A program made the translations under genes and the position numbers. The notes beneath the pieces were generated by a model that searched no databases, had not been told where the DNA came from, and worked only from the letters and a program-made list of their open reading frames with translations. A stretch of 64,000 nucleotides of DNA, taken from NCBI RefSeq assembly GCF_031457495.1, contig NZ_JAVDWM010000001.1, forward strand, positions 1,352,001 to 1,416,000, read 5' to 3'. Source of the stretch: Sphingopyxis sp. BE259. GTDB taxonomy: Bacteria; Pseudomonadota; Alphaproteobacteria; Sphingomonadales; Sphingomonadaceae. Below, in pieces: positions 1 through 64,000 of this stretch. Each line of letters begins with the position of its first letter. The first letter of the stretch is position 1.

Positions 1-314
1 TCCCAGATCGACTGCGCCTTTTCCGCCGCCATTTTTTCCATCTTGTCCTCGCCCGCATCGGCGTCGTCGGTCAGGTGGCCGACGTCGGTGATGTTGATGA
101 CGTGGGTGAGCTTGTATCCCTTGAACGACAGCGTGCGGCCCAGCGTGTCGGCAAACACATAGGCGCGCATGTTGCCGATATGGGGGTAGTTATAGACCGT
201 CGGGCCGCAGCTATAGACGCGCGCCTCACCGGGGTGGACGGGCTGGAATTCTTCCAGCTGGCGCGTCAGGCTGTTGAACAGCATCAGCGGCTGCAGGGCA
301 GGGGCGTCGGTCAT
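1..314 (-). CDS. cysS: Cysteinyl-tRNA synthetase, N-terminal part (cut by window start)
   Basis: This is the first 104 or so codons of cysteinyl-tRNA synthetase, which charges tRNA-Cys with cysteine in the cytoplasm. The start ATG at 314-312 opens a protein beginning MTDAPALQPL. Within it are the zinc-site cysteine and ATP-binding motif of the family (YSCGPTVYNYPHIGNMRAY, where HIGN is the HIGH-like signature), followed by the DVGHLTDDADAGEDKM stretch typical of CysRS. The KMSKS loop and anticodon-binding domain lie outside the window. It is 56 nt downstream of the large TpsA gene on the same strand but is a housekeeping gene, so any co-transcription is probably incidental. Identity is secure from the motifs. 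Confidence 0.96.
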   Translation of the reverse strand, partial: MTDAPALQPLMLFNSLTRQLEEFQPVHPGEARVYSCGPTVYNYPHIGNMRAYVFADTLGRTLSFKGYKLTHVINITDVGHLTDDADAGEDKMEKMAAEKAQSIW

Positions 315-370
315 ATTGGCGCCCATGCCCCGACCAGCCGGTCAGCGTCAACCGAAACGCTTGGTCGCCG

Positions 371-3300
371 TCACTCCGCCGCCGGACAGGTGCCCGCCGG
401 ATCGCATTCGTCGAGCGTCGGCGTCCACAGATCGTCATTGCCCGCGCCGGTCACCGGATCGTCGAGCAACGGCTCGCCGCTCAGCGGATCGAGGTCGCGC
501 ATCGTGATCAGCGGCACCGGCAGGCTCTGGCCGCTGCCGTCATCCTCCTCGGCATCAGCCTCTTCCTCGATGACGTCCTGCACCGGGAAGCTGTTTTCGT
601 CGTCGATGAAGGCGCAGGCGCTGGCGCTGGCAATCAGGCAACCGTTGAAGGTCGAGCGCGGATCGAAGCTGCCCGCGGCGGGTGCGACGCCGCCGATGGT
701 CAGCAGCGGAATGGTGTCGAGCCCGGTCACCTGACCCGTCGGCCCCAATCGCACTCCGTTGACGACGATCCGCGACGCACCGCTGGTGACCACGTTGAGC
801 CCGCCCGCGCCAAAGGTCAGCCCGCGGCGGCTGGCAAAGTCGGTTCCGGCGCCACTGTTCTGGACATAAAAGCCGCCGACGACTTCGGCGCGGATACCGC
901 GTGCGAACAGAGCCCCTTCGTTGATCAGCACCCCGTCGTTCTGCGCCAGCCGCGTCTCGATCGCGTCGGTCGTCGTCGCCGCGCCGACATCGCCGATCGC
1001 GGCGGTCGTGGCGACGATGATGTCGTCGGATACCATGTTGAGCTGTCCGGCGGCGGCGGTGCCATTGACCAGCCGCACCGTGCCCTGGCCCAAAATGACC
1101 TCGAGCGCGTCGTCGGCGAACAGGTTGAGCGCGTTGGTATCGGACAGGCCGGTCAGCTCGACATTGCCGATCACCCGCATCTTGCCCGGAGTGCGGATGG
1201 TCAGCGCGCCATTGGCACCCAGATTCGACCCGGCCGCGCCGCCAGCAAGGGTGAAGCTGTCGACGATGATGTCGGGCGGCGAACTGCTGCCGACCGACGC
1301 GTCGTTGACCACTTCGACCTCGGGCGCAAAGATTTCGATGTCGGTGCCGAACAGCCGCGTCAATTCGCTGGCATCGAGGTGGAATCCGTTGCGCGTTCCG
1401 GTGCCGCCGACAAAGGTCTGGCTGAACACGTCGTTATTCTCGATCGACAGCGTTTCAGTGCTGCCCGCGGTGCCGACGCGGGCGCCGGTGGCGATGATGA
1501 TGTCGTTCGATTGCAACGCGATATTGCGAGCGGTCAGCACCCCGTTGATAACGATGTCGCCCTCCGAGGTGATGTCGGCGGCGTTCGCGGCCAATTGCGC
1601 GATGATGATGTCGTTGCCGTTTTCAGAGGTCAGCGTGGTGCGACCCGCGACGACGCTGGAGGTAATCGTCAGCGTCCCCGACCCGTTGGTCACCACCGCG
1701 TCGCCGACATCGGCGTCGAGCACGGCAAACACGATGTTGCCGCCGGTGCCCAGGTTAATACTGTCGCCGGTCACGGTGACCGGGCCGGTCGACAGCAGCC
1801 CGGCCGATGTTACCGCGCCGTTGCTGGCGGAGAGCAGCGTCGCGCCGCCCGCCTGAATATTGGTCGAATTGACGCCGTTGGTCCCGGTCAGGGTCAATTG
1901 CCCCGTGCCGGTGGTCTGGGCGCGGGTGATGTCGATGCGGTCGCCGGTCAGGGTCATGTCGCCCCCGGCGCGAACGCGCCCGCCGATGATGTTGCCGGTC
2001 GTGACGAGCGACAGGTTGCGCCCCGCTTCGAGGGTGCTGACGAACGCGCCGCCGGGGCTGGCCAGGGTTGTCAGATTCGCCGCCGCGGCGGTGATCGTGA
2101 CGTCGCGGCCCGCCGCCACGGTGCCGGTGGCGTCGAGCGTGCCAGTTGCCGTTACCAGAACGTCGGTGAAGGCGTTGAGGCCCGCCAATGCGGTGTCGCC
2201 GCCCTGGGTGCGAATGTCGCTGCTCCCCCCCGTGACGCCCTGACCCAGCGTCGTCGCGCCGTTGATCGCGATCGCGCCGGTCGTGGTGACCAGAATGTCG
2301 TCGGCGGCCGACAGGGTCGCGGCGGTGATCGCGCCGCCTGCGGTCAGGAAGACGTCGGCACCATTCGTGGCCGAGACACCTTCGCCCTGACTGATCGTGA
2401 AGCCGCTTCCCGCCAGATAGCCGAGGGTGGCACTGTCGGCGCCGGTGCCGGTCGCGCTGACGCTGTTGGCCGTAACATCGCCAGCCGCGCGCACCTCGAC
2501 ATCGTCGCCTGCCGTCACGCCGCTGAGCGCGGCATTGGTCCCGGCGATGACGAGCATGTCCTCGCCCGCGCTGGCGCCGGTCAGCGCCGCCGATCCGCCC
2601 GCGCTGACCCCGAACATCCGCGCCGCCGCGCTGTTGGTCAGCGCGGCATTGCCCGCGGCTTCGACATACACATTGCCCTGTGCGACGCCGCCATTGCCAT
2701 CGACATAGCCGCCGTTAGCGGTCGCCGACGCGGTGATATTGGCATCGGAATTCAACCGGACATCGCCGCCCGCAACAAAGGTGCCGATCAGGTCGCCCGC
2801 GGCAAAGATCGAGATCGTCCCGGCGACATCGGCGGCGTTCACCGCGACGGAGCCGCCCAGGCCAAAGGCGAAGAAGGACGCGTCGCCGGTGACTGCGCCG
2901 GTCAACGCAATGCTGTCTCCGACCGCATTAATGTCGCCGCCCGCCGCGATGTTGTTTCCCGTTATCGCGTTGATGGCGGACAGACTGACTGTGCTGCCTG
3001 CATCGATTGCAGCGAACGTGACGCTGTCGCCACTGATGCTGGTCGCCTGCCCCGATTGCAGGGTGCCGGTGGTTGTGACGGCGCCCGAAGCCGTCAGCGT
3101 CAGATTGTCAAACGCCGACATGCTCCCGCCGCCGATAGTACCCGCCGATGCGGTGAGGACGATGTTCGACAAATTGGGCGGCGTGGCGTTGATCTGGAAG
3201 CCGCTGGCGCCCGTGGGGCCGACCGGCAGATAGGTCAGCGTCGCGCTGTCGGGTCCGGCCCCGGTGGTCGTCAGGCCATTGGCGATGATCCCGCCCGCTG

Positions 3301-6300
3301 CGATCGCGCTCAGATCGTCGCCCGCGGTCAGGTTGGTCAGCGTCGCGGTGGTCCCCGCCAGCACCAATATATCTTCACCAGCCGCGATCCCGCTGAGCGC
3401 CGCCGATCCACCGGCGTTGACGCCGAACATGCCCGTCGCGCTGCTGTTGGCGAGGGTGACATTGCCGACCGCATCGGCAAACACGCTGGCCGCGATCGGC
3501 GGGCCGCTGCTCGAACTTTCAAAGCCGGTGGCGTTGGCCGACGCGTTGATGTTGGCGCCCGACCGCAGCCGCACATTGCCGACGGCATTATAGGTGCCGG
3601 TGATGTCGCCACGGGCCGAGATCGCGATATCGTCGGCGATGTTTGCCAAGTTTATCGCAATCGGTCCGGCGCTGCTCGCGGCAAACAGCGACGATGCGCC
3701 GGTGATCGTACCGGAGATGGCGATCCGCGTCGCGATCAGGTTGACGTTGCCGCCCGCGGCAATCGATCCGCCGCTGATCCCGTCGGCACCCGCGACATTG
3801 CCGCTTGCGGTCAGCGATACCGACGCCCCCGCGTCGATATTGTTGAAAATGATCGACTGGCCATTGACCTGAACGAAGCCGCCCGCGGTCGAATTGCCCA
3901 GATCGACCGCGCCGGGCGAGGTGACGATGATGTCGCCGCCGGTAATGATCGAATTGAGCCCGGTGCGGAAACTGGCGCCGCTCGCGGTGAAATCATTGGC
4001 GGCCTCGGCATGCTCGACCGACGCCGCGCCCACAGCGGTCATCACGATATTGCTGGCGTCGAGCCGGTCGACGGCAATGGCGCCCAGGGTGGAGGTGAGC
4101 GACAGCGTGCCGCCCGCGTCGAGCAAACTGCCCGAAGCACCGCTGATGCTGCCTGCGCTCGCGGTCAGATTGCCGACGGCCTGGAGTGTCGGCGCGGTGC
4201 CTTCGCGGGCATCGTGCCGGATGTCGATCTGGTCGCCGACATCGATGGTCAGGTTGCCGCCAGCACTGATTGTGCCATTCGACCGGGCATAGGCGCCGAA
4301 CGAGCTGTCGGTGCTCAGCACCATGTTGCCCGTCGTCGCGATCGTGCCGCCGTCGGCAGCGAAGAAAATGCCCGCGGGCGCTTCATCGGTGTCGTTGTTG
4401 GTCGGCGGTGCGTCGCCGAAGGCTTCGGCGGCCAAGCTGGTCATCCGAACCGCGCCGCCGCCCGACGTGCGGATTTCGATGCGCCCCGCGACATCGCCAG
4501 TGGCGGCGATCGTCGTCACCCCCAAGTTGACCAGCGCCGCCGTCTCTCCGCCTGCCGCTTCGATCAGCGCCCGGCCCGCGACCGATTGCTGAACCGCGCC
4601 AGCGGCGCCATTGCCGCTGGTCCCGGTGCCGCCCGCGCCGCCGGTGCCGGCCGTGCCGCCGACCGTGATGCTGACCGGGCTGCCGCTGGAGGTGATCGTG
4701 CCGCCATTGGCGAACACGCGTACCGTGCCGCCCGCGGCGCCGCCGCCGTTGCCGCCGTCGCCGCCGACAAATCCCGCACCAAAGCCGTTGAACGCGCCGT
4801 CGCCGCCGCTGCCGCCCGACCCTTCGCTGCGCAGCGAGACCAGCCCGCCAGCATCCGAATCGAGGAAGATGGTGGCGCCGCCGCTGGCGATCATTTCCAG
4901 GGTGCCGCCGCTGCCTGACCCGCCGCTACCGCCCACTGCACCGACGGTCTCGCCGCCGAAAAACGACGATCCGGCGCTGCCGCCATTGCCGCCGATGCCG
5001 TCGATCTGGAAATTGGCCTGGCTGAGCGTGGCGCGCCCGTCGCCGCCGGTTGCCTCGATCCGGCCCGTGCCGCCGGTGCCGTCACCGCCGTCGCCGCCCG
5101 CACCATTGTTGCCGAATATTCCGTCGCCGCCGCGCGCCGAGGCATCGACGCTCATCACCAACGGATTGGCGTCGAAATCGGTGACGATGATCTGTGCCAG
5201 GCCGCCGAGCGCGTCGCCGCCGCTGCCACCGAGCAGGCCGAAGCCGCCATTGCCGCCCAAAGCCGCAGCTGTGCTGATAACCGCGCCGGTCGCGTTCAGA
5301 GGCGCAGCGACGTCGATCGTTGCCGATCCGCCCCGACCGTTGCCGCCATTGCCGCCGATGCCGACGCCGGTAACCGATCCTGAACTGCTGGAGGCGAACA
5401 CATTGCCGCCGCTGCCGCCGAACCCGCCCGCTCCGGCGATCAAATCGCCGGTGTTGAGCGTTCCCGACACCATCGTGATCGCCGCCGTGCCGCCTTGACC
5501 GTTGCCGCCCAGCCCGCCGGCTTCGACAATGCCGCTGCCCGAGCTGAAATTGCCGCCAGCGCCGCCCAAACCCTCGGCAAAAGCGGTCGTGGTTCCGCTC
5601 ACGGTAACCGTGGCGCCATCGATCCGGATCGTCGCGCTGCCGCCAATGCCGTCGCCACCAGGGCCGCCGGGCGTAACGTTCGCGGCATTGTCGTCGCTAC
5701 CATCGGGACCGGTGCCGCCGGTGCCGCTCGCCGAAACGGTGACCGAGCCGCTGTTCAGCACGCCGCCAAGCAGGCTGACCGTCGCGGTGCCGCCGGTGCC
5801 GGTTCCGGCGGTGCCGTCGAACGCGGCACCCGCTTCGGCATTGGCGCCGACCAGCAGGTCGCCGAGCTGCGCCGTGCCGCCGGTCATCGTGAACGCCGCC
5901 GCCCCGCCGGTGCTGCCGCCCGTCGCCGAATCGATCAGGCCATCGGCAAGGATCGCCAGCATACCGCCGGTGAGCAACTGGCCGCCGCTGACATTGATCG
6001 CGGCGCTGCCGACCGCACCATTGGCGCCGCCCGACGCCAGCGTCAGCGCGCCGGTGGCGCCGATGACTCGTCCGGCGCCCAAGTTGAAGGTTGCGCTGGC
6101 GTCGCCGGTAAAGCTGCCGTTGCCTTGGACCAGAAGACGCCCCAGATGTGGGGGCGGGACAGAGGTGAACGGCCCGCCCGTTGGCACCTGCAGCAGCGGC
6201 TGGCCCAGCAGTGCGCCGCTGGCACGCGCCACGGTGTCGCTGCGGAACAGCGTGTCGTTGATCGTGATATTGGCGGCGGTCGCGTTCGCCGGAGCGCCGT

Positions 6301-7339
6301 CCAGTTCGCCGCCAAAAATGTTGTAACCCGCCGACAGGCGCACTGCGCCGTCGGGATCGGTCTGCGCCGATACCGCATCGTCATACCCGATCGAACCCGA
6401 AACGAGCATCGTGACCGCGTCGTTTTTGGGCATCGCGACCATATAGATGCGGCTCTGGTCGATGTCGCCTTGGGCGTGCGCCGGACCGGTCGTGCTGCCG
6501 GTGTGGGTGATGACGTTGCCACCCTCGGCGCCGACCAGCACGTTAATGTCGAACAGGCCGGTGTTGATACGGATGTCGGTCTGTTCGGCGGCGACATAGG
6601 CGGCCGACCCATCGACGCGGACGGCGCCCGCCTGGACGATCCGCGGCGCGACGACCGCGACATAGCTGCTGCCCGGATTGAAGGCATTGGCGGCATTGAT
6701 ATTGCCGTTGACGGCGACAGCCGCCGTGCTGCCCGACGCGCCGCGAAAGCGGATTTCCCCCGCTGGACCAAACAGGCCGTCGGTGGTGATCACGTCGTTG
6801 GTGGTCAGCACCAGGCTGCCGACATTGATCGCGGCGCCATTGCCGATCAGGATGCCGCCCGCGTTATAGAACCAGATATGCCCGTTTTGCAGGTTTGGCA
6901 GGCCCGAGATCGACACAACGCTGTTGACCGTCCCGTTGAGCGCAATCTGGTCCGCAATCGGGGTGCCCGACGCTGCGATAAAGCGGTTGAGGACGACATA
7001 ATCGACGGTATTGCCGACAAAGTTCAGCGTGTTTCCCGACGGCAGAAAATCGATGATGCCACCGACCGGCGCATTGGACGGGGTCCAGTCAATGATGCTT
7101 TGCGGGCCGTTCACGTTGACCGTCGACGGGTTTACCCCGGTGCCGGCGGTCGTGCCGCCGGGCAGCGTCGTGATCGTTCCCGACCCTGCGACCTGCGCCA
7201 GCGTTGGCCCGCCATAGGCCAGCGCCATCAGGCCCGCGCCGATCGCACAGCTGGTCAGCAGACGGCGCTTGCCGACGTTGCCGGGTGCGGGGGTGCCAGA
7301 TATTTGGGTGCCAGATACTTCGGTGACGGTGGCACGCAT
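371..7339 (-). CDS. Giant two-partner-secretion exoprotein (TpsA, filamentous haemagglutinin type)
   Basis: A secreted adhesin-like exoprotein of about 2,320 residues, exported by the adjacent TpsB. After a long N-terminal export signal (KRRLLTSCAIGAGLMALAYG, then LAQ) comes a haemagglutination-activity (TPS) domain with the hallmark NGHIWFYNAGGILIGNGAAI, which is the part recognised by TpsB. A PGRS-like stretch rich in GG, GN and GGxGG follows (about 4590-5930), then beta-helix repeats including two related modules of about 200 residues (about 3225-3830 and 2420-3000). The acidic C-terminus holds two close cysteine pairs (GCLIASASAC and ECDPAGTC). An in-frame ATG exists at 7366, 3 nt after the tpsB stop, but it has no ribosome-binding site. 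The ATG at 7339 has AAGGA 8 nt upstream and is preferred. The ligand is unknown. Confidence 0.9.
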   Translation of the reverse strand: MRATVTEVSGTQISGTPAPGNVGKRRLLTSCAIGAGLMALAYGGPTLAQVAGSGTITTLPGGTTAGTGVNPSTVNVNGPQSIIDWTPSNAPVGGIIDFLPSGNTLNFVGNTVDYVVLNRFIAASGTPIADQIALNGTVNSVVSISGLPNLQNGHIWFYNAGGILIGNGAAINVGSLVLTTNDVITTDGLFGPAGEIRFRGASGSTAAVAVNGNINAANAFNPGSSYVAVVAPRIVQAGAVRVDGSAAYVAAEQTDIRINTGLFDINVLVGAEGGNVITHTGSTTGPAHAQGDIDQSRIYMVAMPKNDAVTMLVSGSIGYDDAVSAQTDPDGAVRLSAGYNIFGGELDGAPANATAANITINDTLFRSDTVARASGALLGQPLLQVPTGGPFTSVPPPHLGRLLVQGNGSFTGDASATFNLGAGRVIGATGALTLASGGANGAVGSAAINVSGGQLLTGGMLAILADGLIDSATGGSTGGAAAFTMTGGTAQLGDLLVGANAEAGAAFDGTAGTGTGGTATVSLLGGVLNSGSVTVSASGTGGTGPDGSDDNAANVTPGGPGGDGIGGSATIRIDGATVTVSGTTTAFAEGLGGAGGNFSSGSGIVEAGGLGGNGQGGTAAITMVSGTLNTGDLIAGAGGFGGSGGNVFASSSSGSVTGVGIGGNGGNGRGGSATIDVAAPLNATGAVISTAAALGGNGGFGLLGGSGGDALGGLAQIIVTDFDANPLVMSVDASARGGDGIFGNNGAGGDGGDGTGGTGRIEATGGDGRATLSQANFQIDGIGGNGGSAGSSFFGGETVGAVGGSGGSGSGGTLEMIASGGATIFLDSDAGGLVSLRSEGSGGSGGDGAFNGFGAGFVGGDGGNGGGAAGGTVRVFANGGTITSSGSPVSITVGGTAGTGGAGGTGTSGNGAAGAVQQSVAGRALIEAAGGETAALVNLGVTTIAATGDVAGRIEIRTSGGGAVRMTSLAAEAFGDAPPTNNDTDEAPAGIFFAADGGTIATTGNMVLSTDSSFGAYARSNGTISAGGNLTIDVGDQIDIRHDAREGTAPTLQAVGNLTASAGSISGASGSLLDAGGTLSLTSTLGAIAVDRLDASNIVMTAVGAASVEHAEAANDFTASGASFRTGLNSIITGGDIIVTSPGAVDLGNSTAGGFVQVNGQSIIFNNIDAGASVSLTASGNVAGADGISGGSIAAGGNVNLIATRIAISGTITGASSLFAASSAGPIAINLANIADDIAISARGDITGTYNAVGNVRLRSGANINASANATGFESSSSGPPIAASVFADAVGNVTLANSSATGMFGVNAGGSAALSGIAAGEDILVLAGTTATLTNLTAGDDLSAIAAGGIIANGLTTTGAGPDSATLTYLPVGPTGASGFQINATPPNLSNIVLTASAGTIGGGSMSAFDNLTLTASGAVTTTGTLQSGQATSISGDSVTFAAIDAGSTVSLSAINAITGNNIAAGGDINAVGDSIALTGAVTGDASFFAFGLGGSVAVNAADVAGTISIFAAGDLIGTFVAGGDVRLNSDANITASATANGGYVDGNGGVAQGNVYVEAAGNAALTNSAAARMFGVSAGGSAALTGASAGEDMLVIAGTNAALSGVTAGDDVEVRAAGDVTANSVSATGTGADSATLGYLAGSGFTISQGEGVSATNGADVFLTAGGAITAATLSAADDILVTTTGAIAINGATTLGQGVTGGSSDIRTQGGDTALAGLNAFTDVLVTATGTLDATGTVAAGRDVTITAAAANLTTLASPGGAFVSTLEAGRNLSLVTTGNIIGGRVRAGGDMTLTGDRIDITRAQTTGTGQLTLTGTNGVNSTNIQAGGATLLSASNGAVTSAGLLSTGPVTVTGDSINLGTGGNIVFAVLDADVGDAVVTNGSGTLTITSSVVAGRTTLTSENGNDIIIAQLAANAADITSEGDIVINGVLTARNIALQSNDIIIATGARVGTAGSTETLSIENNDVFSQTFVGGTGTRNGFHLDASELTRLFGTDIEIFAPEVEVVNDASVGSSSPPDIIVDSFTLAGGAAGSNLGANGALTIRTPGKMRVIGNVELTGLSDTNALNLFADDALEVILGQGTVRLVNGTAAAGQLNMVSDDIIVATTAAIGDVGAATTTDAIETRLAQNDGVLINEGALFARGIRAEVVGGFYVQNSGAGTDFASRRGLTFGAGGLNVVTSGASRIVVNGVRLGPTGQVTGLDTIPLLTIGGVAPAAGSFDPRSTFNGCLIASASACAFIDDENSFPVQDVIEEEADAEEDDGSGQSLPVPLITMRDLDPLSGEPLLDDPVTGAGNDDLWTPTLDECDPAGTCPAAE

Positions 7340-7369
7340 GGCGATGGTCCTTGATGCAATGGTCATGGG

Positions 7370-9190
7370 TCAGCGCGCCTTCACGCCGAATTGGGTGGTC
7401 AGCGACACCAGCAATCTGGGATCGGGCTTTTGCGCCAGAAATCCGCCGTGGTTGAGCGGCACCGCCACCGTCACGTCGAGTCGCCCGACATCGCCATAAG
7501 CGACCCGCAACCCGCCACCGGCAGAATAGAGTTTTTGCGGATCAAGCCCGTCGAATGCGCTGTCCTTGTTCCATACCCATGCGGCGTCGAAAAAGGCGAA
7601 GGGCTGGATCGCGAATGCTTTGGTGTTGGCGGGGACGAACGAGCCGTAGCGCGCCTCGACCGCGACCCCGACGCCGCTGTCGCCGATGATCGTGCCAGGG
7701 TCGAAACCGCGCCCAATGGTGAAATTGCCGCCCGAAAACTCTTCATAAGCGAGCAGCGGATCGCTCGCCCATTGCGCGCGCGGCGCCGCCGACAGCGTGA
7801 ACAATTTGTGCGGGCGCCATTCGGCGAGCGCATTGGCGCGCAGCAGGAACGCGTCGGGCTTGCCCTCGACGCGGGTCAGCGGCACCGCGCCGGGCAGGAA
7901 ACAGGTTGCCCCGGCGGGGCCGCAATCGTCGCTGGCGCCTAAAAAGCTGGCGCCCTGCCGCGCTTCGAGCGAGGTGGACAGCGCCCAGCGCGGTTCGCTG
8001 GGGCTGAAACCGCCGCGCCCCGCGACCGATCCGGGATCGATCCAGCTGGCATCGGCGCGCAGGTTGAACACGCGCAGCCGGTCGCGGTTGATCGGCACCC
8101 CGCCAAGCCCGATGTCCTGATCGATCAGGTCGAGCCCGCCGCCGATGGTCAGGCGGCGCGCCTGGGTCAGCGTCAGCGGATAGGATGCGAACAGGCTGAC
8201 GATCTGGGTTTTCGACTTGATCGGGAAGGCCGCGATGTCGGGGCGCGTCCAGGCATAGGTATAACTGGCGCCGAAGCGTAGCCCTTCGCCGCCGACGCGG
8301 AACTCATGCGCCAGCTGCACGACCTGTTGCTCGTCGAAATCTGGGGTGGAGTAAAAGCTGGCGGTGGTCAGGTCGCCCATGCCGGTCAACCCGGCCAAGC
8401 GAACCCGCGCTACCCCGCCCCAGCGGCCGACGTCGCGCGACCCGAAATTCTGGGCGTTGAAGTCGAACAACACCGGCGTGCGCGCTACCAGCACTTCGCC
8501 GACAACCTCACCGGGCGTCGCACCCGGTCGCAGCGTCAACCGCGCATCCATGCCGGGAATGTCGCGCGCCAGCAACAGATAGCGTTCGGCATCGATGATG
8601 TTGAATACCGGCTGGTCGTCGAGCCGCGACAGATAGCGTTGCAGCAGCGGTTCGTTCGCGCCGGCATCGCCGCGCACCTCGATCCGCGCCATGCGCGCCG
8701 CCAATATGTCGAGCCGCACGACGCCGTCGTCGATCGTTTGCGGCGGCACGCGGACCGCCGCCAGATAGCCTTGCGAACGCAGCATCGTCGCGGCGCGATC
8801 GCGAATGTCGCAGACCACCGAAATCGGCAGATCCTGTCCGACCTTGTCCGACCAGCTGGACGCCAGCATCGCCGGGTCGATCCCCTCGACGCTGGAGAAT
8901 TCGACGCCGCGCAGCGTGATGCGGACGCTCGCAAACTCCGCGTTGGCGAGCGGACAAGGCGCGCGTTCGATCGCATCGTCGGCGGACACGACCTGCTCGC
9001 TGGGCGGGGTGACCGGCGCCAGCGTTGGTTGCTGAATTTCCTCGCGGGTCGGAATCTGCGGGGTCGCCTGGGCCAACGCCGCGACAGGCAAGGCGGCGGC
9101 GATCAGCGCCGCCGAACCGCACAGCTGTTTTTTGAGGGCGACCCGTTTTGGCCGAACCCCCGGATAAATCGCCTGAACCCCCGTGATCAT
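7370..9190 (-). CDS. TpsB-family outer-membrane transporter (ShlB/FhaC/HecB)
   Basis: The Omp85-superfamily pore partner of the TpsA exoprotein; it translocates TpsA across the outer membrane. The roughly 606-residue protein has a signal peptide (KKQLCGSAALIAAALPVAAL, then AQA), a proline-rich linker, POTRA-type domains over about residues 65-230 (ending near the VVGEVLV and TPVLFDFNAQNFGS segments), and a C-terminal 16-strand-type barrel with alternating aromatic strands (RFGASYTYAWTRPD, RWALSTSLEARQ, FAFFDAAWVWN). Start codons GTG GTG ATG are stacked at 9196-9188; the ATG at 9190 sits 5 nt after AAGGGG and is chosen. Its stop lies a few bases before the TpsA start, so the pair is one operon. 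Length and order match typical TpsB-TpsA loci. Confidence 0.93.
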   Translation of the reverse strand: MITGVQAIYPGVRPKRVALKKQLCGSAALIAAALPVAALAQATPQIPTREEIQQPTLAPVTPPSEQVVSADDAIERAPCPLANAEFASVRITLRGVEFSSVEGIDPAMLASSWSDKVGQDLPISVVCDIRDRAATMLRSQGYLAAVRVPPQTIDDGVVRLDILAARMARIEVRGDAGANEPLLQRYLSRLDDQPVFNIIDAERYLLLARDIPGMDARLTLRPGATPGEVVGEVLVARTPVLFDFNAQNFGSRDVGRWGGVARVRLAGLTGMGDLTTASFYSTPDFDEQQVVQLAHEFRVGGEGLRFGASYTYAWTRPDIAAFPIKSKTQIVSLFASYPLTLTQARRLTIGGGLDLIDQDIGLGGVPINRDRLRVFNLRADASWIDPGSVAGRGGFSPSEPRWALSTSLEARQGASFLGASDDCGPAGATCFLPGAVPLTRVEGKPDAFLLRANALAEWRPHKLFTLSAAPRAQWASDPLLAYEEFSGGNFTIGRGFDPGTIIGDSGVGVAVEARYGSFVPANTKAFAIQPFAFFDAAWVWNKDSAFDGLDPQKLYSAGGGLRVAYGDVGRLDVTVAVPLNHGGFLAQKPDPRLLVSLTTQFGVKAR

Positions 9191-9293
9191 CACCACCCCT
9201 TGTGCACGAACGCAGCCGCGAAATCGCGGTGCGGCAATTCATCTAGCTCTGCCAAACACCGGCAGCGCGAATTTTTCGACCCAAGGAAAGCTC

Positions 9294-9311
9294 CTGCCGA
9301 CGGATCGGCAG
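9294..9311. other. Hairpin in the leader before tpsB
   Basis: A perfect 7-bp stem (CTGCCGA / TCGGCAG) with a 4-nt loop lies between the FecR-like gene and tpsB. Read on the plus strand it is followed by a T-rich run (ATTTTCTTTTTATT), the layout of a terminator. No plus-strand gene ends here, however. On the minus strand, the direction of the cluster, it would sit in the tpsB leader about 100 nt upstream of the start. It could be a processing or attenuation element, or part of an untranslated leader; the function is inferred only. Confidence 0.4.
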
Positions 9312-9374
9312 ATTTTCTTTTTATTGTTATCAGATGGTAGCAAACGGTTCAATATTTCTGCGTTTCGGTTAACC

Positions 9375-10133
9375 TTATCCGGCCTCACCCTCCGCCATCG
9401 CATCGACCAGGCGATTGAGCTGCGGGGTGCAGCCCTTGGCCATCAGCATATCGACCGATCCGTCGATCGTATCGGGGGCATTTTCCAACGGCGTAAACCG
9501 CACCTTGACCGGCGCGGGCAGGCCGCCGCCCGACAGGCGGTAATCGACGCCATATTGGACCGGCAGGGTGTCGGTCGGCCATTTGCGGAAATTGGCACCG
9601 TCGACCAGCGCCACGGTGGCTTTCTTACCCGCACTTTCGATTTCCAGCGCGGTGTCGCCTTCCATGTTCGGGCGCCACAGCATCAACGTGGCCGGATCGG
9701 CGACGCAGAAGGTGCCGGTTTCGCGGTAATCGAGCAGCCACAGGTTCGGCGCGCGCGCATCGACCGGGGCTACATCACCCGGGCCGCGCGAAAATCCGCC
9801 GCGCGAGCGCATCGTCGGTCCTTTGGCGAGCATCCGGGTCACCGTGCCGCTCATCGACTGGCTCGCCTGGATCGTGCCGCTGGCGCCAAAGGTGCCAGGC
9901 CCGGACAGGGTGCGCGTCTTGCCCGCCTGCATCAGCACGACCTTGTCGCCCGCAACCAGGGTCAGCTTGTCGGCGGATTTCAGCTTGGCGCCGGTCGGAT
10001 ATTTGCCCGCCGACGGTCCGGTCGAGCGGACAACCATCGATTGGGCGGCGGCGGTGCCCGCCATCGCCACCGCCATCACGGCAGCGGCAGCGGTCAGGCT
10101 GACGCGGCGCAGGGTCAGATCAGGAAAGGACAT
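9375..10133 (-). CDS. Small exported FecR-like protein of the CHAT/CHASE2/TPS cluster
   Basis: A 252-residue exported protein of unknown function. It has a clear signal peptide (VSLTAAAAVMAVAMAGTAAA, cut before QSM). Next comes a short domain of FecR-like pattern, KYPTGAKLKSADKLTLVAGD followed by KVVLMQAGKTRTLSGPGTFG, a beta-rich motif also seen in envelope sensor proteins. An Arg/Gly-rich linker and a C-terminal part with two cysteines (TFCVAD and KGCTPQ) complete it; these could pair in the periplasm. Its start overlaps the end of the cyclase gene by 14 nt, so it is translationally linked to the cyclase. The context suggests a periplasmic partner or sensor for the CHASE2 cyclase or CHAT protein. 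The FecR relationship is a pattern judgement and not proven. Confidence 0.7.
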   Translation of the reverse strand: MSFPDLTLRRVSLTAAAAVMAVAMAGTAAAQSMVVRSTGPSAGKYPTGAKLKSADKLTLVAGDKVVLMQAGKTRTLSGPGTFGASGTIQASQSMSGTVTRMLAKGPTMRSRGGFSRGPGDVAPVDARAPNLWLLDYRETGTFCVADPATLMLWRPNMEGDTALEIESAGKKATVALVDGANFRKWPTDTLPVQYGVDYRLSGGGLPAPVKVRFTPLENAPDTIDGSVDMLMAKGCTPQLNRLVDAMAEGEAG

Positions 10134-12207
10134 AGCTTTCTCCTTTTTCGGTATCGTTCAGGCGTTCTATCAGGAACATGATGGCTGCATCCTGACTAAA
10201 TTCGTCCGCCAGCGCTGTGGCGCTGGTCACATAGGCTTTTTTGTCGCCCGCGGTGTGCGCCGCGACCATCGCGGCGATGCGGGCGCGCTGGTCGGGGGCG
10301 AGGTCGGGGCGCGGGGTCAGCACATCGACCGGCTGGGCGCGGCCGCGCAATGTCACCCGCCCCATCGGCATCAGGTCGTCGCGGTTCGATCGCGCTGCGG
10401 CCTCGGCCGAGATCAGGACGCCGGTTTTCAGGCTCTTGTTCGCCGCTTCCAGGCGCGAGGCGGTGTTCATGCTGTCGCCGAGCGCGGTATATTGGATGCG
10501 CCCCTCGCCGCCGAAATTGCCGACGATCGCGTCGCCAACATGCAGGCCGACGCGCGTCATGCCCAGCGGCGGCACACCTTCGGCCAGGTCGACGCGGAAC
10601 TTCTCACCCGCCTCATACATCGCCAGCGCCGCGGCGGCGGCTTGTGGCCCGTCGTCGGGGCGGCTGAGCGGGGCGCCCCAAAAGGCGACGATGGCATCGC
10701 CGACGAACTTGTCGATCGTCCCGCCATGGTCGAGCACGATGTCGGACAGGCGGTCGAGATAGGCATTGAGCAGCCGCGCCACGGTTTCCGGGGTCACCGC
10801 GTGGCTGAGCTTGGTGAAGCCTTCCAGATCGGTGAACACGCAAAAGATATTGCGGCGTTCGCCGTGCAGCGACAACTGGTCGGGGTCGCGCATGATCTGC
10901 GCCGCGACGTCGGCGGGCAGATATTTGCCCAGCGCCGACTGGGCAAAGGCGCGCTGGCGCGACCCGATCGTGCGTGCCGCGGTGCCGACCGCGGCGTATC
11001 CGAACAGCCAGCCGATCGCCCAGCCAAAGGTCGGCAGGGTGGTGGTGTCGACCCCGCGGCCCTGCAACCAAAAGGGAAAGGCGATGAAAAAGGCCATCTG
11101 TCCCAGAAACGCCAGCGCGACCCAGCGGGCGCGAAGATCGATCAGGCTGGTCAGCCCACCCGCCAGCACGATCAGGACGGCGAGGATCCACAGCACCGGT
11201 GCGGCGAGCGGCCGCGACCACGCGTTGTCGAGCTGTTGCGCCAGCATATGCGCGTGAACTTCCAACCCGATCATCGTTTCATGCTGGCCGGTGATCGGAT
11301 CGGTGAAGCGGCTGAGCGGCGTGTTGAACTGGTCATTATCGATGATGTCGCCGCCGATCAGCACATAGCGATCCTTGATCAGCTCGGCAAAACCCGCGCG
11401 CATGTCAGCGTCCATCGGCATGGCAAAGGTGTCGATCGGGATATTGGCAAAGACGGGTTCTTCCTGTCCCGCGGCGGCGCGCGCCGGGACCAGGAAGCGG
11501 ATATTGCCCTGAAAGCTCGCGTGCGCGGGATCGACCGGCGCCATGGCGTTCGACATCAGCGGCGGCAGGTTTTTGGGCCGGTCGGGCCAGTTGCGGATCA
11601 CGCTGTCGTCATCCGTGCGGAACAGTACGCTGGTCGGCTTCGTCTTGTCGGTCGCGACCGCCGCGATGAAGGCTTCGAGAAACTTCTGCTGTTCGTAAAA
11701 GATGGTGTTCGGATTGCTCGCCTGTTCGGCATAGGCGAGCCAGGTCGGCGTCGTCATCGCGCGCAGCTGCGTTTTCAGCACCTCATCGTCGGGGCGCGGC
11801 GAATCGAACGCAATATCGATACCGATCGCCTTGGCGCCCATCTGGTCGATATTGCCGAGCGCATTGGCGAGCAGGGTGCGGTCGAGCGGCGACCGGATAC
11901 CGGTGTTGAACAGCGTCTCGTCGTTATAGGTGATCAGGACGATGCGTTTATCCTGTTCGACATGCGGCGCCATCAGCGTGGCGCGGGCATCGTACAGCGC
12001 GCGCTCGGCGGCATCGATCAGCGGCATCTGCCAGCTGAAACGCGCGATCAGAATGGCGACGATCAGAAATACGATCGTCGCCGCCATCCGCGACGGGCCA
12101 AGCTGCATGACCAGTCGGCGCACTTGCTTGCGCAGCGGCACAGCGGGCCGCTGCCCGTCCTGCGCGACCGGATCGGCCGTGGGAATGCTGGTGTCAGGCG
12201 CGGTCAT
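10120..12207 (-). CDS. CHASE2-domain class III adenylate/guanylate cyclase
   Basis: A membrane-bound signalling enzyme of 695 residues, predicted to make cAMP in response to a periplasmic cue. The layout is one N-terminal membrane helix (about residues 41-60), a large extracytoplasmic CHASE2 sensor (about 60-330), a block of three membrane helices (about 332-420), then a class III cyclase domain (about 450-640). The metal-binding aspartates sit in FTDLEGFT and KFVGDAIVAFWG, and the transition-state Asn/Arg in GDSMNTASRLE. The Lys before FVGD and the Thr in QYTALGD fit class IIIb adenylate cyclases better than guanylate cyclases. The ATG at 12207 lies 4 nt after the stop of the CHAT gene; a longer frame upstream would overlap that gene and is rejected. 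The 3' end overlaps the FecR-like gene. Confidence 0.92.
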   Translation of the reverse strand: MTAPDTSIPTADPVAQDGQRPAVPLRKQVRRLVMQLGPSRMAATIVFLIVAILIARFSWQMPLIDAAERALYDARATLMAPHVEQDKRIVLITYNDETLFNTGIRSPLDRTLLANALGNIDQMGAKAIGIDIAFDSPRPDDEVLKTQLRAMTTPTWLAYAEQASNPNTIFYEQQKFLEAFIAAVATDKTKPTSVLFRTDDDSVIRNWPDRPKNLPPLMSNAMAPVDPAHASFQGNIRFLVPARAAAGQEEPVFANIPIDTFAMPMDADMRAGFAELIKDRYVLIGGDIIDNDQFNTPLSRFTDPITGQHETMIGLEVHAHMLAQQLDNAWSRPLAAPVLWILAVLIVLAGGLTSLIDLRARWVALAFLGQMAFFIAFPFWLQGRGVDTTTLPTFGWAIGWLFGYAAVGTAARTIGSRQRAFAQSALGKYLPADVAAQIMRDPDQLSLHGERRNIFCVFTDLEGFTKLSHAVTPETVARLLNAYLDRLSDIVLDHGGTIDKFVGDAIVAFWGAPLSRPDDGPQAAAAALAMYEAGEKFRVDLAEGVPPLGMTRVGLHVGDAIVGNFGGEGRIQYTALGDSMNTASRLEAANKSLKTGVLISAEAAARSNRDDLMPMGRVTLRGRAQPVDVLTPRPDLAPDQRARIAAMVAAHTAGDKKAYVTSATALADEFSQDAAIMFLIERLNDTEKGESYVLS

Positions 12208-12211
12208 CGGA

Positions 12212-15200
12212 TCAGCGGGCAGCGCGGCCGACACCTTCCTGTGCGGATGCTGCTTCGGCGGTCGCCGCGCCGCCGTGCAGCAGCGCTTGGCCGCCGTCGC
12301 CAATGATCGCAAACCCCGCCCAATAATAGGGATGCGACGTCTGCTTGTCGTCCATCAGCCGCATCTGCGTCCCCCACATCGCATCGGCGACGCTGGTGCC
12401 CTGATCCACAGCGAACAGCCCGCCGATCAATCGCTTGGTCGCGTCGAAATCGTCGGGCGCCGGCCAGTGGCTGGCGATCACCGAACGGCCGCCGGCGCCG
12501 ATGAAGCTGCGGACCAGCCCGTCGAGGGCGTTGCCGCCGCCCGAAAGGCCCGCCTCGCGCGTTGCGGCCACCGACGCCGCGCCAGCCGTGTCGCACGCCG
12601 ACAGGATCACCAGATCGGCATTGATCTTGAGGTCGAAGATTTCCTGAAAGGTGAGCAGCCCATCCGAATCGCCGTCGCCGAATGAGGTGACCAGCGCCGG
12701 GCGCGCCGGGCAGGCGGGCCGTGGTGCGGTGACCAGGCCGTGGGTCGCAAAATGAATGATGCGATAGTCATTGAGGTCGCTGCGGGTCTTGACCGCGCTG
12801 TCGGTAAAGGCGCCGCCGGTCAGCAGCGTCCCGGCGTCGCCGCCCATCGCATTGCGGGCGGTGACCAGTTCGTCGGCGGATATCGGCCGCGCCCATTGCG
12901 ACACGTCCCACTGGCAGTCGCCGTCGATGGTGCTGGCTGCGGCGCCGCGCGTGCCGAGCGAGGGCAGGGTCGTGCCATTGATCGGCAGATTCTGCCCGAG
13001 CCCGAAATATTGGTGTGCCGCTTTCGACGGCGCCGCCTGCCGCGCGTTACGGAAGGCGAGGGTGGAGACTGCGGTGCTCGGCCGCGTCGTGCGCCCCAGC
13101 CAGGCAACCTGGCGCATGTCGAACGGGTCGGCATCGGGATCGAGCAACCGCTGTTCATAGGCGGCGAGGCCGGTGTCGGCGGTGACCAGCAGGTTGATCG
13201 GCAGCCGCAGCATCGCGCCGTCAGGTTCGAAAATCAGATGCGCGACCGTCGGCAGCTTGGCCGCCACCGGGCCGAACAGCTGGCCATAAAGTTTATAGGC
13301 GGTCGCGGCGTCAAAGGGATAAGTGACGCGGCGCCCATTTTCGACGATCGAGATCGTCGAGCGCAGCGTGTCGACCGCTGTGTCGAGCGCGCCGGCGCCG
13401 ATGTCCGATTTCCACAGCTGGGCGCTGCCCGGCTCGATCAGCATCGCATAGACCGCATCGCCGACGACGAGCATCTTGAGATAGGCTTCGTCGGCGCGCA
13501 GCACCTGTTGCAGTTCGCCAAGGTCGAGCTTACCCGGCGCGACCACTCGATATTGCGGAAAGGCCGAAAGCGCGACGATCGATTCGGCCTGCTGGAACGA
13601 CAGATTGTCGATCTGGGTCTTCAAATCGGCCCGCAATGCGTTGATTTCGGGCGATACTGGCAACTGGGCCAGTCGGGCGTCCTCGATCCGCGCCCGTTCG
13701 ATGTCGCGGTTCAGCGTCGTCGCCTGCCGGAACAGCCGCGCGCCGTCGTCGCTGCCGCTCGACAATTCGCGCGCCAGCACCGCCTGCGTGTCGGCGACGC
13801 CAGGCCGGACCTGCAACTGGCTGGCGACGAAGAAATCGCCGACCGCCGCCGGATCACTCGCCGCCCGGCTGGCAAGCAGCCGGTAATAGGGCGCCATCAT
13901 GTTCGCCATGCCGGTCGTCGAGCGTTGCGAATTGGCCAGCGCAGTCACGACGTCGCGATAGATGGTCAGCGCCTTGTCGTCCTGACCGTGCCGGGTCAGA
14001 AAGGCGGCGTAGCGCGCCCGCGCCGAGGCGAGCGCGTTGGTTTCGGGATATTCGATCGCCAGCGCGTTCACTGATTCCAGAAAGCGCGCGTCAGCGGCGG
14101 CGGTGTCGCCCAGCGCTTCCTCGGCGAGCGCGAGCTCGCCCAGCATCTGCGAACGCAACCGCACGATCGAAGTGACCCGGCCTTCGCGCACCGCGACCGC
14201 ATCGGACAGGCCTTTGAGCTGCGCCGCCTTGGCCGCTGCGCCATTGCCGCGCAGCCGCTCGACGGTGCCGAGCAAGTGGACCGCTTGGGCATCGATGATC
14301 TGCGCGCGTTCGACCGGGGTCAGCCGCTCGCGGTCCGACCCTTGCTGGACGGCGCGGGCGTTGCTGCCGCTGTTCACCCCGGCGACGATCGTCGGGGTCA
14401 ATGTCACGCTGGCGCCCTCGACCGTGACCGCGCTGGTCAGCGGCGGGATCGGCCGTTGCAGCAACTCCGCAGCGCCGTCGTAATCGCGCTGGTTCAGCGC
14501 ATGGATCGCGCGGAAATTGCGGCGCAGGCGCAGCTGGACGGGGTCGCTCGTCGGCACCGCCTCGGCCTCGGCGAACAGTCGTTCGGCCTCGCCGAACTCG
14601 CCAAGGTTCGATCGTTGCAGCGCGCGGTTCAGGGTGAATTCGGTCGGATCGATGTCCGCCGCCGCCTGATCGCCCTCGGTGCGGCGCGACAGGGTTTCGA
14701 AAAATTCGGCCGCTTCGGCATAATCGCCGCTGTGGTTGCGGCGGTATCCTTCGGCCAGCGCCTTGTCGACGTCAATCGCCCCGGCCAGCGTCCGGGCGAA
14801 CCCGTCGTTGCCGCCGACCGACGTCGTCGCGACCTTGATCACGCCGGGGACGACCCGACGCTGCCGAACTGAATCGAGCGCGAGGTTGAGCGCATCGCCA
14901 TAGGCCGCGAAACCTTCGACTGTATAAGCGGTATCGCCGTCACTCTCGATCCGCGTCTGCCAGACGACGCTGCTGTCCTTGATCGTGCAAGTCCCGTCGG
15001 CGGTGCAGGTGACGGTTCCGGCGCGGCCGCGTTCGATCCGGGCCTTCGCGGCGTCGGGGTCGGCGCGGAGCATGCGAACATAGCCGACCGGCTGGCTGGT
15101 GTCGCGGCACAGAATGACCCACGCGCGGTCGAACATGCCGTCGATGACAGCGTCGCGCACCGTCGCCTGCACCGCACACAGCGAGCCGCCCTGGTCGCCG

Positions 15201-15313
15201 ATCGAAAAACTGTCGCGCAAAGTGGGATCGGTGCCCTGCGCCTGCGCGGCTCCCGGCGCCGCAAGCGCGAGCGCCGCCAGAATCGGCAGGCAAAACGGAC
15301 GTCGAACGGTCAT
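12212..15313 (-). CDS. Exported TPR-CHAT domain protein (caspase-like fold)
   Basis: A 1,033-residue protein with a signal peptide (MTVRRPFCLPILAALALAAP, cut near AQAQ), so it is expected in the periplasm or beyond. The N-terminal region has paired cysteines (LCAV, ILCRD, TVTCTADGTCTI). A long alpha-helical middle (about 170-560) with TPR-like repeats follows (GDYAEAAEFFETL, GEFGEAERLFAEA, RDYDGAAELL). The C-terminal CHAT domain carries the expected catalytic dyad: His in RIIHFATHG (about residue 854) and Cys in VILSACDTAG (about 904). CHAT proteins are separase/caspase-like peptidases, usually activated by their TPR partner region. The ATG at 15313 is preceded by GGGGG; an upstream ATG at 15400 would add a non-signal extension. 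First gene of the five-gene cluster. Confidence 0.9.
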   Translation of the reverse strand: MTVRRPFCLPILAALALAAPGAAQAQGTDPTLRDSFSIGDQGGSLCAVQATVRDAVIDGMFDRAWVILCRDTSQPVGYVRMLRADPDAAKARIERGRAGTVTCTADGTCTIKDSSVVWQTRIESDGDTAYTVEGFAAYGDALNLALDSVRQRRVVPGVIKVATTSVGGNDGFARTLAGAIDVDKALAEGYRRNHSGDYAEAAEFFETLSRRTEGDQAAADIDPTEFTLNRALQRSNLGEFGEAERLFAEAEAVPTSDPVQLRLRRNFRAIHALNQRDYDGAAELLQRPIPPLTSAVTVEGASVTLTPTIVAGVNSGSNARAVQQGSDRERLTPVERAQIIDAQAVHLLGTVERLRGNGAAAKAAQLKGLSDAVAVREGRVTSIVRLRSQMLGELALAEEALGDTAAADARFLESVNALAIEYPETNALASARARYAAFLTRHGQDDKALTIYRDVVTALANSQRSTTGMANMMAPYYRLLASRAASDPAAVGDFFVASQLQVRPGVADTQAVLARELSSGSDDGARLFRQATTLNRDIERARIEDARLAQLPVSPEINALRADLKTQIDNLSFQQAESIVALSAFPQYRVVAPGKLDLGELQQVLRADEAYLKMLVVGDAVYAMLIEPGSAQLWKSDIGAGALDTAVDTLRSTISIVENGRRVTYPFDAATAYKLYGQLFGPVAAKLPTVAHLIFEPDGAMLRLPINLLVTADTGLAAYEQRLLDPDADPFDMRQVAWLGRTTRPSTAVSTLAFRNARQAAPSKAAHQYFGLGQNLPINGTTLPSLGTRGAAASTIDGDCQWDVSQWARPISADELVTARNAMGGDAGTLLTGGAFTDSAVKTRSDLNDYRIIHFATHGLVTAPRPACPARPALVTSFGDGDSDGLLTFQEIFDLKINADLVILSACDTAGAASVAATREAGLSGGGNALDGLVRSFIGAGGRSVIASHWPAPDDFDATKRLIGGLFAVDQGTSVADAMWGTQMRLMDDKQTSHPYYWAGFAIIGDGGQALLHGGAATAEAASAQEGVGRAAR

Positions 15314-15523
15314 CACCAATCCCCCAAACACAAGCCCAGAGGCGCCGTGCCGACGATATTCCGGCAAGGCGCAGTCTTCTATTGCTGCGGTACGACCCAT
15401 TCCCTGACCCGGACCCTAACCCCTTCGCCGGAAAAAGGGAAGTGATCAGCGGCACAGGCGGCTTGCACCCGTGGGACACGCAACCTATCTGCAAAGTGAC
15501 AGGTTCAAACCCATGAGGACGAT

Positions 15524-15850
15524 ATGAGCGGATTCGACGACCGAGAACGCGCCTTCGAGGCCCAATTCGCCCGCGATCAGGAATTGCAGTTCCGGATCAC
15601 CGCGCGCCGCAACCGGCTGGTCGGCGAATGGGCCGCCGAACGCATGGGGCTGACCCCTGAGGAAACCGACGCCTATGCCAAGGCGGTCGTGCAGGCCGAT
15701 TTCGAGGAAGCGGGCGACGAGGACGTCATCCGCAAGCTCGCGGGCGACCTGACCGCGGCGCAGGTCGAGATCAGCGATGCCGAAATCCGCGCGGCGCTGA
15801 ACGAAAAATCGGTCGAGGCGCGGCGCCAGTTCATCGACGCGCAGGGCTGA
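15524..15850 (+). CDS. DUF1476 protein (zeta-type F1-ATPase inhibitor family)
   Basis: A 108-residue acidic helical protein starting MSGFDDRERAFEAQFARDQE. The DDRE-AFE-KFAxD-E pattern and the four-helix length are those of DUF1476. In Paracoccus this family is the zeta subunit that inhibits ATP hydrolysis by the F1F0 ATP synthase, through an inhibitory N-terminus. Conserved elements here include the AAxxMGLTPEE segment and the C-terminal EKSVEARRQFIDA. The start has a good ribosome-binding site (TGAGGA) 6-7 nt upstream. It is followed 4 nt later by bolA and then by the CGFS glutaredoxin gene, an arrangement common in alphaproteobacteria. Whether it inhibits ATP synthase in this organism is inferred from the family. 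Confidence 0.92.
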   Translation: MSGFDDRERAFEAQFARDQELQFRITARRNRLVGEWAAERMGLTPEETDAYAKAVVQADFEEAGDEDVIRKLAGDLTAAQVEISDAEIRAALNEKSVEARRQFIDAQG

Positions 15851-15854
15851 AATC

Positions 15855-16088
15855 ATGGGCATGCGCGCCGATGACTTGCAGGCGATGATCGCCGCCGCCT
15901 TTCCCGGGGCGAAGGTCGAAATCACCGATCTGGCGGGCGACAACGATCATTATGCGGCGCATGTCGTCAGCGAAAAATTCCGCGGGATGACGCGGGTCGC
16001 GCAGCACAAGGCGGTCTACGCCGCGCTCGGCGGCCGGATGGGCGGCGAACTTCATGCCTTGCAATTGACCACCGCCGCCCCCTCATAG
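15855..16088 (+). CDS. bolA: BolA/IbaG family protein
   Basis: A 77-residue BolA-fold protein. The core motifs are present: a [20 protein letters not shown] strand-helix and the helical [25 protein letters not shown], which contains the invariant histidine near the C-terminus (LHAL). BolA proteins bind CGFS monothiol glutaredoxins through a bridging 2Fe-2S cluster using that histidine, linking them to iron-sulfur handling and regulation. The glutaredoxin partner gene is the next gene downstream (16132), supporting a functional pair. The start ATG is 4 nt after the DUF1476 stop (translational coupling likely). A second ATG two codons later (MRADDLQ) is also possible. Confidence 0.93.
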
Positions 16089-16131
16089 GGGCGATCACCC
16101 AAATTTAGGGCGCGATGCGCCGCCGGAGACG

Positions 16132-16476
16132 ATGATGACCGAAGCCACCCCCGAAACTACGGGCGACCGCATTGCCAAGCTGGTCGCCGAAAATCCCGTG
16201 CTGCTGTTCATGAAGGGGACGCCGCTGTTCCCGCAATGCGGCTTTTCGTCGCGCGCGATCGCAATGCTCGATCGGCTGGGCGTCGAATATGACACCGTCG
16301 ACGTCTTGCAGGACATGGAAGTCCGCCAGGGCATCAAGGAATTTTCCGACTGGCCGACGATTCCCCAGCTGTATGTGAAGGGCGAATTTGTCGGCGGCAG
16401 CGACATCATGATGGAAATGTGGGAAGCGGGCGAACTGCACACGCTGATGACCGGGATTCCGGCGCGCGCCGAATAA
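16132..16476 (+). CDS. grxD: Monothiol (CGFS) glutaredoxin, Grx4 family
   Basis: A 114-residue single-domain monothiol glutaredoxin. The active-site CGFS is visible in [13 protein letters not shown], preceded by the conserved [10 protein letters not shown]. The glutathione-binding [19 protein letters not shown] and the C-terminal [10 protein letters not shown] segments are standard. These proteins coordinate a glutathione-ligated 2Fe-2S cluster as homodimers or as heterodimers with BolA, and deliver clusters or sense iron. The start is MTEATPETT; a start two codons earlier (MMTEA) cannot be excluded. Third gene of the DUF1476-bolA-grxD unit, closed by a terminator at 16498. Confidence 0.96.
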
Positions 16477-16497
16477 AGCGGCGCGACAAAATCACAG

Positions 16498-16533
16498 GCC
16501 CGCCGGTCCATGCGGTCCGGCGGGCTTTTGTTT
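16498..16533 (+). terminator. Rho-independent terminator after grxD
   Basis: A perfect 9-bp GC-rich stem (GCCCGCCGG / CCGGCGGGC) with a 10-nt loop is followed directly by TTTTGTTTG. It starts 22 nt after the grxD stop codon and closes the DUF1476-bolA-grxD transcription unit. Confidence 0.85.
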
Positions 16534-16568
16534 GTCGGCTTTGGAGTGGGGAGCTGCCCTCATGGACT

Positions 16569-16660
16569 CGTCACCCCGGACTTGATCCGGGGTCCATGAG
16601 GCCATGCGCCGCCCGCTGCTGAGAGGGCGCATGGATCCCGGATCAATTCCGGGATGACGA
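16569..16660. repeat. Intergenic inverted repeat, family A (copy 1)
   Basis: Two related palindromic arms, each itself a hairpin: left CACCCCGGACTTGATCCGGG (within 16569-16599) and right ATGGATCCCGGATCAATTCC (within 16631-16660), facing each other across 31 nt. The same paired unit occurs at 35077-35167. Next to this copy is another inverted repeat (ATGTCCGCT / AGCGGACAT, 16667-16694), and the same GTCCGCTACC word flanks the second copy. The two copies define a dispersed palindromic element resembling REP-type repeats common in sphingomonads. Confidence 0.8.
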
Positions 16661-17057
16661 AAGTTTATGTCCGCTACCGGCCGCCAGCGGACATCACCCT
16701 CCGCTGACGCCGATCAGGCGATGTCCGACGTTTTGGGCTTGAAAAAGCGTCCGGGGGGCGGGACCTTTTCGGCCGCTCCGCCCCCCGTCTGCATCGGGGG
16801 CAAGTGGGAATTTCCCGGTGGGGGCAGGGGGCATCAGGGACCAGACCGATGCCCCCCACCGCTCCATTGAGCGGAACACTCGGGAACATCGGATACTATT
16901 CAATTGCCGTGCCAATCTGGCGCGGCGACGGATATGCGCGGGACACGGTGGTTAGCGATTCCTTACCGCCGTCAGAGCTTGTCAAAAATCCCGACACATT
17001 GGCGAACCCCTCTGTATTGTTGAACCGTTCAGCTTCGTTCATCGACCATTCAGCCCT
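16661..17057. other. Gene-free stretch with nested inverted repeats
   Basis: About 400 nt between the family A repeat and the blaI-like operator. It holds at least two strong hairpins: ATGTCCGCT / AGCGGACAT (16667-16694) and a 10-bp stem of CGGGGGGCGG / CCGCCCCCCG (16752-16787). A G-rich run (16791-16830) and a matching C-rich run (16848-16862) follow. No open frame here has a ribosome-binding site, family resemblance or plausible composition. I see no gene. The short frames in it appear to be chance readings of the repeats. Confidence 0.6.
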
Positions 17058-17075
17058 TTGACTACATTTGTAGTC
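17058..17075 (+). promoter_or_regulatory. BlaI/MecI-type operator overlapping a -35 element
   Basis: The 16-mer GACTACATTTGTAGTC (17060-17075) has two perfect 7-bp arms around a 2-nt centre and contains TACAnnTGTA, the core recognised by BlaI/MecI repressors. It overlaps a -35-like TTGACT (17058-17063) and lies about 50 nt upstream of the BlaI-family gene. This is the expected place for autorepression of a blaI-blaR1-type operon. No strong -10 was found. Confidence 0.75.
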
Positions 17076-17123
17076 GCCCGGCAGATCAAGAACGGATCAG
17101 CGGTGCCAATGGGAGGGGTTCTA

Positions 17124-17492
17124 ATGGCAGAAAGAGCAAGCGAGTCGGAGATGCAGGTGCTGTCGGCCCTATGGGACGATGCCCCGCAGACCGCGGCCGA
17201 CCTGACCACCCGAATCGGCAAGGCGAACGGCTGGACGCAGGCGACAGTCAAGACCCTGCTCGCGCGGCTGGTCCAGAAAGGCGCGGTGACCGCCGAAGCC
17301 GATGGGCGTCGCTACCTCTACAGCCCCGCGATCGAGCGCGCCGACGCCGTTGGCGAGGAATCGCAGCGGTTTGTCGATCGCCTTTTCGGCGGCCGTGTCA
17401 GCCCGCTGATCGCGCACCTCGCCGATCGCGAGGCGCTGTCGGACACCGATATCGCCGAAATCGAGGCTTTGCTGCGGAGGCTCAAATCATGA
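17124..17492 (+). CDS. BlaI/MecI/CopY family transcriptional repressor
   Basis: A 122-residue winged-helix repressor. The SESEMQVLSALWDDAPQTAA opening and the recognition helix region GWTQATVKTLLARLVQKGAV are typical of BlaI/MecI, followed by the wing GRRYLYSP and a dimerising C-terminal helix bundle. Such repressors bind palindromes containing TACAnnTGTA and are inactivated when the partner BlaR1-type membrane protease signals. The ATG at 17124 has GGGAGGGG upstream (17111-17118); an in-frame ATG at 17058 would run through the operator and is rejected. Its stop overlaps the start of the M56 protease gene (ATGA). It probably represses its own operon; whether beta-lactams are the inducer is not shown by the sequence. 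Confidence 0.92.
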   Translation: MAERASESEMQVLSALWDDAPQTAADLTTRIGKANGWTQATVKTLLARLVQKGAVTAEADGRRYLYSPAIERADAVGEESQRFVDRLFGGRVSPLIAHLADREALSDTDIAEIEALLRRLKS

Positions 17493-19153
17493 GCGGCGCG
17501 ACCTGGATGCAAGTGTGGAGCGACACGATGCTCACCACCGCGCTGCTCGTCCTCGCGGTGCTGCTGGTCCGCAAACCCTTTGCGCGCCATTTCGGGCCGC
17601 GGCTGGGGTATAGCCTGTGGCTGATCCCGGCGCTGCGGCTGGTGTTGCCGCCGCTGCCCTTTGCTGAACCGGTTGTAGTGGCCGATAGCGCCGACGTCAC
17701 GCTGGTCGCGGTTGATGCGCCAATGATGGTTCCCGCGGCGCCCGCATGGTCGGTCGCCGATGCCATGCCCTATATCTTTGTCTTTTGGGCGATGGGCATG
17801 GCGGCGGTGCTAGCGATGGCTTTGCTGTCGCACCGCCGCTTCCGCACCTCGGTGCTGGCTGAGGCGGTCGAACTCGAACCGATCGGGACGATCCGGCTGG
17901 TGATGACCGATGCGGTCGACGGCCCCGTCGCCTTTGGTCTGTGGCATCGCATCGTCGCCGTGCCGCAGGATTTCTTTGCCCGCTACGCCGCCGACGAGCG
18001 CGCGCTCGCGGTCGATCACGAACTGGCGCACCATCGTCATGGCGATTTGTGGGCCAATGCCGCGGCGCTCGTGCTGTTGGCGTCGCAATGGTTCAACCCC
18101 TTTGCCTGGCGCGCGATCCGCGCTTTCCGCTTCGATCAGGAAGCAGCGTGCGACGCCCGCGTGCTGACGATGGCCGACGCAGACATGCGCGGCGAGCGTA
18201 CGGCGCGCTACGCCACCGCGATCGCCAAGGCGGCCGTAGGATCGCGCCTGTCGCTCGCGGCGCCGATGGCGGTTCACGATAATTTGCAGGAGAGGCTGAC
18301 GATGTTGATGCGGACGGATATTTCTAAACAGCGCGGGCTGGCGGGCCGGGTGCTGATCGGCGGGGCAACGCTGGCGGTCCTGGCGGCGACGGCGACGCTG
18401 GTGCCAGCGGGGATTGTGACCGCCACCGCGCAGACGATGGATATGGCCGAACCGCCCGCGCCGCTTATGCCGTCAGAGGCGCCGCCAGCGGCCGAGGCCC
18501 CCGACGCGCCCGGTGTAATGGTATTCACCGATCACAGCGAGGATGTGACCACCGACAAGGACGGCAAGTCACGCGAAGTACGCCGCATCGTCATCCGCCG
18601 CGACGGTGACGACGCGGGCAAGGCACCGACGGTCATGTTCGCGCCCGCGGACGGCAAGGACAAGCTACGCCGCATCGACGTGCGGATGCCGGGCAGCCTG
18701 TCGCGCGACGATGTGCTGGCGACGCTGAAGGAACAGGGGATCACCGGCCAGCAGGCCGATGCGATCGCCGACAAGCTGGAAGCGAAGCGTAAGGAACGCA
18801 TCCGTACCGTGCTCGCGCCGATGCCGCCGATGCCCCCCATGCCGCCCATGCCACATGGTGCCTGGTCGTCGGTGCATGGCCAGACGATGGTGCTTGGCAA
18901 GTGCGGCGACAGCAAAAAGGCGGCGCCGATCGTAAACCGCGACGAGAGCGACGGCAACAAGCGTAGTCGCGTGGTCATGTTTGCATGCAACGACAGCGCA
19001 GAGGGCAAGGCAGCACGTCTGTCGGCACTGAAAAAGGCGCGCGAGGCCTTTGCCGAGGGCGAACGTGCCCGCGGCCTGTCGGAAGACATGCGCGCCAAGG
19101 TCGCCGCCGATCTGGACAAGGCGATCGCCGACATCGAGAAATCGGGCGACTGA
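17489..19153 (+). CDS. M56 (BlaR1-like) membrane metalloprotease with a non-PBP C-terminal region
   Basis: A 554-residue integral membrane zinc protease of the M56/BlaR1 family, predicted to sense an envelope signal and trigger inactivation of the upstream repressor. N-terminal helices (TALLVLAVLLVRKP; YSLWLIPALRLVLPPLPF; PYIFVFWAMGMAAVLAMAL) surround the catalytic HELAH (about residues 177-181) and the third-ligand region FRFDQEAACDARVL. After a further helix (LIGGATLAVLAATATLVPAG) the extracytoplasmic part does not resemble the class D beta-lactamase sensor of BlaR1. Instead it has a Pro/Ala linker, an acidic domain, a repeated PMPPMPPMP run, a cysteine pair (GKCGDS and MFACND) and a charged helical tail. 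It overlaps the repressor gene by 4 nt. The inducer is unknown. Confidence 0.88.
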   Translation: MSGATWMQVWSDTMLTTALLVLAVLLVRKPFARHFGPRLGYSLWLIPALRLVLPPLPFAEPVVVADSADVTLVAVDAPMMVPAAPAWSVADAMPYIFVFWAMGMAAVLAMALLSHRRFRTSVLAEAVELEPIGTIRLVMTDAVDGPVAFGLWHRIVAVPQDFFARYAADERALAVDHELAHHRHGDLWANAAALVLLASQWFNPFAWRAIRAFRFDQEAACDARVLTMADADMRGERTARYATAIAKAAVGSRLSLAAPMAVHDNLQERLTMLMRTDISKQRGLAGRVLIGGATLAVLAATATLVPAGIVTATAQTMDMAEPPAPLMPSEAPPAAEAPDAPGVMVFTDHSEDVTTDKDGKSREVRRIVIRRDGDDAGKAPTVMFAPADGKDKLRRIDVRMPGSLSRDDVLATLKEQGITGQQADAIADKLEAKRKERIRTVLAPMPPMPPMPPMPHGAWSSVHGQTMVLGKCGDSKKAAPIVNRDESDGNKRSRVVMFACNDSAEGKAARLSALKKAREAFAEGERARGLSEDMRAKVAADLDKAIADIEKSGD

Positions 19154-19224
19154 ACAACACGAAGCCCGAACAGCGTCGGCGCCAGCCTTTGCTCCCCGGT
19201 GGGGCTGGCGGCAGGGGCGGGAAA

Positions 19225-19250
19225 GGGAGCGGGCAACCGCTCCCTTTTTC
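19225..19250 (+). terminator. Rho-independent terminator after the M56 protease gene
   Basis: An 8-bp perfect stem (GGGAGCGG / CCGCTCCC) with a stable GCAA tetraloop is followed by TTTTT, 72 nt after the stop codon. It ends the blaI/blaR1-like operon. Confidence 0.88.
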
Positions 19251-19387
19251 GTGCGGGTGGGCGCGGATACTGCCGATCGTCCCCGGCACGGGGAGGGGGA
19301 GGATCGCTTAGGCACGCAACCGGCCATTATCTGAAATGAACGCCGCCGCCCCTTTCGCTCCGCCCCCCGCAATGCCACATAAGGCCC

Positions 19388-20305
19388 ATGAGCGAAGACA
19401 AGCCCTGGCCCGACAGCATCCGCGCCGGCGATTGCGAGCAGCATGAACTGCTCGTTCGCCGCGTGCTGGCGCCCAACCCGTCGCCCTACACCTTCACCGG
19501 CACCCAGACCTGGCTTGTCGGCGCGGGCAGCGATGTTGCGGTGATCGATCCGGGGCCGACCGGCAGCGGCATGAGTATCGGCGACCCCGCCGACATCAAC
19601 GGCGCGGGGCATGTTGACGCGATCCTGCGCGCCGTCGGCGGCCAGCGCGTCGCTGCGATACTGTGCACTCACACCCACCGCGATCACAGCCCCGCCGCGG
19701 CGCCGCTGAAGGCGGCGACCGGGGCGCCGATCATCGGCTGCGCGCCGCTCGCGCTGCGCGACGACGGCCCGCGCGCCGATTCGGCGTTCGATCCCGATTA
19801 TGCGCCCGACCGCGTGCTGACAGATGGTGAGCGAATAACGGGCGACGGGTGGACGCTGGAGGCGGTCGCGACCCCAGGACATACGTCGAACCATCTGTGT
19901 TTTGGTCTGCTCGAAAGTGGCGCGCTGTTCACCGGCGATCACGTCATGGCGTGGTCGACCAGCGTCGTCAGCCCGCCCGACGGCGACATGGCTGCTTATA
20001 TGGCCAGCCTGTCGAAGCTCTATGAGCGCGACGATCGCGTCTATTATCCGGCACATGGCCCGGCGGTGACCAAGCCGCGCCAGCTCGTCCGCGGTATGCT
20101 GGGCCACCGCAAACAGCGCGAGCGACAGATTTTGCGCGAGCTGGAAAAGGGAACCCGGGTCATCCCCGCGATGGTCGCGCATATGTACAAGGGGCTAGAC
20201 CCGCGGCTGACCGGCGCCGCCGGACGCTCGGTGCTCGCGCATCTGTTCGACCTGCGGGCGCGCGGGGTGGTGCGCGAACGCGATGACGAATGGGAATTGG
20301 CCTGA
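19388..20305 (+). CDS. MBL-fold metallo-hydrolase (LACTB2-like)
   Basis: A 305-residue cytoplasmic metallo-beta-lactamase-fold hydrolase. The metal-binding motif is HTHRDHSPAA, with further ligands in TPGHTSNH and TGDHVMAW. A C-terminal winged-helix-like segment (VIPAMVAHMYKGLDPRLTGA followed by SVLAHLFDL) matches the LACTB2 group, several members of which act as RNA endonucleases. Others in the broader family are thioesterases or glyoxalase-like, so the substrate here is not settled. It starts with ATG after an AAGG ribosome-binding site and is followed 1 nt later by an exported protein of unknown function, forming a small operon with the DUF4230 gene. Confidence 0.88.
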   Translation: MSEDKPWPDSIRAGDCEQHELLVRRVLAPNPSPYTFTGTQTWLVGAGSDVAVIDPGPTGSGMSIGDPADINGAGHVDAILRAVGGQRVAAILCTHTHRDHSPAAAPLKAATGAPIIGCAPLALRDDGPRADSAFDPDYAPDRVLTDGERITGDGWTLEAVATPGHTSNHLCFGLLESGALFTGDHVMAWSTSVVSPPDGDMAAYMASLSKLYERDDRVYYPAHGPAVTKPRQLVRGMLGHRKQRERQILRELEKGTRVIPAMVAHMYKGLDPRLTGAAGRSVLAHLFDLRARGVVRERDDEWELA

Positions 20306-20306
20306 C

Positions 20307-21107
20307 ATGCTTTTGACGATGTTGCTTGCCGCGGCGCAGCCCGCGGCCGATGCCGTGCCCGCCGCCAACCCTGTCATGGTCGACCTGATCGCGCACGAGG
20401 GCGGCGGCCATTGTCTGCCCGACGGGCAGATATGTTTTGCGCTGCCGGGTGAGGCGGACAGCGGCGCGTTGCCGGCCAATCTGGTCGTCTCGTTTCCGGG
20501 ATCGGGTGACACCGAAAATACGGCGCTGCCGCTGCCTGCTTTCGCGGGTGAGCCGCAGGCGCTGCACCTGTGGCCTCACGCCGTGTGGGTGCGCCGCGGC
20601 GATGAAGCGGACGGGAAGTCCGGACTGGAGATGCTGGTCGGAGTGATCGGCGAACAACGCGCCATGTATTCGGGCGGCGGCGGGTCCGGTAGTCGGCTTC
20701 ACCTGCTGCGCTTTGGCATGGCGCCCCACGCGATCGCGCTGGGCAGCGAAGTGCTCGATGTCGAATGGGACAGCTCGCTGATGATCCGCGCCTGCTTTTC
20801 GGAACAGGACATGAAGGATCGGCTCGACGCCTGCCACGACGAATATAAGTATAAGGCGGTGCTGCAACCTGCCCCGGCCGACGGCGGCGAGTTGCCCGCG
20901 CTGACCTATCGCAGCTTTGCCACTGCCTATCCGCAGACGTCGCGGCGGAGCGAAGACAATAGCGGCCAAAAGCTCAAATCCGGCGATCTCGCCGACTGGA
21001 AAGACCCCGATTGCAGCTACCAACGGCTGCTGCGTTACAACCCTGCCACGGCGCGATACGAAATGGATCGCCCCGCACCCGATTGTTCGAGCTATACAAC
21101 CCCATGA
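20307..21107 (+). CDS. Exported protein of unknown function
   Basis: I do not recognise this 266-residue protein. The chosen start (MLLTMLLAAAQPAADAVPAA) gives a signal peptide; a longer frame from 20283 overlaps the upstream gene and lacks a hydrophobic start. The mature part contains a HCLPDGQICFALPG segment with two cysteines, a histidine/glycine-rich IAHEGGGHC, and later cysteines (IRACF, DACHDEY, PDCSSY), suggesting a disulfide-bonded periplasmic protein. The start is 1 nt after the MBL-fold hydrolase stop, and the stop overlaps the DUF4230 start (ATGA). Co-expression of these three genes is likely. Confidence 0.72.
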   Translation: MLLTMLLAAAQPAADAVPAANPVMVDLIAHEGGGHCLPDGQICFALPGEADSGALPANLVVSFPGSGDTENTALPLPAFAGEPQALHLWPHAVWVRRGDEADGKSGLEMLVGVIGEQRAMYSGGGGSGSRLHLLRFGMAPHAIALGSEVLDVEWDSSLMIRACFSEQDMKDRLDACHDEYKYKAVLQPAPADGGELPALTYRSFATAYPQTSRRSEDNSGQKLKSGDLADWKDPDCSYQRLLRYNPATARYEMDRPAPDCSSYTTP

Positions 21108-21751
21108 CCATGAATTCGTCCTCTCCCGCCCCGCGCCTTTTGCCGCGCCTCATCCTTCTCGCCGCCGCTGCGCTGCTGGCGCTCGCCGTCTGGTGGGCGG
21201 TGTCGGCGTGGCGCGACTGGCAAACGGGCACCGACCCTGAAACGGTCGTTGCGGCCAGCCTGCAGGGATTGCAGGAACAGAATGTCCTGGTGCCGTTCAC
21301 TGCGCGCTATGTCGCCGTCGTCACCTCGACCCAGAACCGGTTGGGACTGAGCGCCAAAAAGACGCTGATCATGCCCGGTACGGTGCGTTACGAGGTCGAT
21401 CTGGGCAAATTGAAACCGTCGGATCTCGATTGGGATGCGGCGACCAATATGCTCACGGTCACCCTGCCGCCGCTGCGCCTCGCCGGGCCTGAAATCGACC
21501 TCAACGCGATCAGCGAGTTTCGCGACGGCACGATCCTGCTGACGCTGACCGACGCCGAGGCCGCGCTCGACGCCGCGAACCGCAAGGCGGCGCAGGCCGA
21601 ACTGATCAAGCAGGCCAAGGGACCAACCCCGATGCGGCTGGCACAGGGCGCCGCGCGCGCGGCGATCGAACAGAGTTTCGCGATGCCGCTAAAGGCCGCG
21701 GGGATCGATGCCAAGGTCACCGCGCGCTTTGCCAATACCCCTGCCGGGTAG
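21104..21751 (+). CDS. DUF4230 domain membrane-anchored protein
   Basis: A 215-residue protein with one N-terminal membrane helix (LPRLILLAAAALLALAVWWA) and a periplasmic domain. The domain shows the DUF4230 pattern: a QNVLVPFTARYVAVVTS strand, the aromatic MPGTVRYEVDLGKL and a C-terminal helix with AIEQSFAMPLKAAG. The family is widespread in Gram-negative and Gram-positive bacteria, without a known function. The ATG at 21104 overlaps the preceding stop codon; a second ATG at 21110 (MNSSSP) is an alternative. It is the last gene of the MBL / exported protein / DUF4230 set. Confidence 0.85.
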   Translation: MTMNSSSPAPRLLPRLILLAAAALLALAVWWAVSAWRDWQTGTDPETVVAASLQGLQEQNVLVPFTARYVAVVTSTQNRLGLSAKKTLIMPGTVRYEVDLGKLKPSDLDWDAATNMLTVTLPPLRLAGPEIDLNAISEFRDGTILLTLTDAEAALDAANRKAAQAELIKQAKGPTPMRLAQGAARAAIEQSFAMPLKAAGIDAKVTARFANTPAG

Positions 21752-21816
21752 GCGGCTTTCGCAAGCCCCGTCCGTCCATTAAGCTCGTCGCGATTCCAGC
21801 CGATGGGGGATATGGC

Positions 21817-22530
21817 ATGGCGACGACAGCAGCGGGCGCGGCGCGCGCCGAACTCTTCTGGCAGCGCATGGCGCTCGGCCTGGCGGCGTTCATCGTCCTT
21901 GGCTTCCTGCAATTTGCGCTACGCGGTTTTGTCGATCCGGTCGCCGCGCCCTTCTGGGTCCATCTGCATGGCGGACTGATGCTCGCCTGGCTTGGGCTGC
22001 TGGTCGTTCAGCCGATGCTGGTGTCGCGGCAGAATATGGTGCTGCACCGACGACTCGGCTGGACCGGCGCGACGCTCGCCATATTCATCACCGGGCTGGG
22101 GATGTTCACCGGGATCGCGTCGCTGGTGCTCGGGCGTTTTCCGCCCTTTTTCTCGCCGCCGTATTTTCTGGCGCTGACTTTTACCGAATCGCTGGTGTTC
22201 GGATTGATGGTGTGGATGGCGGTGCGACGGCGCCACCGGACCGATTGGCATCGGCGGCTGATGATCGGGGCGACGATCGTCATCCTTGAGCCCGCGCTCG
22301 GCCGGATTTTGCCGATGCCGCTGATGATCGGCTGGTCCGACATCCCGATCGGCCTGATCCAGCTGGGCGTCGTCGGCATTATCGCGTTCCATGATCGCCG
22401 GACGCTGGGCAGCGTTCATCCGGCGACAAAGGCAATCGCGGCGGTTGTCGTCGCGGTGCGCCTCACCATTTATCTGGCAGCATTGACGCCCCCCGTCATC
22501 GCGCTCGCGGACCGGCTGACCGGCGGTTGA
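21817..22530 (+). CDS. Multi-pass membrane protein (DUF2306-like pattern)
   Basis: A 237-residue integral membrane protein with about six or seven hydrophobic segments (GLAAFIVLGFLQFALRGFV; GLMLAWLGLLVVQPMLV; ATLAIFITGLGMFTGIASLV; YFLALTFTESLVFGLMVWMA; and others). Histidines next to helices (HLHGG, HRRLGWTG, WHRRLM) give the spacing of haem- or quinone-type membrane proteins and of the DUF2306 group. The HRRLGWTG motif is shared with many proteobacterial paralogues. No function can be assigned. It stands alone, 65 nt after DUF4230 and 70 nt before nadA, all on the plus strand. Confidence 0.75.
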   Translation: MATTAAGAARAELFWQRMALGLAAFIVLGFLQFALRGFVDPVAAPFWVHLHGGLMLAWLGLLVVQPMLVSRQNMVLHRRLGWTGATLAIFITGLGMFTGIASLVLGRFPPFFSPPYFLALTFTESLVFGLMVWMAVRRRHRTDWHRRLMIGATIVILEPALGRILPMPLMIGWSDIPIGLIQLGVVGIIAFHDRRTLGSVHPATKAIAAVVVAVRLTIYLAALTPPVIALADRLTGG

Positions 22531-22600
22531 CACCGCGTTGCCCTGTCTGGGGTCGCGGTGTAGGGGGGAGCCCAAGGCAAAAGCCAGATAAGGAAAAGCG

Positions 22601-23590
22601 ATGACTGCTCCCATCCGCGAAAATCTCTCGGGTCTCGACCTGCGCGCCGAAATCGAACGCCTCCGCAAGGATCGCAACGCGGTGATTCTGGCGCATTATT
22701 ACCAGAAGCCGGAGATTCAGGATCTGGCCGATTTCGTCGGCGATTCGCTTGAGCTGTCGCGCAAGGCCGCCGACACCGACGCCGATGTCATCGCGTTCTG
22801 CGGCGTGAAGTTCATGGCCGAAACCGCCAAGATCCTGAGCCCCGAAAAGATCGTCATCCTGCCCGACATGGACGCCGGCTGTTCGCTGGAGGACAGCTGC
22901 CCTCCCGAACAGTTCAAACGTTTCCGTGAAAAGCACCCCGACCATATCGCGCTGACCTACATCAACTGTTCGGCGGCGGTGAAAGCGCTCAGCGACATCA
23001 TCGTCACCTCGTCGAGCGCGGAGACGATCATCAGCCAGATCCCCGAAAACCAGCCGATCATTTTTGGCCCCGACCGCCATCTGGGCGGCTATCTCAACCG
23101 CAAGTTCGGGCGCGAGATGCTGCTGTGGCCGGGCGTGTGCATCGTCCACGAGGCGTTCAGCGAAACCGAGCTGATCAAGCTGAAGGCGCAGCATCCCGGC
23201 GCGCCGGTTGCCGCACACCCCGAATGCCCGCCGCACATCGTCGACCATGCCGACTATGTCGGGTCGACCAGCGGCATCCTGCAATTCGCCAAGAGCTTTC
23301 CCGGCGACACGCTGATCGTCGCGACCGAACCGCACATCATCCACCAGATGGAACTCGCGATCCCGGAAAAGACCTTCATCGGCGCGCCGGGCGCCGACGG
23401 CAACTGCAACTGCAACATCTGCCCGTACATGGCGCTGAACACGATGGAAAAACTCTATCTCGCGCTGCGCGACCTGAAACCGCAGATCGAGATGGAGGAA
23501 GGCCTGCGGCTGGCGGCACGCAAGAGCCTCGACCGGATGCTCGAGATGGCATCGGGGACGATCGGCCAGGGTGATCTGGGACGGGCTTAA
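22601..23590 (+). CDS. nadA: Quinolinate synthase A
   Basis: A 329-residue 4Fe-4S enzyme that condenses iminoaspartate with dihydroxyacetone phosphate to quinolinate in de novo NAD synthesis. The family signatures are plain: AVILAHYYQKPEIQDLADFV at the N-terminus, the cysteine in VIAFCGVKFMAETAKIL, PDMDAGCSLEDSCP, the conserved HPECPPHI and the cluster ligands in CNCNICPYMALNTMEKL. The AAHPECPP and VGSTSGIL segments form the substrate pocket. The ATG at 22601 has AAGGAAAAG upstream. No nadB or nadC is in the window, so the rest of the pathway lies elsewhere. Confidence 0.97.
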   Translation: MTAPIRENLSGLDLRAEIERLRKDRNAVILAHYYQKPEIQDLADFVGDSLELSRKAADTDADVIAFCGVKFMAETAKILSPEKIVILPDMDAGCSLEDSCPPEQFKRFREKHPDHIALTYINCSAAVKALSDIIVTSSSAETIISQIPENQPIIFGPDRHLGGYLNRKFGREMLLWPGVCIVHEAFSETELIKLKAQHPGAPVAAHPECPPHIVDHADYVGSTSGILQFAKSFPGDTLIVATEPHIIHQMELAIPEKTFIGAPGADGNCNCNICPYMALNTMEKLYLALRDLKPQIEMEEGLRLAARKSLDRMLEMASGTIGQGDLGRA

Positions 23591-23673
23591 ACCCTGACGC
23601 GAGTCGGATTTCCGAATCGCCGTTGCGAGTCGGCGGGACGCCTATCGTGGGAAAAGCGGCAAATCCGAATCCG

Positions 23674-23708
23674 AAAATGCTGCACCCTTGTTACAAAAAT
23701 GCTGCACC
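23674..23708 (+). repeat. Two 13-bp direct repeats 22 bp apart
   Basis: AAAATGCTGCACC occurs at 23674-23686 and again at 23696-23708, start to start 22 bp, about two helical turns. Equal phasing on one face of the helix is typical of sites for a dimeric or cooperative DNA-binding protein. The protein is unknown. A DnaA-box word (TTATCCACA, 23735-23743) lies just downstream. Confidence 0.55.
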
Positions 23709-23924
23709 GAATCCGCTTGTTGCTAATGCCGGACTTATCCACAGCAGCCGACGTTCGGACAGGGCATTTGGGCGTTTTTCGGTTGGCGCCCGGCGGGCTT
23801 CATGTCAGCTTCAAATCATCGGACGACAGAGACGAAAGACCGCCGGGACATCAAGGGTAGTTGCAAGACTAGCCAGAAGAGAACGGATAGGACTTACGAG
23901 GAAATCGACCGATAGCCTGGTCAC

Positions 23925-23948
23925 GGAACGTAGCGATTCCCACGAGTT
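23925..23948 (+). promoter_or_regulatory. Candidate EcfG-type (general stress) promoter
   Basis: GGAAC at 23925-23929 and GTT at 23946-23948 are separated by exactly 16 nt, the alphaproteobacterial EcfG layout GGAAC-N16/17-cGTT, although the base before GTT is A and not C. It points into a gene-free stretch, so a product would be a non-coding RNA or a long leader for the stress-type GlsB gene about 590 nt downstream. A single motif match can arise by chance. Confidence 0.3.
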
Positions 23949-24049
23949 GATGCGAACCAGATCGGGTACAGGAAATGCAGTCCATCGCTTGGACAGCGAC
24001 TGCTTCGGCAGACGCAGAAAAAGATGATGAAGGGCTTTCCAGGTGCGGC

Positions 24050-24069
24050 CGGCCCCCGAAAGGGGGCCG
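24050..24069 (+). other. GAAA-tetraloop hairpin
   Basis: A perfect 8-bp stem (CGGCCCCC / GGGGGCCG) closed by a GAAA tetraloop lies in the gene-poor stretch. GNRA loops on a pure GC stem are frequent in structured RNAs. No U-run follows, so it is not a canonical terminator. It may be the 3' hairpin of a small RNA starting near the promoter-like motif at 23925; that is inference. Confidence 0.4.
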
Positions 24070-24295
24070 ACCAAACCGTCGCCGGATTGTTCCGGCATGC
24101 GCCGCAACGCATCGTTTTGCGGGCTGCTGATCGCAAGAGAAGCGGACCGGGATGACGTGAGGCGGAGTATGTGGAGCAGGACCGGATAGTGGGGGTTGGC
24201 AGCGATGTCGGCCCCCATTTCGTTTGGGCGCAGCGCGCCGCGCCGCCGGGCGATCCCGCTCTTTCGCCGTCAGCCCCAGAGTTTATTTTGGCCGC

Positions 24296-24311
24296 TGTGA
24301 CGATCGTCACA
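24296..24311. promoter_or_regulatory. Perfect CRP/FNR-family palindrome
   Basis: TGTGACGATCGTCACA is a complete 16-bp palindrome that fits the CRP half-sites TGTGA-N6-TCACA exactly. It lies 225 nt upstream of the first GlsB-like gene, in gene-free DNA, and is the best regulator site in the window by match quality. A CRP-like cAMP receptor or other CRP/FNR family member probably binds here. The distance to the gene implies a long leader or an intervening promoter. Confidence 0.65.
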
Positions 24312-24535
24312 TCGCGGTCAAACGGGACTGCTTAATCGGGTGTCGCGACCCGGAGCAGTTCTTGATCTGGAACTGATCCCACTTTCCCGGCCGTGTCCTG
24401 CGGGGCCGGCCGGGAACCTTTCGCTTCCCTTCCGCATTGTCGTTGCATCGTTGAAACGATGTCCGGGCGCGACCGGACGTTCAAAAATGCTTCGCTGGGT
24501 TCGGCGTCTGCCCGGCGGTTCAGGAAGGGAAAAAC

Positions 24536-24799
24536 ATGGGATTGATTATCACTTTGATCGTTGGCGGCATCATCGGCTGGCTGGCGAGCATCGTCATGCG
24601 CACTGACGCGCAGCAGGGCATCATTCTGAATGTCGTCGTCGGTATCGTCGGGGCGTTCCTCGGCAATTTCCTCGGCAGCTTTTTCGGCATGGGTGCCAGC
24701 CTCGACACCTTCAGCCCGATCGGCCTGTTGTGGGCGTTCATCGGCGCGGTGGTGCTGCTCGGCATCATCAACCTCGTTCGCCGCGGCAGCGTTCGTTAA
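24536..24799 (+). CDS. GlsB/YeaQ/YmgE family stress-response membrane protein (copy 1)
   Basis: An 87-residue protein made almost entirely of three glycine-rich membrane helices. The diagnostic GGIIGWLASIVMRTDAQQGI block, the following NVVVGIVGAFLGNFLG helix and the C-terminal AFIGAVVLLGIINLVRRG helix are those of the GlsB/YeaQ/YmgE (transglycosylase-associated) family. Members are small inner-membrane proteins induced by general stress; the molecular role is unknown. The start is preceded by GGAAGGG. A near-identical paralogue follows 124 nt downstream. The CRP-type palindrome and the gene-poor leader upstream are probably its control region. Confidence 0.93.
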   Translation: MGLIITLIVGGIIGWLASIVMRTDAQQGIILNVVVGIVGAFLGNFLGSFFGMGASLDTFSPIGLLWAFIGAVVLLGIINLVRRGSVR

Positions 24800-24807
24800 A
24801 ACACGGC

Positions 24808-24838
24808 ATGGCGGCGGCGCGAATGACGCCGCCGCCAT
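24808..24838 (+). other. Strong hairpin between the two GlsB-like genes
   Basis: A perfect 12-bp stem (ATGGCGGCGGCG / CGCCGCCGCCAT) with a 7-nt loop begins 8 nt after the first gene. No T-run follows, so it may slow decay or reduce read-through and not fully terminate. It would allow differential expression of the two paralogues. Confidence 0.55.
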
Positions 24839-24923
24839 TCTGCTAGGCGATTTCAAATAATCGGGTTATCAACAGGATGCCTGCAATGGCGGGCGACACC
24901 AATGATCGTAGGGGGTCAATATC

Positions 24924-25193
24924 ATGGATTTCATTATCGCAATCGTCATGGGCGGCGTTATCGGCTGGTTGGCCAGCATCGTGATGCGTACCGATGCCCA
25001 GCAGGGCATTTTCCTCAACATCATCGTCGGCTGTATCGGATCGATCCTCGGCAGGTTCCTGTTCGGGCAGTTCCTGGGCGGCGGTCACCTGCGCGGCAAC
25101 GCCTTTGACCCGATGACCCTGCTCACTGCCTTTATCGGCGCGGTGGTGCTGCTGGCCATCGTCAACCTCGTGCGGCGCGGTCGCGTTCGCTGA
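24924..25193 (+). CDS. GlsB/YeaQ/YmgE family stress-response membrane protein (copy 2)
   Basis: An 89-residue paralogue of the preceding gene, with the same GGVIGWLASIVMRTDAQQGI core and the same three-helix layout. The middle loop differs (GQFLGGGHLRGNAFDP against GSFFGMGASLDTFSP). The C-terminal helix AFIGAVVLLAIVNLVRRGRV is nearly the same. The start has AGGGGGT 7-8 nt upstream. It is a local tandem duplication; the diverged loop suggests the copies are not simply redundant. A terminator follows at 25242. Confidence 0.93.
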   Translation: MDFIIAIVMGGVIGWLASIVMRTDAQQGIFLNIIVGCIGSILGRFLFGQFLGGGHLRGNAFDPMTLLTAFIGAVVLLAIVNLVRRGRVR

Positions 25194-25241
25194 CGCGATA
25201 AGTGACCCGGTACTTGGTCCTGCGGGACTGACCGGATAAAG

Positions 25242-25274
25242 GGGTGGCCCGCCGACCGGCGCGCCGCCCTTTTT
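25242..25274 (+). terminator. Terminator after the second GlsB-like gene
   Basis: An approximately 12-bp GC-rich stem (GGGTGGCCCGCC with GGCGCGCCGCCC; one wobble and one mismatch) is followed by TTTTT, 49 nt after the stop codon. Confidence 0.7.
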
Positions 25275-25359
25275 CATGTCCGCAACCACTGGAAATCGCG
25301 TCGATAACCGCTTAAGAACCGCGCTCCATGGGGGCGGCGAGGCAGCAAAGTTTGGCCTC

Positions 25360-25388
25360 TTGCCAGCGGTGGCTTAATTAGGTAATAC
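25360..25388 (+). promoter_or_regulatory. Candidate housekeeping promoter for the RND efflux operon
   Basis: TTGCCA (25360-25365) and TAATAC (25383-25388) are separated by 17 bp, a sigma70-like layout, about 100 nt upstream of the adaptor gene. No repressor gene of the TetR or MarR type lies next to this operon. The rest of the 295-nt space holds only the upstream terminator. Confidence 0.45.
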
Positions 25389-25488
25389 ACCTCTTGCGGG
25401 ATTTCGGTCCTGTCGAGCGGGTCTGGAGGGGGCGGAGCGTTGTCGCGCTTGCCGCATCGGATGCCGCACGGTCAGGGAGGGATTCGGC

Positions 25489-26700
25489 GTGAACTACGAG
25501 CGGAAAGTGGATGTGATGGACAGCCTGGCGGGTTCGACCCAGAGCTATTATGACGAGTCGGGCAGCCGCCGCAAGCGGACGTGGATGATCGTTGCACTGG
25601 TGCTGATTGCGCTGGCGCTGGCGGCGACCTGGTATGCTTTCAGCTCCAGCAAGGACGGCGCGGCGGGTGCCGATGGCGCCGCCGTCGGCGCCGCGGGCGA
25701 AGCGAGCGTTCCCAACATTACCGTGGTGATCCCCGGCCGCCAGTCGGTGCAGGCGACGATTTCGGCCAATGGCACGATCGCGGCGCGCCGCGAAATGCCG
25801 GTCGGCGTGGCCGGTGAAGGCGGCCAGGTCGTGCGCGTGCTGGTCGAACCCGGCCAGTGGGTCGGCGCCGGACAGCCGCTCGCGATCATCGACCGGTCGG
25901 TGCAGGCGCAGCAGGCGGCCAGCTTGGCGGCGTCGATCCGGGTTGCTCAGGCCGATGCCGACCTGGCACAGGCCGAACTGACCCGCGCCGATGCGCTGGT
26001 GTCACGCGGCTTTATTTCCAAGGCGGATATGGACCGCAAGCGCGCCACCCGCGACGCCGCCAATGCGCGCGTCCGCGTCGCGCAGGCCCAATATGCCGAG
26101 GCGCAGGCGCGCAACGGCCGCCTCAACATCGTCGCGCCGGCGGCGGGGCTGGTGCTGACGCGCGGCGTCGAGCCCGGCCAGATTGTCGGTGCGGGCAGCG
26201 GCGTCTTGTTCCGCATGGCGCGCGGCGGCGAGATGGAGATGATGGCGCAGCTGGCCGAGGCCGATCTGGCGCGTATTCCCGTCGGAACGCGCGCGATCGT
26301 GACGCCGGTGGGCGCCGTGCAGGGGATCGCCGGACAGGTGTGGCAGAAATCGCCGGTTATCGACCCGCAGACCCGGCAGGGCATGGTACGGATCGCGATC
26401 CCGTATAGCGCCGAATTGCGCCCCGGCGGCTTTGCCGATGCCCAACTCATTGCCGGTTCGGCCGAAGCACCGCTGCTTCCCGAAAGCGCCGTCCAGAGCG
26501 GTCCCGAGGGCAGCTTTGTGCTGGTCGTCGGCAAGGACAACAAGGTCGAACGCCGCGCGGTCAAGGTCGGGTCGGTGTCCGATGCTGGCGTCGCCATCGC
26601 ATCGGGGCTGACCGGCAACGAGCGCGTTATCGTGCTGGCCGGCGCGTTCCTGAACGTCGGCGACAAGGTGAAGCCGGTTCTCCAGAAATCGTCGAACTGA
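25489..26700 (+). CDS. RND efflux periplasmic adaptor (membrane fusion protein)
   Basis: A 403-residue periplasmic adaptor that couples an inner-membrane RND pump to an outer-membrane channel. It has an N-terminal membrane helix (MIVALVLIALALAATWYAF), a biotinyl/lipoyl-like half-motif (PVGVAGEGGQVVRVLVEPGQ followed by WVGAGQPLAII) and an alpha-helical hairpin (AASLAASIRVAQADADLAQA to about residue 200). The second lipoyl half (RLNIVAPAAGLVLTRGVEPG), a beta-barrel and a membrane-proximal domain complete it. The GTG start at 25489 follows AGGGAGG with 8-nt spacing; an ATG nine codons later is an alternative. The permease follows 44 nt downstream. No outer-membrane channel gene is in the operon. 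Confidence 0.93.
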   Translation: MNYERKVDVMDSLAGSTQSYYDESGSRRKRTWMIVALVLIALALAATWYAFSSSKDGAAGADGAAVGAAGEASVPNITVVIPGRQSVQATISANGTIAARREMPVGVAGEGGQVVRVLVEPGQWVGAGQPLAIIDRSVQAQQAASLAASIRVAQADADLAQAELTRADALVSRGFISKADMDRKRATRDAANARVRVAQAQYAEAQARNGRLNIVAPAAGLVLTRGVEPGQIVGAGSGVLFRMARGGEMEMMAQLAEADLARIPVGTRAIVTPVGAVQGIAGQVWQKSPVIDPQTRQGMVRIAIPYSAELRPGGFADAQLIAGSAEAPLLPESAVQSGPEGSFVLVVGKDNKVERRAVKVGSVSDAGVAIASGLTGNERVIVLAGAFLNVGDKVKPVLQKSSN

Positions 26701-26744
26701 TCGGCCTGTCCATCGCTGGGCGTGCGCACAAGGGCGTTTGAATC

Positions 26745-29700
26745 ATGAGCTTCCGTAACATCTCCGCCTGGTGCATCCGCAATCCGGTGCCGCCGATCGT
26801 CATGTTCGTGCTGTTGCTGCTGGCGGGTGTCGTCAGTTTCAATCGCATGGACGTCAACGACAATCCGGACGTAGAATTCCCGGCGGTGCAGATCGTCGTG
26901 TCACAGCCGGGCGCAGCTCCGACCGAGCTGGAAACGCAGGTGACGCAGCGCGTCGAGGCCGCGGTGCGCGCGGTCAGCGGCGTCGAAGACATGTCGTCCT
27001 ATGTAGGTGAGGGCAGCAGCCGCACGATGGTGCAGTTCGCGATCGGGACGCCGATCGACCGCGCCTACAATGACGTCAACCAGGCGGTGCAGCAGATCCG
27101 CAGCGACCTGCCCGACGGCATTCTGGAACCACAGGTCATGCGCGTCGATTTCGCGGGCGGGCCAATCACCTATTTCGCGGTCGAGGCGACCGACATGACG
27201 CTGGAGCAGCTGTCGTGGTTCGTAGATAATACCGTGGCCAAGGATTTGCTGTCGATCCAAGGCATGTCGCGCGTGCAACGGTCCGGCGGCGTCGATCGCG
27301 AAATCCGCGTCATTCTGGATCCCGCGCGGATGCAAAGCTATGGCGTGACGGCGAGCCAGATCAACCAGCAGCTGCGCCAGGTCAACGTCAACGCGGCGGG
27401 CGGCCGCACCGAAATCGCCGGGTCCGAACAGGCCGTGCGTGTGCTTGGCAACGCCGGGACCGCGAACCAGCTCGGCAATTATCAGCTATCGCTGGGCAGT
27501 GGCCGCACCATCCGGCTGAGCGACGTCGCGACGGTCAGCGACGGCTATGCCGAACAGCGCAATCTGGCCAAGATCGGCGGGCGTCAGGTGCTCAGTTTCT
27601 CGATCGAAAAGGCCAAGGGTTCATCCGACGTCACCGTCCATGACGAGACGATGAAAAAGCTGGAAGAGATCAAGAAGAACAACCCCAAGGTCAATTTCAA
27701 GATCCTGTTCACCCGCACCGAATATACCAAGGAACAATATACCAGTTCGATGCTGGCGATGATCGAGGGCGCCATTCTGGCCGTCGTCGTCGTCTTCCTG
27801 TTCCTGCGCGACTGGCGCGCAACGCTGATTTCGGCGCTCGCGATCCCGTTGTCGGCGATCCCGACCTTCTGGTTCATGGACATGATGGGCTTTTCGCTGA
27901 ACGGCCTGTCGCTGCTCGCGCTCAGCCTGGTGGCGGGGGTGCTGGTCGACGACGCGATCGTCGAGATCGAAAATATTGTCCGGCACATGCGAATGGGCAA
28001 GACCGCCTATCAGGCGTCGATCGACGCCGCCGACGAAATCGGCCTGGCGGTGGTGGCCACAACGATGTCCATCGTCGCGGTGTTCCTCCCCGTCGCCCTG
28101 ATGCCGGGCATCTCCGGCCAATTTTTCATCCAGTTCGGGCTTACCGTGGTCTTTGCGGTGCTCGTCAGCTTGGCCGTGGCGCGCATGATCACGCCCATGA
28201 TCGCAGCCTATTTCCTGTCGGCGCAGGGCGAGCAGACGCATGCCGAAGGGCCGTGGGTCGATCGGTACGAACGCATTTTGGTGTGGACGCTCGACAGTTC
28301 GAAGCAAAAGTCGATGCGCGCCGGTTTTGACGCCATCCCGACGCGGCTGGCGTTTCTGGCCGTGCCGTTGGGGTTGACTCTCCTGACCGCGCTGATCGCA
28401 ATCTATGCCTATTTCAGCTTGATCCCGCCTGATTCGGCCCCCAACCCAGCGCTGTATTTCCTGCTGATCACCCCGTTGCTGGTGGTGGTGACCTTTGCTG
28501 TGTCCAGCGTGCTGCTCATCCTGTTGGCCGCGCTCGCGTGGGTCTTCGGGATGCGTCAATTCGCTTTGACGCATTGGTCGAAGTTTATGGTGCAACGGGC
28601 CTATGCTCGGTTGTTCGACCATCGCACCTGGATTGTCGGCGTCGGCGTCGGAGCGTTCGCCTGGAGCATTTTGTTGTTCATGACGCTGCCGCAGCAGTTT
28701 CAGCCGACGATCAACAGCGACTACAGCCAGATCCGCTATGAACTGCCGCCGGGATCGACGCTGGCGCAGAGCGAACGCATTTCGAACCAGATCAATGCGA
28801 TCCTGTCGGGCAACAAGACCGTCGAGAATGCGTTCTATGACGTCAATGTCGGCGGCGGCAGCGTCTACATCACGCTGAGAAAGCAGCGGGCGGAAAGCAG
28901 CGTCGATTGGGAGCGTGGGCTGCAACCAAAAATGGCCGCCATTCCCGATGCGCGCGTTTCGTTCCAAAGCCAGTCGGGCGGTTTTTCCGGCCGCGACATC
29001 AGCTTCATCATCGGCGGCGACGACCCCGTTGCGCTGGAAAAACATGCCCGCAAGATCATCGCCGAGATGAGCGGTTTGAAAGAGCTGCGGGCGCCGCGGA
29101 TCGAGGGCGACATTCCGCGTCCCGAAATCATCGTCAATCCGCGCATGGATCTGGCGGCCGATCTCGGCGTGACCACCGCCGCGCTCAGCCAGACGATCCG
29201 CATCGCAACGCTGGGCGATATCGATCAGAACGCGGCCAAATTCTCGCTGTCCGATCGTCAGATCCCAATCCGCGTCCTGTTGTCCGAGGACTCACGCCGC
29301 AGCCTCGCGACGCTGGAGAATTTGCCGGTGCCGACGACGCGTGGGACCACAGTGCCGCTGAAAGCCGTGGCCGAGCTGAGCTTTGGCGCCGGACCGACCG
29401 AACTGCGTCGCTATAATCAGACGCGCCGGATCGTGATCGGCGCCGATCTGGCACCCGGGCTGGTGACCGGCAACGCCCAGACGAAAATTGACGCGTTGCC
29501 GGCGGTCAAGGATATGCCGCAGGGTATTCGCAAGGTGGTGCAGGGCGAACAGAAATTCATGGCCGAATTGCTCATGAATTTTGTCATCGCGGTGGTGTCG
29601 GGCCTGGCGCTGGTCTTCTCGACGCTGGTGCTGCTCTATCGCCGCTTCCTGTCGCCGCTGGTCAATATGTCCTCGCTGCTGCTGGCGCCGCTCGGTGGTT

Positions 29701-30158
29701 TGTTGGGACTGTGGGTCACCGGCATGGAAATCTCGATGCCGGTTTACATCGGCCTGCTGATGCTGCTCGGCATTGTCGCCAAAAACTCGATCCTGCTTGT
29801 CGATTTCGCCATCGAAGAAATCGACAACGGCGTGCCGAAGGCCGAAGCGCTGCTCGATGCCGGGCGCAAGCGTGCGCAGCCGATCGTGATGACGACGGTG
29901 GCGATGGTCGCGGGTATGGTGCCGACGGCGCTGTCGCTGTCGGGCGACGGGGCGTGGCGCGCGCCGATGGGCGTCGTGGTGATCGGTGGCCTGATCCTGT
30001 CGACGCTGTTGACGCTGCTGATCGTGCCCGCGGGTTTCAGCCTGGCCGACAGCATCGAAAAGCGCCTGGGCCGCTTCTTCTCGCGCAACCTGCTCACCTA
30101 TGAAAAGGGTGATGATACGAAACCCCAGGGCGCGCCTGCTCCGCAACCGGCCGAGTGA
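26745..30158 (+). CDS. RND efflux permease with an inserted hydrophobic segment
   Basis: A 1,137-residue inner-membrane resistance-nodulation-division pump that exports drugs or other amphiphiles using the proton gradient. The standard plan is visible: TM1 ([18 protein letters not shown]), a large periplasmic porter loop, TM2-6 with the proton-relay aspartates ([16 protein letters not shown] in TM4), a second porter loop and TM7-12. It is about 100 residues longer than usual. The extra part lies between the amphipathic helix after TM6 and TM7 (about residues 520-620) and contains two long hydrophobic stretches ([20 protein letters not shown] and [20 protein letters not shown]). Substrate unknown. 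Transcribed with the adaptor. Confidence 0.93.
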
Positions 30159-30221
30159 TCGGGCGCGGCCAAATGTGCCGCCGCGGTTGCAACTTTTGCG
30201 GCGCTTCGCCATTTTAGGCGC

Positions 30222-31514
30222 ATGATGGACAAGATTTCGACCCCGGACGAAGCCGGACGCGCCCACCCCCTGCGGGTGGGCGTTGCCGTTCCAACCGGCG
30301 GATTAAATGTCCGCGTGGTCGCCACGGGCATGCTGGTGGTCATGGCGCTGGTGTTCGTCACCGCCAAATTTTATCAGGATGTCCACCCCGCGGTTGGCTT
30401 CGTGCGCGCCTTTGCCGAGGCGGCGATGGTCGGCGGACTGGCCGACTGGTTCGCGGTAACCGCCTTGTTCCGTCATCCGATGGGCATACCCATTCCGCAC
30501 ACCGCGATCGTCCCGCGCAACAAGAACCGCATCGGCGACACACTGGCGCGGTTCCTGCTCACCAATTTCCTGCTGCCGCGACTGATCGCGCGCAAGATGC
30601 AGACGGTTGATGTCGCTGGCGCGGTCGGCAAATTTCTGTCGCAGCCGGGTGAGGGCGGTGGGCGGCTGCGGCTTGGCGCGTCGCGAATCATCGCCGATGG
30701 GCTCGGCGCGCTCGACCAGCAACGCCTTGGCGGCATGGTCAAATCGGCGATCGCTGACCGGCTGCGCGAGCTCGATGTCGCGCCGTTGCTTGGACAGGCG
30801 ATGCAGGCGGCGTTGGCGGAAGGACGGCACCAGCCGCTGCTCGATGCGATGGTCAAATGGGGGTCGAAGACGCTCGAACTCAACGAGCATCTGATCCACC
30901 AGATGGTCCACGATAACTCGAACGCAATTGTGCGCTTTACCGGGCTCGACGAGAGCATCTCGAACCGCATCGTCGCCGGGCTGTCGAAGCTGCTCAGCGA
31001 AATGGCGGTCGATGAAACCCATCCGCTGCGGATCCGGGTCGAGGAAGGGCTGGCCAAGATGGCGCTCGACCTGCAGCACGATCCCGAGGTGCAGGCGAAG
31101 GTTGCCAAGGTTCGCGACGAACTGCTCGAAAACAAGGCCGTCAAGCGCTGGCTCGACGGCCTGTGGGAACAGGGCCGCGGCGCGCTGCTGAAAGCCGCCC
31201 GCAACCCCGACACGATGCTCGCGGGGCGGATCGGCGAGCTGGTGACGCAATTCGGCGCAATGCTGGGCGAGGATGCCGCGATCAAACGCACGCTGAACCG
31301 CTACGCCCGCCGCGCCGTCGTCGGCGTCGTTGACAGCTATGGCGAAACGGCGCTGAAACTCGTGTCCGACACGATCCGCAGCTGGGACGCGAAGACGATC
31401 ACCGACCGGTTGGAAAATGCCGTAGGCGACGATCTGCAATATATCCGCATCAACGGGACGCTGGTCGGCGGACTGGTCGGGGTGCTGATCCATGCGGTGG
31501 ATGTGGTGATCTGA
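30222..31514 (+). CDS. DUF445 family membrane protein
   Basis: A 430-residue protein with a membrane helix near the N-terminus (VVATGMLVVMALVFVTAKFY) and one at the C-terminus (GTLVGGLVGVLIHAVDVVI). The family signature FAEAAMVGGLADWFAVTALF followed by RHPMGIPIPHTAIVPRNKNR identifies DUF445 (YjiN-like). The middle is a long amphipathic, largely alpha-helical region. The function is unknown. The two start ATGs (30222, 30225) are adjacent. It stands 63 nt after the RND permease, so co-transcription is possible but not required. It ends next to an inverted repeat that separates it from the convergent epimerase gene. Confidence 0.9.
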   Translation: MMDKISTPDEAGRAHPLRVGVAVPTGGLNVRVVATGMLVVMALVFVTAKFYQDVHPAVGFVRAFAEAAMVGGLADWFAVTALFRHPMGIPIPHTAIVPRNKNRIGDTLARFLLTNFLLPRLIARKMQTVDVAGAVGKFLSQPGEGGGRLRLGASRIIADGLGALDQQRLGGMVKSAIADRLRELDVAPLLGQAMQAALAEGRHQPLLDAMVKWGSKTLELNEHLIHQMVHDNSNAIVRFTGLDESISNRIVAGLSKLLSEMAVDETHPLRIRVEEGLAKMALDLQHDPEVQAKVAKVRDELLENKAVKRWLDGLWEQGRGALLKAARNPDTMLAGRIGELVTQFGAMLGEDAAIKRTLNRYARRAVVGVVDSYGETALKLVSDTIRSWDAKTITDRLENAVGDDLQYIRINGTLVGGLVGVLIHAVDVVI

Positions 31515-31517
31515 TGC

Positions 31518-31605
31518 GTCGCCCCCGCGAAGGCGGGGGCCGTCGTAGGTTTACGCAACGGCGCTGAAGAAGACCGATAGCGGCCCCCGCCTTCGCGGGG
31601 GTGAC
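31518..31605. repeat. Intergenic inverted repeat, family B
   Basis: Two 25-bp arms in inverse orientation (31518-31542 and 31581-31605) match at 24 of 25 positions; each arm contains the self-complementary core CCCCCGCGAAGGCGGGGG. This GTCACCCCCGCGAAGGCGGG element is a common dispersed repeat in sphingomonads and relatives. It sits between convergent genes, only 3 nt from each stop codon, and could act as a bidirectional transcription barrier. Confidence 0.85.
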
Positions 31606-31607
31606 GG

Positions 31608-32399
31608 CTACAGGCACGACGACAGCCCCTCGCGAAAACTGGGATAGCGCGGCGCCCAGCCCAAGAGCCGCTTCGCCCTGCCATTCGCAACCCGCCTGTT
31701 CTCGGCATAGAAAGCGTGGGCTGCGGGGGACAGGCCCGCCTCGTCGAGCGTCTGCAACGGCGGCAGCGGCGCGCCCAGCATCGCGGCGCCCCATTCGACC
31801 AGCCGGTTCTGGTGGCAGGGTTCGTCGTCGGCGAGGTTATAGACCCCCGGCGGCCCGCGGAAGGATGCGATCACGCCGCCCGCGATGTCGTCGACATGGA
31901 TGCGGCTGAAAACCTGATCGGGCAGGGCGATGCGGTGCGCGCGGCCTGCGCCGATACGGTCAAGGATCGAGCGGCCCGGGCCATAGATGCCGGGGAGACG
32001 AAAGACCCGGACGTCGCTGCGCAACGCCTGCCAGGCCGCATCGGCGGCATTGCGGTCGGCGCGGCGTCCCTTGATCGGGGCGCTTTCATCGACCCAAGCA
32101 CCGCCCGCATCCCCATAGACGCCGGTCGAGGATAGATAGCCGGTCCATGTCGCGGGGGCGACCGCGATCGCATCGCCATAGCGCGTCAGCACCGGGTCGG
32201 CGCCAGCGACGGGCGGCACCGACGACACGATATGCGTCGCCGACCGTAGCGCCGCCAGCACCGCGGATTCGTCGCCAAAGGCAATGCTGCCCGCGCGGCC
32301 GTCCTGCGTCGTTCCCGTCACATCCCACCCGCGCGCATGCAGGCGGTCGGCAAAGTGGCCCGCAGCATAGCCCAGCCCGAAAATCAGCATCTGTCCCAT
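31608..32399 (-). CDS. NAD(P)-dependent epimerase/dehydratase (YeeZ-like atypical SDR)
   Basis: A 263-residue Rossmann-fold protein. The N-terminal MLIFGLGYAAGHFADRLHAR is the glycine-rich nucleotide-binding loop of the atypical SDR group that includes YeeZ. The YLSSTGVYGDAGGAWVDESA segment contains the catalytic-type Ser and Tyr (SSTGVYG). The downstream VFRLPGIYGPGRS and FSRIHVDDIAGGVI segments are typical of nucleotide-sugar epimerase relatives. The substrate is unknown. It is divergent from pepN (46 nt between starts) and convergent with the DUF445 gene. Confidence 0.87.
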   Translation of the reverse strand: MGQMLIFGLGYAAGHFADRLHARGWDVTGTTQDGRAGSIAFGDESAVLAALRSATHIVSSVPPVAGADPVLTRYGDAIAVAPATWTGYLSSTGVYGDAGGAWVDESAPIKGRRADRNAADAAWQALRSDVRVFRLPGIYGPGRSILDRIGAGRAHRIALPDQVFSRIHVDDIAGGVIASFRGPPGVYNLADDEPCHQNRLVEWGAAMLGAPLPPLQTLDEAGLSPAAHAFYAENRRVANGRAKRLLGWAPRYPSFREGLSSCL

Positions 32400-32445
32400 C
32401 GCCCGCCTTATTGCGCGGCCCGCGCCCCGCGCCTAGACCTGAAAC

Positions 32446-35040
32446 ATGACCGATGCCTCTTCCACCCCCGCCATCCCCGTCACCATCCACCGCGGCGATT
32501 ATCGCCCGCCCGACTGGCAGGTGCCCGATGTGGCGCTCGATTTTGCGCTTGCGGTCGAGGCGACACGCGTTGCCGCGGCGCTGTCGGTCGTGCGCCACGT
32601 CGATACGGCCGTGCCGTTGGTGCTGCGCGGCGACGGGCTGACCCCGGCGGCGGTGCGCGTCGATGGCGAAGGCTGGAACGACTGGCGGATGGACGGCAGC
32701 GACCTGATCGTCGATCTGGGCGATCGCACGGCGGCGACGGTCGAGATCGACACGCTGATCCACCCCGCGTCGAACACCCAGCTGATGGGGCTCTATGCGT
32801 CGAACGGTATGCTCTGCACCCAGTGCGAGGCCGAAGGGTTCCGCCGCATCATCTTTCACCCCGACCGCCCCGATGTGCTCAGCCGTTACACGGTTCGCAT
32901 GGAAGGCGACAGGGCGGCGTTCCCGATCCTGCTGTCGAACGGCAATTGCACCGCGAAGGGTGACGGTGCGGGCGGCAATCATTGGGCGCTGTGGGAAGAT
33001 CCGTGGCCCAAGCCGAGCTATTTGTTTGCACTCGTCGCGGGCGACCTGGTGGTCAACCGTGACAGCTTTACGACGATGTCGGGGCGCGAAGTCGAACTCG
33101 GCATCTGGGTGCGCGACGGCGACCTCGATCGCACCGGTCATGCGATGCAGGCGCTGAAAGACAGCATGGCGTGGGACGAGCGCGTCTATGGCCGCGAATA
33201 TGACCTCGACCTGTTCAACATCGTGGCGGTCAGCGATTTCAACATGGGCGCGATGGAGAACAAGGGACTCAACGTCTTCAATACCCGCTACATCCTCGCC
33301 GATCCCGACACCGCCACCGACGTCGATTATGACGGGGTCGAGGGCGTCGTCGCGCATGAATATTTTCACAATTGGTCGGGCAATCGCGTCACCTGCCGCG
33401 ACTGGTTCCAGCTGTCGTTGAAAGAAGGCTTCACCGTCTACCGCGACCAGTGCTTCTCGGCCGATATGGGGTCGCCGCCGGTCAAGCGGATCGAGGATGT
33501 CCGCCTGCTCCGCGCCGCGCAATTCCCCGAGGATGCCGGGCCGCTGGCGCACCCGATCCGCCCCGACAGCTTTCAGGAGATCTCGAACTTCTACACCGCG
33601 ACGGTCTATAACAAGGGCGCGGAGATCATCCGCATGATGGCGACGATGGTCGGAGCGGAGTGGTTCCGCAAAGGCACCGACCTGTATTTCGACCGCCACG
33701 ACGGCGAGGCCGCGACATGCGAGGATTTCGTCCGCGCCATCGAGGAGGGCGCAGGCATTGACCTGACCCAGTTCCGCCTGTGGTACAGCCAGGCCGGGAC
33801 GCCGCGCCTGTCGCTGTCGCTGGTTGAGGATGGAGGCCAATGGGCGCTCGATGTGCAGCAGACGGTGCCGCCAACCCCGGGGCAGCCCGACAAGCAGCCG
33901 ATGATGATGCCGCTGAAACTCGCCGCCTTTGCGATGGACGGCAGCGGCGCGGCGATGCCCGAAACGCTGGTCACGCTGACCGGTGCGACGCAGCGGGTGA
34001 TGCTCGGCGCCTTTGCAGCGCGGCCCGCGCTGTCGATCAATCGCGGCTTTTCGGCACCGGTCATCATCGATTATGCCCGCGCACCGGGCGAACTCGCGTG
34101 GCTTGCGGCGCACGACGACGATCCGTTCGCGCGTTATGAAGCGTTGCAGCAGCTGATGCTCGACACGCTGGTCGCTGCGGTATCGGGCGGAGCCCCCGAT
34201 CATGGCGCGGTGATCGACGCCGTGGCGGGGACGCTGGCCGGGCGCCAGACCGATCCGGCGTTTGTCGCCGAGGCGGTGCTGCTGCCCAGCGAGGCGTTTA
34301 TCGGCGACCAGATGGTGACCGTCGATCCCGACGCGATCCGCCGCGAACGGCTGGCATTGCAGGCCGCAATCGGTGCCGCGCTGGAAAGTGAATGGCGCGC
34401 GATCCTGGCGGGCCCCGCCCCGCCCGCGACCGACCTGTCGCGCGCCGCCAAGGGCGGCCGCCGCCTGCGCGGTGTCGCGCTCGCCTATCTGGCGGCGATC
34501 GGCAAGGACGATGTGCCTGCGTTTGCGTTCCGGATATTCTCTGACGCCGACGGGATGACCGAACGGCAGGCGGCGCTGGCGACGCTGGCGCATGGCGACA
34601 GCGACGAGCGCGCCCACGCGCTCGACATCTTCTACCAGCGCTATCGCGACAATCCGCTGGTACTCGACAAATGGTTCCAGGTGCAGGCGTGGTCGCTGCG
34701 CGCCGATACCGTCGATGCGGTCAGGGAATTGGCGCAGCATCCCGATTTCACCCTGGCCAACCCGAACCGCGTGCGGTCGCTATACGGCGCGCTGTCGGGC
34801 AATCAGGCGGCGTTCCATCAGGCCGATGGCGCCGGATACCGGCTGATCGCGGACCTCGTCATCGCGCTCGACCCAAAAAATCCGCAGACCGCGGCGCGGA
34901 TGATCCCGCCGCTTGGCCGCTGGAAACGCTTCGACGATGCGCGCGCGGCGATGATGCGGAGCGAACTGGAGCGGATATTGGCGCAGCCGGGGTTGTCGAG
35001 GGATGTGACCGAGCAGGCGAGCAAGAGTTTGCTGGGGTAG
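32446..35040 (+). CDS. pepN: Aminopeptidase N
   Basis: An 864-residue M1-family zinc aminopeptidase that trims N-terminal residues from peptides in the cytoplasm. The substrate-binding motif GAMENKGLNVFN is at about residue 268 and the zinc motif HEYFHNWSGNRVTCRDWFQL at about 304, with the downstream glutamate ligand in LKEGFTVYRDQ. The length and the AVSDFNMGAMEN context are those of the gammaproteobacterial-type PepN, with a helical C-terminal domain. A very long open frame on the opposite strand is an artefact of GC-biased codons. It is followed by a family A inverted repeat. Confidence 0.97.
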   Translation: MTDASSTPAIPVTIHRGDYRPPDWQVPDVALDFALAVEATRVAAALSVVRHVDTAVPLVLRGDGLTPAAVRVDGEGWNDWRMDGSDLIVDLGDRTAATVEIDTLIHPASNTQLMGLYASNGMLCTQCEAEGFRRIIFHPDRPDVLSRYTVRMEGDRAAFPILLSNGNCTAKGDGAGGNHWALWEDPWPKPSYLFALVAGDLVVNRDSFTTMSGREVELGIWVRDGDLDRTGHAMQALKDSMAWDERVYGREYDLDLFNIVAVSDFNMGAMENKGLNVFNTRYILADPDTATDVDYDGVEGVVAHEYFHNWSGNRVTCRDWFQLSLKEGFTVYRDQCFSADMGSPPVKRIEDVRLLRAAQFPEDAGPLAHPIRPDSFQEISNFYTATVYNKGAEIIRMMATMVGAEWFRKGTDLYFDRHDGEAATCEDFVRAIEEGAGIDLTQFRLWYSQAGTPRLSLSLVEDGGQWALDVQQTVPPTPGQPDKQPMMMPLKLAAFAMDGSGAAMPETLVTLTGATQRVMLGAFAARPALSINRGFSAPVIIDYARAPGELAWLAAHDDDPFARYEALQQLMLDTLVAAVSGGAPDHGAVIDAVAGTLAGRQTDPAFVAEAVLLPSEAFIGDQMVTVDPDAIRRERLALQAAIGAALESEWRAILAGPAPPATDLSRAAKGGRRLRGVALAYLAAIGKDDVPAFAFRIFSDADGMTERQAALATLAHGDSDERAHALDIFYQRYRDNPLVLDKWFQVQAWSLRADTVDAVRELAQHPDFTLANPNRVRSLYGALSGNQAAFHQADGAGYRLIADLVIALDPKNPQTAARMIPPLGRWKRFDDARAAMMRSELERILAQPGLSRDVTEQASKSLLG

Positions 35041-35076
35041 CGAGCTTTGGGGTGGGTAGCGGACATACCCCACCCT

Positions 35077-35167
35077 CGTCACCCCGGACTTGATCCGGGG
35101 TCCATGACCCTTGCGCCGCCGTAATCTTGAGAGGGCAGATGGATCCCGGATCCAGTCCGGGATGACG
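35077..35167. repeat. Intergenic inverted repeat, family A (copy 2)
   Basis: The second copy of the paired palindromic element at 16569-16660. The left arm (CACCCCGGACTTGATCCGGG, then GTCCATGA) is identical and the right arm (ATGGATCCCGGATCCAGTCC, then GGGATGACG) nearly so. The flanking word GGTAGCGGACAT (35056-35067) is the complement of the word flanking copy 1. It sits between pepN and the convergent auxiliary lipoprotein gene. Confidence 0.82.
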
Positions 35168-35218
35168 ATGTAAATTACAGCAGCTTTTGGTCGCTACCTG
35201 CTGTTCAAAGCGCGCAAC

Positions 35219-35830
35219 CTAGCCCCCCAGCCATCCCGTAACTTCACCCGCGACCTTGTTCGCGGCGCGGGTCAGCGCTTCACCGACCAGCTTGGCTTCA
35301 ACCTCGCCGCCGATCGCCTCGCGCGCTTCGAAGCGGCGCTGGCTGACCGTTTTGCCACCCGCGGCGACCAGCATTGCCTGATAGACGACGACCGCTTCGC
35401 CCGTCCGTGCATCGACGCCGAATTCCATCAGTTGTCCGGCAAGCTGTTCGCCCGGCGCGGTCAGATATTGCCCTTCGTCCAGCACTACGCGCGATGTGCG
35501 CGCGGACACCGTTTCCGACACAAGCCGCTGGAACAGGCGCTGCGGCGCCTCGACCCATTGTGCGTCCTTGACGTAGGTAACGCTGCTGTTGTCCTGCTGC
35601 ACCGGGATGCGCGTCGTGCGCAGTTTCTGCGGCGCGGTCGGGATCAGGATGGTCAGCGTCGACGCGTCGGTGGCGGTGCGGGCGGCGCCCGCCGAAGGAG
35701 CGGCGGCGGCGTCGAGCGTCAACAGGAACGGCGGGGTCTTGCCGCCCAGGCCGATGCACGCCGACAGCGAGACGGCAAAGGCGGCGGCGAGCAGCGGGGT
35801 GCGGAGATGGCGGATCATGATCGTCCTCAT
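35219..35830 (-). CDS. ABC-type transport auxiliary lipoprotein (PqiC/LprB-like)
   Basis: A 203-residue outer-membrane-type lipoprotein. The signal peptide ends with the lipobox LSAC (AAAFAVSLSACIGLGGKTPP). The mature domain matches the ABC-type transport auxiliary component family (formerly DUF330), found at the end of Mla/Pqi-type lipid transport operons: FLLTL near the N-terminus, a RIPVQQDNSSVTYVKDAQWV block and WVEAPQRLFQRLVSETV. It probably connects the periplasmic MCE protein to the outer membrane. It overlaps the MlaD gene by 4 nt; a second ATG four codons in (MIRHLR) is possible. Last gene of the four-gene lipid transport operon. Confidence 0.9.
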   Translation of the reverse strand: MRTIMIRHLRTPLLAAAFAVSLSACIGLGGKTPPFLLTLDAAAAPSAGAARTATDASTLTILIPTAPQKLRTTRIPVQQDNSSVTYVKDAQWVEAPQRLFQRLVSETVSARTSRVVLDEGQYLTAPGEQLAGQLMEFGVDARTGEAVVVYQAMLVAAGGKTVSQRRFEAREAIGGEVEAKLVGEALTRAANKVAGEVTGWLGG

Positions 35831-36768
35831 TGCTTGTAATCGGGCAGCTTGCTGCCGCCCAGAACGGCGCCGGCACCCTGCTGGTCGAGCTTGTCAGTCA
35901 GGCTGGACAGCGAGGCAGACGTGCGGCGCAGGTCGCGGATCAGCGCATTGGCTTCGGGGATCGTCGTTTCGCTGAAGGTTTTCAGGCCTGGCCGCGCGTC
36001 GGCGATCGCGCCCTCCAGCGTGGCCATCGATTCACTGGCCGAACGCAGCGTTTTGCGCAGATCCTGCATCGCGGGATCGACGTTGCGGTCGATCGTGCCC
36101 TGCGCCGACGCCGCGAGATTGCCGATCTGTTCGGCGGCGACCCCGGTCTGCTGGATCGCAATTCGCGTGTCGGCGAGCGCCTTTTCGATCGCGGGGCCGT
36201 TGCGCGCGAGGATCGCGGTGCTGGCTTCGACATTGTCGAGGATCGCGGCAAAGCTCGCCTGATTGCGGTCGTCGGCGAGTTCGGCGAGCCGTTCGGTCAG
36301 CGTCGACAATCGCTGGAGCAACTGCGGCGCGGTGTTGAGCAATTCGCCCAGCCCACCCACGCGGGTCGGGATCACGGGCTTGCCCGCCGGACCCTTGTCG
36401 GCGATCGCGGGCGCGCCCTTGACGGCGCCGTCGAGTGAAATCTGCGACACACCGGTGAAGCCGACGCCTTCAAGCGCCGCGGTCGTGCCTTGCAGCACGG
36501 GCACGCCCTCGTTCACCTCGATGCGGACGCGGACGAATTGGGGATCGTCGGGCCACAGCGCAATTTCGCGCACCTGTCCTGACGGTACCCCCGAAAACTG
36601 AACCGCCGCGCCCTTGTTCAGGCCATCGACCGACTGTTTGAAAAAGATGTCATATTCGCGCTTCGTGCCGCCGCTGTCATTGGCCAGCCAGACGATGAAA
36701 AAGGCGAGCGCCGCAGTAAAGAACAGGACGAAGGCGCCGACCAGGACGTTGTTCGAGCGAGTTTCCAT
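35827..36768 (-). CDS. mlaD: MlaD family (MCE domain) lipid-binding protein
   Basis: A 313-residue periplasmic protein anchored by one N-terminal helix (VLVGAFVLFFTAALAFFIVW). The MCE domain follows (about residues 37-120: YDIFFKQSVDGLNKGAAVQF, SGVPSGQVREI, LEGVGFTGVSQISLDG). A long coiled-coil tail ends in an Ala/Gly-rich stretch. MCE proteins form a hexameric ring carrying phospholipids between the inner-membrane ABC transporter and the outer membrane. Its start codon overlaps the stop of the ATPase gene by one base, and its stop overlaps the lipoprotein start. The tail (TEVSEL-type amphipathic repeats) is longer than in E. coli MlaD, which lacks it. Confidence 0.9.
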   Translation of the reverse strand: METRSNNVLVGAFVLFFTAALAFFIVWLANDSGGTKREYDIFFKQSVDGLNKGAAVQFSGVPSGQVREIALWPDDPQFVRVRIEVNEGVPVLQGTTAALEGVGFTGVSQISLDGAVKGAPAIADKGPAGKPVIPTRVGGLGELLNTAPQLLQRLSTLTERLAELADDRNQASFAAILDNVEASTAILARNGPAIEKALADTRIAIQQTGVAAEQIGNLAASAQGTIDRNVDPAMQDLRKTLRSASESMATLEGAIADARPGLKTFSETTIPEANALIRDLRRTSASLSSLTDKLDQQGAGAVLGGSKLPDYKQ

Positions 36769-37646
36769 CAGCTTTTCCTATCGCCGGCCAACACCTTGGC
36801 CTGACTAGTTTGGTTTCCGCCCGCCGCGGCCCGGCCGCGGGGTCCGTTGAAATAATCCTGTATCCAGGGATGCTCGGTGGCAAGCAATTCCGGGATGGTG
36901 CCAACCGCGATCACCTTCTTTTCGGCCAGCACCGCGACGCGGTCGCACGTGGCATACAGCGAGTCGAGGTCATGGGTGATGAGGAAGACGGTGAGCCCCA
37001 TCGTGTCGGCCAGCTCGCGGATCAACTCGTCGAACTTGGCGGCCCCGATCGGGTCGAGCCCGGCAGTCGGTTCGTCAAGGAACAGCAGCGCGGGATCGAG
37101 CGCCAGGCTGCGCGCCAGCCCGGCGCGCTTGACCATGCCGCCCGACAGCTCGGCGGGGTATTTCGGCCCCGCATCGGGGGGGAGGCCGACCATTGCGACC
37201 TTATACGCCGCAATTTCGTCGAGGAGTTTCTGGTCGGTGCGCGGATAATATTCGCGCAGCGGCACCTGAATATTTTCCGCGACGCTCAGGGTCGAAAATA
37301 GCGCCCCGCCCTGGAACATCACGCCCCAGCGGCGGCGCAGATCGCGCGATTCCTCTTCGTTGGCGATTGTGTCGAGCGTCTTGCCATAGACCTCGATCTC
37401 GCCCGCTGCGGGGGTTTGCAGGCCGATGATCGACCGCATCAGCACCGACTTGCCGGTCCCCGATCCGCCGACGACCCCCATGATCTCGCCCGACCGGACG
37501 TCGAGGTCGAGCCCGTCGTGGATCACTGCGTCGCCGAACTGGTTGACCAGCCCGCGGATGCGGATGGCATAGTCGAACGCCTCGGGCTGCACCGCATCGG
37601 CGGCTGCGAGCTCTTCGGCAACTTGGGCGTCGATCTCTTCGGTCAT
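36768..37646 (-). CDS. mlaF: Lipid transporter ATP-binding protein, MlaF family
   Basis: A 292-residue ABC ATPase. Walker A is GGSGTGKS, the signature is LSGGMVKRAGLARSL, Walker B is LLFLDEPTAGLDP, and the switch histidine is in LITHDLDSL. The ATPase powers lipid movement by the MlaE permease. The ATG at 37646 overlaps the permease stop (TGATG); an ATG three codons upstream (37655, MELMTEE) is also possible. The N-terminal extension of about 25 acidic residues before the ABC core is unusual but short. A much longer open frame that reads into the permease gene is an off-frame artefact. Confidence 0.93.
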   Translation of the reverse strand: MTEEIDAQVAEELAAADAVQPEAFDYAIRIRGLVNQFGDAVIHDGLDLDVRSGEIMGVVGGSGTGKSVLMRSIIGLQTPAAGEIEVYGKTLDTIANEEESRDLRRRWGVMFQGGALFSTLSVAENIQVPLREYYPRTDQKLLDEIAAYKVAMVGLPPDAGPKYPAELSGGMVKRAGLARSLALDPALLFLDEPTAGLDPIGAAKFDELIRELADTMGLTVFLITHDLDSLYATCDRVAVLAEKKVIAVGTIPELLATEHPWIQDYFNGPRGRAAAGGNQTSQAKVLAGDRKS

Positions 37647-38752
37647 CAATTCCATCCGATCGAGGAAAAGAAGACCGCAAACATCGCATCGAGAACGATG
37701 ACCAGGAAGATCGCGGCGACCACCGCCGACGTCGTGCGCTGGCCAACCTCCTCGGCGTTCTGGCGCACCTGCATGCCCTCGTAACAGCCGGTGACTCCGA
37801 TCAATATGCCGAACACCGGCGCCTTGATCAGCATCGCCCAGAAATCGGTCATCGGGATGATGTCGCGCAGCAACTGGACATAGGTGACCGGCGGGATGTC
37901 GAGCCCGATCCAGCAGAATACCCCGCCGCCGATGATCGCGCAGATGCTGGCGTAAAAGCCGAGCAGCGGCATCAGGATCGTCGCGGCGGCAACGCGCGGC
38001 AGCACGATCGCCTCCATCGGCGAGACGCCGATCGTGCGCATCGCGTCGATTTCCTCGGTCAGCTTCATCGTGCCGATCTGCGCCGCAAAGGCGCTGCCCG
38101 ACCGACCCGCGACCATTATCGCGGTCATCAACAGGCCGAGTTCGCGGATCGACGCGCGACCGACCAGATTGACGGTAAACACTTCCAGCCCGAACTGGCG
38201 CAGCTGGACCGCGCCCTGCTGTGCAACGACGATACCGATCAGGAATGTCATCAGGCCGATGATGGGGAGGGCGTCGACGCCGACGGTCTGGAACCGCGTC
38301 ACGATCGCGTGCCAGCGCAGCCGCCGCCGGGCGCGGAGCTGGGTGCCGAGCGCCATGATCATCGCGCCGAAAAAGCCGACGATGCCGAGCAGTTCGTTCC
38401 ACACCGCCATGCTGGCGACGCCGACCTGTTCGAGCATGCGGACCAGCGGCGGGCGACGGTCGCGGTGGACGCGATATTCGCTCTTGTCGCTGGCCAAGGC
38501 GTCGAGCAGCCGCTGTGCTTCCGGGCTGGCGCCGGTCACCTTGGCGCCATGCTCGTTGACGGTGCGGGTGACGATCCAGGCGCCGACGGTGTCGATCCGT
38601 TCGAGCGCCGACAGGTCGAGGGTGGCGATCGGGCCGAGCGCGTCGAGCCGCGCCGGCAGATCGCCGAGCCGCGCCAGCGTCAACCGGCCGGTGAAGCGGA
38701 TGTCGGTGCCATTCGCACCTTCGCTCTGTTCGAAATCCGCCCGGGCCACCAT
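37646..38752 (-). CDS. mlaE: MlaE family lipid transporter permease with N-terminal STAS-like domain
   Basis: A 368-residue inner-membrane permease. The MlaE core is clear (FLIGIVVAQQGAVQLRQFGL, RELGLLMTAIMVAGRSGSAF, MRTIGVSPMEAIVLPRVAAA, VFGILIGVTGCYEGMQV). The first 90 or so residues form a STAS/MlaB-like domain (FTGRLTLARLGDLPARLDAL, IATLDLSALERIDTVGAWIV) that in E. coli is the separate protein MlaB. First gene of the minus-strand operon mlaE-mlaF-mlaD-lipoprotein, 90 nt from the divergent HAD phosphatase gene. The transporter maintains outer-membrane lipid asymmetry in the better studied systems; the direction of transport here cannot be read from sequence. Confidence 0.93.
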   Translation of the reverse strand: MVARADFEQSEGANGTDIRFTGRLTLARLGDLPARLDALGPIATLDLSALERIDTVGAWIVTRTVNEHGAKVTGASPEAQRLLDALASDKSEYRVHRDRRPPLVRMLEQVGVASMAVWNELLGIVGFFGAMIMALGTQLRARRRLRWHAIVTRFQTVGVDALPIIGLMTFLIGIVVAQQGAVQLRQFGLEVFTVNLVGRASIRELGLLMTAIMVAGRSGSAFAAQIGTMKLTEEIDAMRTIGVSPMEAIVLPRVAAATILMPLLGFYASICAIIGGGVFCWIGLDIPPVTYVQLLRDIIPMTDFWAMLIKAPVFGILIGVTGCYEGMQVRQNAEEVGQRTTSAVVAAIFLVIVLDAMFAVFFSSIGWN

Positions 38753-38842
38753 CGTGCGGAGGACATTGTATTATTTGCCCGATCACGGCAAGCGAATCCC
38801 GTCCCCCTTGGCCGCTGCGCGGCGCGGCTCTATGATGGGCGC

Positions 38843-39574
38843 ATGGAAACGCTGCCGATCGCCCCGCCCACCGATTACGCGCACCGCGTGGCGATGTACG
38901 ACATGGACCGAACAATAACTCGATCAGGGACTTACAGCGGGTTCTTGATGCATGTTGCGGGGCGCCGCCAGCAATGGCGGCTGTTGCTGTTGCCGCTCGT
39001 CGGGCTGGCGAGCGCCGCCTATGCGCTGCGCCTGATCGACCGGTCGCGGCTGAAAGCGATCAACCTGCGGCTGCTGGTCGGGCCGCGGTTCCAGCGCGCC
39101 GAAATTGCGCCGCTCGCCGAAAGCTATGCCGACAAGGTGGTGGCGCGCGGGCTGCATCCCGCCGCGCTCGAACAGATCGCCGCCGATCGCGAGGCCGGGT
39201 ATCGGTTGCTGCTCGCGACCGCATCCTTCCATCTCTACGTCGATGCGATCGCCAAGCGGCTGGGGATGGACGATGTGCTGGCGACCCGGCTCGACGAACC
39301 TGATGGTGCCGACCATATCCACGCGCGCCTGTCGGGCGACAATTGTTATGGGGATGCCAAATTCGCCCGGATCGACGGCTGGATGGCCGCCAACGCGATC
39401 ACCCGCGACAGCGCCCATATCCGCGCCTATTCGGACCATCTGTCCGACCATCCCATGCTGCGCTTTGCCGATGAGGCGGTGGCGACGACGCCGTCGCGCG
39501 GGCTGAAGAAGCTGGCGCCGCAGATGGGCTGGTCGGTGGTCGATTGGCGGGCAGCGAAGCGGCGCCCCAAATAG
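38843..39574 (+). CDS. HAD-IB family phosphatase (CicA-like)
   Basis: A 243-residue haloacid-dehalogenase-type hydrolase. The nucleophile motif is YDMDRTITRSGTYSGFL (D-x-D-x-T), motif II lies in LLLATASFHLYVDA, and motifs III/IV in RAYSDHLSDHPMLRFADEAV. Aromatic and hydrophobic residues dominate the cap. It matches the HAD-IB group that includes the Caulobacter cytokinesis-related CicA and phosphoserine phosphatase relatives. The substrate is unknown. The ATG at 38843 is chosen; a longer upstream reading runs into the divergent mlaE gene and is not supported. A terminator follows immediately. Confidence 0.87.
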   Translation: METLPIAPPTDYAHRVAMYDMDRTITRSGTYSGFLMHVAGRRQQWRLLLLPLVGLASAAYALRLIDRSRLKAINLRLLVGPRFQRAEIAPLAESYADKVVARGLHPAALEQIAADREAGYRLLLATASFHLYVDAIAKRLGMDDVLATRLDEPDGADHIHARLSGDNCYGDAKFARIDGWMAANAITRDSAHIRAYSDHLSDHPMLRFADEAVATTPSRGLKKLAPQMGWSVVDWRAAKRRPK

Positions 39575-39606
39575 CCCTCCCCCTTGATGGGGGAGGGTTT
39601 TGTGTT
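39575..39606 (+). terminator. Terminator between the HAD phosphatase and cystathionine gamma-synthase genes
   Basis: A perfect 9-bp stem (CCCTCCCCC / GGGGGAGGG) with a TTGAT loop is followed by TTTTGTGTTT. It begins at the stop codon of the HAD gene and lies 3 nt before the end of the convergent PLP-enzyme gene. Confidence 0.85.
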
Positions 39607-39608
39607 TC

Positions 39609-40934
39609 TCAAACCGCGTCCAGCGCCTGCGCGAAATCGGCGATCAAATCGTCGGCGTCCTCGATGCCGATCGAGATGCGGACCAGATTGTCGGTGATCC
39701 CCATCAACGCCTTGCGCGCGTCGGGTACCGACAGATGGGTCATCGCCGCGGGGTGGCTGGCCAGCGTTTCGGTGCCGCCCAAGCTGACGGCCAGCTTGGC
39801 GATCTTCAGCGCGTCCAAGAAACGAAAGCTCTCCGCCTCGCCGCCCTTGATGAACAGCGAAAAGGTTGATCCGGCGCCGGTGCAATGACGCTCGAAAATA
39901 TCCTTTTGCGATCCTTCGGGCAGGAAGCCGAGGTAGCCGAGGCCTTCGACCTTGGGATGATCGCGCAACCACGCGCAAACTTTTTCAGCGTTTTCTCCGG
40001 CGCGGCTCATCCGCAGTTCGACGGTTTCCATCGACCGCAGCAGCATCCACGCGGTGTGCGGGTCGCAGATCGTGCCGATTGTGTTGCGCATCATGCGGAT
40101 CGGCCCGAGCCAATGCTTCGATCCCAGCACCCCGCCCGCGACCAGATCGCTGTGGCCCCCGGCATATTTGGTCAGGCTGTAGAGGACGATGTCGGCGCCA
40201 TGCGCCAGCGGCTTTGACCACAGGGGGCCAAGGAAGGTGTTGTCGATCGCGATCGGCGGCCGCGCGCCTTCGGCAAAGGCGGCGTCGGTCGCGGCGCGCA
40301 TCGCCTGGACATCGACCAGCGCATTCGTGGGGTTAGCGGGGCTTTCCAGATAGACCATCGCGACCTTGCCGCCCTGATCGGCCGCCATCTGTTTGGCACG
40401 GGTCAGGATCGCGTCCATCTCGTCACGCGACGCCTCGGCGGGGAAGTCCACATAAGTCGCGCCGAACCGCGACAGAATGCGTGCGATCAGCGTTTCAGTG
40501 GCAGCGTAGAGCGGTCCCGAATGGACGATGACGTCGTTCATGCTGACGTGCGCGAGGAGCAGGGTGGCGATTGCCGACATGCCCGACGAGAACACGAGCG
40601 CATCCTCGGCCTTTTCCCAGACGCCCAGCCGCGCTTCGAGGATTTCCTGATTCGGGCCGTTGAAACGCGAATAGACCAAGCCGTCGGCGCCGCCCGGGCG
40701 CTTGCCGGTGATCCCCTCGAAATGATGCTTGCCCGCCGCGGCGCTTTCGAACGCAAAGGTCGAGGTCAGGAAGATCGGCGGCTTCAGCGACCCTTCGGAC
40801 AGCATCGGATCATAGCCATAACCCATCATCAGTGTCGCCGGGGACAGTTCGCGCCCGCCGATTTCGGTGACGTCCTGCTTGGGCTTGCGGCGCGGGCTGG
40901 TGCCGGTGAGGTCGCTGTTGTCGATCGGGGGCAT
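39609..40934 (-). CDS. Cystathionine gamma-synthase / O-succinylhomoserine sulfhydrylase family PLP enzyme
   Basis: A 441-residue fold-type I PLP enzyme of the Cys/Met metabolism family. The PLP lysine is in VLYSLTKYAGGHSDLVAGGV; the phosphate-binding region (FSSGMSAIATLLL) and cofactor Asp (IAIDNTFLGPLWSKPL) are conserved. Members make cystathionine or homocysteine from activated homoserine, or degrade cystathionine or methionine. The N-terminal extension (MPPIDNSDLTGTSPRRKPKQ) and the KYAGGH variant fit the 'cystathionine gamma-synthase family protein' subgroup found in alphaproteobacteria, for which the exact reaction is less certain. No met genes lie next to it. Confidence 0.9.
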   Translation of the reverse strand: MPPIDNSDLTGTSPRRKPKQDVTEIGGRELSPATLMMGYGYDPMLSEGSLKPPIFLTSTFAFESAAAGKHHFEGITGKRPGGADGLVYSRFNGPNQEILEARLGVWEKAEDALVFSSGMSAIATLLLAHVSMNDVIVHSGPLYAATETLIARILSRFGATYVDFPAEASRDEMDAILTRAKQMAADQGGKVAMVYLESPANPTNALVDVQAMRAATDAAFAEGARPPIAIDNTFLGPLWSKPLAHGADIVLYSLTKYAGGHSDLVAGGVLGSKHWLGPIRMMRNTIGTICDPHTAWMLLRSMETVELRMSRAGENAEKVCAWLRDHPKVEGLGYLGFLPEGSQKDIFERHCTGAGSTFSLFIKGGEAESFRFLDALKIAKLAVSLGGTETLASHPAAMTHLSVPDARKALMGITDNLVRISIGIEDADDLIADFAQALDAV

Positions 40935-40993
40935 ATTGTTGTCCTTGGGGTCAGATTAGTTTCGATTGCAACTAGCGCCCTTTGCCCCGCGCG

Positions 40994-42400
40994 TCACCCC
41001 AACATCGCTACGGCCCAGATGACTCCGATCAACAGCGGCACGCCCAGGACGTCGAGCGCCAATCCGGCCTTCAACATCCGCGGCAGCGCGATATGGCCGG
41101 TCGCCCAGGCAAGCGCGTTGGGACCGGTGCCCGACGGTAGCATGAACCCCCAACTGGCCGCCATCGCAACCGGCAACGCGAGCAGGATCGGGTCGACCCC
41201 GGTCGCCGCGATCAGCGCCGCGAGCACTGGCATGATGCCGCTGGCGGTCGCGACATTGCTGGCAAATTCGGTGATCAGGATGGTCAGCGCGACGATGATC
41301 GCGGCGAGCGCGATCGTCGGGATGCTGCCGAGCGGGGCCAGAACGGCGCCCAGCCACGCCGCCAGCCCGCTGGCGGTGATCGCTGCAGCGAGCGCGAGAC
41401 CGCCGCCGAACATCATGATCACGCCCCACGGCGCGCGATCGGCCTCTTTCCAGATCAGTAGCGGACGGCCGGTGCCGTCGGGGAGCACGAACAAGAGCAG
41501 ACTGCCCGCCACCGCGATCGTGCCGTCGGTCAGGGCGCCCTTGGGCAGGAAGGGTTCGAGCCACGGCTGTGCGATCCAGGCGAGCAGGACGAGCAGGAAG
41601 ACTGGGACAACACGGCGTTCGGCGGTCGACCAGATCGCCTGCTTTCCCAGTGCCGATGCCGCCGCGACGCCGTCAAAGGGATGCGCTGCAAGACGCTGGA
41701 CCCGCGCAATAATGATCATCGCGGCCGGCGTGGCGAGCAGCACGACGGGGACGCCGTAAATCGCCCAGTCGAGAAACGAAATGCGAAGCCCAAGTGCCTT
41801 TTCGATCAGCCCCGCGGCGATCGCGTTGGTCGGGCTGCCGACCAGCGTGCCGAGCCCACCGATCGACGCGGCAAAGGCGATGCCCATCATCACCGCGCCG
41901 GCAAATCCCTCGGTCTCGCCTTCGCGTATACCACCGGCGCGCACCACGGCGAGCGCGATCGGGATCATGATCAGCGCGGTCGAGGTGTTGGAAATGAACA
42001 TGCTGAGCAGCGCGGTTGCCGCCATGAAGGCGAACAGCAGCCCGGTCGCGGTCGGCGCAGCGCGTTTGAGCAGCGCCAGCGCAAGGCGACGATGCAGGCC
42101 GACCCGCTCGATCGCGAGCGCGAGGAAGGCGCCGCCGAGGATCAGGAACAGGATCGGCGAATAATATTCCTTGGCGATGGCATTGGCGTCCATCACCCCG
42201 AATGCGGGAACCAGCAGGAAGGGGAGCAGCGCGGTGACGGTCAGCGGCATCGCCTCGGTCATCCACCAGATCGCCATCAGCACCGTCATCGCAGCGACAT
42301 GCCAAGCGGTGGTTTCCATGCCCGCGGGGGCGGGGAGGGCGAGCATGACGATGAAAGTCAGCAGGCCACCGATCAGTCCAAGCAGGCGCGTGCGTGTCAT
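40994..42400 (-). CDS. DASS-family (SLC13) anion symporter
   Basis: A 468-residue inner-membrane transporter with about 11-12 helices, of the divalent anion:Na+ symporter family (di/tricarboxylates or sulfate). The conserved SNT-type cation loops are visible: FISNTSTALIMIPIALAVV and FASNVATASGIMPVLAALI. The MWWMTEAMPLTVTALLPFLL segment near the N-terminus and the FMLPSGTGPNAL segment are also conserved. It lies 18 nt after pgeF on the same strand, so it may be the last gene of the lgt-midA-GNAT-pgeF operon, though a metabolic link is not obvious. The substrate cannot be assigned. Confidence 0.92.
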   Translation of the reverse strand: MTRTRLLGLIGGLLTFIVMLALPAPAGMETTAWHVAAMTVLMAIWWMTEAMPLTVTALLPFLLVPAFGVMDANAIAKEYYSPILFLILGGAFLALAIERVGLHRRLALALLKRAAPTATGLLFAFMAATALLSMFISNTSTALIMIPIALAVVRAGGIREGETEGFAGAVMMGIAFAASIGGLGTLVGSPTNAIAAGLIEKALGLRISFLDWAIYGVPVVLLATPAAMIIIARVQRLAAHPFDGVAAASALGKQAIWSTAERRVVPVFLLVLLAWIAQPWLEPFLPKGALTDGTIAVAGSLLLFVLPDGTGRPLLIWKEADRAPWGVIMMFGGGLALAAAITASGLAAWLGAVLAPLGSIPTIALAAIIVALTILITEFASNVATASGIMPVLAALIAATGVDPILLALPVAMAASWGFMLPSGTGPNALAWATGHIALPRMLKAGLALDVLGVPLLIGVIWAVAMLG

Positions 42401-42418
42401 CCGTCCCCCGAACGCTTG

Positions 42419-43180
42419 TTAGGTCAGGCCGATCACCGACAATTGGCGGCCATAGCTGTTCTCGTTTTTATGGCACGCGCGGCGATAGCTGAAATAGTCG
42501 TCCGCCTCGGCATAAGTGTCCTGTCCGCCGATGGCAATTCGCACAACCCCCGCTGCGGCAAGCCGCGCCGCGACATAGGCGGCGATGTCGAACATCGCGT
42601 GGCCGGGCTTGGCCGCCGCAAAGAAGCGTTCGTTGGCGGGGTCGTCGGCGGTGAAACGCTGCACAAATCCATCGTCGACCTCATAGGAAGCCCGGGCAAT
42701 GCACGGGCCGATCGCGGCGGCAATGTTCGTGCGGCGCGCGCCAAGGCGTTCCATCGCGGTCAGCGTTGCATCGGTTACCCCGGCGAGCGCGCCTTTCCAT
42801 CCGGCGTGTGCCGCGCCGACGACACCGGCGTCGCGGTCGGCGAACAGCACCGGCACGCAATCGGCAGTCAATATGCCCAGCAGGATGCCGGGGGTGCACG
42901 TCGCGAGGGCATCGGCTTCCGGTCGCGCGGTCGGTTCGCTGTCGCCATCGACGATGACGCAGCGGTTGCCGTGGACCTGATAGACGCCGGTCAGCGCCCC
43001 GCCGGGCAGCACCGAATCGGCCACGCGCCGCCGGTTCTCGGCAATCAGCGCCGGGTCGTCGCCCGACCCCAGGCCGCAGTTGAGCGAGGCGACTTCGCCC
43101 GTCGACACCCCGCCGCGACGGCCGAAGAAGCCGTGCGCGATGCCGTCGAGCGTCGCCGCCGTGACAAACGGCGCGATCAC
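42419..43180 (-). CDS. pgeF: Peptidoglycan editing factor PgeF (multicopper-type fold, YfiH family)
   Basis: A 253-residue protein of the YfiH/laccase-fold family. The metal-binding pattern is present: VYQVHGNRC, LTADCVPVLFAD and GAAHAGWKGALAGV, plus the conserved IGPCIARASYEVDD. In E. coli the family corrects misincorporation of L-serine in peptidoglycan precursors; purine nucleoside phosphorylase activity is also reported for homologues. It starts with GTG, overlapping the GNAT gene stop by 4 nt (GTGA). Fourth gene of the lgt operon, consistent with an envelope role. Confidence 0.93.
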   Translation of the reverse strand: MIAPFVTAATLDGIAHGFFGRRGGVSTGEVASLNCGLGSGDDPALIAENRRRVADSVLPGGALTGVYQVHGNRCVIVDGDSEPTARPEADALATCTPGILLGILTADCVPVLFADRDAGVVGAAHAGWKGALAGVTDATLTAMERLGARRTNIAAAIGPCIARASYEVDDGFVQRFTADDPANERFFAAAKPGHAMFDIAAYVAARLAAAGVVRIAIGGQDTYAEADDYFSYRRACHKNENSYGRQLSVIGLT

Positions 43181-43695
43181 AGGTCGAGCCTGAAAAAACG
43201 ATCTTCGTCGACATGATTGCCGACGCGAAATTCGTTGCGGCCGACGTCATAGAAACCATAGCGGCGGTAGAAGGCCTGGGCGCGGTCGTTTTCGGTAAAC
43301 ACGGTCAGGTAGAGGATTGACGCCCGCGCCCGCGCCCAGGCGATGCCCCAATCCATCAGCGCCGCGGCAACGCCGGTGCCTTTGGCGGCTTCGGCGACAT
43401 AGAGCTGATGCAATTCGACGGCGCTGTCGGTTGGCTGCTCGGCTGGCAGGTCGAAATCGACCGGTCCCATCTTGATATAGCCCAAGATCGCGCCCGCCGT
43501 GTCGCGGACCAGCGCGATCGCATAGCCGGGGTTGGCGAGCTGGGCCCGAACGCGGTCGGGCGGGTTCCAGTCGGCGAGGAAGGTCGCCAGGTCGGCCGCG
43601 TCATAGATATGACCGAAGGTGTGGGTGAAAGACCCGTTGGCAAAGGCGGCAATCGCTTCCGCGTCGCCAGGCGTTGCCAATTGCAGGGCGGTCAT
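43177..43695 (-). CDS. GNAT family N-acetyltransferase
   Basis: A 172-residue acetyl-CoA-dependent N-acetyltransferase. The acetyl-CoA-binding segment is LHQLYVAEAAKGTGVAAALM (Q/R-x-x-G-x-G/A variant), followed by ILYLTVFTENDRAQAFYRRY, the standard strand-helix that closes the fold. The acceptor substrate is unknown; relatives acetylate polyamines, aminoglycosides or protein N-termini. It overlaps both neighbours (midA by 4 nt, pgeF by 4 nt), so it is translated as part of the operon. Confidence 0.9.
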   Translation of the reverse strand: MTALQLATPGDAEAIAAFANGSFTHTFGHIYDAADLATFLADWNPPDRVRAQLANPGYAIALVRDTAGAILGYIKMGPVDFDLPAEQPTDSAVELHQLYVAEAAKGTGVAAALMDWGIAWARARASILYLTVFTENDRAQAFYRRYGFYDVGRNEFRVGNHVDEDRFFRLDL

Positions 43696-44756
43696 GCGGC
43701 GTCTCCTGTAAAACCTGCGGGGGTGGGCCAGCCGGGTGCGGTGACGGCCATCACCTTGAACAGGTCGCCCATGGCGTCGGCCGCGACAAGCCGGTCGCGC
43801 TGGCCCTGCAATTCGGCGGCGCGGGTCGGCGCGGCGGTGGCCAGCGATTGCAGCCGCGCATCGATGCCCAGCCGTTGCAGCCAGTCGCCTTGGGTTGCAA
43901 CGGCGCTGACCGTCGCCCCGGCAGACTGCGCGGCCTCAGCAAGCGCCTTGAAATCGACATGAGCGGTCAGATCGATCTCGCCCGGATCGGTGAACGGGTC
44001 GGCAAAGCGATGCGCCTTGACCGCTTGCAGCGTGTCGCCGACCGCCGGGCCCACATAACCATAGTCGATCGCCAGCATGGCCCCGCCGCGCCGCGCGAGG
44101 CGAAAGGCGCAGCTTTGCATGATCGCCGCCGCCGCAGGCGCGGTTTCGACGATGCTGCCGATCGGCGCAGCGCGCAGCGCCGCGGGGACGATGTCGTCGG
44201 CGGCAACGTCGCCCGCTACCGCGGTGAGTCGACCGCCCTGCCGCTCAACCATCCGCTCGCGCCAGCCATCCCTGGTGCGGACATATTGATGGATGGGCAA
44301 GGCGTCGAAAAATTCATTGGCGACGATGATCGCCGCACCGTCGTCCAGCACGTCGTCGATGACGTCATGATGCAGCGCGCCGGGAACGCGCGCCAATTGT
44401 GCGTTGCGGAGGGTCGGGCTGGTTTCGACAAAATGGACAGCGAGCGGCGCGCAACCGAACCGTGCCATCGCACGCAGCGCATCCGCCGCCAGCGTACCCC
44501 GTCCGGGGCCAAGTTCGACATAGTGAAAGGCGGGCTTGCCCGCGCGCGACCACAGGTCGGCGATCCATACGCCGATCATCTCGCCGAACATCTGGCTGAT
44601 TTCGGGTGCGGTGGTGAAATCACCCGCGGCGCCCAGCGGATCGCGCGTCGCATAATAATGGCCGTTCGCCGCCGCCATATAATCGGCGACCGTTGTCGCC
44701 CGCGCGGCAGCGATGTCGCCGATCAGGGCAGCAGGCGTCGGCGGTCCGTCACGCAA
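43692..44756 (-). CDS. SAM-dependent methyltransferase of the MidA/NDUFAF7 family
   Basis: A 354-residue class I methyltransferase of the DUF185 family. The SAM-binding region is HYVELGPGRGTLAADALRAM, preceded by the family motif GDFTTAPEISQMFGEMIGVW and followed by IIVANEFFDALPIHQYVRT. The eukaryotic member NDUFAF7 methylates an arginine of NDUFS2 during complex I assembly; the bacterial target is not settled. The start codon appears to be TTG (44756-44754), overlapping the lgt stop by 8 nt; no better ATG lies upstream of the conserved core. Second gene of the lgt operon. Confidence 0.9.
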   Translation of the reverse strand: MRDGPPTPAALIGDIAAARATTVADYMAAANGHYYATRDPLGAAGDFTTAPEISQMFGEMIGVWIADLWSRAGKPAFHYVELGPGRGTLAADALRAMARFGCAPLAVHFVETSPTLRNAQLARVPGALHHDVIDDVLDDGAAIIVANEFFDALPIHQYVRTRDGWRERMVERQGGRLTAVAGDVAADDIVPAALRAAPIGSIVETAPAAAAIMQSCAFRLARRGGAMLAIDYGYVGPAVGDTLQAVKAHRFADPFTDPGEIDLTAHVDFKALAEAAQSAGATVSAVATQGDWLQRLGIDARLQSLATAAPTRAAELQGQRDRLVAADAMGDLFKVMAVTAPGWPTPAGFTGDAA

Positions 44757-45627
44757 CGCTGTCGGGTCCGGCGACCGGCTCGATCCGCTGGCGGCGCGCC
44801 TTGGCGGTGGCGACCAGCCAGACGCCCCCCACGATCATTGGCGCCGAAAGCCACTGGCCCATCGACAGCCCGGTCGCATCGACGATCCATTGGCGCTGGA
44901 CGTCGGGCTGGCGCACAAATTCGATCAGGAATCGGCTGACCCCATAGTCGATTGCCGCCACGCCAAACAGCAGGCCAGGCTTGTACCGCGCATCGGTGCG
45001 CCAGAACAGCCAGCCCAGGATGATCATCATCACCAGGCCTTCCATCCCGGCTTCGTAAAGCTGGCTGGGGTGGCGCGGATCGGGGCCACCGTTAGGAAAG
45101 ATGACCGCCCACGGAACCGTCGTTACCCGGCCCCACAATTCGCTGTTCACGAAATTGGCAATGCGACCAAAAAACAGGCCGAACGGAATGACGCAGGCGA
45201 CATAGTCGCAAAAGCGCAGGAAACTGAGCTTTTCTTTGCGCGTGACATACCAGATAGCGATCAGCACGCCCAGCGCCCCGCCGTGCAACGACATGCCGCC
45301 ATCCCAGAGCCGGAATACCGAGAGCGGCTCCCTGACGTAGGATTCCAAATTGTAGAACAGCACATAGCCGAGCCGCCCGCCGATGATGATCCCCAGCATG
45401 GCGTAAAAGATCATATCGTCGGCGTGGCGCCGCGCCATCGGGGCGCCGGGCTGCGCGATCAGCTTGAGCAGATACCAATAGCCGACAAAGATCCCGGCGA
45501 GATAAGCCAGCGCGTACCAGCGGATCGGCAGACCAAAGACGCTGAACGCGACCTCGCTATTGTCTCCCATCAGATCATGGAAGTTCACATATTGCGTTGC
45601 GTCGGCTAGGGTTGCAAAAAGAAACAT
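44749..45627 (-). CDS. lgt: Prolipoprotein diacylglyceryl transferase
   Basis: A 292-residue inner-membrane enzyme that transfers diacylglycerol from phosphatidylglycerol to the lipobox cysteine of prolipoproteins, the first step of lipoprotein maturation. The Lgt signature GRIANFVNSELWGRVTTVPW, the HGGALGVLIAIW loop and the GGRLGYVLFYNLESY stretch are all present, with about seven helices. I chose ATG 45627 (MFLFATLADATQYVNFHDLM); an ATG at 45711 would overlap the divergent ligase gene. Lipoproteins encoded in this window (the transporter auxiliary protein and the Tat-lipoprotein oxidoreductase) would be its clients. First gene of a five-gene minus-strand run. Confidence 0.95.
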   Translation of the reverse strand: MFLFATLADATQYVNFHDLMGDNSEVAFSVFGLPIRWYALAYLAGIFVGYWYLLKLIAQPGAPMARRHADDMIFYAMLGIIIGGRLGYVLFYNLESYVREPLSVFRLWDGGMSLHGGALGVLIAIWYVTRKEKLSFLRFCDYVACVIPFGLFFGRIANFVNSELWGRVTTVPWAVIFPNGGPDPRHPSQLYEAGMEGLVMMIILGWLFWRTDARYKPGLLFGVAAIDYGVSRFLIEFVRQPDVQRQWIVDATGLSMGQWLSAPMIVGGVWLVATAKARRQRIEPVAGPDSVA

Positions 45628-45704
45628 AAAGTCGCGCGGTCCTTCCCCAGGAGAGGCCTCCCCATAAGGGGTTAGGCCAGCGAGACCAAGAGGAGAGATA
45701 CAAT

Positions 45705-47411
45705 ATGCCATCCGCGCTCGATTTGCGCCTGGACGCCGCCTATAATCTGATCACCGGTCCGGGCGGACCGATCCAGGTCGGGACGGTTGAACGCTTTGGC
45801 CAGCAGCTGCCCTTCATCACCAATGCGCCGACGAATCTGGCGGATTATGTTGCATTTTTTGCCGCGCAGCATGGCGATGCGACCTTTCTGGTCGAGGGCG
45901 ATGAACGCTTGTCGTTCAAGCAGGTTTATGTCGCGGCGCGGCAGGTCGCGGCGGGGCTGATCGAGGGCCATGGGGTGCAGCGCGGCGACCGCGTCGGTTT
46001 GGCGATGCGCAACGCCAATGCGTGGTGCGTCGCCTATATCGGTATCCTGCTGGCGGGCGGCTGCGCAACCCTGCTCAACGGCTGGTGGCAGGGCGGCGAA
46101 CTGGCGGCGGGAATCACCGACAGCGAAGCGAAGCTGGTGATTGCCGATGAACAGCGCGCCGCGCGGCTCGAAGAGGTCGAGCATGGCGCGAAGGTCATCA
46201 CGCTCGACATCCGGCAACCGATCGATCAGGCGATGGCGCCGATCACTGGTGCGGGCGGCAGCGCCGCGACGACGCTGCCGGTGCTGACCGGCCAGGATCT
46301 GGCGACGATCCTGTTCACCTCGGGCTCGACCGGCCAGTCGAAGGGCGCCTTTTCGCGCCACGAGGCGATCTGCCAGGCGATCTTCAACTATGTCACCCAG
46401 ACCGCAAGTATCGTCCATCTGCTGACTCAGGACGGGTTGATGTCGGACATTCAGCCCGCGACCCTGATCTGCACCCCGCTGTTCCACGTCACCGCCGAAG
46501 TGCCGGTATTCCTGCAAAGTTTTGCGCTCGGCCGCAAACTGGTGCTGATGCCGAAATGGAACGCCGATGAGGCGATGCGGCTGATCCAGGACGAGCAGTG
46601 CAATTATTTCGTCGGCGTGCCGCTGATGAGCTATGAGATATTGGTCAGCCCGAACCGCAAGAATTACGACCTGTCGACGTGTAAAAGCTACGCCGGCGGC
46701 GGCGCGCCGCGTCCGCCCGAACATGTTCGGCGTCTTGCCGCCGAAATGGGCGATGCTAAGCCGCTACTGGGTTACGGCCTGACCGAAACCAACGCCGTGG
46801 GCTGCGGGATCATCAACGAAAATTATGTCGCCAAGCCGCTATCGACCGGCCCGGCGTCGAAGCCGCTGGTCGACTTGGCGATCCTCGACGACAATGGCAA
46901 CGCGCTGCCGCAGGGCAGCGTCGGCGAAGTGTGCATTCGCTCGGTCGCCAATTTTTCGGGCTATTGGAACAACGAGGCCGCGACCAAGGCGGCGTTTTTC
47001 GACAATGGCTATTTCCGTTCGGGCGACCTCGGCTATGTCGACGAGGACGGTTATCTGTTCATCGTCGATCGCAAGAAGGACATCATCATCCGCGGCGGCG
47101 AAAATATTAGCTGCCAGGAGGTCGAGGCGGCGATCTATGAACATTCCGAGGTCAACGAATGTGCGGTGTTCGGCCTGCCCGACGAGCGGCTGGGCGAGGT
47201 CGTCGGCGCGGTCGTGTGGGTCAAGCCGGGCAGCAGCGTGACAGCGGAGGATATGTGCTCGTTCCTCAGCGCGCGGCTCGCGCCGTACAAGGTGCCGTGC
47301 AAGATCTGGATGGCGGGCGACGCCTTGCCGAAGCTGGGCAGCGAAAAGATCGACAAGGTCAGTTTGCGCAATCAGTATCGCGCCGAATATGCGGCGGAGG
47401 TTGTCGCGTAA
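45705..47411 (+). CDS. Class I adenylate-forming acyl-CoA ligase
   Basis: A 568-residue AMP-binding enzyme that activates a carboxylic acid to an acyl-adenylate and then to acyl-CoA. Motif A3 is ILFTSGSTGQSKGAF, A5 is GYGLTETNAVGCG, A7 is YFRSGDLGYVDEDGYLFIVD and A8 RKKDIIIRGGENISCQEVEA; the catalytic lysine is in GSEKIDKVSLR. Length and motifs suit a medium- or long-chain fatty-acyl or related ligase, but the chain specificity cannot be read. It starts 78 nt from the divergent lgt gene and ends 30 nt before the cytochrome b gene, which may or may not be co-transcribed. Confidence 0.9.
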   Translation: MPSALDLRLDAAYNLITGPGGPIQVGTVERFGQQLPFITNAPTNLADYVAFFAAQHGDATFLVEGDERLSFKQVYVAARQVAAGLIEGHGVQRGDRVGLAMRNANAWCVAYIGILLAGGCATLLNGWWQGGELAAGITDSEAKLVIADEQRAARLEEVEHGAKVITLDIRQPIDQAMAPITGAGGSAATTLPVLTGQDLATILFTSGSTGQSKGAFSRHEAICQAIFNYVTQTASIVHLLTQDGLMSDIQPATLICTPLFHVTAEVPVFLQSFALGRKLVLMPKWNADEAMRLIQDEQCNYFVGVPLMSYEILVSPNRKNYDLSTCKSYAGGGAPRPPEHVRRLAAEMGDAKPLLGYGLTETNAVGCGIINENYVAKPLSTGPASKPLVDLAILDDNGNALPQGSVGEVCIRSVANFSGYWNNEAATKAAFFDNGYFRSGDLGYVDEDGYLFIVDRKKDIIIRGGENISCQEVEAAIYEHSEVNECAVFGLPDERLGEVVGAVVWVKPGSSVTAEDMCSFLSARLAPYKVPCKIWMAGDALPKLGSEKIDKVSLRNQYRAEYAAEVVA

Positions 47412-47441
47412 CTTTTCGTGGTGAGGGAGCGAACCGGGATC

Positions 47442-48293
47442 ATGGCCGAGGCTGAAACTCCCGTTGCTCCGTCGGCGCCGACGTCGCTGGCACCGGTGCG
47501 CGTGTATCGCCACCGGCTGCCGACGCGGATCTGGCACTGGGTCAATGCCGTCACGCTGCTGATCCTGCTGATGAGCGGGCTGACGATCTTCAACGCGCAT
47601 CCGCGGCTCTATTGGGGCGAATATGGCGCCAATTTCGATCGCGCCTGGCTGGTGATCGGCTCGACTGCCGACAGTGGCTATTTGCGCGTCGGCGACTGGC
47701 GGGTCGAGACGACCGGGGTGCTGGGCCGCTGGACCGATGCCGCGGGCGAGGAAAGCACTTGGGCCTTTCCCGGCTGGGCGACGATCCCGACCAGCTACAG
47801 CTTGGCCGACGGGCGGCGCTGGCATCTGTTTTTTGCATGGGTGATGGCGATCGGGCTGACGCTTTATATGTTATGGACTGCGCTTGCCGGGCATCTGCGC
47901 CGCGATCTGCACGTCCGCCGCGGCGAATGGTCGCCGCGCCATATCTGGCACGATGTGAAGGATCACGCGCGGCTGCGCTTTCCAACGGGCGAGGCGGCGG
48001 CGCGGTACGGCATCCTGCAAAAATTGAGCTACATCGGGGTGATCTTCATCCTGCTGCCGCTGATGATCGCGACCGGGCTGGCGATGTCGCCGGGGATGAA
48101 TGCGTCATGGCCCTGGCTGCTCGACCTGTTCGGCGGGCGGCAGTCGGCGCGGTCGATCCATTTCATCGCGGCTTGGGCGCTGGTGGCGTTCTTTTTCGTC
48201 CATATCGCGATGGTGCTGCTGGCCGGGCCAGTGAACGAACTCCGCTCGATGGTGACCGGCTGGTTCCGCCTGCCGCCGGAGCGCGGCGCATGA
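47442..48293 (+). CDS. Di-haem-type cytochrome b561/b6 domain protein
   Basis: A 283-residue membrane protein with four or five helices of the cytochrome b561/Ni-hydrogenase b-type group. Candidate haem ligands are the histidines in RIWHWVNAVTLLILL, WHLFFAWVMAIG and HFIAAWALVAFFFVHIAM. Hydrophilic parts include a loop rich in Arg (HLRRDLHVRRGEWSPRHIWH). It passes electrons between the quinone pool and a periplasmic redox partner, most likely the molybdopterin protein encoded directly downstream (ATGA overlap). The ATG at 47442 is chosen over an upstream GTG. Confidence 0.9.
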   Translation: MAEAETPVAPSAPTSLAPVRVYRHRLPTRIWHWVNAVTLLILLMSGLTIFNAHPRLYWGEYGANFDRAWLVIGSTADSGYLRVGDWRVETTGVLGRWTDAAGEESTWAFPGWATIPTSYSLADGRRWHLFFAWVMAIGLTLYMLWTALAGHLRRDLHVRRGEWSPRHIWHDVKDHARLRFPTGEAAARYGILQKLSYIGVIFILLPLMIATGLAMSPGMNASWPWLLDLFGGRQSARSIHFIAAWALVAFFFVHIAMVLLAGPVNELRSMVTGWFRLPPERGA

Positions 48294-49060
48294 GCGAGAT
48301 CATCATGCCGCGCCGCCAGTTGATGGTCCGCGCTGGTGGGCTGGCCGCGACGCTGCCCTTCCTGTCGGCGTGCGATGCGATCAACGAAGCGCCCGCAGTG
48401 CGCAAAATCCTGTCGATGGGCGAAGAGATGAACCACGCGAGCCAGCGGGCGCTGACCGACCGCAATGCGCTGGCGCGCGAGTTCAGCCGTGCCGACCTGT
48501 CGCCCTATTTCCGGCCGAACGGAACGCGTTTGCCCGCGGGTGCCGCCTATGCCGCGCATGCGGCGAGCGGCTTTGCCGACTGGCGGATCGCGGTAACCGG
48601 GTTGGTGGCGCGGCCCTTGTCGCTGTCGATGGCCGACATTCGCGCGATGCCGCAGCGCACCCAGATCACCCGCCACGACTGCGTCGAGGGGTGGAGCGCG
48701 ATCGGGCAATGGACCGGGGTGCAATTGTCACGCATCCTGGCGGCGGCGGGGGTGAAGGACAGCGCACGCTATATCGTCTTTCGCTGCGCCGACCGGCTGG
48801 GCGACGCGCTCTATTACGAAAGCTGCGACATGGTCGATGCGCGGCATCCGCAGACGATCATGGCCTGGGCGCTGAACGATGCCGTGCTGCCGATCGCCAA
48901 TGGCGCTCCGCTGCGGCTGCGGATCGAGCGGCAGCTGGGTTACAAACACGCCAAATATGTGAACGCGATCGAAGCCGTCGCCAGCCTCGACGCCATCGGC
49001 GCGGGTAAGGGCGGCTATTGGGAAGACCGCATCGATTACGAATGGTATGCAGGGATATAG
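48290..49060 (+). CDS. Tat-exported molybdopterin oxidoreductase (sulfite oxidase / MsrP type), probable lipoprotein
   Basis: A 256-residue molybdopterin-binding protein of the sulfite oxidase family. The Mo-ligand cysteine is in TRHDCVEGWSAIGQWTG (about residue 130), with RQLGYKHAKYVNAIEAV closing the fold. The N-terminus MPRRQLMVRAGGLAATLPFL then SACD combines a twin-arginine motif (RRQLM) with a lipobox (LSAC), so it is predicted to be Tat-exported folded and then lipidated. This differs from soluble MsrP (YedY). It overlaps the cytochrome b gene by 4 nt, the expected electron donor or acceptor. The substrate is unknown (sulfite, methionine sulfoxide or other S/N-oxides). Confidence 0.9.
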   Translation: MSEIIMPRRQLMVRAGGLAATLPFLSACDAINEAPAVRKILSMGEEMNHASQRALTDRNALAREFSRADLSPYFRPNGTRLPAGAAYAAHAASGFADWRIAVTGLVARPLSLSMADIRAMPQRTQITRHDCVEGWSAIGQWTGVQLSRILAAAGVKDSARYIVFRCADRLGDALYYESCDMVDARHPQTIMAWALNDAVLPIANGAPLRLRIERQLGYKHAKYVNAIEAVASLDAIGAGKGGYWEDRIDYEWYAGI

Positions 49061-49065
49061 CCGTT

Positions 49066-49095
49066 CGTCACTGCGAGCTTAGCAAAGCAATGACG
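49066..49095. repeat. Degenerate short hairpin of repeat family C
   Basis: CGTCACTGCGAGCTTAGCAA at 49066, ending GCAATGACG at 49095, is a single hairpin (arms CGTCACTGC and GCAATGACG, one mismatch) resembling the ends of the family C repeats at 60391 and 62126. It lies between convergent genes. Confidence 0.55.
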
Positions 49096-49102
49096 GCGGC
49101 TT

Positions 49103-49543
49103 TTACGTCGGATAGCGCTCGTTCATGACGTCCCAGCTCAGCACGACCAGCTTTTCGAGCACATCCAGATCAACGTCGGCGAGCTTGTTGACGTAAAGAC
49201 AGGATTTCCCGACCTTGTATTTGCCAAGCCGCGCGAACAGCGCGTCCGCCTCGGGCTGGCGGTCGCAGTAGTGGCCCATCAGGTACAGCGTCATCGCCGC
49301 CTTGCGCGGGCTGAACCCGGCGCGGCACATGGTCCCCGAATGGCCGCTGTCATATGTGTAGTCATAGCTGCCATAACCGATGATCGACGGTCCCCACATC
49401 TTCGGTTCCAGCCCCGTTACCCGGCGGTGGATCGCATCGATGACGGCCGCCTCTTCGCGCCGCCGCGCCTCGGGGACGGCGGCGATGAAGTCGGCCACGA
49501 TGATTTCGGTGGCTTTGGTCTTGATCTCGGCTTTGCCCATCAC
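49103..49543 (-). CDS. DUF1801 domain protein
   Basis: A 146-residue YdhG-like/DUF1801 protein. Diagnostic segments are MWGPSIIGYGSYDYTYDSGH, AAMTLYLMGHY and the C-terminal KSCLYVNKLADVDLDVLEKL. The family is widespread with no known function; the fold is a small alpha/beta domain. The start may be the first or second ATG (49543 or 49540). It stands alone between the molybdopterin oxidoreductase and S46 peptidase genes. Confidence 0.9.
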   Translation of the reverse strand: MMGKAEIKTKATEIIVADFIAAVPEARRREEAAVIDAIHRRVTGLEPKMWGPSIIGYGSYDYTYDSGHSGTMCRAGFSPRKAAMTLYLMGHYCDRQPEADALFARLGKYKVGKSCLYVNKLADVDLDVLEKLVVLSWDVMNERYPT

Positions 49544-49630
49544 ATGTCTCCCCTCGGCAGGCTAGCGGGTTGGCACCGATAATCCAACCGGCGCGCAGGC
49601 GGGCCCGCCGCCCGCGCGCCGTAGGATCAA

Positions 49631-51700
49631 TCACCGCTTGGCGCGCTTTCCCGCTAGTTCGGCGACCAATGCCGGGGCCGGCCAGATTGTCTCCAGCCCT
49701 TCCTGCACCGCGGCGGTCGACACGACGACGGTGCGGTTGAGCGTTCCGTCATAGCCGAAATTGCCGCCCAGCGAGTGGATGTTGCCGTCGAACGCCGCGC
49801 CGATCACGCTGCCGTCGCGGGCGATCACCGGCGATCCCGAATTGCCACCGATGATGTCGTTGGTGGTGACGAAATCATAGACGACCTTCTTGTCGATGCG
49901 CGCTTCGGCCTTCACGAATCCGTCGGCCAGCTTGTAGGGGAGCTGCCCGGTCGCCCGGTCATAGGTGCCGCCCATCACGGTAGTCGCCGGCACCGGCTTG
50001 CCGCGCTCGGTCCAGCCCTTCACCTGACCATAGGATAGTCGCAGCGTGAAGGTCGCATCGGGATAGAGCTTGTCGCCATAGGCAGCGAAGCGCGCCTTTG
50101 CCAGCCGTGCCTGCGCCGCGGTGACCGGGGCGTCATAATCGCGGTCGAACGCCGTCTTGATCGCGCGGGCGCGCGGATCGAGCGCGGCGAAGAAGCGGAT
50201 CATCGGATCGTCCGACGCCGCGATCGCCGCAGCGCCACCCTCCCACAATTGCTTGCGATAGGCCGGATCGGCCAGCTTCGTTCCTTCGACCAGCCGCTTG
50301 CCGAGTGCTTCGGGGCTTTCCTTGCCGAGCAGCATTTTGACGTCTTGATTGTCGGCGCCCAGATATTCGCGCGCCTTACTGGCCCAGAAGCCGACGCCCA
50401 ACTCCTCGAGCCACGGATAGGTCGGGACCGCATCGGTCAGCCGCTTTTCGGTCAGCGGCAGCGCCGAATCGGTAAAGCCGGGCAGGCGTTCGCTGTTGGG
50501 CTTGCTGCGTTCGGCGGCAGCGCGCACCAGCGTCTGGGCATAGCCGGCCAGCGTCGAATAGCTGGCAGGGCCGCTTTGCAGGAACACGCTGTCCAGATAG
50601 CTGTTGCGGCGCTCGGCCATCGCCTTGTCGATTTCCGACCAGGGATCGCCGATTTCGGCATTGCCCTTGACCCGTGCGCGCAGATCCGCCTCTTCGGCAG
50701 CCAACTTGGCGGTAAAGGCGGGATCGTTGAGCGCCCGCAGCTGTCCCGACAAGGCCTTGAAGCTGTTTTCATATCCGAACAGCTCGTCGCCGCCCTCGCG
50801 GGTTTTGGCAGCATCGCCCTCCATGCTGGCGATCAGGCGACCGCGAAATTCGGACAGCAGGATCAGCGTCAGCGGCAGGCGTTCGGCGCGCTGGAATTCG
50901 CGCTGCGTTTCGGTCAGCAGACGCTGGGTCGAACCCGGGTTGCCAGCGACAAAAGTGATCTCGCCGTCCTGCGGGGCGCGCGGATTCCATTTGAGGTGGG
51001 TCGGCGTCGCGACCGGCTTGCCGTCCTCATAGGCGCGCAGGAAGGCGGCATCCATCGCGTAGCGGGGGAAGTTGAAATTGTCGGGGTCGCCGCCGAAGAA
51101 CGCCGCCTGAAATTCGGGCGCCCAGGCGATGCGGACGTCGCTGTACTTGCGATATTGATACAGCTTGTATTGGCCGCCGCCGAACAGCGTGACAACCTGA
51201 CAGCGCGTTTTGGCGCGATCGGTGCAGCCCGCGGCTTCAATTGTCGCGATCCGTGCGTCGCGCGCCTTGACCAGCGCTTCGCCGGTCAGCGCCGCGATCG
51301 CGCCCTGAATGTCGCCCGTGACATCGGTGATCGAGGTGACCACCTCGGCCTGTTGGCCGGGGCATTTGCGCTCGCGCGCGCGGTCGGCGGCGTTGAAACC
51401 GCCCGCGACCAGATCGCTGTCGGCGGTCGACAGATTTTGCAGGCAACTGATGACGCAATGATGGTTGGTGAGGACCAGCCCCTCGCTCGACACGAACGAC
51501 GCCGAACAGCCGCCGGTCAGCCGCACCGCCGCGGCTTGCGTGCGGGCGAGCCATTGCGCGTCGGGCGCCCAGCCATAGGCCTTGCGGATTGCGTCGGTCG
51601 GGACGCCGTCAAAGGTCCACATGCCCTCTTCGGCGGCAGCGGGGGTGGCAGCGGTAAAGGCGGCAAGAGCGGCGAAGGTCAGGGCAAGGGTCAGGCGCAT
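49631..51700 (-). CDS. S46 family serine dipeptidyl-peptidase
   Basis: A 689-residue exported peptidase of family S46 (DPP7/DPP11 type), which releases dipeptides in the periplasm. It has a signal peptide ([20 protein letters not shown]), the catalytic histidine in [17 protein letters not shown] (about residue 75) and the catalytic serine in [18 protein letters not shown] (about residue 620). Length and the [20 protein letters not shown] opening of the mature protein are typical. Good ribosome-binding site (GAGGAT). It is divergent from argG with 166 nt between starts. Residues that set specificity for Asp/Glu versus hydrophobic P1 cannot be judged with certainty here. Confidence 0.94.
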
Positions 51701-51866
51701 GGGGATCCTCTTCGGCGTTATAAAGTATCATCCGATACTAGCGACGGCGGCGAGGGCGGCCAAGCGAATAAAGCGCGCTGGAGCCGCAACATATATGCGC
51801 TGGTTGCGCGCCGCGCGGCGGGCTGCTAGCCGCGCCCGCGTCTGTCCTCACGCCAAAGGTGCCATC

Positions 51867-53084
51867 ATGTCCGAGTCCTTCAAGCGCGTCGTTCTCGCCT
51901 ATTCGGGCGGCCTCGATACCAGCGTCATCCTGAAGTGGCTGCAGGTGACCTATGGCTGCGAAGTGGTGACCTTCACCGCCGATCTGGGGCAGGGCGAGGA
52001 ACTGGAACCGGCGCGCGCCAAGGCCGAGTTGATGGGGATCAAGCCCGAACATATCTATATCGACGACCTGCGCGAAGAATTTGTCCGCGATTTCGTCTTT
52101 CCGATGATGCGCGCCAATGCGCGTTACGAGGGCGATTATCTGCTCGGCACCTCGATCGCGAGGCCGCTGATTTCGAAGCGGCTGGTCGAGATCGCGAAAG
52201 AAACCGGTGCCGACGCGGTGGCGCATGGCGCGACGGGCAAGGGCAATGATCAGGTGCGCTTCGAACTGTCGGCTTATGCGCTGAATCCCGACATCAAGGT
52301 GATCGCACCGTGGCGCGAATGGGATCTGACCAGCCGCACCGCGCTGATCGCGTGGGCGGAGGAGCATCAGATTCCAGTGCCGAAGGACAAGCGTGGCGAA
52401 AGCCCGTTCTCGACCGACGCCAATCTGCTGCACACGTCGAGCGAGGGCAAGGTGCTCGAAAACCCGTGGGATGAAACCCCGGATTATGTCTATTCGCGCA
52501 CCGTTAACCCGGAAGATGCGCCCGACATCCCCGAGCATATCACGGTCGATTTCGAGCGCGGCGATGGCGTTGCGCTCAACGGTCAGGCGATGTCGCCCGC
52601 GACTTTGCTCGCCGCGCTCAACGACCTCGGCCGCAAGCATGGCATCGGCCGCCTCGACCTGGTCGAGAACCGCTTCGTCGGCATGAAGTCGCGCGGCATG
52701 TACGAAACGCCGGGCGGCGAAATCTATGCCCGCGCGCACCGCGGCATCGAAAGCATCACCCTCGATCGCGGCGCCGCGCATCTGAAGGACGAGCTGATGC
52801 CGAAATATGCCGAGCTCATCTACAACGGCTTCTGGTTCGCGCCTGAGCGCGAGATGTTGCAGGCGGCGATCGACCACAGCCAGGAAAAGGTCAGCGGCAC
52901 CGTCCGGCTCAAACTCTACAAGGGCAATGCCAGCGTCGTCGGCCGCAAGTCGCCGAACAGCCTGTACAGCGAACGCCATGTGACGTTCGAGGATGACGCC
53001 GGCGCCTATGATCAAAAGGATGCGGCGGGGTTCATCAAACTGAACGCGCTGCGCCTCAAACTGCTCGCCAAGCGCGACCGCTGA
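51867..53084 (+). CDS. argG: Argininosuccinate synthase
   Basis: A 405-residue cytosolic enzyme that joins citrulline and aspartate with ATP in arginine biosynthesis. The ATP-pyrophosphatase motif is [18 protein letters not shown], with further signatures [29 protein letters not shown] and [16 protein letters not shown]. The ATG at 51867 begins MSESFKRV; an upstream in-frame ATG would add an implausible basic extension. No other arg genes are in the window, in line with the scattered arg genes of many alphaproteobacteria. The 238 nt after it hold short GC palindromes but no clear terminator. Confidence 0.97.
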
Positions 53085-53242
53085 GCCGCCGGCCGACCGC
53101 GGCCGCACCATCGTCATCGCCGATGCGATCGTTGCGGCCTGAACCGGCCGGGATCGCTTCGTCGCATATTCGGCGCGGATCGCGCCGGGACGGGAACCCG
53201 GCGCGTTGTGCCGGGTGGTGGCGTCATGACTTTGCCACATCG

Positions 53243-53257
53243 CGATGATAGTCATCG
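53243..53257. promoter_or_regulatory. Short palindrome upstream of the small gene at 53323
   Basis: CGATGATAGTCATCG has two 6-bp arms around TAG and is followed by an AT-rich stretch (GTTAAGTTAGTGAG, then TAAGAAAA) that is unusual in this GC-rich genome. A promoter or operator for the small downstream gene is plausible, but no regulator can be named. Confidence 0.4.
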
Positions 53258-53322
53258 TGCGTTAAGTTAGTGAGAATATGTAAGAAAATAGCCAGGGGTG
53301 GGCCTATAGCGAGTGACAAGCG

Positions 53323-53520
53323 ATGCAGAATCAACCCGCCCTGAACGACCCCGATTATGAATGGCACCCCCGCCGGGTGGCCTTCCCGCGCGTCGGTTTG
53401 CTGATCGATCGTAACGGCGTTCGCACCGGCGTGATCTGGCCCGGCCGCTACCTCGTTCGCAAGTCGCGCACGTTCAGTAAATGGATCTATCGGCAACCTT
53501 CGGCGGTTCGGCAGCTGTAA
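53323..53520 (+). CDS. Small protein of unknown function
   Basis: A 65-residue basic protein, MQNQPALNDPDYEWHPRRVA followed by FPRVGLLIDRNGVRTGVIWP and a basic, aromatic C-terminus (SKWIYRQPSAVRQL). It has no signal peptide or membrane helix. In favour of a real gene are its defined start after an AT-rich leader with a palindrome, and composition in line with its neighbours. There is no recognisable family. It stands alone between argG and the threonine aldolase gene. Confidence 0.55.
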   Translation: MQNQPALNDPDYEWHPRRVAFPRVGLLIDRNGVRTGVIWPGRYLVRKSRTFSKWIYRQPSAVRQL

Positions 53521-53602
53521 AGTTACGGCGCAATTCGCTCGATCAAACCCAACCGAAATACAGGATTAGCATGGCGCCCGGACCTGCGCTAAGGGGCGAG
53601 TC

Positions 53603-54613
53603 GTGACTGCGACCCGTTTTTTCTCCGACAATGCCGCCACGGTTCATCCGGCGGTGATGGACGCCTTGGCGGCGGCCAATCATGTCGATACCGCCTATGA
53701 CGGCGACGCGCTTAGCCAATCGCTCGACAAGACCTTTTCGGACCTGTTCGAAACCGAATGCGAGGTTGTGTGGATCCCCACCGGCACCGCGGCGAACAGC
53801 ATCATTCTCGCCCATTTCGTGCGGCCGTGGCAGGGTATCCTCTGTTATGAAGAGGCGCATATCGAGGTCGACGAATGCGGCGCCCCGACCTTCTATTCGG
53901 GTGGCGCCACGCTGATGACGCTGCCTGGACGCGGCGCCAAGATCGATGCCGAAGCGTTGAAAGAGCGGATTCGCAGCATCCGTAACGACGTGCATCAGGT
54001 TCAACCGGCAGCGATCAGCATCACCAACGCAACCGAATACGGCCTCGCCTGGCGGGCGCAGGAAATCGGCGAGATCAGCGAGATCGCCCGCGGCAAGGGC
54101 ATGAAGCTGCACATGGATGGTGCCCGCTTTGCCAATGCCGTCGCCTATCTGGACTGCGCCCCCGCCGACGTTACCTGGCGCGCCGGGGTCGATGCGCTGT
54201 CGTTCGGTTTTACCAAAAATGGCGCGATGATGGCCGAGGCGATCGTCTTTTTCGGCGGCAGTGGCGGGCCGGGGGTTCGCGAGCTGAAAAAACGCGGCGG
54301 TCACCTGCTCAGCAAGGGCCGCTTTGTTGCGGCGCAGATTCGCGCGATGCTGACCGACGACCTGTGGCTCAAAAACGCGCGCGCGGCGAATGCGGGCGCG
54401 GCGAGGCTGGCGATGGCATGCGGCGACCGGCTGATGCACCCGGTCGAGGCGAACGAACTGTTCGTGCGGCTGACCGCGGCCGAAGCCGCGAAACTGCGCG
54501 GCGCCGGGTTCGATTTCTACGACTGGGGCGACGGCGCGGCGCGCCTGGTCGTCAGCTGGGATCAGGATGCAAAGGCGGTTGCGCCGCTGGCGGCCGCGAT
54601 CGCGGCACTATGA
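53603..54613 (+). CDS. ltaE: Low-specificity L-threonine aldolase
   Basis: A 336-residue PLP-dependent aldolase that cleaves threonine or allo-threonine to glycine and acetaldehyde. The N-terminal FFSDNAATVHPAVMDALAAA, the cofactor-contacting PTGTAANSIILAHF, the HMDGARFANAVAYL segment with the PLP-binding Asp, and the Schiff-base lysine in DALSFGFTKNGAMMAEAIVF (about residue 205) are all conserved. Reading continues to an ATGA overlap with the downstream transporter gene, so the two are probably translated together and may serve amino acid turnover and export. Confidence 0.94.
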   Translation: MTATRFFSDNAATVHPAVMDALAAANHVDTAYDGDALSQSLDKTFSDLFETECEVVWIPTGTAANSIILAHFVRPWQGILCYEEAHIEVDECGAPTFYSGGATLMTLPGRGAKIDAEALKERIRSIRNDVHQVQPAAISITNATEYGLAWRAQEIGEISEIARGKGMKLHMDGARFANAVAYLDCAPADVTWRAGVDALSFGFTKNGAMMAEAIVFFGGSGGPGVRELKKRGGHLLSKGRFVAAQIRAMLTDDLWLKNARAANAGAARLAMACGDRLMHPVEANELFVRLTAAEAAKLRGAGFDFYDWGDGAARLVVSWDQDAKAVAPLAAAIAAL

Positions 54614-55572
54614 CCGCGCAGCCCGGCCTGCTGACGCCGCGCGTCCTGTTCCCATTCCTTTTCATCACCCTGATCTGGGGATCGACGTGGATCGTCATCA
54701 CCGGACAATTGGGCGTCGTGCCGCCGAGCTGGTCGGTTGCTTATCGCTTTTTTGTCGGGGCGGCGGCAATGTTCGCTTATGCGCTGTGGCGGCGCGAGCA
54801 GTTGACGCTCTCGGGGGCGGGGTGGGCCTTTGCCGCGCTGCTCGGCCTGGCGCAGTTCGCGCTCAACTTCAACTTCGTCTATCGCGCCGAACAGCACATC
54901 ACTTCGGGACTGGTTGCGGTGCTGTTTGCGCTGTTGATCGTGCCTAACACCTTGCTCGGCCGGGTTTTTCTGAAAACCAAGGTCGAGGGCCGATTCCTGC
55001 TTGGCGCGGGGATCGCCATCGTCGGCGTCGGCATGATGATCCTCCACGAATATCGTGCCGCCAATGTCGGCGCGGGCGAGGTACTGATCGGCACTGTGCT
55101 GACATTGTGCGGCGTGATGAGCGCGTCGGCGTCGAATGTGATGCAGGGATCGAACGTCGCACGCGCGCAGTCGATGGTGGTGATGATCGCTTGGGCGATG
55201 CTGTTCGGCGCGTTGGGTGACGCGCTGTTCGCCTGGGCAACCACCGGCCCGCCGGTGATCGAAATGACCCCGGCCTATCTCGGCGGCGTCTTCTATCTTG
55301 GGGTCATCGCGAGCGCCGTCACCTTCCCGCTCTACTTCAATATCATTCGCGCCGTCGGGCCGGGGCAGGCGGCGTGGTCGAGCGTGCTGATCCCGATCAT
55401 CGCGATGGGCTTTTCGACGCTGTTCGAGGGCTATCGCTGGGCGCCCTTGTCGATCGCTGGCGGCACGGTGGCGCTGGTCGGGCTGGTCATTGCGGTGGCG
55501 AAACGCCCCGAACGGCCCTCGGTCAGCGGGAATACCGTGTCGGTGCCGGTTGTGGAGGCCAAGGACTCCTGA
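54610..55572 (+). CDS. DMT-superfamily (EamA) transporter
   Basis: A 320-residue membrane protein with ten helices formed by two EamA repeats. The first repeat starts FLFITLIWGSTWIVITGQLG and the second around SVLIPIIAMGFSTLFEGYRW. The LIWGST motif at the first helix and the LNFNFVYRAEQHITSGLVAV segment are typical of drug/metabolite transporters, several of which export amino acids or their analogues. It overlaps ltaE by 4 nt. The substrate is not determined; threonine or related amino acid export is an inference from the neighbour. Confidence 0.92.
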   Translation: MTAQPGLLTPRVLFPFLFITLIWGSTWIVITGQLGVVPPSWSVAYRFFVGAAAMFAYALWRREQLTLSGAGWAFAALLGLAQFALNFNFVYRAEQHITSGLVAVLFALLIVPNTLLGRVFLKTKVEGRFLLGAGIAIVGVGMMILHEYRAANVGAGEVLIGTVLTLCGVMSASASNVMQGSNVARAQSMVVMIAWAMLFGALGDALFAWATTGPPVIEMTPAYLGGVFYLGVIASAVTFPLYFNIIRAVGPGQAAWSSVLIPIIAMGFSTLFEGYRWAPLSIAGGTVALVGLVIAVAKRPERPSVSGNTVSVPVVEAKDS

Positions 55573-55605
55573 CTTCGCTCGGCACGAACGGCAGCGGGGT
55601 GGTCC

Positions 55606-56889
55606 TTATCCCGCGCTGATCCGCTCGATATCGGCGCCAACCGCCTGGAGCTTCTCTTCCAGCCGTTCATAACCGCGATCGAGGTGATAGACGCGGTTGA
55701 CCTCGGTCGTGCCTTCGGCCGCCAACCCGGCGATGATCAGGCTCATCGAAGCGCGCAGGTCGGTCGCCATCACCGGCGCGCCGACCAGATGATCGACCCC
55801 GCGCACCACCGCGCTGCGGCCGCGCACATCGATGTCGCAGCCCATGCGCGCCAGTTCAGGAACGTGCATATAGCGGTTCTCAAAGATGGTTTCGGTGAAC
55901 AGCGACGCGCCCTTGCCCAGCGTCGCCATCGCCATGAACTGCGCCTGCATGTCGGTTGCAAAGCCGGGGTAGGGCGCGGTCGACAGGGTGACGGGTTCGG
56001 CGCGGCCCGACATCGCAACCCGGATGCCGGTCTTGGTTTCCTCGACCGTCGCGCCGGCCTGGCGCAGCGCGGCGAGCGTCGCGTCCATCTCGTCGGCCTT
56101 GGCGCCTACCAGTTCGACGTCGCCCTCGGTGATCACCGCGGCACAGGCGTAGCTGCCCGCCTCGATGCGGTCGGCCATCACACGATATGTCGCCCCGTGC
56201 AGGCGATCGACACCTTCGATGGTCAGCGTTTCGGTGCCGATGCCGTCGATATGCGCGCCCATCGCGACCAGGCAGTTGCACAGGTCGACGATCTCGGGTT
56301 CGCGCGCCGCATTTTCGAGAACGCAGGTGCCCTTGGCAAGGACGGCAGCCATAAGTGCATTTTCGGTCGCACCGACCGATACCACCGGAAAGGTAAACTT
56401 GCCGCCCGCGAGCCGTCCGCCCGGTGCGACCGCCTTCACATAACCCGAAGTCAGCTCGATTTGAGCGCCAAAGGCTTCCAGTGCTTTGAGATGCAGGTCG
56501 ATCGGGCGGTTGCCGATCGCGCAGCCGCCGGGCAGCGACACCGTCGCCTCGCCCGCGCGGGCGAGCAGCGGCCCGAGCACCAGGATCGACGCGCGCATTT
56601 TGCGGACGATGTCATAGGGGGCGACGGTCGAGGTGAGGGTGGTCGTGCGCGCGGTCATCACGCGGCCAAAATCTTCGGGCCGCGATCCCTCGATCGTCGT
56701 CGAACAGCCCAGTTGGTTGAGCAGGTGGCCAAAGCCGTCGACGTCGGCGAGCCGCGGCAGGTTGCGCAGCGTCAGCGGCTCATCGGTGAGCAGCGCGCAG
56801 GGCAGCAGGGTGAGCGCCGCATTCTTGGCGCCGGAGATGGGGATACGGCCCTTGAGTCGCTGGCCGCCGCGAATGACGATTTGATCCAT
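55606..56889 (-). CDS. murA: UDP-N-acetylglucosamine 1-carboxyvinyltransferase
   Basis: A 427-residue enzyme that transfers enolpyruvate from PEP to UDP-GlcNAc, the first committed step of peptidoglycan synthesis. The catalytic cysteine loop is [20 protein letters not shown] (Cys about residue 122; the fosfomycin target). The N-terminal [20 protein letters not shown] and the [17 protein letters not shown] segment are standard. Length matches the family. It is convergent with the DMT transporter and is followed upstream by an AraC-type regulator gene on the same strand, 9 nt away, which reads into murA. Confidence 0.97.
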
Positions 56890-56898
56890 CGGCTGTCT

Positions 56899-57933
56899 TT
56901 AGCGCACGGGCGCGGGCGCGCAAGCAGGGCGGCGCACCTTCGGCCCCGGGCTGCGTCCGGTCCAGCGCTTGTAGGCTCGCGAAAAGGCGGCGCGATCGGA
57001 GAAGCCAAGGAGATACGCCGCTTCGTTGATCGACACTTTGCCGCCGTCCAGATAGCGGACCGCCATCTTGTGACGCAGCTGGTCGAGCAGCCGGTCAAAG
57101 GTCAGCCCTTCGGCCTTTAGTTTGCGGTAAAGCGTCTGCCGACTGATTCCCATTTCACGCGCGATACCGTCGATGTGCGCGTCCCCCGTGTGAAGGCGCT
57201 GGAGCAACAGGTTTTCGATCCGTCCGCCCAGGGTCGTCGTCGCCGCCAGACGCGCCAGCACGGCATCGGCATGGTCGATCAGGATGCCGAACACATAGCT
57301 GGGTTGCAGCGCGACGGGGTGCGACAGCCAGTCGCCGTCGAGCCGCATCGCGTTGCGGCCGCTGGCAAAGCGGATCGGCGCCTGAAAGACGCGCGCATAC
57401 TCGGACGCATAGCCGGGCGCCGGATGGGTGAATTGAATTTCGCCGATCTTGAGCTGATCGGTAAACCGCCGCGGCCCGCAAACCATGCGGGCGAAACTCA
57501 CTTCGCTGAGTTCGGGAAAGTCGTTGGGGTTCTGGCGGTGATCGACCACCCAGACATGGCGGCCCTCCTGCACAATCTCGAACCGATCGGTTGCGCCCAG
57601 ATCAAGTTCGACGACGAGGCTGCCATAGCGGTTCATCTGGGCGAGCGCGTCGGCCATCGTCGGCGCCGCCCGAGTGATCAGGCCCACCACCGACAGCTCC
57701 GACAGGTCGACGGCTTCGCCATAATGGAGCGCCAGCGCGTCGTTGCCGGTCAAGCGCTGGGCGGCGCGGACCAGTGCGACATAATCGGCAAAGGCGACGC
57801 GGTTGTCCCGGTCAGCCAGATGATCTGCCGCGACCGGCAGACCGGCGGTCAGAATGGCGCGGTCGGCCCCACGTGACGCAGCGAAATCGAGAAACGCGGT
57901 GATCGCGCCCGCGGAAACGCTAGGGTCAGCCAC
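56899..57933 (-). CDS. AraC family transcriptional regulator
   Basis: A 344-residue regulator with an N-terminal effector domain of the arabinose-binding type (about 20-210; LTGNDALALHYGEAVDLSEL) and a C-terminal AraC/XylS double helix-turn-helix (about 240-335; REMGISRQTLYRKLKAEGLT and NEAAYLLGFSDRAAFSRAYK, then RWTGRSPG). The start is GTG at 57933 after an AGGG site. It is divergent from the DUF2306-like membrane protein gene (114 nt between starts) and lies 9 nt upstream of murA on the same strand. The divergent pair is the natural target of such a regulator; the inducer is unknown. Confidence 0.9.
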   Translation of the reverse strand: MADPSVSAGAITAFLDFAASRGADRAILTAGLPVAADHLADRDNRVAFADYVALVRAAQRLTGNDALALHYGEAVDLSELSVVGLITRAAPTMADALAQMNRYGSLVVELDLGATDRFEIVQEGRHVWVVDHRQNPNDFPELSEVSFARMVCGPRRFTDQLKIGEIQFTHPAPGYASEYARVFQAPIRFASGRNAMRLDGDWLSHPVALQPSYVFGILIDHADAVLARLAATTTLGGRIENLLLQRLHTGDAHIDGIAREMGISRQTLYRKLKAEGLTFDRLLDQLRHKMAVRYLDGGKVSINEAAYLLGFSDRAAFSRAYKRWTGRSPGPKVRRPACAPAPVR

Positions 57934-58047
57934 CGCCGTTACCCTGGAACATATTTTTGATACGAACGAACATATCGGACAGTGTATTGCCTCTCTAATA
58001 CTGCGCCGCGACGACCCCCGGTCAACCTATGGAAAAATGCTCGTTCA

Positions 58048-58737
58048 ATGTCGATATTGTTACCATTAGTTGCCGTCCACATTGCCAGTGGCACTTTTGG
58101 CCTGATTGCGGGCACTGTGGCAATGGCGCGCCGCAAAGGCGGGCCGCAACATGCGCGCTGGGGGAGCTGGTTTTTTATCGCGATGCTGGTGATGGCGGTC
58201 ACCGCAACCCCGCTCGCGCTGCTCGAACCCGATCGGCTGTCGGCGGTGGCCGCTGTGTTGACCGCCTACCTCGTCACGACATCGTGGATGGCGGTCAAGC
58301 GGCGCGGCAAGGCGGGGTGGCCCGAGTGGGCCGCGTTGGCGGCCGCCATCGGATGCGTCGTCGCAGAGATCCTGCTCGGCCTGAAAGCCATGAATGGTGT
58401 CGGCAGCGAATTGGACGGCCAGCCAGCGACCGCCTTTTTTGTCTTTGCTGGCCTGGCGGCATGGGCGGCGCTGCTCGATCTTCGCGTCCTGCTAGGCGCT
58501 CCACTCTCGGCGCAGCAACGGCTGGCGCGTCATTTGTGGCGGATGTGCACCGCGTACTTCCTCGCCGCGACGTCGCTGTTCCTGGGGCAGCAGGACGATG
58601 TCTTTCCCTTTATGGCCGGATCGCCGTTGCTGTTCATCCCGTCACTCGCGACGCTGATTTTCATCGCCTGGTGGCTGGTCAAGGTCCGGCGCAAGCCCAA
58701 GCCTCGCCGTGCCATCCCGGCGACCCAGACGCCCTGA
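58048..58737 (+). CDS. Multi-pass membrane protein (DUF2306-like)
   Basis: A 229-residue integral membrane protein with six or seven helices. The opening VHIASGTFGLIAGTVAMARR then KGGPQHARWGSWFFIA has the histidine spacing of the DUF2306 group, a poorly understood set of bacterial membrane proteins. Later histidine HLWRMCTAYFLAATSLFLGQ could be another cofactor ligand. The tail is very basic (KVRRKPKPRR). The ATG at 58048 is preferred to one at 57982, which would add a basic segment without a ribosome-binding site. It is probably co-transcribed with the next gene and controlled by the divergent AraC regulator. Confidence 0.75.
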   Translation: MSILLPLVAVHIASGTFGLIAGTVAMARRKGGPQHARWGSWFFIAMLVMAVTATPLALLEPDRLSAVAAVLTAYLVTTSWMAVKRRGKAGWPEWAALAAAIGCVVAEILLGLKAMNGVGSELDGQPATAFFVFAGLAAWAALLDLRVLLGAPLSAQQRLARHLWRMCTAYFLAATSLFLGQQDDVFPFMAGSPLLFIPSLATLIFIAWWLVKVRRKPKPRRAIPATQTP

Positions 58738-58766
58738 TTCCCCGAAAAAAGAAAGACAGGAACCCC

Positions 58767-59240
58767 ATGCTGAGCAAGATTTTCCCGGCGCATTACGACG
58801 ATGTCTATCGCGGACATAAATTCGCGCTGGTGCTGTTGGTCTTCATCACGATCTTCAACACGATCATGTGGTACCAATCGGTGTTCAACACCTATTACGC
58901 AGCGGCCGAGGCCGACAATATTCCGCTGGCCAGCTATCCCGCCGATGCCGCGCTGCAAATCATTTCGATCTTTGCCAAGCTCGGCAATGTTCATTTTATC
59001 TTTATCGTGCTGAGCGTGCTTGCGCTGATACGCTACCGCTCGATGATCTCGCTCGTCTTTCTGTTGCAGATATGGGAATATGTGACGCGCCTGGCGATCA
59101 ACAATCATCTGCACGATACGCCGTGGGTCAGCCTGCCGGGTGACCTGGCGCAGGCGATCGTCCAATCGCTGTTCTATGCCATGCTGCTCGGCTTTGCGCT
59201 GTCTCTCTGGCATCGCGACCGGTCGGCCAGCCCAAGCTGA
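58767..59240 (+). CDS. Four-helix membrane protein of unknown function
   Basis: A 157-residue membrane protein with about four helices (FALVLLVFITIFNTIMWYQS; NVHFIFIVLSVLALIRY; MISLVFLLQIWEYVTRLAI; IVQSLFYAMLLGFALSLWH). I do not recognise its family. The ATG at 58767 is preceded by AGGAACCCC, and the frame upstream is off-gene. It follows the DUF2306-like gene by 29 nt, so the two form a likely operon under the divergent AraC-type regulator. Confidence 0.72.
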   Translation: MLSKIFPAHYDDVYRGHKFALVLLVFITIFNTIMWYQSVFNTYYAAAEADNIPLASYPADAALQIISIFAKLGNVHFIFIVLSVLALIRYRSMISLVFLLQIWEYVTRLAINNHLHDTPWVSLPGDLAQAIVQSLFYAMLLGFALSLWHRDRSASPS

Positions 59241-59378
59241 GCCGGGGCATTCGGGCCGGTGTTGGCGGACTTAGGCTTCGCCGTGGCTTTCCGGTCCGAA
59301 TTGTGAAACTATCCGCTGCCATATCCGGATCGAGCGAGGGCGGCTTGCGCCGGCGGACTTTTCACAGGGGAGAAGGTC

Positions 59379-60374
59379 ATGCGGAACCATGTCGTCACCA
59401 TCGTTACATCTGCGGCGTTGATCGCCAGCCAGCTGGTTGTTCCGGCGTTGCCGCAATCGACCTATCCCTATCCGCCGCCGGGTGGTCCGCAAATTCAGCC
59501 GCCGCGGCCAGGCTATGAAGGCTATGTCGGGACGATCCGCTGCGAATCGCGGGGCAATACGACAGAGCGGTGCAGCGTGCGAACCGACAATCGCGTCGAT
59601 CTCGTTCGGGTCATCGGTGGGCGCTGCTCGAAAGGGCGCGATTGGGGATTCACCGCGAACCAGATTTGGGTGTCGGGCGGCTGCCGCGCCGAATTCGCTT
59701 ATGGCTACGCAAATAACGGCGGCTATCCGACCCCCTTGCCGCAGCCGGTCGATGACTATGCCGGAACGCTGACCTGCGAATCGCGAAACAAGACCTATCA
59801 GCAGTGCAACGTCCCCACGAACAATCGCGTCGATCTTGTCCGCAAGCTGGGCGGCAAATGCAATGCCGGGCGCCAATGGGGCTATACCGGTGATTATATC
59901 TGGGTCGACAAGGGCTGCCGCGCCGAATTCGCCTATGGCTATCGCAATGTGCAGCCGACGCGGCCCGACAAGGACAAGGGGCCGAGCACCGGGCTGATCA
60001 TCGGCGGCGTCGTGGTTGCGGGCGGGCTGCTCGCATTGCTGCTCAGCAAGAAGAAGAAATCGGCCGACGGTGCGAGCGACGACAGCGCGGCGACGCACCC
60101 GCCGCGCGGACCGGCGACGTTGAGCGCGAACCTCAGCGGCTTGCCAAGCGCAGCGCGGCCGTCGGTGCAGAACTGCATGACCGATGCGGCGCGGCAGATC
60201 GGGGTCACGGGCGGGACGAGGCTGTCCTATGACAAGCTGGTTTCGCTGGAACAGGGCAATGGCGGCTGGCGCATCCGCGCCGCAATGACCGCAACCTATC
60301 CCGATGGCGCCAAGGCGATCGAAATGTATTGCCGCGCGACGCCGAGCGACATCATCCAGCTCGATTTTTCGTAG
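59379..60374 (+). CDS. Secreted protein with two DUF3011 repeats and a central membrane helix
   Basis: A 331-residue envelope protein. A signal peptide (HVVTIVTSAALIASQLVVPA) is followed by a Pro/Tyr-rich linker and two DUF3011 repeats: GTIRCESRGNTTERCSVRTD with WVSGGCRAEFAYGY, and GTLTCESRNKTYQQCNVPTN with WVDKGCRAEFAYGY. Each repeat holds four cysteines, likely disulfide-bonded. A helix (GLIIGGVVVAGGLLALLLSK) with a Lys-rich end lies at about residues 205-227. The C-terminal domain has one cysteine pair (QNCMTD, MYCRATP). DUF3011 is of unknown function and often occurs in periplasmic proteins. Confidence 0.85.
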   Translation: MRNHVVTIVTSAALIASQLVVPALPQSTYPYPPPGGPQIQPPRPGYEGYVGTIRCESRGNTTERCSVRTDNRVDLVRVIGGRCSKGRDWGFTANQIWVSGGCRAEFAYGYANNGGYPTPLPQPVDDYAGTLTCESRNKTYQQCNVPTNNRVDLVRKLGGKCNAGRQWGYTGDYIWVDKGCRAEFAYGYRNVQPTRPDKDKGPSTGLIIGGVVVAGGLLALLLSKKKKSADGASDDSAATHPPRGPATLSANLSGLPSAARPSVQNCMTDAARQIGVTGGTRLSYDKLVSLEQGNGGWRIRAAMTATYPDGAKAIEMYCRATPSDIIQLDFS

Positions 60375-60390
60375 CGCGGGTTTTCATCAC

Positions 60391-60476
60391 CGTCATTGCG
60401 AGGACCCGAAGGCGACGCGGCAATCCAGAGCGGTTCTAGGCCGCACCTGGATTGCTTCGCTTCGCTCGCAATGACG
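60391..60476. repeat. Intergenic inverted repeat, family C (copy 1)
   Basis: The ends are CGTCATTGCGAGGACCCGAA (60391) and GCTTCGCTTCGCTCGCAATG, then ACG, ending at 60476. Inverted GTCATTGCGAG / CTCGCAATGAC arms enclose CAATCCAG / CTGGATTG. The same architecture occurs at 62126-62201. It separates the DUF3011 gene from the convergent isomerase gene. Confidence 0.85.
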
Positions 60477-60484
60477 AACCCATT

Positions 60485-61087
60485 CTATCCGAGCAACGCC
60501 TCTTCGACCTGGCCAAGCCGGTCCTTGCCGAAAAACATGGCATCGCCAACAAAGAAGGTCGGGATGCCAAATACCCCGCGCGCGACCGCCGATTCGGTGT
60601 TGGCGACCAGCCTGGCCTTGATCTCTGGCTCCTGCGTCCGCGCGAGCAGCGCGGGGCCGTCGAAGCCGTTCGCCGACAGGAAGGACGCGATGACTTCGGG
60701 GTCGTCCATCTTCAGCCCGTCTTCCCACATCGCGCGGTTCACCGCGTCGATATAATCGTCGAGCACGCCTTCGTCGTCGGCCACGATCGCGCCGCGCATG
60801 ATCGTAAGCGTGTTGACCGGGAAATGCGGATTGAGGCGGAATTTGGCGAGACCGTGCTTCTCGATGAAGCGCCGCATTTCCAAGTTTTCATAGGCCAGCT
60901 TGGCGGGCGCATCGGCATATTGGATCATCGGCGCCTTGTTGCCGGTTGCCTTGAAAATGCCGCCGAGCAAGCACGGGGTGACGAGCAGGTCGGCGCCGGT
61001 GCGGTCGAGCAGTTCGGGCAGCGCTTTCATGCAAAGATAGGCGTTCGGGCTGCCGAAATCGAAGATCAGTTCAAGGGTTTTGGTCAT
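60485..61087 (-). CDS. DsbA-fold isomerase (2-hydroxychromene-2-carboxylate isomerase type)
   Basis: A 200-residue thioredoxin-fold protein of the HCCA-isomerase/kappa-GST group. The active-site segment LIFDFGSPNAYLCMKALPEL has the family SPxxYL with the glutathione-binding serine, and the C-terminal GIPTFFVGDAMFFGKDRLGQ is standard for the fold. Relatives isomerise naphthalene-catabolic intermediates using glutathione, or act as glutathione transferases. There are no aromatic degradation genes nearby, so the natural substrate is unknown. A strong ribosome-binding site (AAGGAACG) precedes the ATG at 61087. The neighbouring SDR is on the same strand. Confidence 0.87.
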   Translation of the reverse strand: MTKTLELIFDFGSPNAYLCMKALPELLDRTGADLLVTPCLLGGIFKATGNKAPMIQYADAPAKLAYENLEMRRFIEKHGLAKFRLNPHFPVNTLTIMRGAIVADDEGVLDDYIDAVNRAMWEDGLKMDDPEVIASFLSANGFDGPALLARTQEPEIKARLVANTESAVARGVFGIPTFFVGDAMFFGKDRLGQVEEALLG

Positions 61088-61102
61088 GGTTTCGTTCCTT
61101 TC

Positions 61103-61277
61103 CCTTCTCCCCTTGCGGGAGAAGGATAGGGAGCCTTATCGCGAAGCGATTAGGCGGACTTGGATGAGGGGTGGCGAGCGGAGCTCGCGAGGTCCGGTGG
61201 ACCGCAACCCCTCACCCAGCTGCGACTAGCCAGCAAGCTGGCGAGTCTTCGCATCCCTCTCCCGCAAGGGGAGAGGG
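61103..61277. repeat. Intergenic inverted repeat, family D
   Basis: The left hairpin (CCTTCTCCC / GGGAGAAGG, loop CTTGC, 61103-61125) and right hairpin (CCCTCTCCC / GGGAGAGGG, 61255-61277) are opposite-facing versions of one element. They enclose 130 nt with further inverted words (CCGGTGG and CCAGCAAGCTGG). It fills most of the 200-nt space between the isomerase and SDR genes. Confidence 0.7.
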
Positions 61278-61289
61278 AATTGGGCCGCA

Positions 61290-62021
61290 TCACCATTTTT
61301 CTCCCCAAGGGCGAAGGTCGAGTTCGTGCGTCCAGGCACTTTTCGGTTGCCGGTGCAGCATCACATAATTGGCGGCGATCGCGGCCGGATTGAGAATGAG
61401 ATCCTGCGCCTTGGCATTGTCGAAATCCGGGTGGCGGCCCTTGATAAATTCGGTGTCGATCGCGCCGTCGATGACGGTGTGCGCGACGTGAATACCCTGC
61501 GGACCCAGTTCGCGCGCCATCGACTGAGCGAGCATCCGCAAACTTGCCTTGGCGCCGGAGAAGGCGGAAAAGCCAGATCCGCCGCGCAAGGATGCGGTAG
61601 CACCGGTGAAGATGATCGTGCCGCGACCGCGTGGGGTCATGCGCTTTGCTGCCTCGCGCCCCATCAGGAAGCCGCCGAGGCAGGCCATTTCCCAGACCTT
61701 GGTGTAAACGCGCACCGTCGTTTCGGCGATCGGGAAATTGACGTTGGCGCCGATGTTGAACACCGCGACCTCGACCGGGCCAACGTCGGCCTCGACCTGG
61801 TCGAACAGCTGGGTCATGTCGTCCTCGCTGCGCGCATCGCCGGGGAAAGCGCGCGCCTGATACCCGTCGTCACGGATCGATTGGGCCAGCGTTTCGAGCT
61901 GGTCGGCATTGCGGGTCCGGCGATTGACGCAGGCGGTGAACCCTTCGGCGGCGAAGGCGCGGGCGATGGCGCCGCCGGTGGCGTCGCCGGCGCCGATGAT
62001 CACGGCAGCGGGATTGGGCAT
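61290..62021 (-). CDS. Short-chain dehydrogenase with Phe in place of the catalytic Tyr
   Basis: A 243-residue SDR. The cofactor loop is VIIGAGDATGGAIARAFAAE (G-x-x-x-G-x-G variant) and the family NAG motif is replaced by VFNIGANVNFP. Where classical SDRs have YxxxK, this one has GFSAFSGAKASLRMLAQSMA, so Phe stands in the Tyr position while Lys is kept. The remainder (RELGPQGIHVAHTVIDGAID) matches a subgroup in which this Phe appears to be common. The protein may therefore bind nucleotide without classical oxidoreductase chemistry. It starts 29 nt from the operator-like palindrome shared with the divergent HxlR regulator. Confidence 0.87.
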   Translation of the reverse strand: MPNPAAVIIGAGDATGGAIARAFAAEGFTACVNRRTRNADQLETLAQSIRDDGYQARAFPGDARSEDDMTQLFDQVEADVGPVEVAVFNIGANVNFPIAETTVRVYTKVWEMACLGGFLMGREAAKRMTPRGRGTIIFTGATASLRGGSGFSAFSGAKASLRMLAQSMARELGPQGIHVAHTVIDGAIDTEFIKGRHPDFDNAKAQDLILNPAAIAANYVMLHRQPKSAWTHELDLRPWGEKW

Positions 62022-62044
62022 ATGCGACTCTCCTCTTGCGCCTG

Positions 62045-62070
62045 ATAGTAACTATGATAATCATAGTAAC
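62045..62070. promoter_or_regulatory. Candidate HxlR-type operator
   Basis: ACTATGATAATCATAGT (62051-62067) is a palindrome with two 8-bp arms around one base. Within the same window ATAGTAAC occurs twice, at 62045 and 62063, 18 bp apart. The AT-rich patch stands out from its GC-rich surroundings. It lies 24-49 nt upstream of the SDR start and between it and the HxlR gene. HxlR regulators bind ACTA/TAGT palindromes near divergent targets, so repression of the SDR gene is a reasonable inference. Confidence 0.6.
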
Positions 62071-62125
62071 AAGAGAAATTTCATGGTATGAGAAACATGT
62101 GTGATGGCCTTGCCAGATATGATTT

Positions 62126-62201
62126 CGTCATTGCGAGCGAAGCGAAGCAATCCAGGGCGGCTTGTCACACTCTGGATTGCTTCGCTTCGCTCGCAATGAC
62201 G
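62126..62201. repeat. Intergenic inverted repeat, family C (copy 2)
   Basis: CGTCATTGCGAGCGAAGCGA at the left and TTCGCTTCGCTCGCAATGAC at the right form perfect long arms enclosing CAATCCAG / TGGATTG. Same family as 60391-60476. It lies between the SDR operator and the HxlR gene, ending 19 nt before its start. Confidence 0.88.
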
Positions 62202-62220
62202 GGACGTTAAAGGAATTCCG

Positions 62221-62712
62221 ATGCCCAAACGCACCGATCTGTCAGCGACCTTTTGCCCCGTCGGCCGCTCGGCCGAGCTGCTCGGCGATCGCGCGGTGCT
62301 GCTGATCCTGCGCGATCTGTTCTTTGGCAATCGGCGGTTCGAGGTCATCGCCGCGAACACCGGATTGGGTCCGCAGCTGGTGTCGGCGCGGCTCAAGCTG
62401 CTCGAGGGCGAAGGCGTGGTCGAGCGGCGCGCCTATCAGGACCGCCCGATCCGCCACGACTATTGGCTGACCGCCAAGGGCAAGGATCTGTTCGGCGTCC
62501 TTTATGCGATGCGCGGCTGGGCTGAACGCTGGGCGTATCAAGAGGGCGAGACCGGCGGCGGACCGGCGATGCGCTATATCCATCGCGCCTGCGGCGCCGA
62601 TGTGGGCACCGCGATGGTGTGTCCGGGATGCGGCGAGCCGCTGGGCTATGGCGATTTGAAAGGGGAGCCGTCACCTGCGCTCAAGGCCGAGCAGGCGCGG
62701 CGCGCGGGTTAG
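62221..62712 (+). CDS. HxlR family winged-helix regulator with a C-terminal cysteine motif
   Basis: A 163-residue HxlR/DUF24 transcriptional regulator. It has the conserved CPVGRSAELLGDRAVLLILR opening (including the redox-type N-terminal Cys), the recognition region NTGLGPQLVSARLKLLEGEG and the wing RRAYQDRPIRHDYWLTAKGK. The C-terminal tail adds RACGADVGTAMVCPGCGEPL, with cysteines in a CPxC arrangement that could bind a metal. Such regulators sense electrophiles or reactive oxygen in other species. It is divergent from the SDR gene and its own operator palindrome lies between. Its stop is 1 nt from the clpS stop (convergent). Confidence 0.9.
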   Translation: MPKRTDLSATFCPVGRSAELLGDRAVLLILRDLFFGNRRFEVIAANTGLGPQLVSARLKLLEGEGVVERRAYQDRPIRHDYWLTAKGKDLFGVLYAMRGWAERWAYQEGETGGGPAMRYIHRACGADVGTAMVCPGCGEPLGYGDLKGEPSPALKAEQARRAG

Positions 62713-62713
62713 C

Positions 62714-63040
62714 TCAGGCCTTTTCCAGCGTGCATTGCAGCGGGTGCTGGTTCTGCCGCGCGGCGTCCATCACCTGGTTGACCTTGGTTTCGGCAACTTC
62801 GTAGCTGAATACGCCGCACACGCCGACGCCCTGCTGGTGGACATGCAGCATGACCTGGGTCGCCTGTTCGATGTCCATGTTGAAGAAACGCTGGAGCACC
62901 ATCACGACGAATTCCATCGGCGTGTAATCGTCGTTGAGCAGCAGCACCTTGTACATCGACGGTTTTTTCGCCTTGGCGCGGGTGCGCGTGGCGATGCCGA
63001 CGCCGGGGGTGCCGGGCGCGCCGTCATCCTTGTCCGCCAT
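62714..63040 (-). CDS. clpS: ATP-dependent Clp protease adaptor ClpS
   Basis: A 108-residue adaptor that delivers N-degron substrates to ClpAP. The N-end-residue pocket is [20 protein letters not shown], and the [20 protein letters not shown] segment completes the family signature. A long upstream frame would add an 80-residue basic extension; ATGs at 63040 (MADKDD), 63067 (MAEPRN) and 63106 are possible starts, and 63040 gives the usual length. It is convergent with the HxlR gene and follows the phasin gene on the same strand. clpA is not in the window. Confidence 0.94.
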
Positions 63041-63195
63041 GGCGCGGACATTCCTAGGCTCCGCCATCGCGCGGACCGGCTGGGTGGTCGATACTGGAAA
63101 CATCATGGGCAGGAATATCGCAAGCCGCGGGCGAAGCGCAAGGGGCGCGCGCGCGGTTTTTAACCTCTTGTTCGCCAGCGCGGAACGGGCTGGCT

Positions 63196-63236
63196 TCAAA
63201 AACAAGAACCGCCCGCTTCCTTGGGAAGCGAGCGGT
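63196..63236 (-). terminator. Terminator after the phasin gene
   Basis: On the minus strand a 13-bp stem (ACCGCTCGCTTCC / GGAAGCGGGCGGT, one mismatch) with a CAA loop is followed by TCTTGTTTTTG. It lies 68 nt after the phasin stop and separates that gene from clpS. Confidence 0.85.
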
Positions 63237-63303
63237 CTTGAGAGTGTCGGCGCAGGCGGAGAGGGAGGGGGAAGTGCCCGCGCCAACGGAAGGTGAAAGC
63301 GCC

Positions 63304-64000
63304 TTAGGCGGCCTTCATCTTCGAGGTGATCACCGAAACGCGGTTCGAGATCGGCGCGAAGCTGTCGTTCGCCATCTTGACGACCAGTTCGCTGGTCTTC
63401 GAGGTCTGGGCGACAGCGGCGTCGAACGCCTTCTTGCTGTTTTCGGCATAGAGCTTGAAGAACTCGGTCGGCGACTTGACCGAGGTATAGCCCTTCAGCG
63501 CGGCGGTGGTGTCTTCAAAGCTCTTGCGAGCGAAGGTGACGCCTTCCTGGCCCAGAACTTCCATGTTCTTGGCAGCGATCTTGCCGGCTTCGACCATCGC
63601 TTCGATGTTGGCCTTGTTGAATTCGACGGCTTCTTCAGCAAGCTTGCTGGTCTTGCTCATCGCGTCCTTGGCCTTCGCATTGAAGTCGGCGGTCAGGGCT
63701 TCGGTGCGGGTCTTCGCTTCGTCGGCGAACTTCTTGACGGTGTCGTTCATGGTCTTGATTCCTTTGCTGACGGCGGCAACCGGCTTCGGTGCGGCCTTGA
63801 GGGGCTTGGGAGCAATATTCTTCACGGCCGCCTTCTTGGGGGCGACCTTCTTGGCAACTGCCTTGGGGGCAGCAGCCTTTTTCGCGACCGGCTTGGCTTT
63901 TGCCTTCACCGGCTTGATCTTGGCAGGGGCCGCAGCCTTCACCGCTGCGGGGGCAGCGACAACGGCGGGGGCAGCCGGAGCTTCCACCGGCTTGGCGGCG
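63304..64000 (-). CDS. Phasin with a basic histone-like N-terminal tail (cut by window end)
   Basis: The C-terminal 232 or so codons of a polyhydroxyalkanoate granule-associated phasin; the reading frame runs off the window at its 5' end. The C-terminal helical domain ([40 protein letters not shown]) is a standard phasin_2 type. The N-terminal part is very rich in Lys/Ala/Pro ([20 protein letters not shown], then [10 protein letters not shown]), resembling histone H1 and PhaM-type DNA-binding tails. An internal ATG ([12 protein letters not shown]) would give the phasin domain alone. Granule binding is the family role; DNA binding is inferred. Confidence 0.9.

Follow-up and report, generated by a model that had tools for sequence, protein, structure and literature searches.

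A predicted exported CHAT protease beside two-partner secretion genes in Sphingomonadales, with a tagged exoprotein and an optional, putative CHASE2 cyclase sensor

In the Sphingomonadales, the gene for a TPR-CHAT protein is repeatedly found next to the tpsB and tpsA genes of a two-partner secretion (TPS) system, and the giant TpsA exoprotein encoded there usually ends in a short conserved tag. In the genomes searched, this tag is restricted to CHAT-linked TpsA, a pattern suggestive of a protease with its own dedicated substrate. We put the probability at about one half that CHAT is exported and acts as a protease on a surface-tethered, tagged TpsA, with a CHASE2 cyclase and a small partner protein as an optional cAMP sensor. 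Bacterial CHAT and C14 proteases are mostly discussed as cytoplasmic parts of cell-death or CRISPR systems. Here, many of them look exported, as judged by eye, and are genetically linked with a receptor cyclase. One CHAT set also comes with a candidate substrate that bears a recognisable terminal tag, making the role of such a protease directly testable.

The five-gene locus

The window, a stretch of 64,000 nucleotides from Sphingopyxis sp. BE259, carries five open reading frames on the minus strand (Table 1), and their coordinates, with the start codons checked, are those of the original prediction. The genome around the window is a single contig of 3.67 Mb. The prediction described a one-strand cluster of a CHAT protein, a CHASE2 cyclase, a small exported protein, a TpsB and a TpsA with little intergenic space except ahead of tpsB, and the reading frames, Pfam and structure modelling agree with it. 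The CHAT and cyclase genes are 4 nt apart, the cyclase gene overlaps that of the small protein by 14 nt, 184 nt separate the latter from tpsB, and only 3 nt lie between tpsB and tpsA.

Table 1. Features of the locus, in positions of the window
Feature	Position	Strand	Basis and remarks
Exported TPR-CHAT protein, P0001	12212..15313	-	PF12770, 157.5 bits; longest frame starts at 15400
Membrane CHASE2 - class III nucleotidyl cyclase, P0002	10120..12207	-	Pfam; longest frame starts with TTG at 12312
Small exported two-domain protein, P0003	9375..10133	-	Sequence alignment and structure model
TpsB outer-membrane transporter (POTRA_2 and ShlB), P0004	7370..9190	-	Pfam
TpsA exoprotein, 2331 aa, P0005	371..7366	-	Structure model of the N-terminal region (TPS domain)
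Codons of the tag core DDPVTGAGN (P0005 residues 2302-2310), then DDLW	437..463	-	Motif and profile
Gap between the small protein gene and tpsB, 184 nt	9191..9374	-	Parts conserved in 17 aligned Sphingopyxis sequences
CRP-like palindrome TGTGCCGCTGATCACT, 2 of 10 mismatches, upstream of CHAT	15441..15456	-	Kept in 15 aligned Sphingopyxis sequences

P0001 is predicted by homology to be a caspase-fold peptidase of the CHAT family. Its CHAT domain exceeds the curated Pfam cut-off of 24 bits (157.5 bits), and the only other Pfam match at E<=0.1 is a single TPR_7 match under the TPR_7 cut-off; a LapG-type protease match is not seen at that threshold. The PDB gives no sequence match at E<=0.01. A signal peptide can be read by eye. 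The catalytic His and Cys pointed out earlier are conserved across 46 aligned CHAT frames of at least 850 aa, the His in 46/46 and the Cys in all 45 that have a residue at that column. CHAT could instead be a non-proteolytic binder. As far as the available accounts of them go, the TPR-CHAT protein of Craspase (Csx29) and HetF resemble P0001 in joining TPR with a caspase-like CHAT, whereas their partners are CRISPR or the divisome and P0001 has a signal peptide for export and TPS partners.

P0004 matches ShlB (51.5 bits), Omp85 (33.6 bits) and POTRA_2 (27.4 bits), all above the Pfam cut-offs, as expected of the POTRA domain and barrel proposed for TpsB. P0005 has no Pfam and no NCBIfam match. 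Despite this, a TPS domain had been assigned to it, and the structure model of residues 53-427 does match solved TPS secretion domains; Gly-rich repeats follow the domain.

Recurrence and modularity of the cluster

A scan with P0001 finds 58 loci, which are mostly from Sphingopyxis and hence not independent, with Sphingomonas, Parasphingopyxis and Porphyrobacter also included. The closest are Sphingopyxis records, with up to 94% protein identity. By tblastn, all five genes are present in 53 of the 58, which puts the set beyond chance, and the remaining loci (L031, L034, L036, L051 and L059), which miss at least one gene, each lie at a contig end. In addition, twelve Sphingobium plasmid records hold a CHAT relative spanning 92% of the query. 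In the one such megaplasmid locus examined, the five genes follow the same order and a Crp/Fnr gene lies immediately ahead of them; two of the five are annotated only as hypothetical and were named by profile. The proposed check, recurrence of the five genes together in several genera, turned out positive in Sphingopyxis, Sphingomonas and Parasphingopyxis, in Porphyrobacter with another order (TpsB-TpsA ahead of CHAT, L058), and on the one Sphingobium megaplasmid.

A survey of 147 Sphingomonadales genomes yields 71 CHAT matches in 45 genomes, 77 ShlB matches in 54 and 99 CHASE2 matches in 48. ShlB lies within 20 kb of 29 of the 71 CHAT matches (26 genomes, 13 genera), always on the same strand, and about 1.1 would be expected by random placement. 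CHASE2 lies within 20 kb of 11 CHAT matches, again all on the same strand, with 1.7 expected, and ShlB is near all 11. This leaves 18 of the 29 CHAT-TpsB pairs with no CHASE2 gene within 20 kb, which means that CHAT cannot generally need a neighbouring cyclase or have the small protein as its target. The idea of a five-gene system therefore stands in part: the set recurs and the tie between CHAT and TPS is strong, but the full set is not obligate. The cluster consists of two joined modules, a core of CHAT, TpsB and TpsA and an optional, putative sensor pair. The gene orders seen are CHAT-CHASE2-small-TpsB-TpsA, CHAT-small-CHASE2-TpsB, CHAT-TpsB-TpsA, TpsB-TpsA-CHAT and TpsB-TpsA-CHAT-CHASE2-small, so that the core trio stays together in several arrangements. 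A search of open-access texts, which mostly leave subscription papers outside, found no paper joining the CHAT domain with CHASE2, two-partner secretion, filamentous hemagglutinin or Sphingopyxis, or CHASE2 with filamentous hemagglutinin.

A tag at the C-terminus of TpsA

The tails of complete CHAT-linked TpsA have little in common apart from a short motif, beginning 18-40 residues from the end, with the core consensus (D/E)PV(T/A/S)(G/S)xG(N/D)xxL. A first regular expression for this tag matches 19 of the 20 complete, profile-recognised TpsA of CHAT loci, as well as P0005 and L104, and widening it by one letter brings the count to 20/20, with zero internal matches in 50,921 residues. Seen by locus, 30 CHAT-linked stretches include 21 matched by the first expression and one with the one-letter variant (L084), three cut before the C-terminus (L077, L078 and L080) and two without a recognised TpsA frame (L065 and L069). 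The tag is absent from three complete CHAT-linked TpsA (L068, L070 and L093). It is also in none of the frames of at least 700 aa in 29 control stretches, which have TpsB and no CHAT and contain three places twice (L095/L143, L098/L148 and L101/L158). These frames include 13 taken as complete TpsA on the basis of position and length, with L146 (cut) and L156 excluded.

In a six-frame search of the 147 genomes, a 32-column profile of the tag gives 25 matches below 1e-5 in 24 genomes, 19 of which went into building the profile and six of which did not (G035, G097, one in G127, G134, G012 and G121). All 25 are 2-20 kb from a CHAT match on the same contig, in frames of at least 1907 aa, and five weaker matches (5.7e-4 to 0.04) resemble noise. 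A tag match accompanies 24 of the 29 CHAT-ShlB pairs and is missing from the other five (G133, G059, G025 and two in G065). There is usually one tagged protein per genome carrying the core set. A looser core, picked after viewing the tails, occurs internally about 0.05 times per 45 residues; it is found in the last 45 residues of 4/7 divergent CHAT-linked tails, 18/20 main tails and 0/13 controls. Since the tagged TpsA are mutually related and the TpsA profile matches just 4 of the 13 control TpsA, shared ancestry may account for the tag in part.

Cysteines near the C-terminus are a second feature of these proteins. P0005 has the pairs 2243/2251 and 2321/2327, and its sole other Cys, at residue 40, is in the signal region. 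Of the 20 complete CHAT-linked TpsA, 18 have a pair no more than 236 residues from the end (17 at 70-125 residues, one at 236), extra pairs lie deep inside 9/20, and the tagged TpsA of L058 and L083 have no pair. Three of the 13 control TpsA, with no CHAT near, also bear a pair at most 17 residues from the end, so the Cys pair is not special to CHAT. As a separate observation, TpsB is present wherever the tag occurs, and TpsB may be the tag reader.

A candidate protease and its putative target

The signal peptide and catalytic residues on CHAT, together with a tag on TpsA that tracks CHAT, make a protease and its substrate the simplest reading. TPS proteins as a rule exit N-terminus first, and TPR domains are able to bind C-terminal peptides. 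We infer a series of events that takes in recognition of the tag through the TPR part, the cleavage of TpsA and its cut site, the cue and the cAMP output. TpsB would export the giant TpsA filament, whose tagged, usually Cys-paired C-terminus would leave last and remain at the periplasmic face. The TPR-CHAT protein, in the same compartment, would recognise the tag, with its TPR part as the putative reader, and would cut at or near it, so that TpsA is matured or released, much as LapG does with CdrA. The small MtxA-like partner and the CHASE2 domain may read a periplasmic state, perhaps that of secretion or cleavage, and the cyclase would then set cAMP, which would act via a Crp-family regulator.

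In Pseudomonas aeruginosa, the TPS exoprotein CdrA is kept at the surface, its C-terminal cysteines (a proposed cysteine hook) being thought to anchor it, and the periplasmic protease LapG cuts it near the C-terminus to release it under second-messenger control (PMC4694147, PMC11898600). Going by the available parts of these papers, the two systems share a TPS exoprotein with C-terminal Cys, an exported protease (predicted here) and a second messenger. The protease here, unlike that of CdrA/CdrB-LapG, is a CHAT protein encoded beside tpsBA, the exoprotein has a conserved C-terminal tag, and the predicted messenger is cAMP, as opposed to c-di-GMP. LapG is, to our knowledge, not caspase-like; if the preferred reading is true, a second, unrelated protease joins the LapG-type logic of tethered exoproteins.

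Alternatively, TpsB could read the tag as a signal for retention or for completed export, and CHAT would be a protease for quality control along the secretion path, not a processor of TpsA. The tagged loci do have TpsB too, and the C-terminal Cys pairs occupy the place at which CdrB, in the available accounts, is believed to hold CdrA. However, TpsB proteins that have no CHAT nearby, and that reach as much as 380 bits against the TpsB profile, go with untagged frames in 29/29 control stretches, and the tag follows CHAT and not TpsB as such, so we regard this explanation as unlikely.

The CHASE2 cyclase and its small partner

P0002 combines CHASE2 (92.9 bits) and Guanylate_cyc (61.1 bits) in one protein, both above the Pfam cut-off, and its nearest sequences among solved structures are adenylate cyclases. 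The metal and transition-state residues that the prediction had noted hold up in a set of 55 cyclase frames, in which most motif residues are each kept in 54 or 55 and one frame deviates at several. Judged by its sequence, P0002 should produce cAMP, not c-di-GMP.

P0003 has a beta N-domain, a poorly predicted linker and an Ig/FN3-like C-domain plus helices (model pLDDT 78). In 21 sequences, Gly113 and Arg116 in the linker and Cys143 and Cys235 in the C-domain part are invariant. The protein had been called FecR-like; this label is not supported, as PF04773 has no match at E<=0.1, nothing else rises above any Pfam cut-off and there is no NCBIfam match. The cyclase and the small protein travel as a pair. 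Their genes adjoin in the window, and in 26 Sphingomonadales stretches sampled for gene order (L069-L094) the small protein is present in 8/8 with the cyclase and 0/18 without it, two of the 18 (L081 and L082) matching none of the profiles used. Genome G012 has a CHAT-TpsB locus without the pair and carries the pair elsewhere.

A protein of similar layout is MtxA of magnetotactic bacteria, which has a signal peptide, a beta-rich N-region, a protease-sensitive stretch and an Ig-like plus helical C-domain. The mtxA gene is followed by a CHASE2 adenylate cyclase gene, and its deletion has no phenotype under standard conditions (PMC4439547). From the available part of that account, P0003 as modelled resembles MtxA in layout, its gene likewise lies next to that of a CHASE2 cyclase, and MtxA has the larger helical part. 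The two show no sequence match, and the P0003 model gives a modest fold match to MtxA, tied with unrelated chains. A role for MtxA-like partners of CHASE2 cyclases would follow if the preferred reading is true.

Another comparison is offered by Sinorhizobium meliloti, in which the CHASE2 adenylate cyclase CyaD1 has the Crp-family Clr near and the system includes a periplasmic protein and a FecR-domain protein whose locus number is adjacent (SMc02177, SMc02178) (PMC5498481). Sensing of a protein there involves NsrA, an outer-membrane barrel (PMC13001267). CHASE2 cyclases and Clr form a receptor cascade with the FecR-domain and periplasmic protein among its targets, and these proteins are dispensable or weakly important for perception (PMC5498481, PMC13001267). 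By analogy, the cascade would support a cAMP output here but gives no support to sensing by the partner. The Sphingobium locus is similar in bringing together Crp/Fnr, a CHASE2 cyclase and the small protein; unlike the S. meliloti system, for which the available parts of the papers mention neither, there are CHAT and TPS partners here, and P0003 is not FecR by Pfam.

Caspase-fold proteases beside the putative sensor pair

More widely, the pair can be followed with the P0003 profile, which gives 31 matches in 27 of 240 alphaproteobacterial genomes. Besides the window's own, there are 30 loci, and removal of two weak ones (L137 and L138, at 27 and 20 bits) leaves 28. The CHASE2 cyclase is in the same stretch in 21 of these; four of the seven stretches without it are shorter than 12 kb. 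A caspase-fold protein is found in 14 of the 21 (a raw count), nine of them CHAT (L110-L112, L116, L126, L128-L130 and L133) and five C14 (L113, L115, L119, L122 and L123), the C14 profile having been made from the same five proteins that it counts, all five also named by Pfam. By profile, L133 has both CHAT and C14, and none of the seven cyclase-free stretches has a caspase-fold protein. A signal peptide or lipobox is seen by eye in 10 of the 12 proteases printed, that of L113 being only possible and L115 ambiguous. The TpsB profile matches only one of the 14 stretches (L112), and L110 has a TPS-domain frame. The cyclase and its partner thus look like a sensor repeatedly found beside caspase-fold proteases, with or without TPS. 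A metacaspase-CHASE2 fusion has been published, and the available part of that work describes its protease part as predicted to be cytoplasmic.

These counts bear on a further alternative, in which CHAT serves as a protease in signalling: once activated by secretion stress or TpsA damage, it would cut the small partner at its Arg linker and so switch the CHASE2 cyclase, with cAMP reporting the state of the exoprotein. CHAT or C14 beside 14/21 cyclase-small protein pairs, almost all lacking a TpsB match, is consistent with this, as are the invariant Gly113 and Arg116 in a poorly predicted linker. Trypsin cuts MtxA between its N- and C-domains, according to the available part of the paper (PMC4439547), and that site may correspond to the P0003 linker. 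The conserved Gly-x-x-Arg may have other reasons, though, and most CHAT-TpsB pairs (18/29) are without a nearby CHASE2, which makes this explanation quite improbable. Plain co-regulation, in which a biofilm or adhesion island holds co-expressed genes without physical or enzymatic interplay, agrees with the operon-like spacing but is very unlikely, as co-expression alone hardly explains the TpsA tag, the exchange of CHAT for C14 next to the cyclase pair, and the association of the cyclase with the small protein.

The preferred reading, a CHAT protease acting on tagged TpsA, can be placed in a wider and more tentative picture, which is possible but which we would not bet on. In this picture, exported CHAT/C14 proteases of Alphaproteobacteria would be wired to a CHASE2 receptor via a periplasmic partner, and in Sphingomonadales the protease would be a tag-reading maturase of a giant TPS exoprotein. 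This would amount to a periplasmic caspase pathway coupling exoprotein processing to cAMP.

Non-coding elements

The Sphingobium Crp has no second tblastn match at 1e-8 among the loci compared. In the window, the CRP-like palindrome upstream of CHAT is statistically weak (window p 0.064). The gap ahead of tpsB, judged by the conservation of its parts, is a possible second promoter.

Neighborhoods of related CHASE2 and CHAT genes

Twelve CHASE2 genes without a CHAT partner have a ShlB/TpsB gene 3–4 kb away in divergent orientation (L095–L103, stretches fetched from other genomes). The CHASE2 protein of L098, the sole one of the 12 scanned, is a CHASE2-EAL protein. Next to the CHASE2 gene of L096 lies a protein of about 500 residues that Pfam assigns to FecR, and the neighbor of about 500 residues in L098 has no Pfam match.

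On an Azospirillum plasmid (L139), DUF4384 and OmpA-family genes neighbor a CHASE2-type cyclase relative, and an annotated Crp/Fnr gene lies about 4 kb from it.

Genes for a CHAT protein, a serine protease, a caspase family protein, and a patatin-like phospholipase are found near one another on a Pseudosulfitobacter plasmid (L066). In Sphingomonas parapaucimobilis (L068), type VI secretion genes lie a few genes downstream of a TpsB-TpsA-CHAT set.

Further features in the window and at other loci (L numbers, separate stretches of DNA)
Feature	Location	Strand	Remarks
CRP-type palindrome TGTGACGATCGTCACA, perfect	window 24296-24311		surrounding stretch without frames of at least 200 aa
M56/BlaR1-type peptidase and metallo-beta-lactamase-fold protein	window 17171-20305	plus	upstream of the five-gene cluster
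Long FecR-domain protein	L140:4168-9704		Methylocystis plasmid; immediately precedes a cyclase related to P0002 (the window's CHASE2 cyclase)
C14 caspase and FGE-sulfatase domains, single frame	L119:4852-6951		adjoins CHASE2 cyclase and small-protein pair
C14 caspase and FGE-sulfatase domains, single frame	L122:5389-7290		adjoins CHASE2 cyclase and small-protein pair
Second CHAT protein of the L061 genome	L061:11330-14926		numerous TPR_12/TPR_10 repeats
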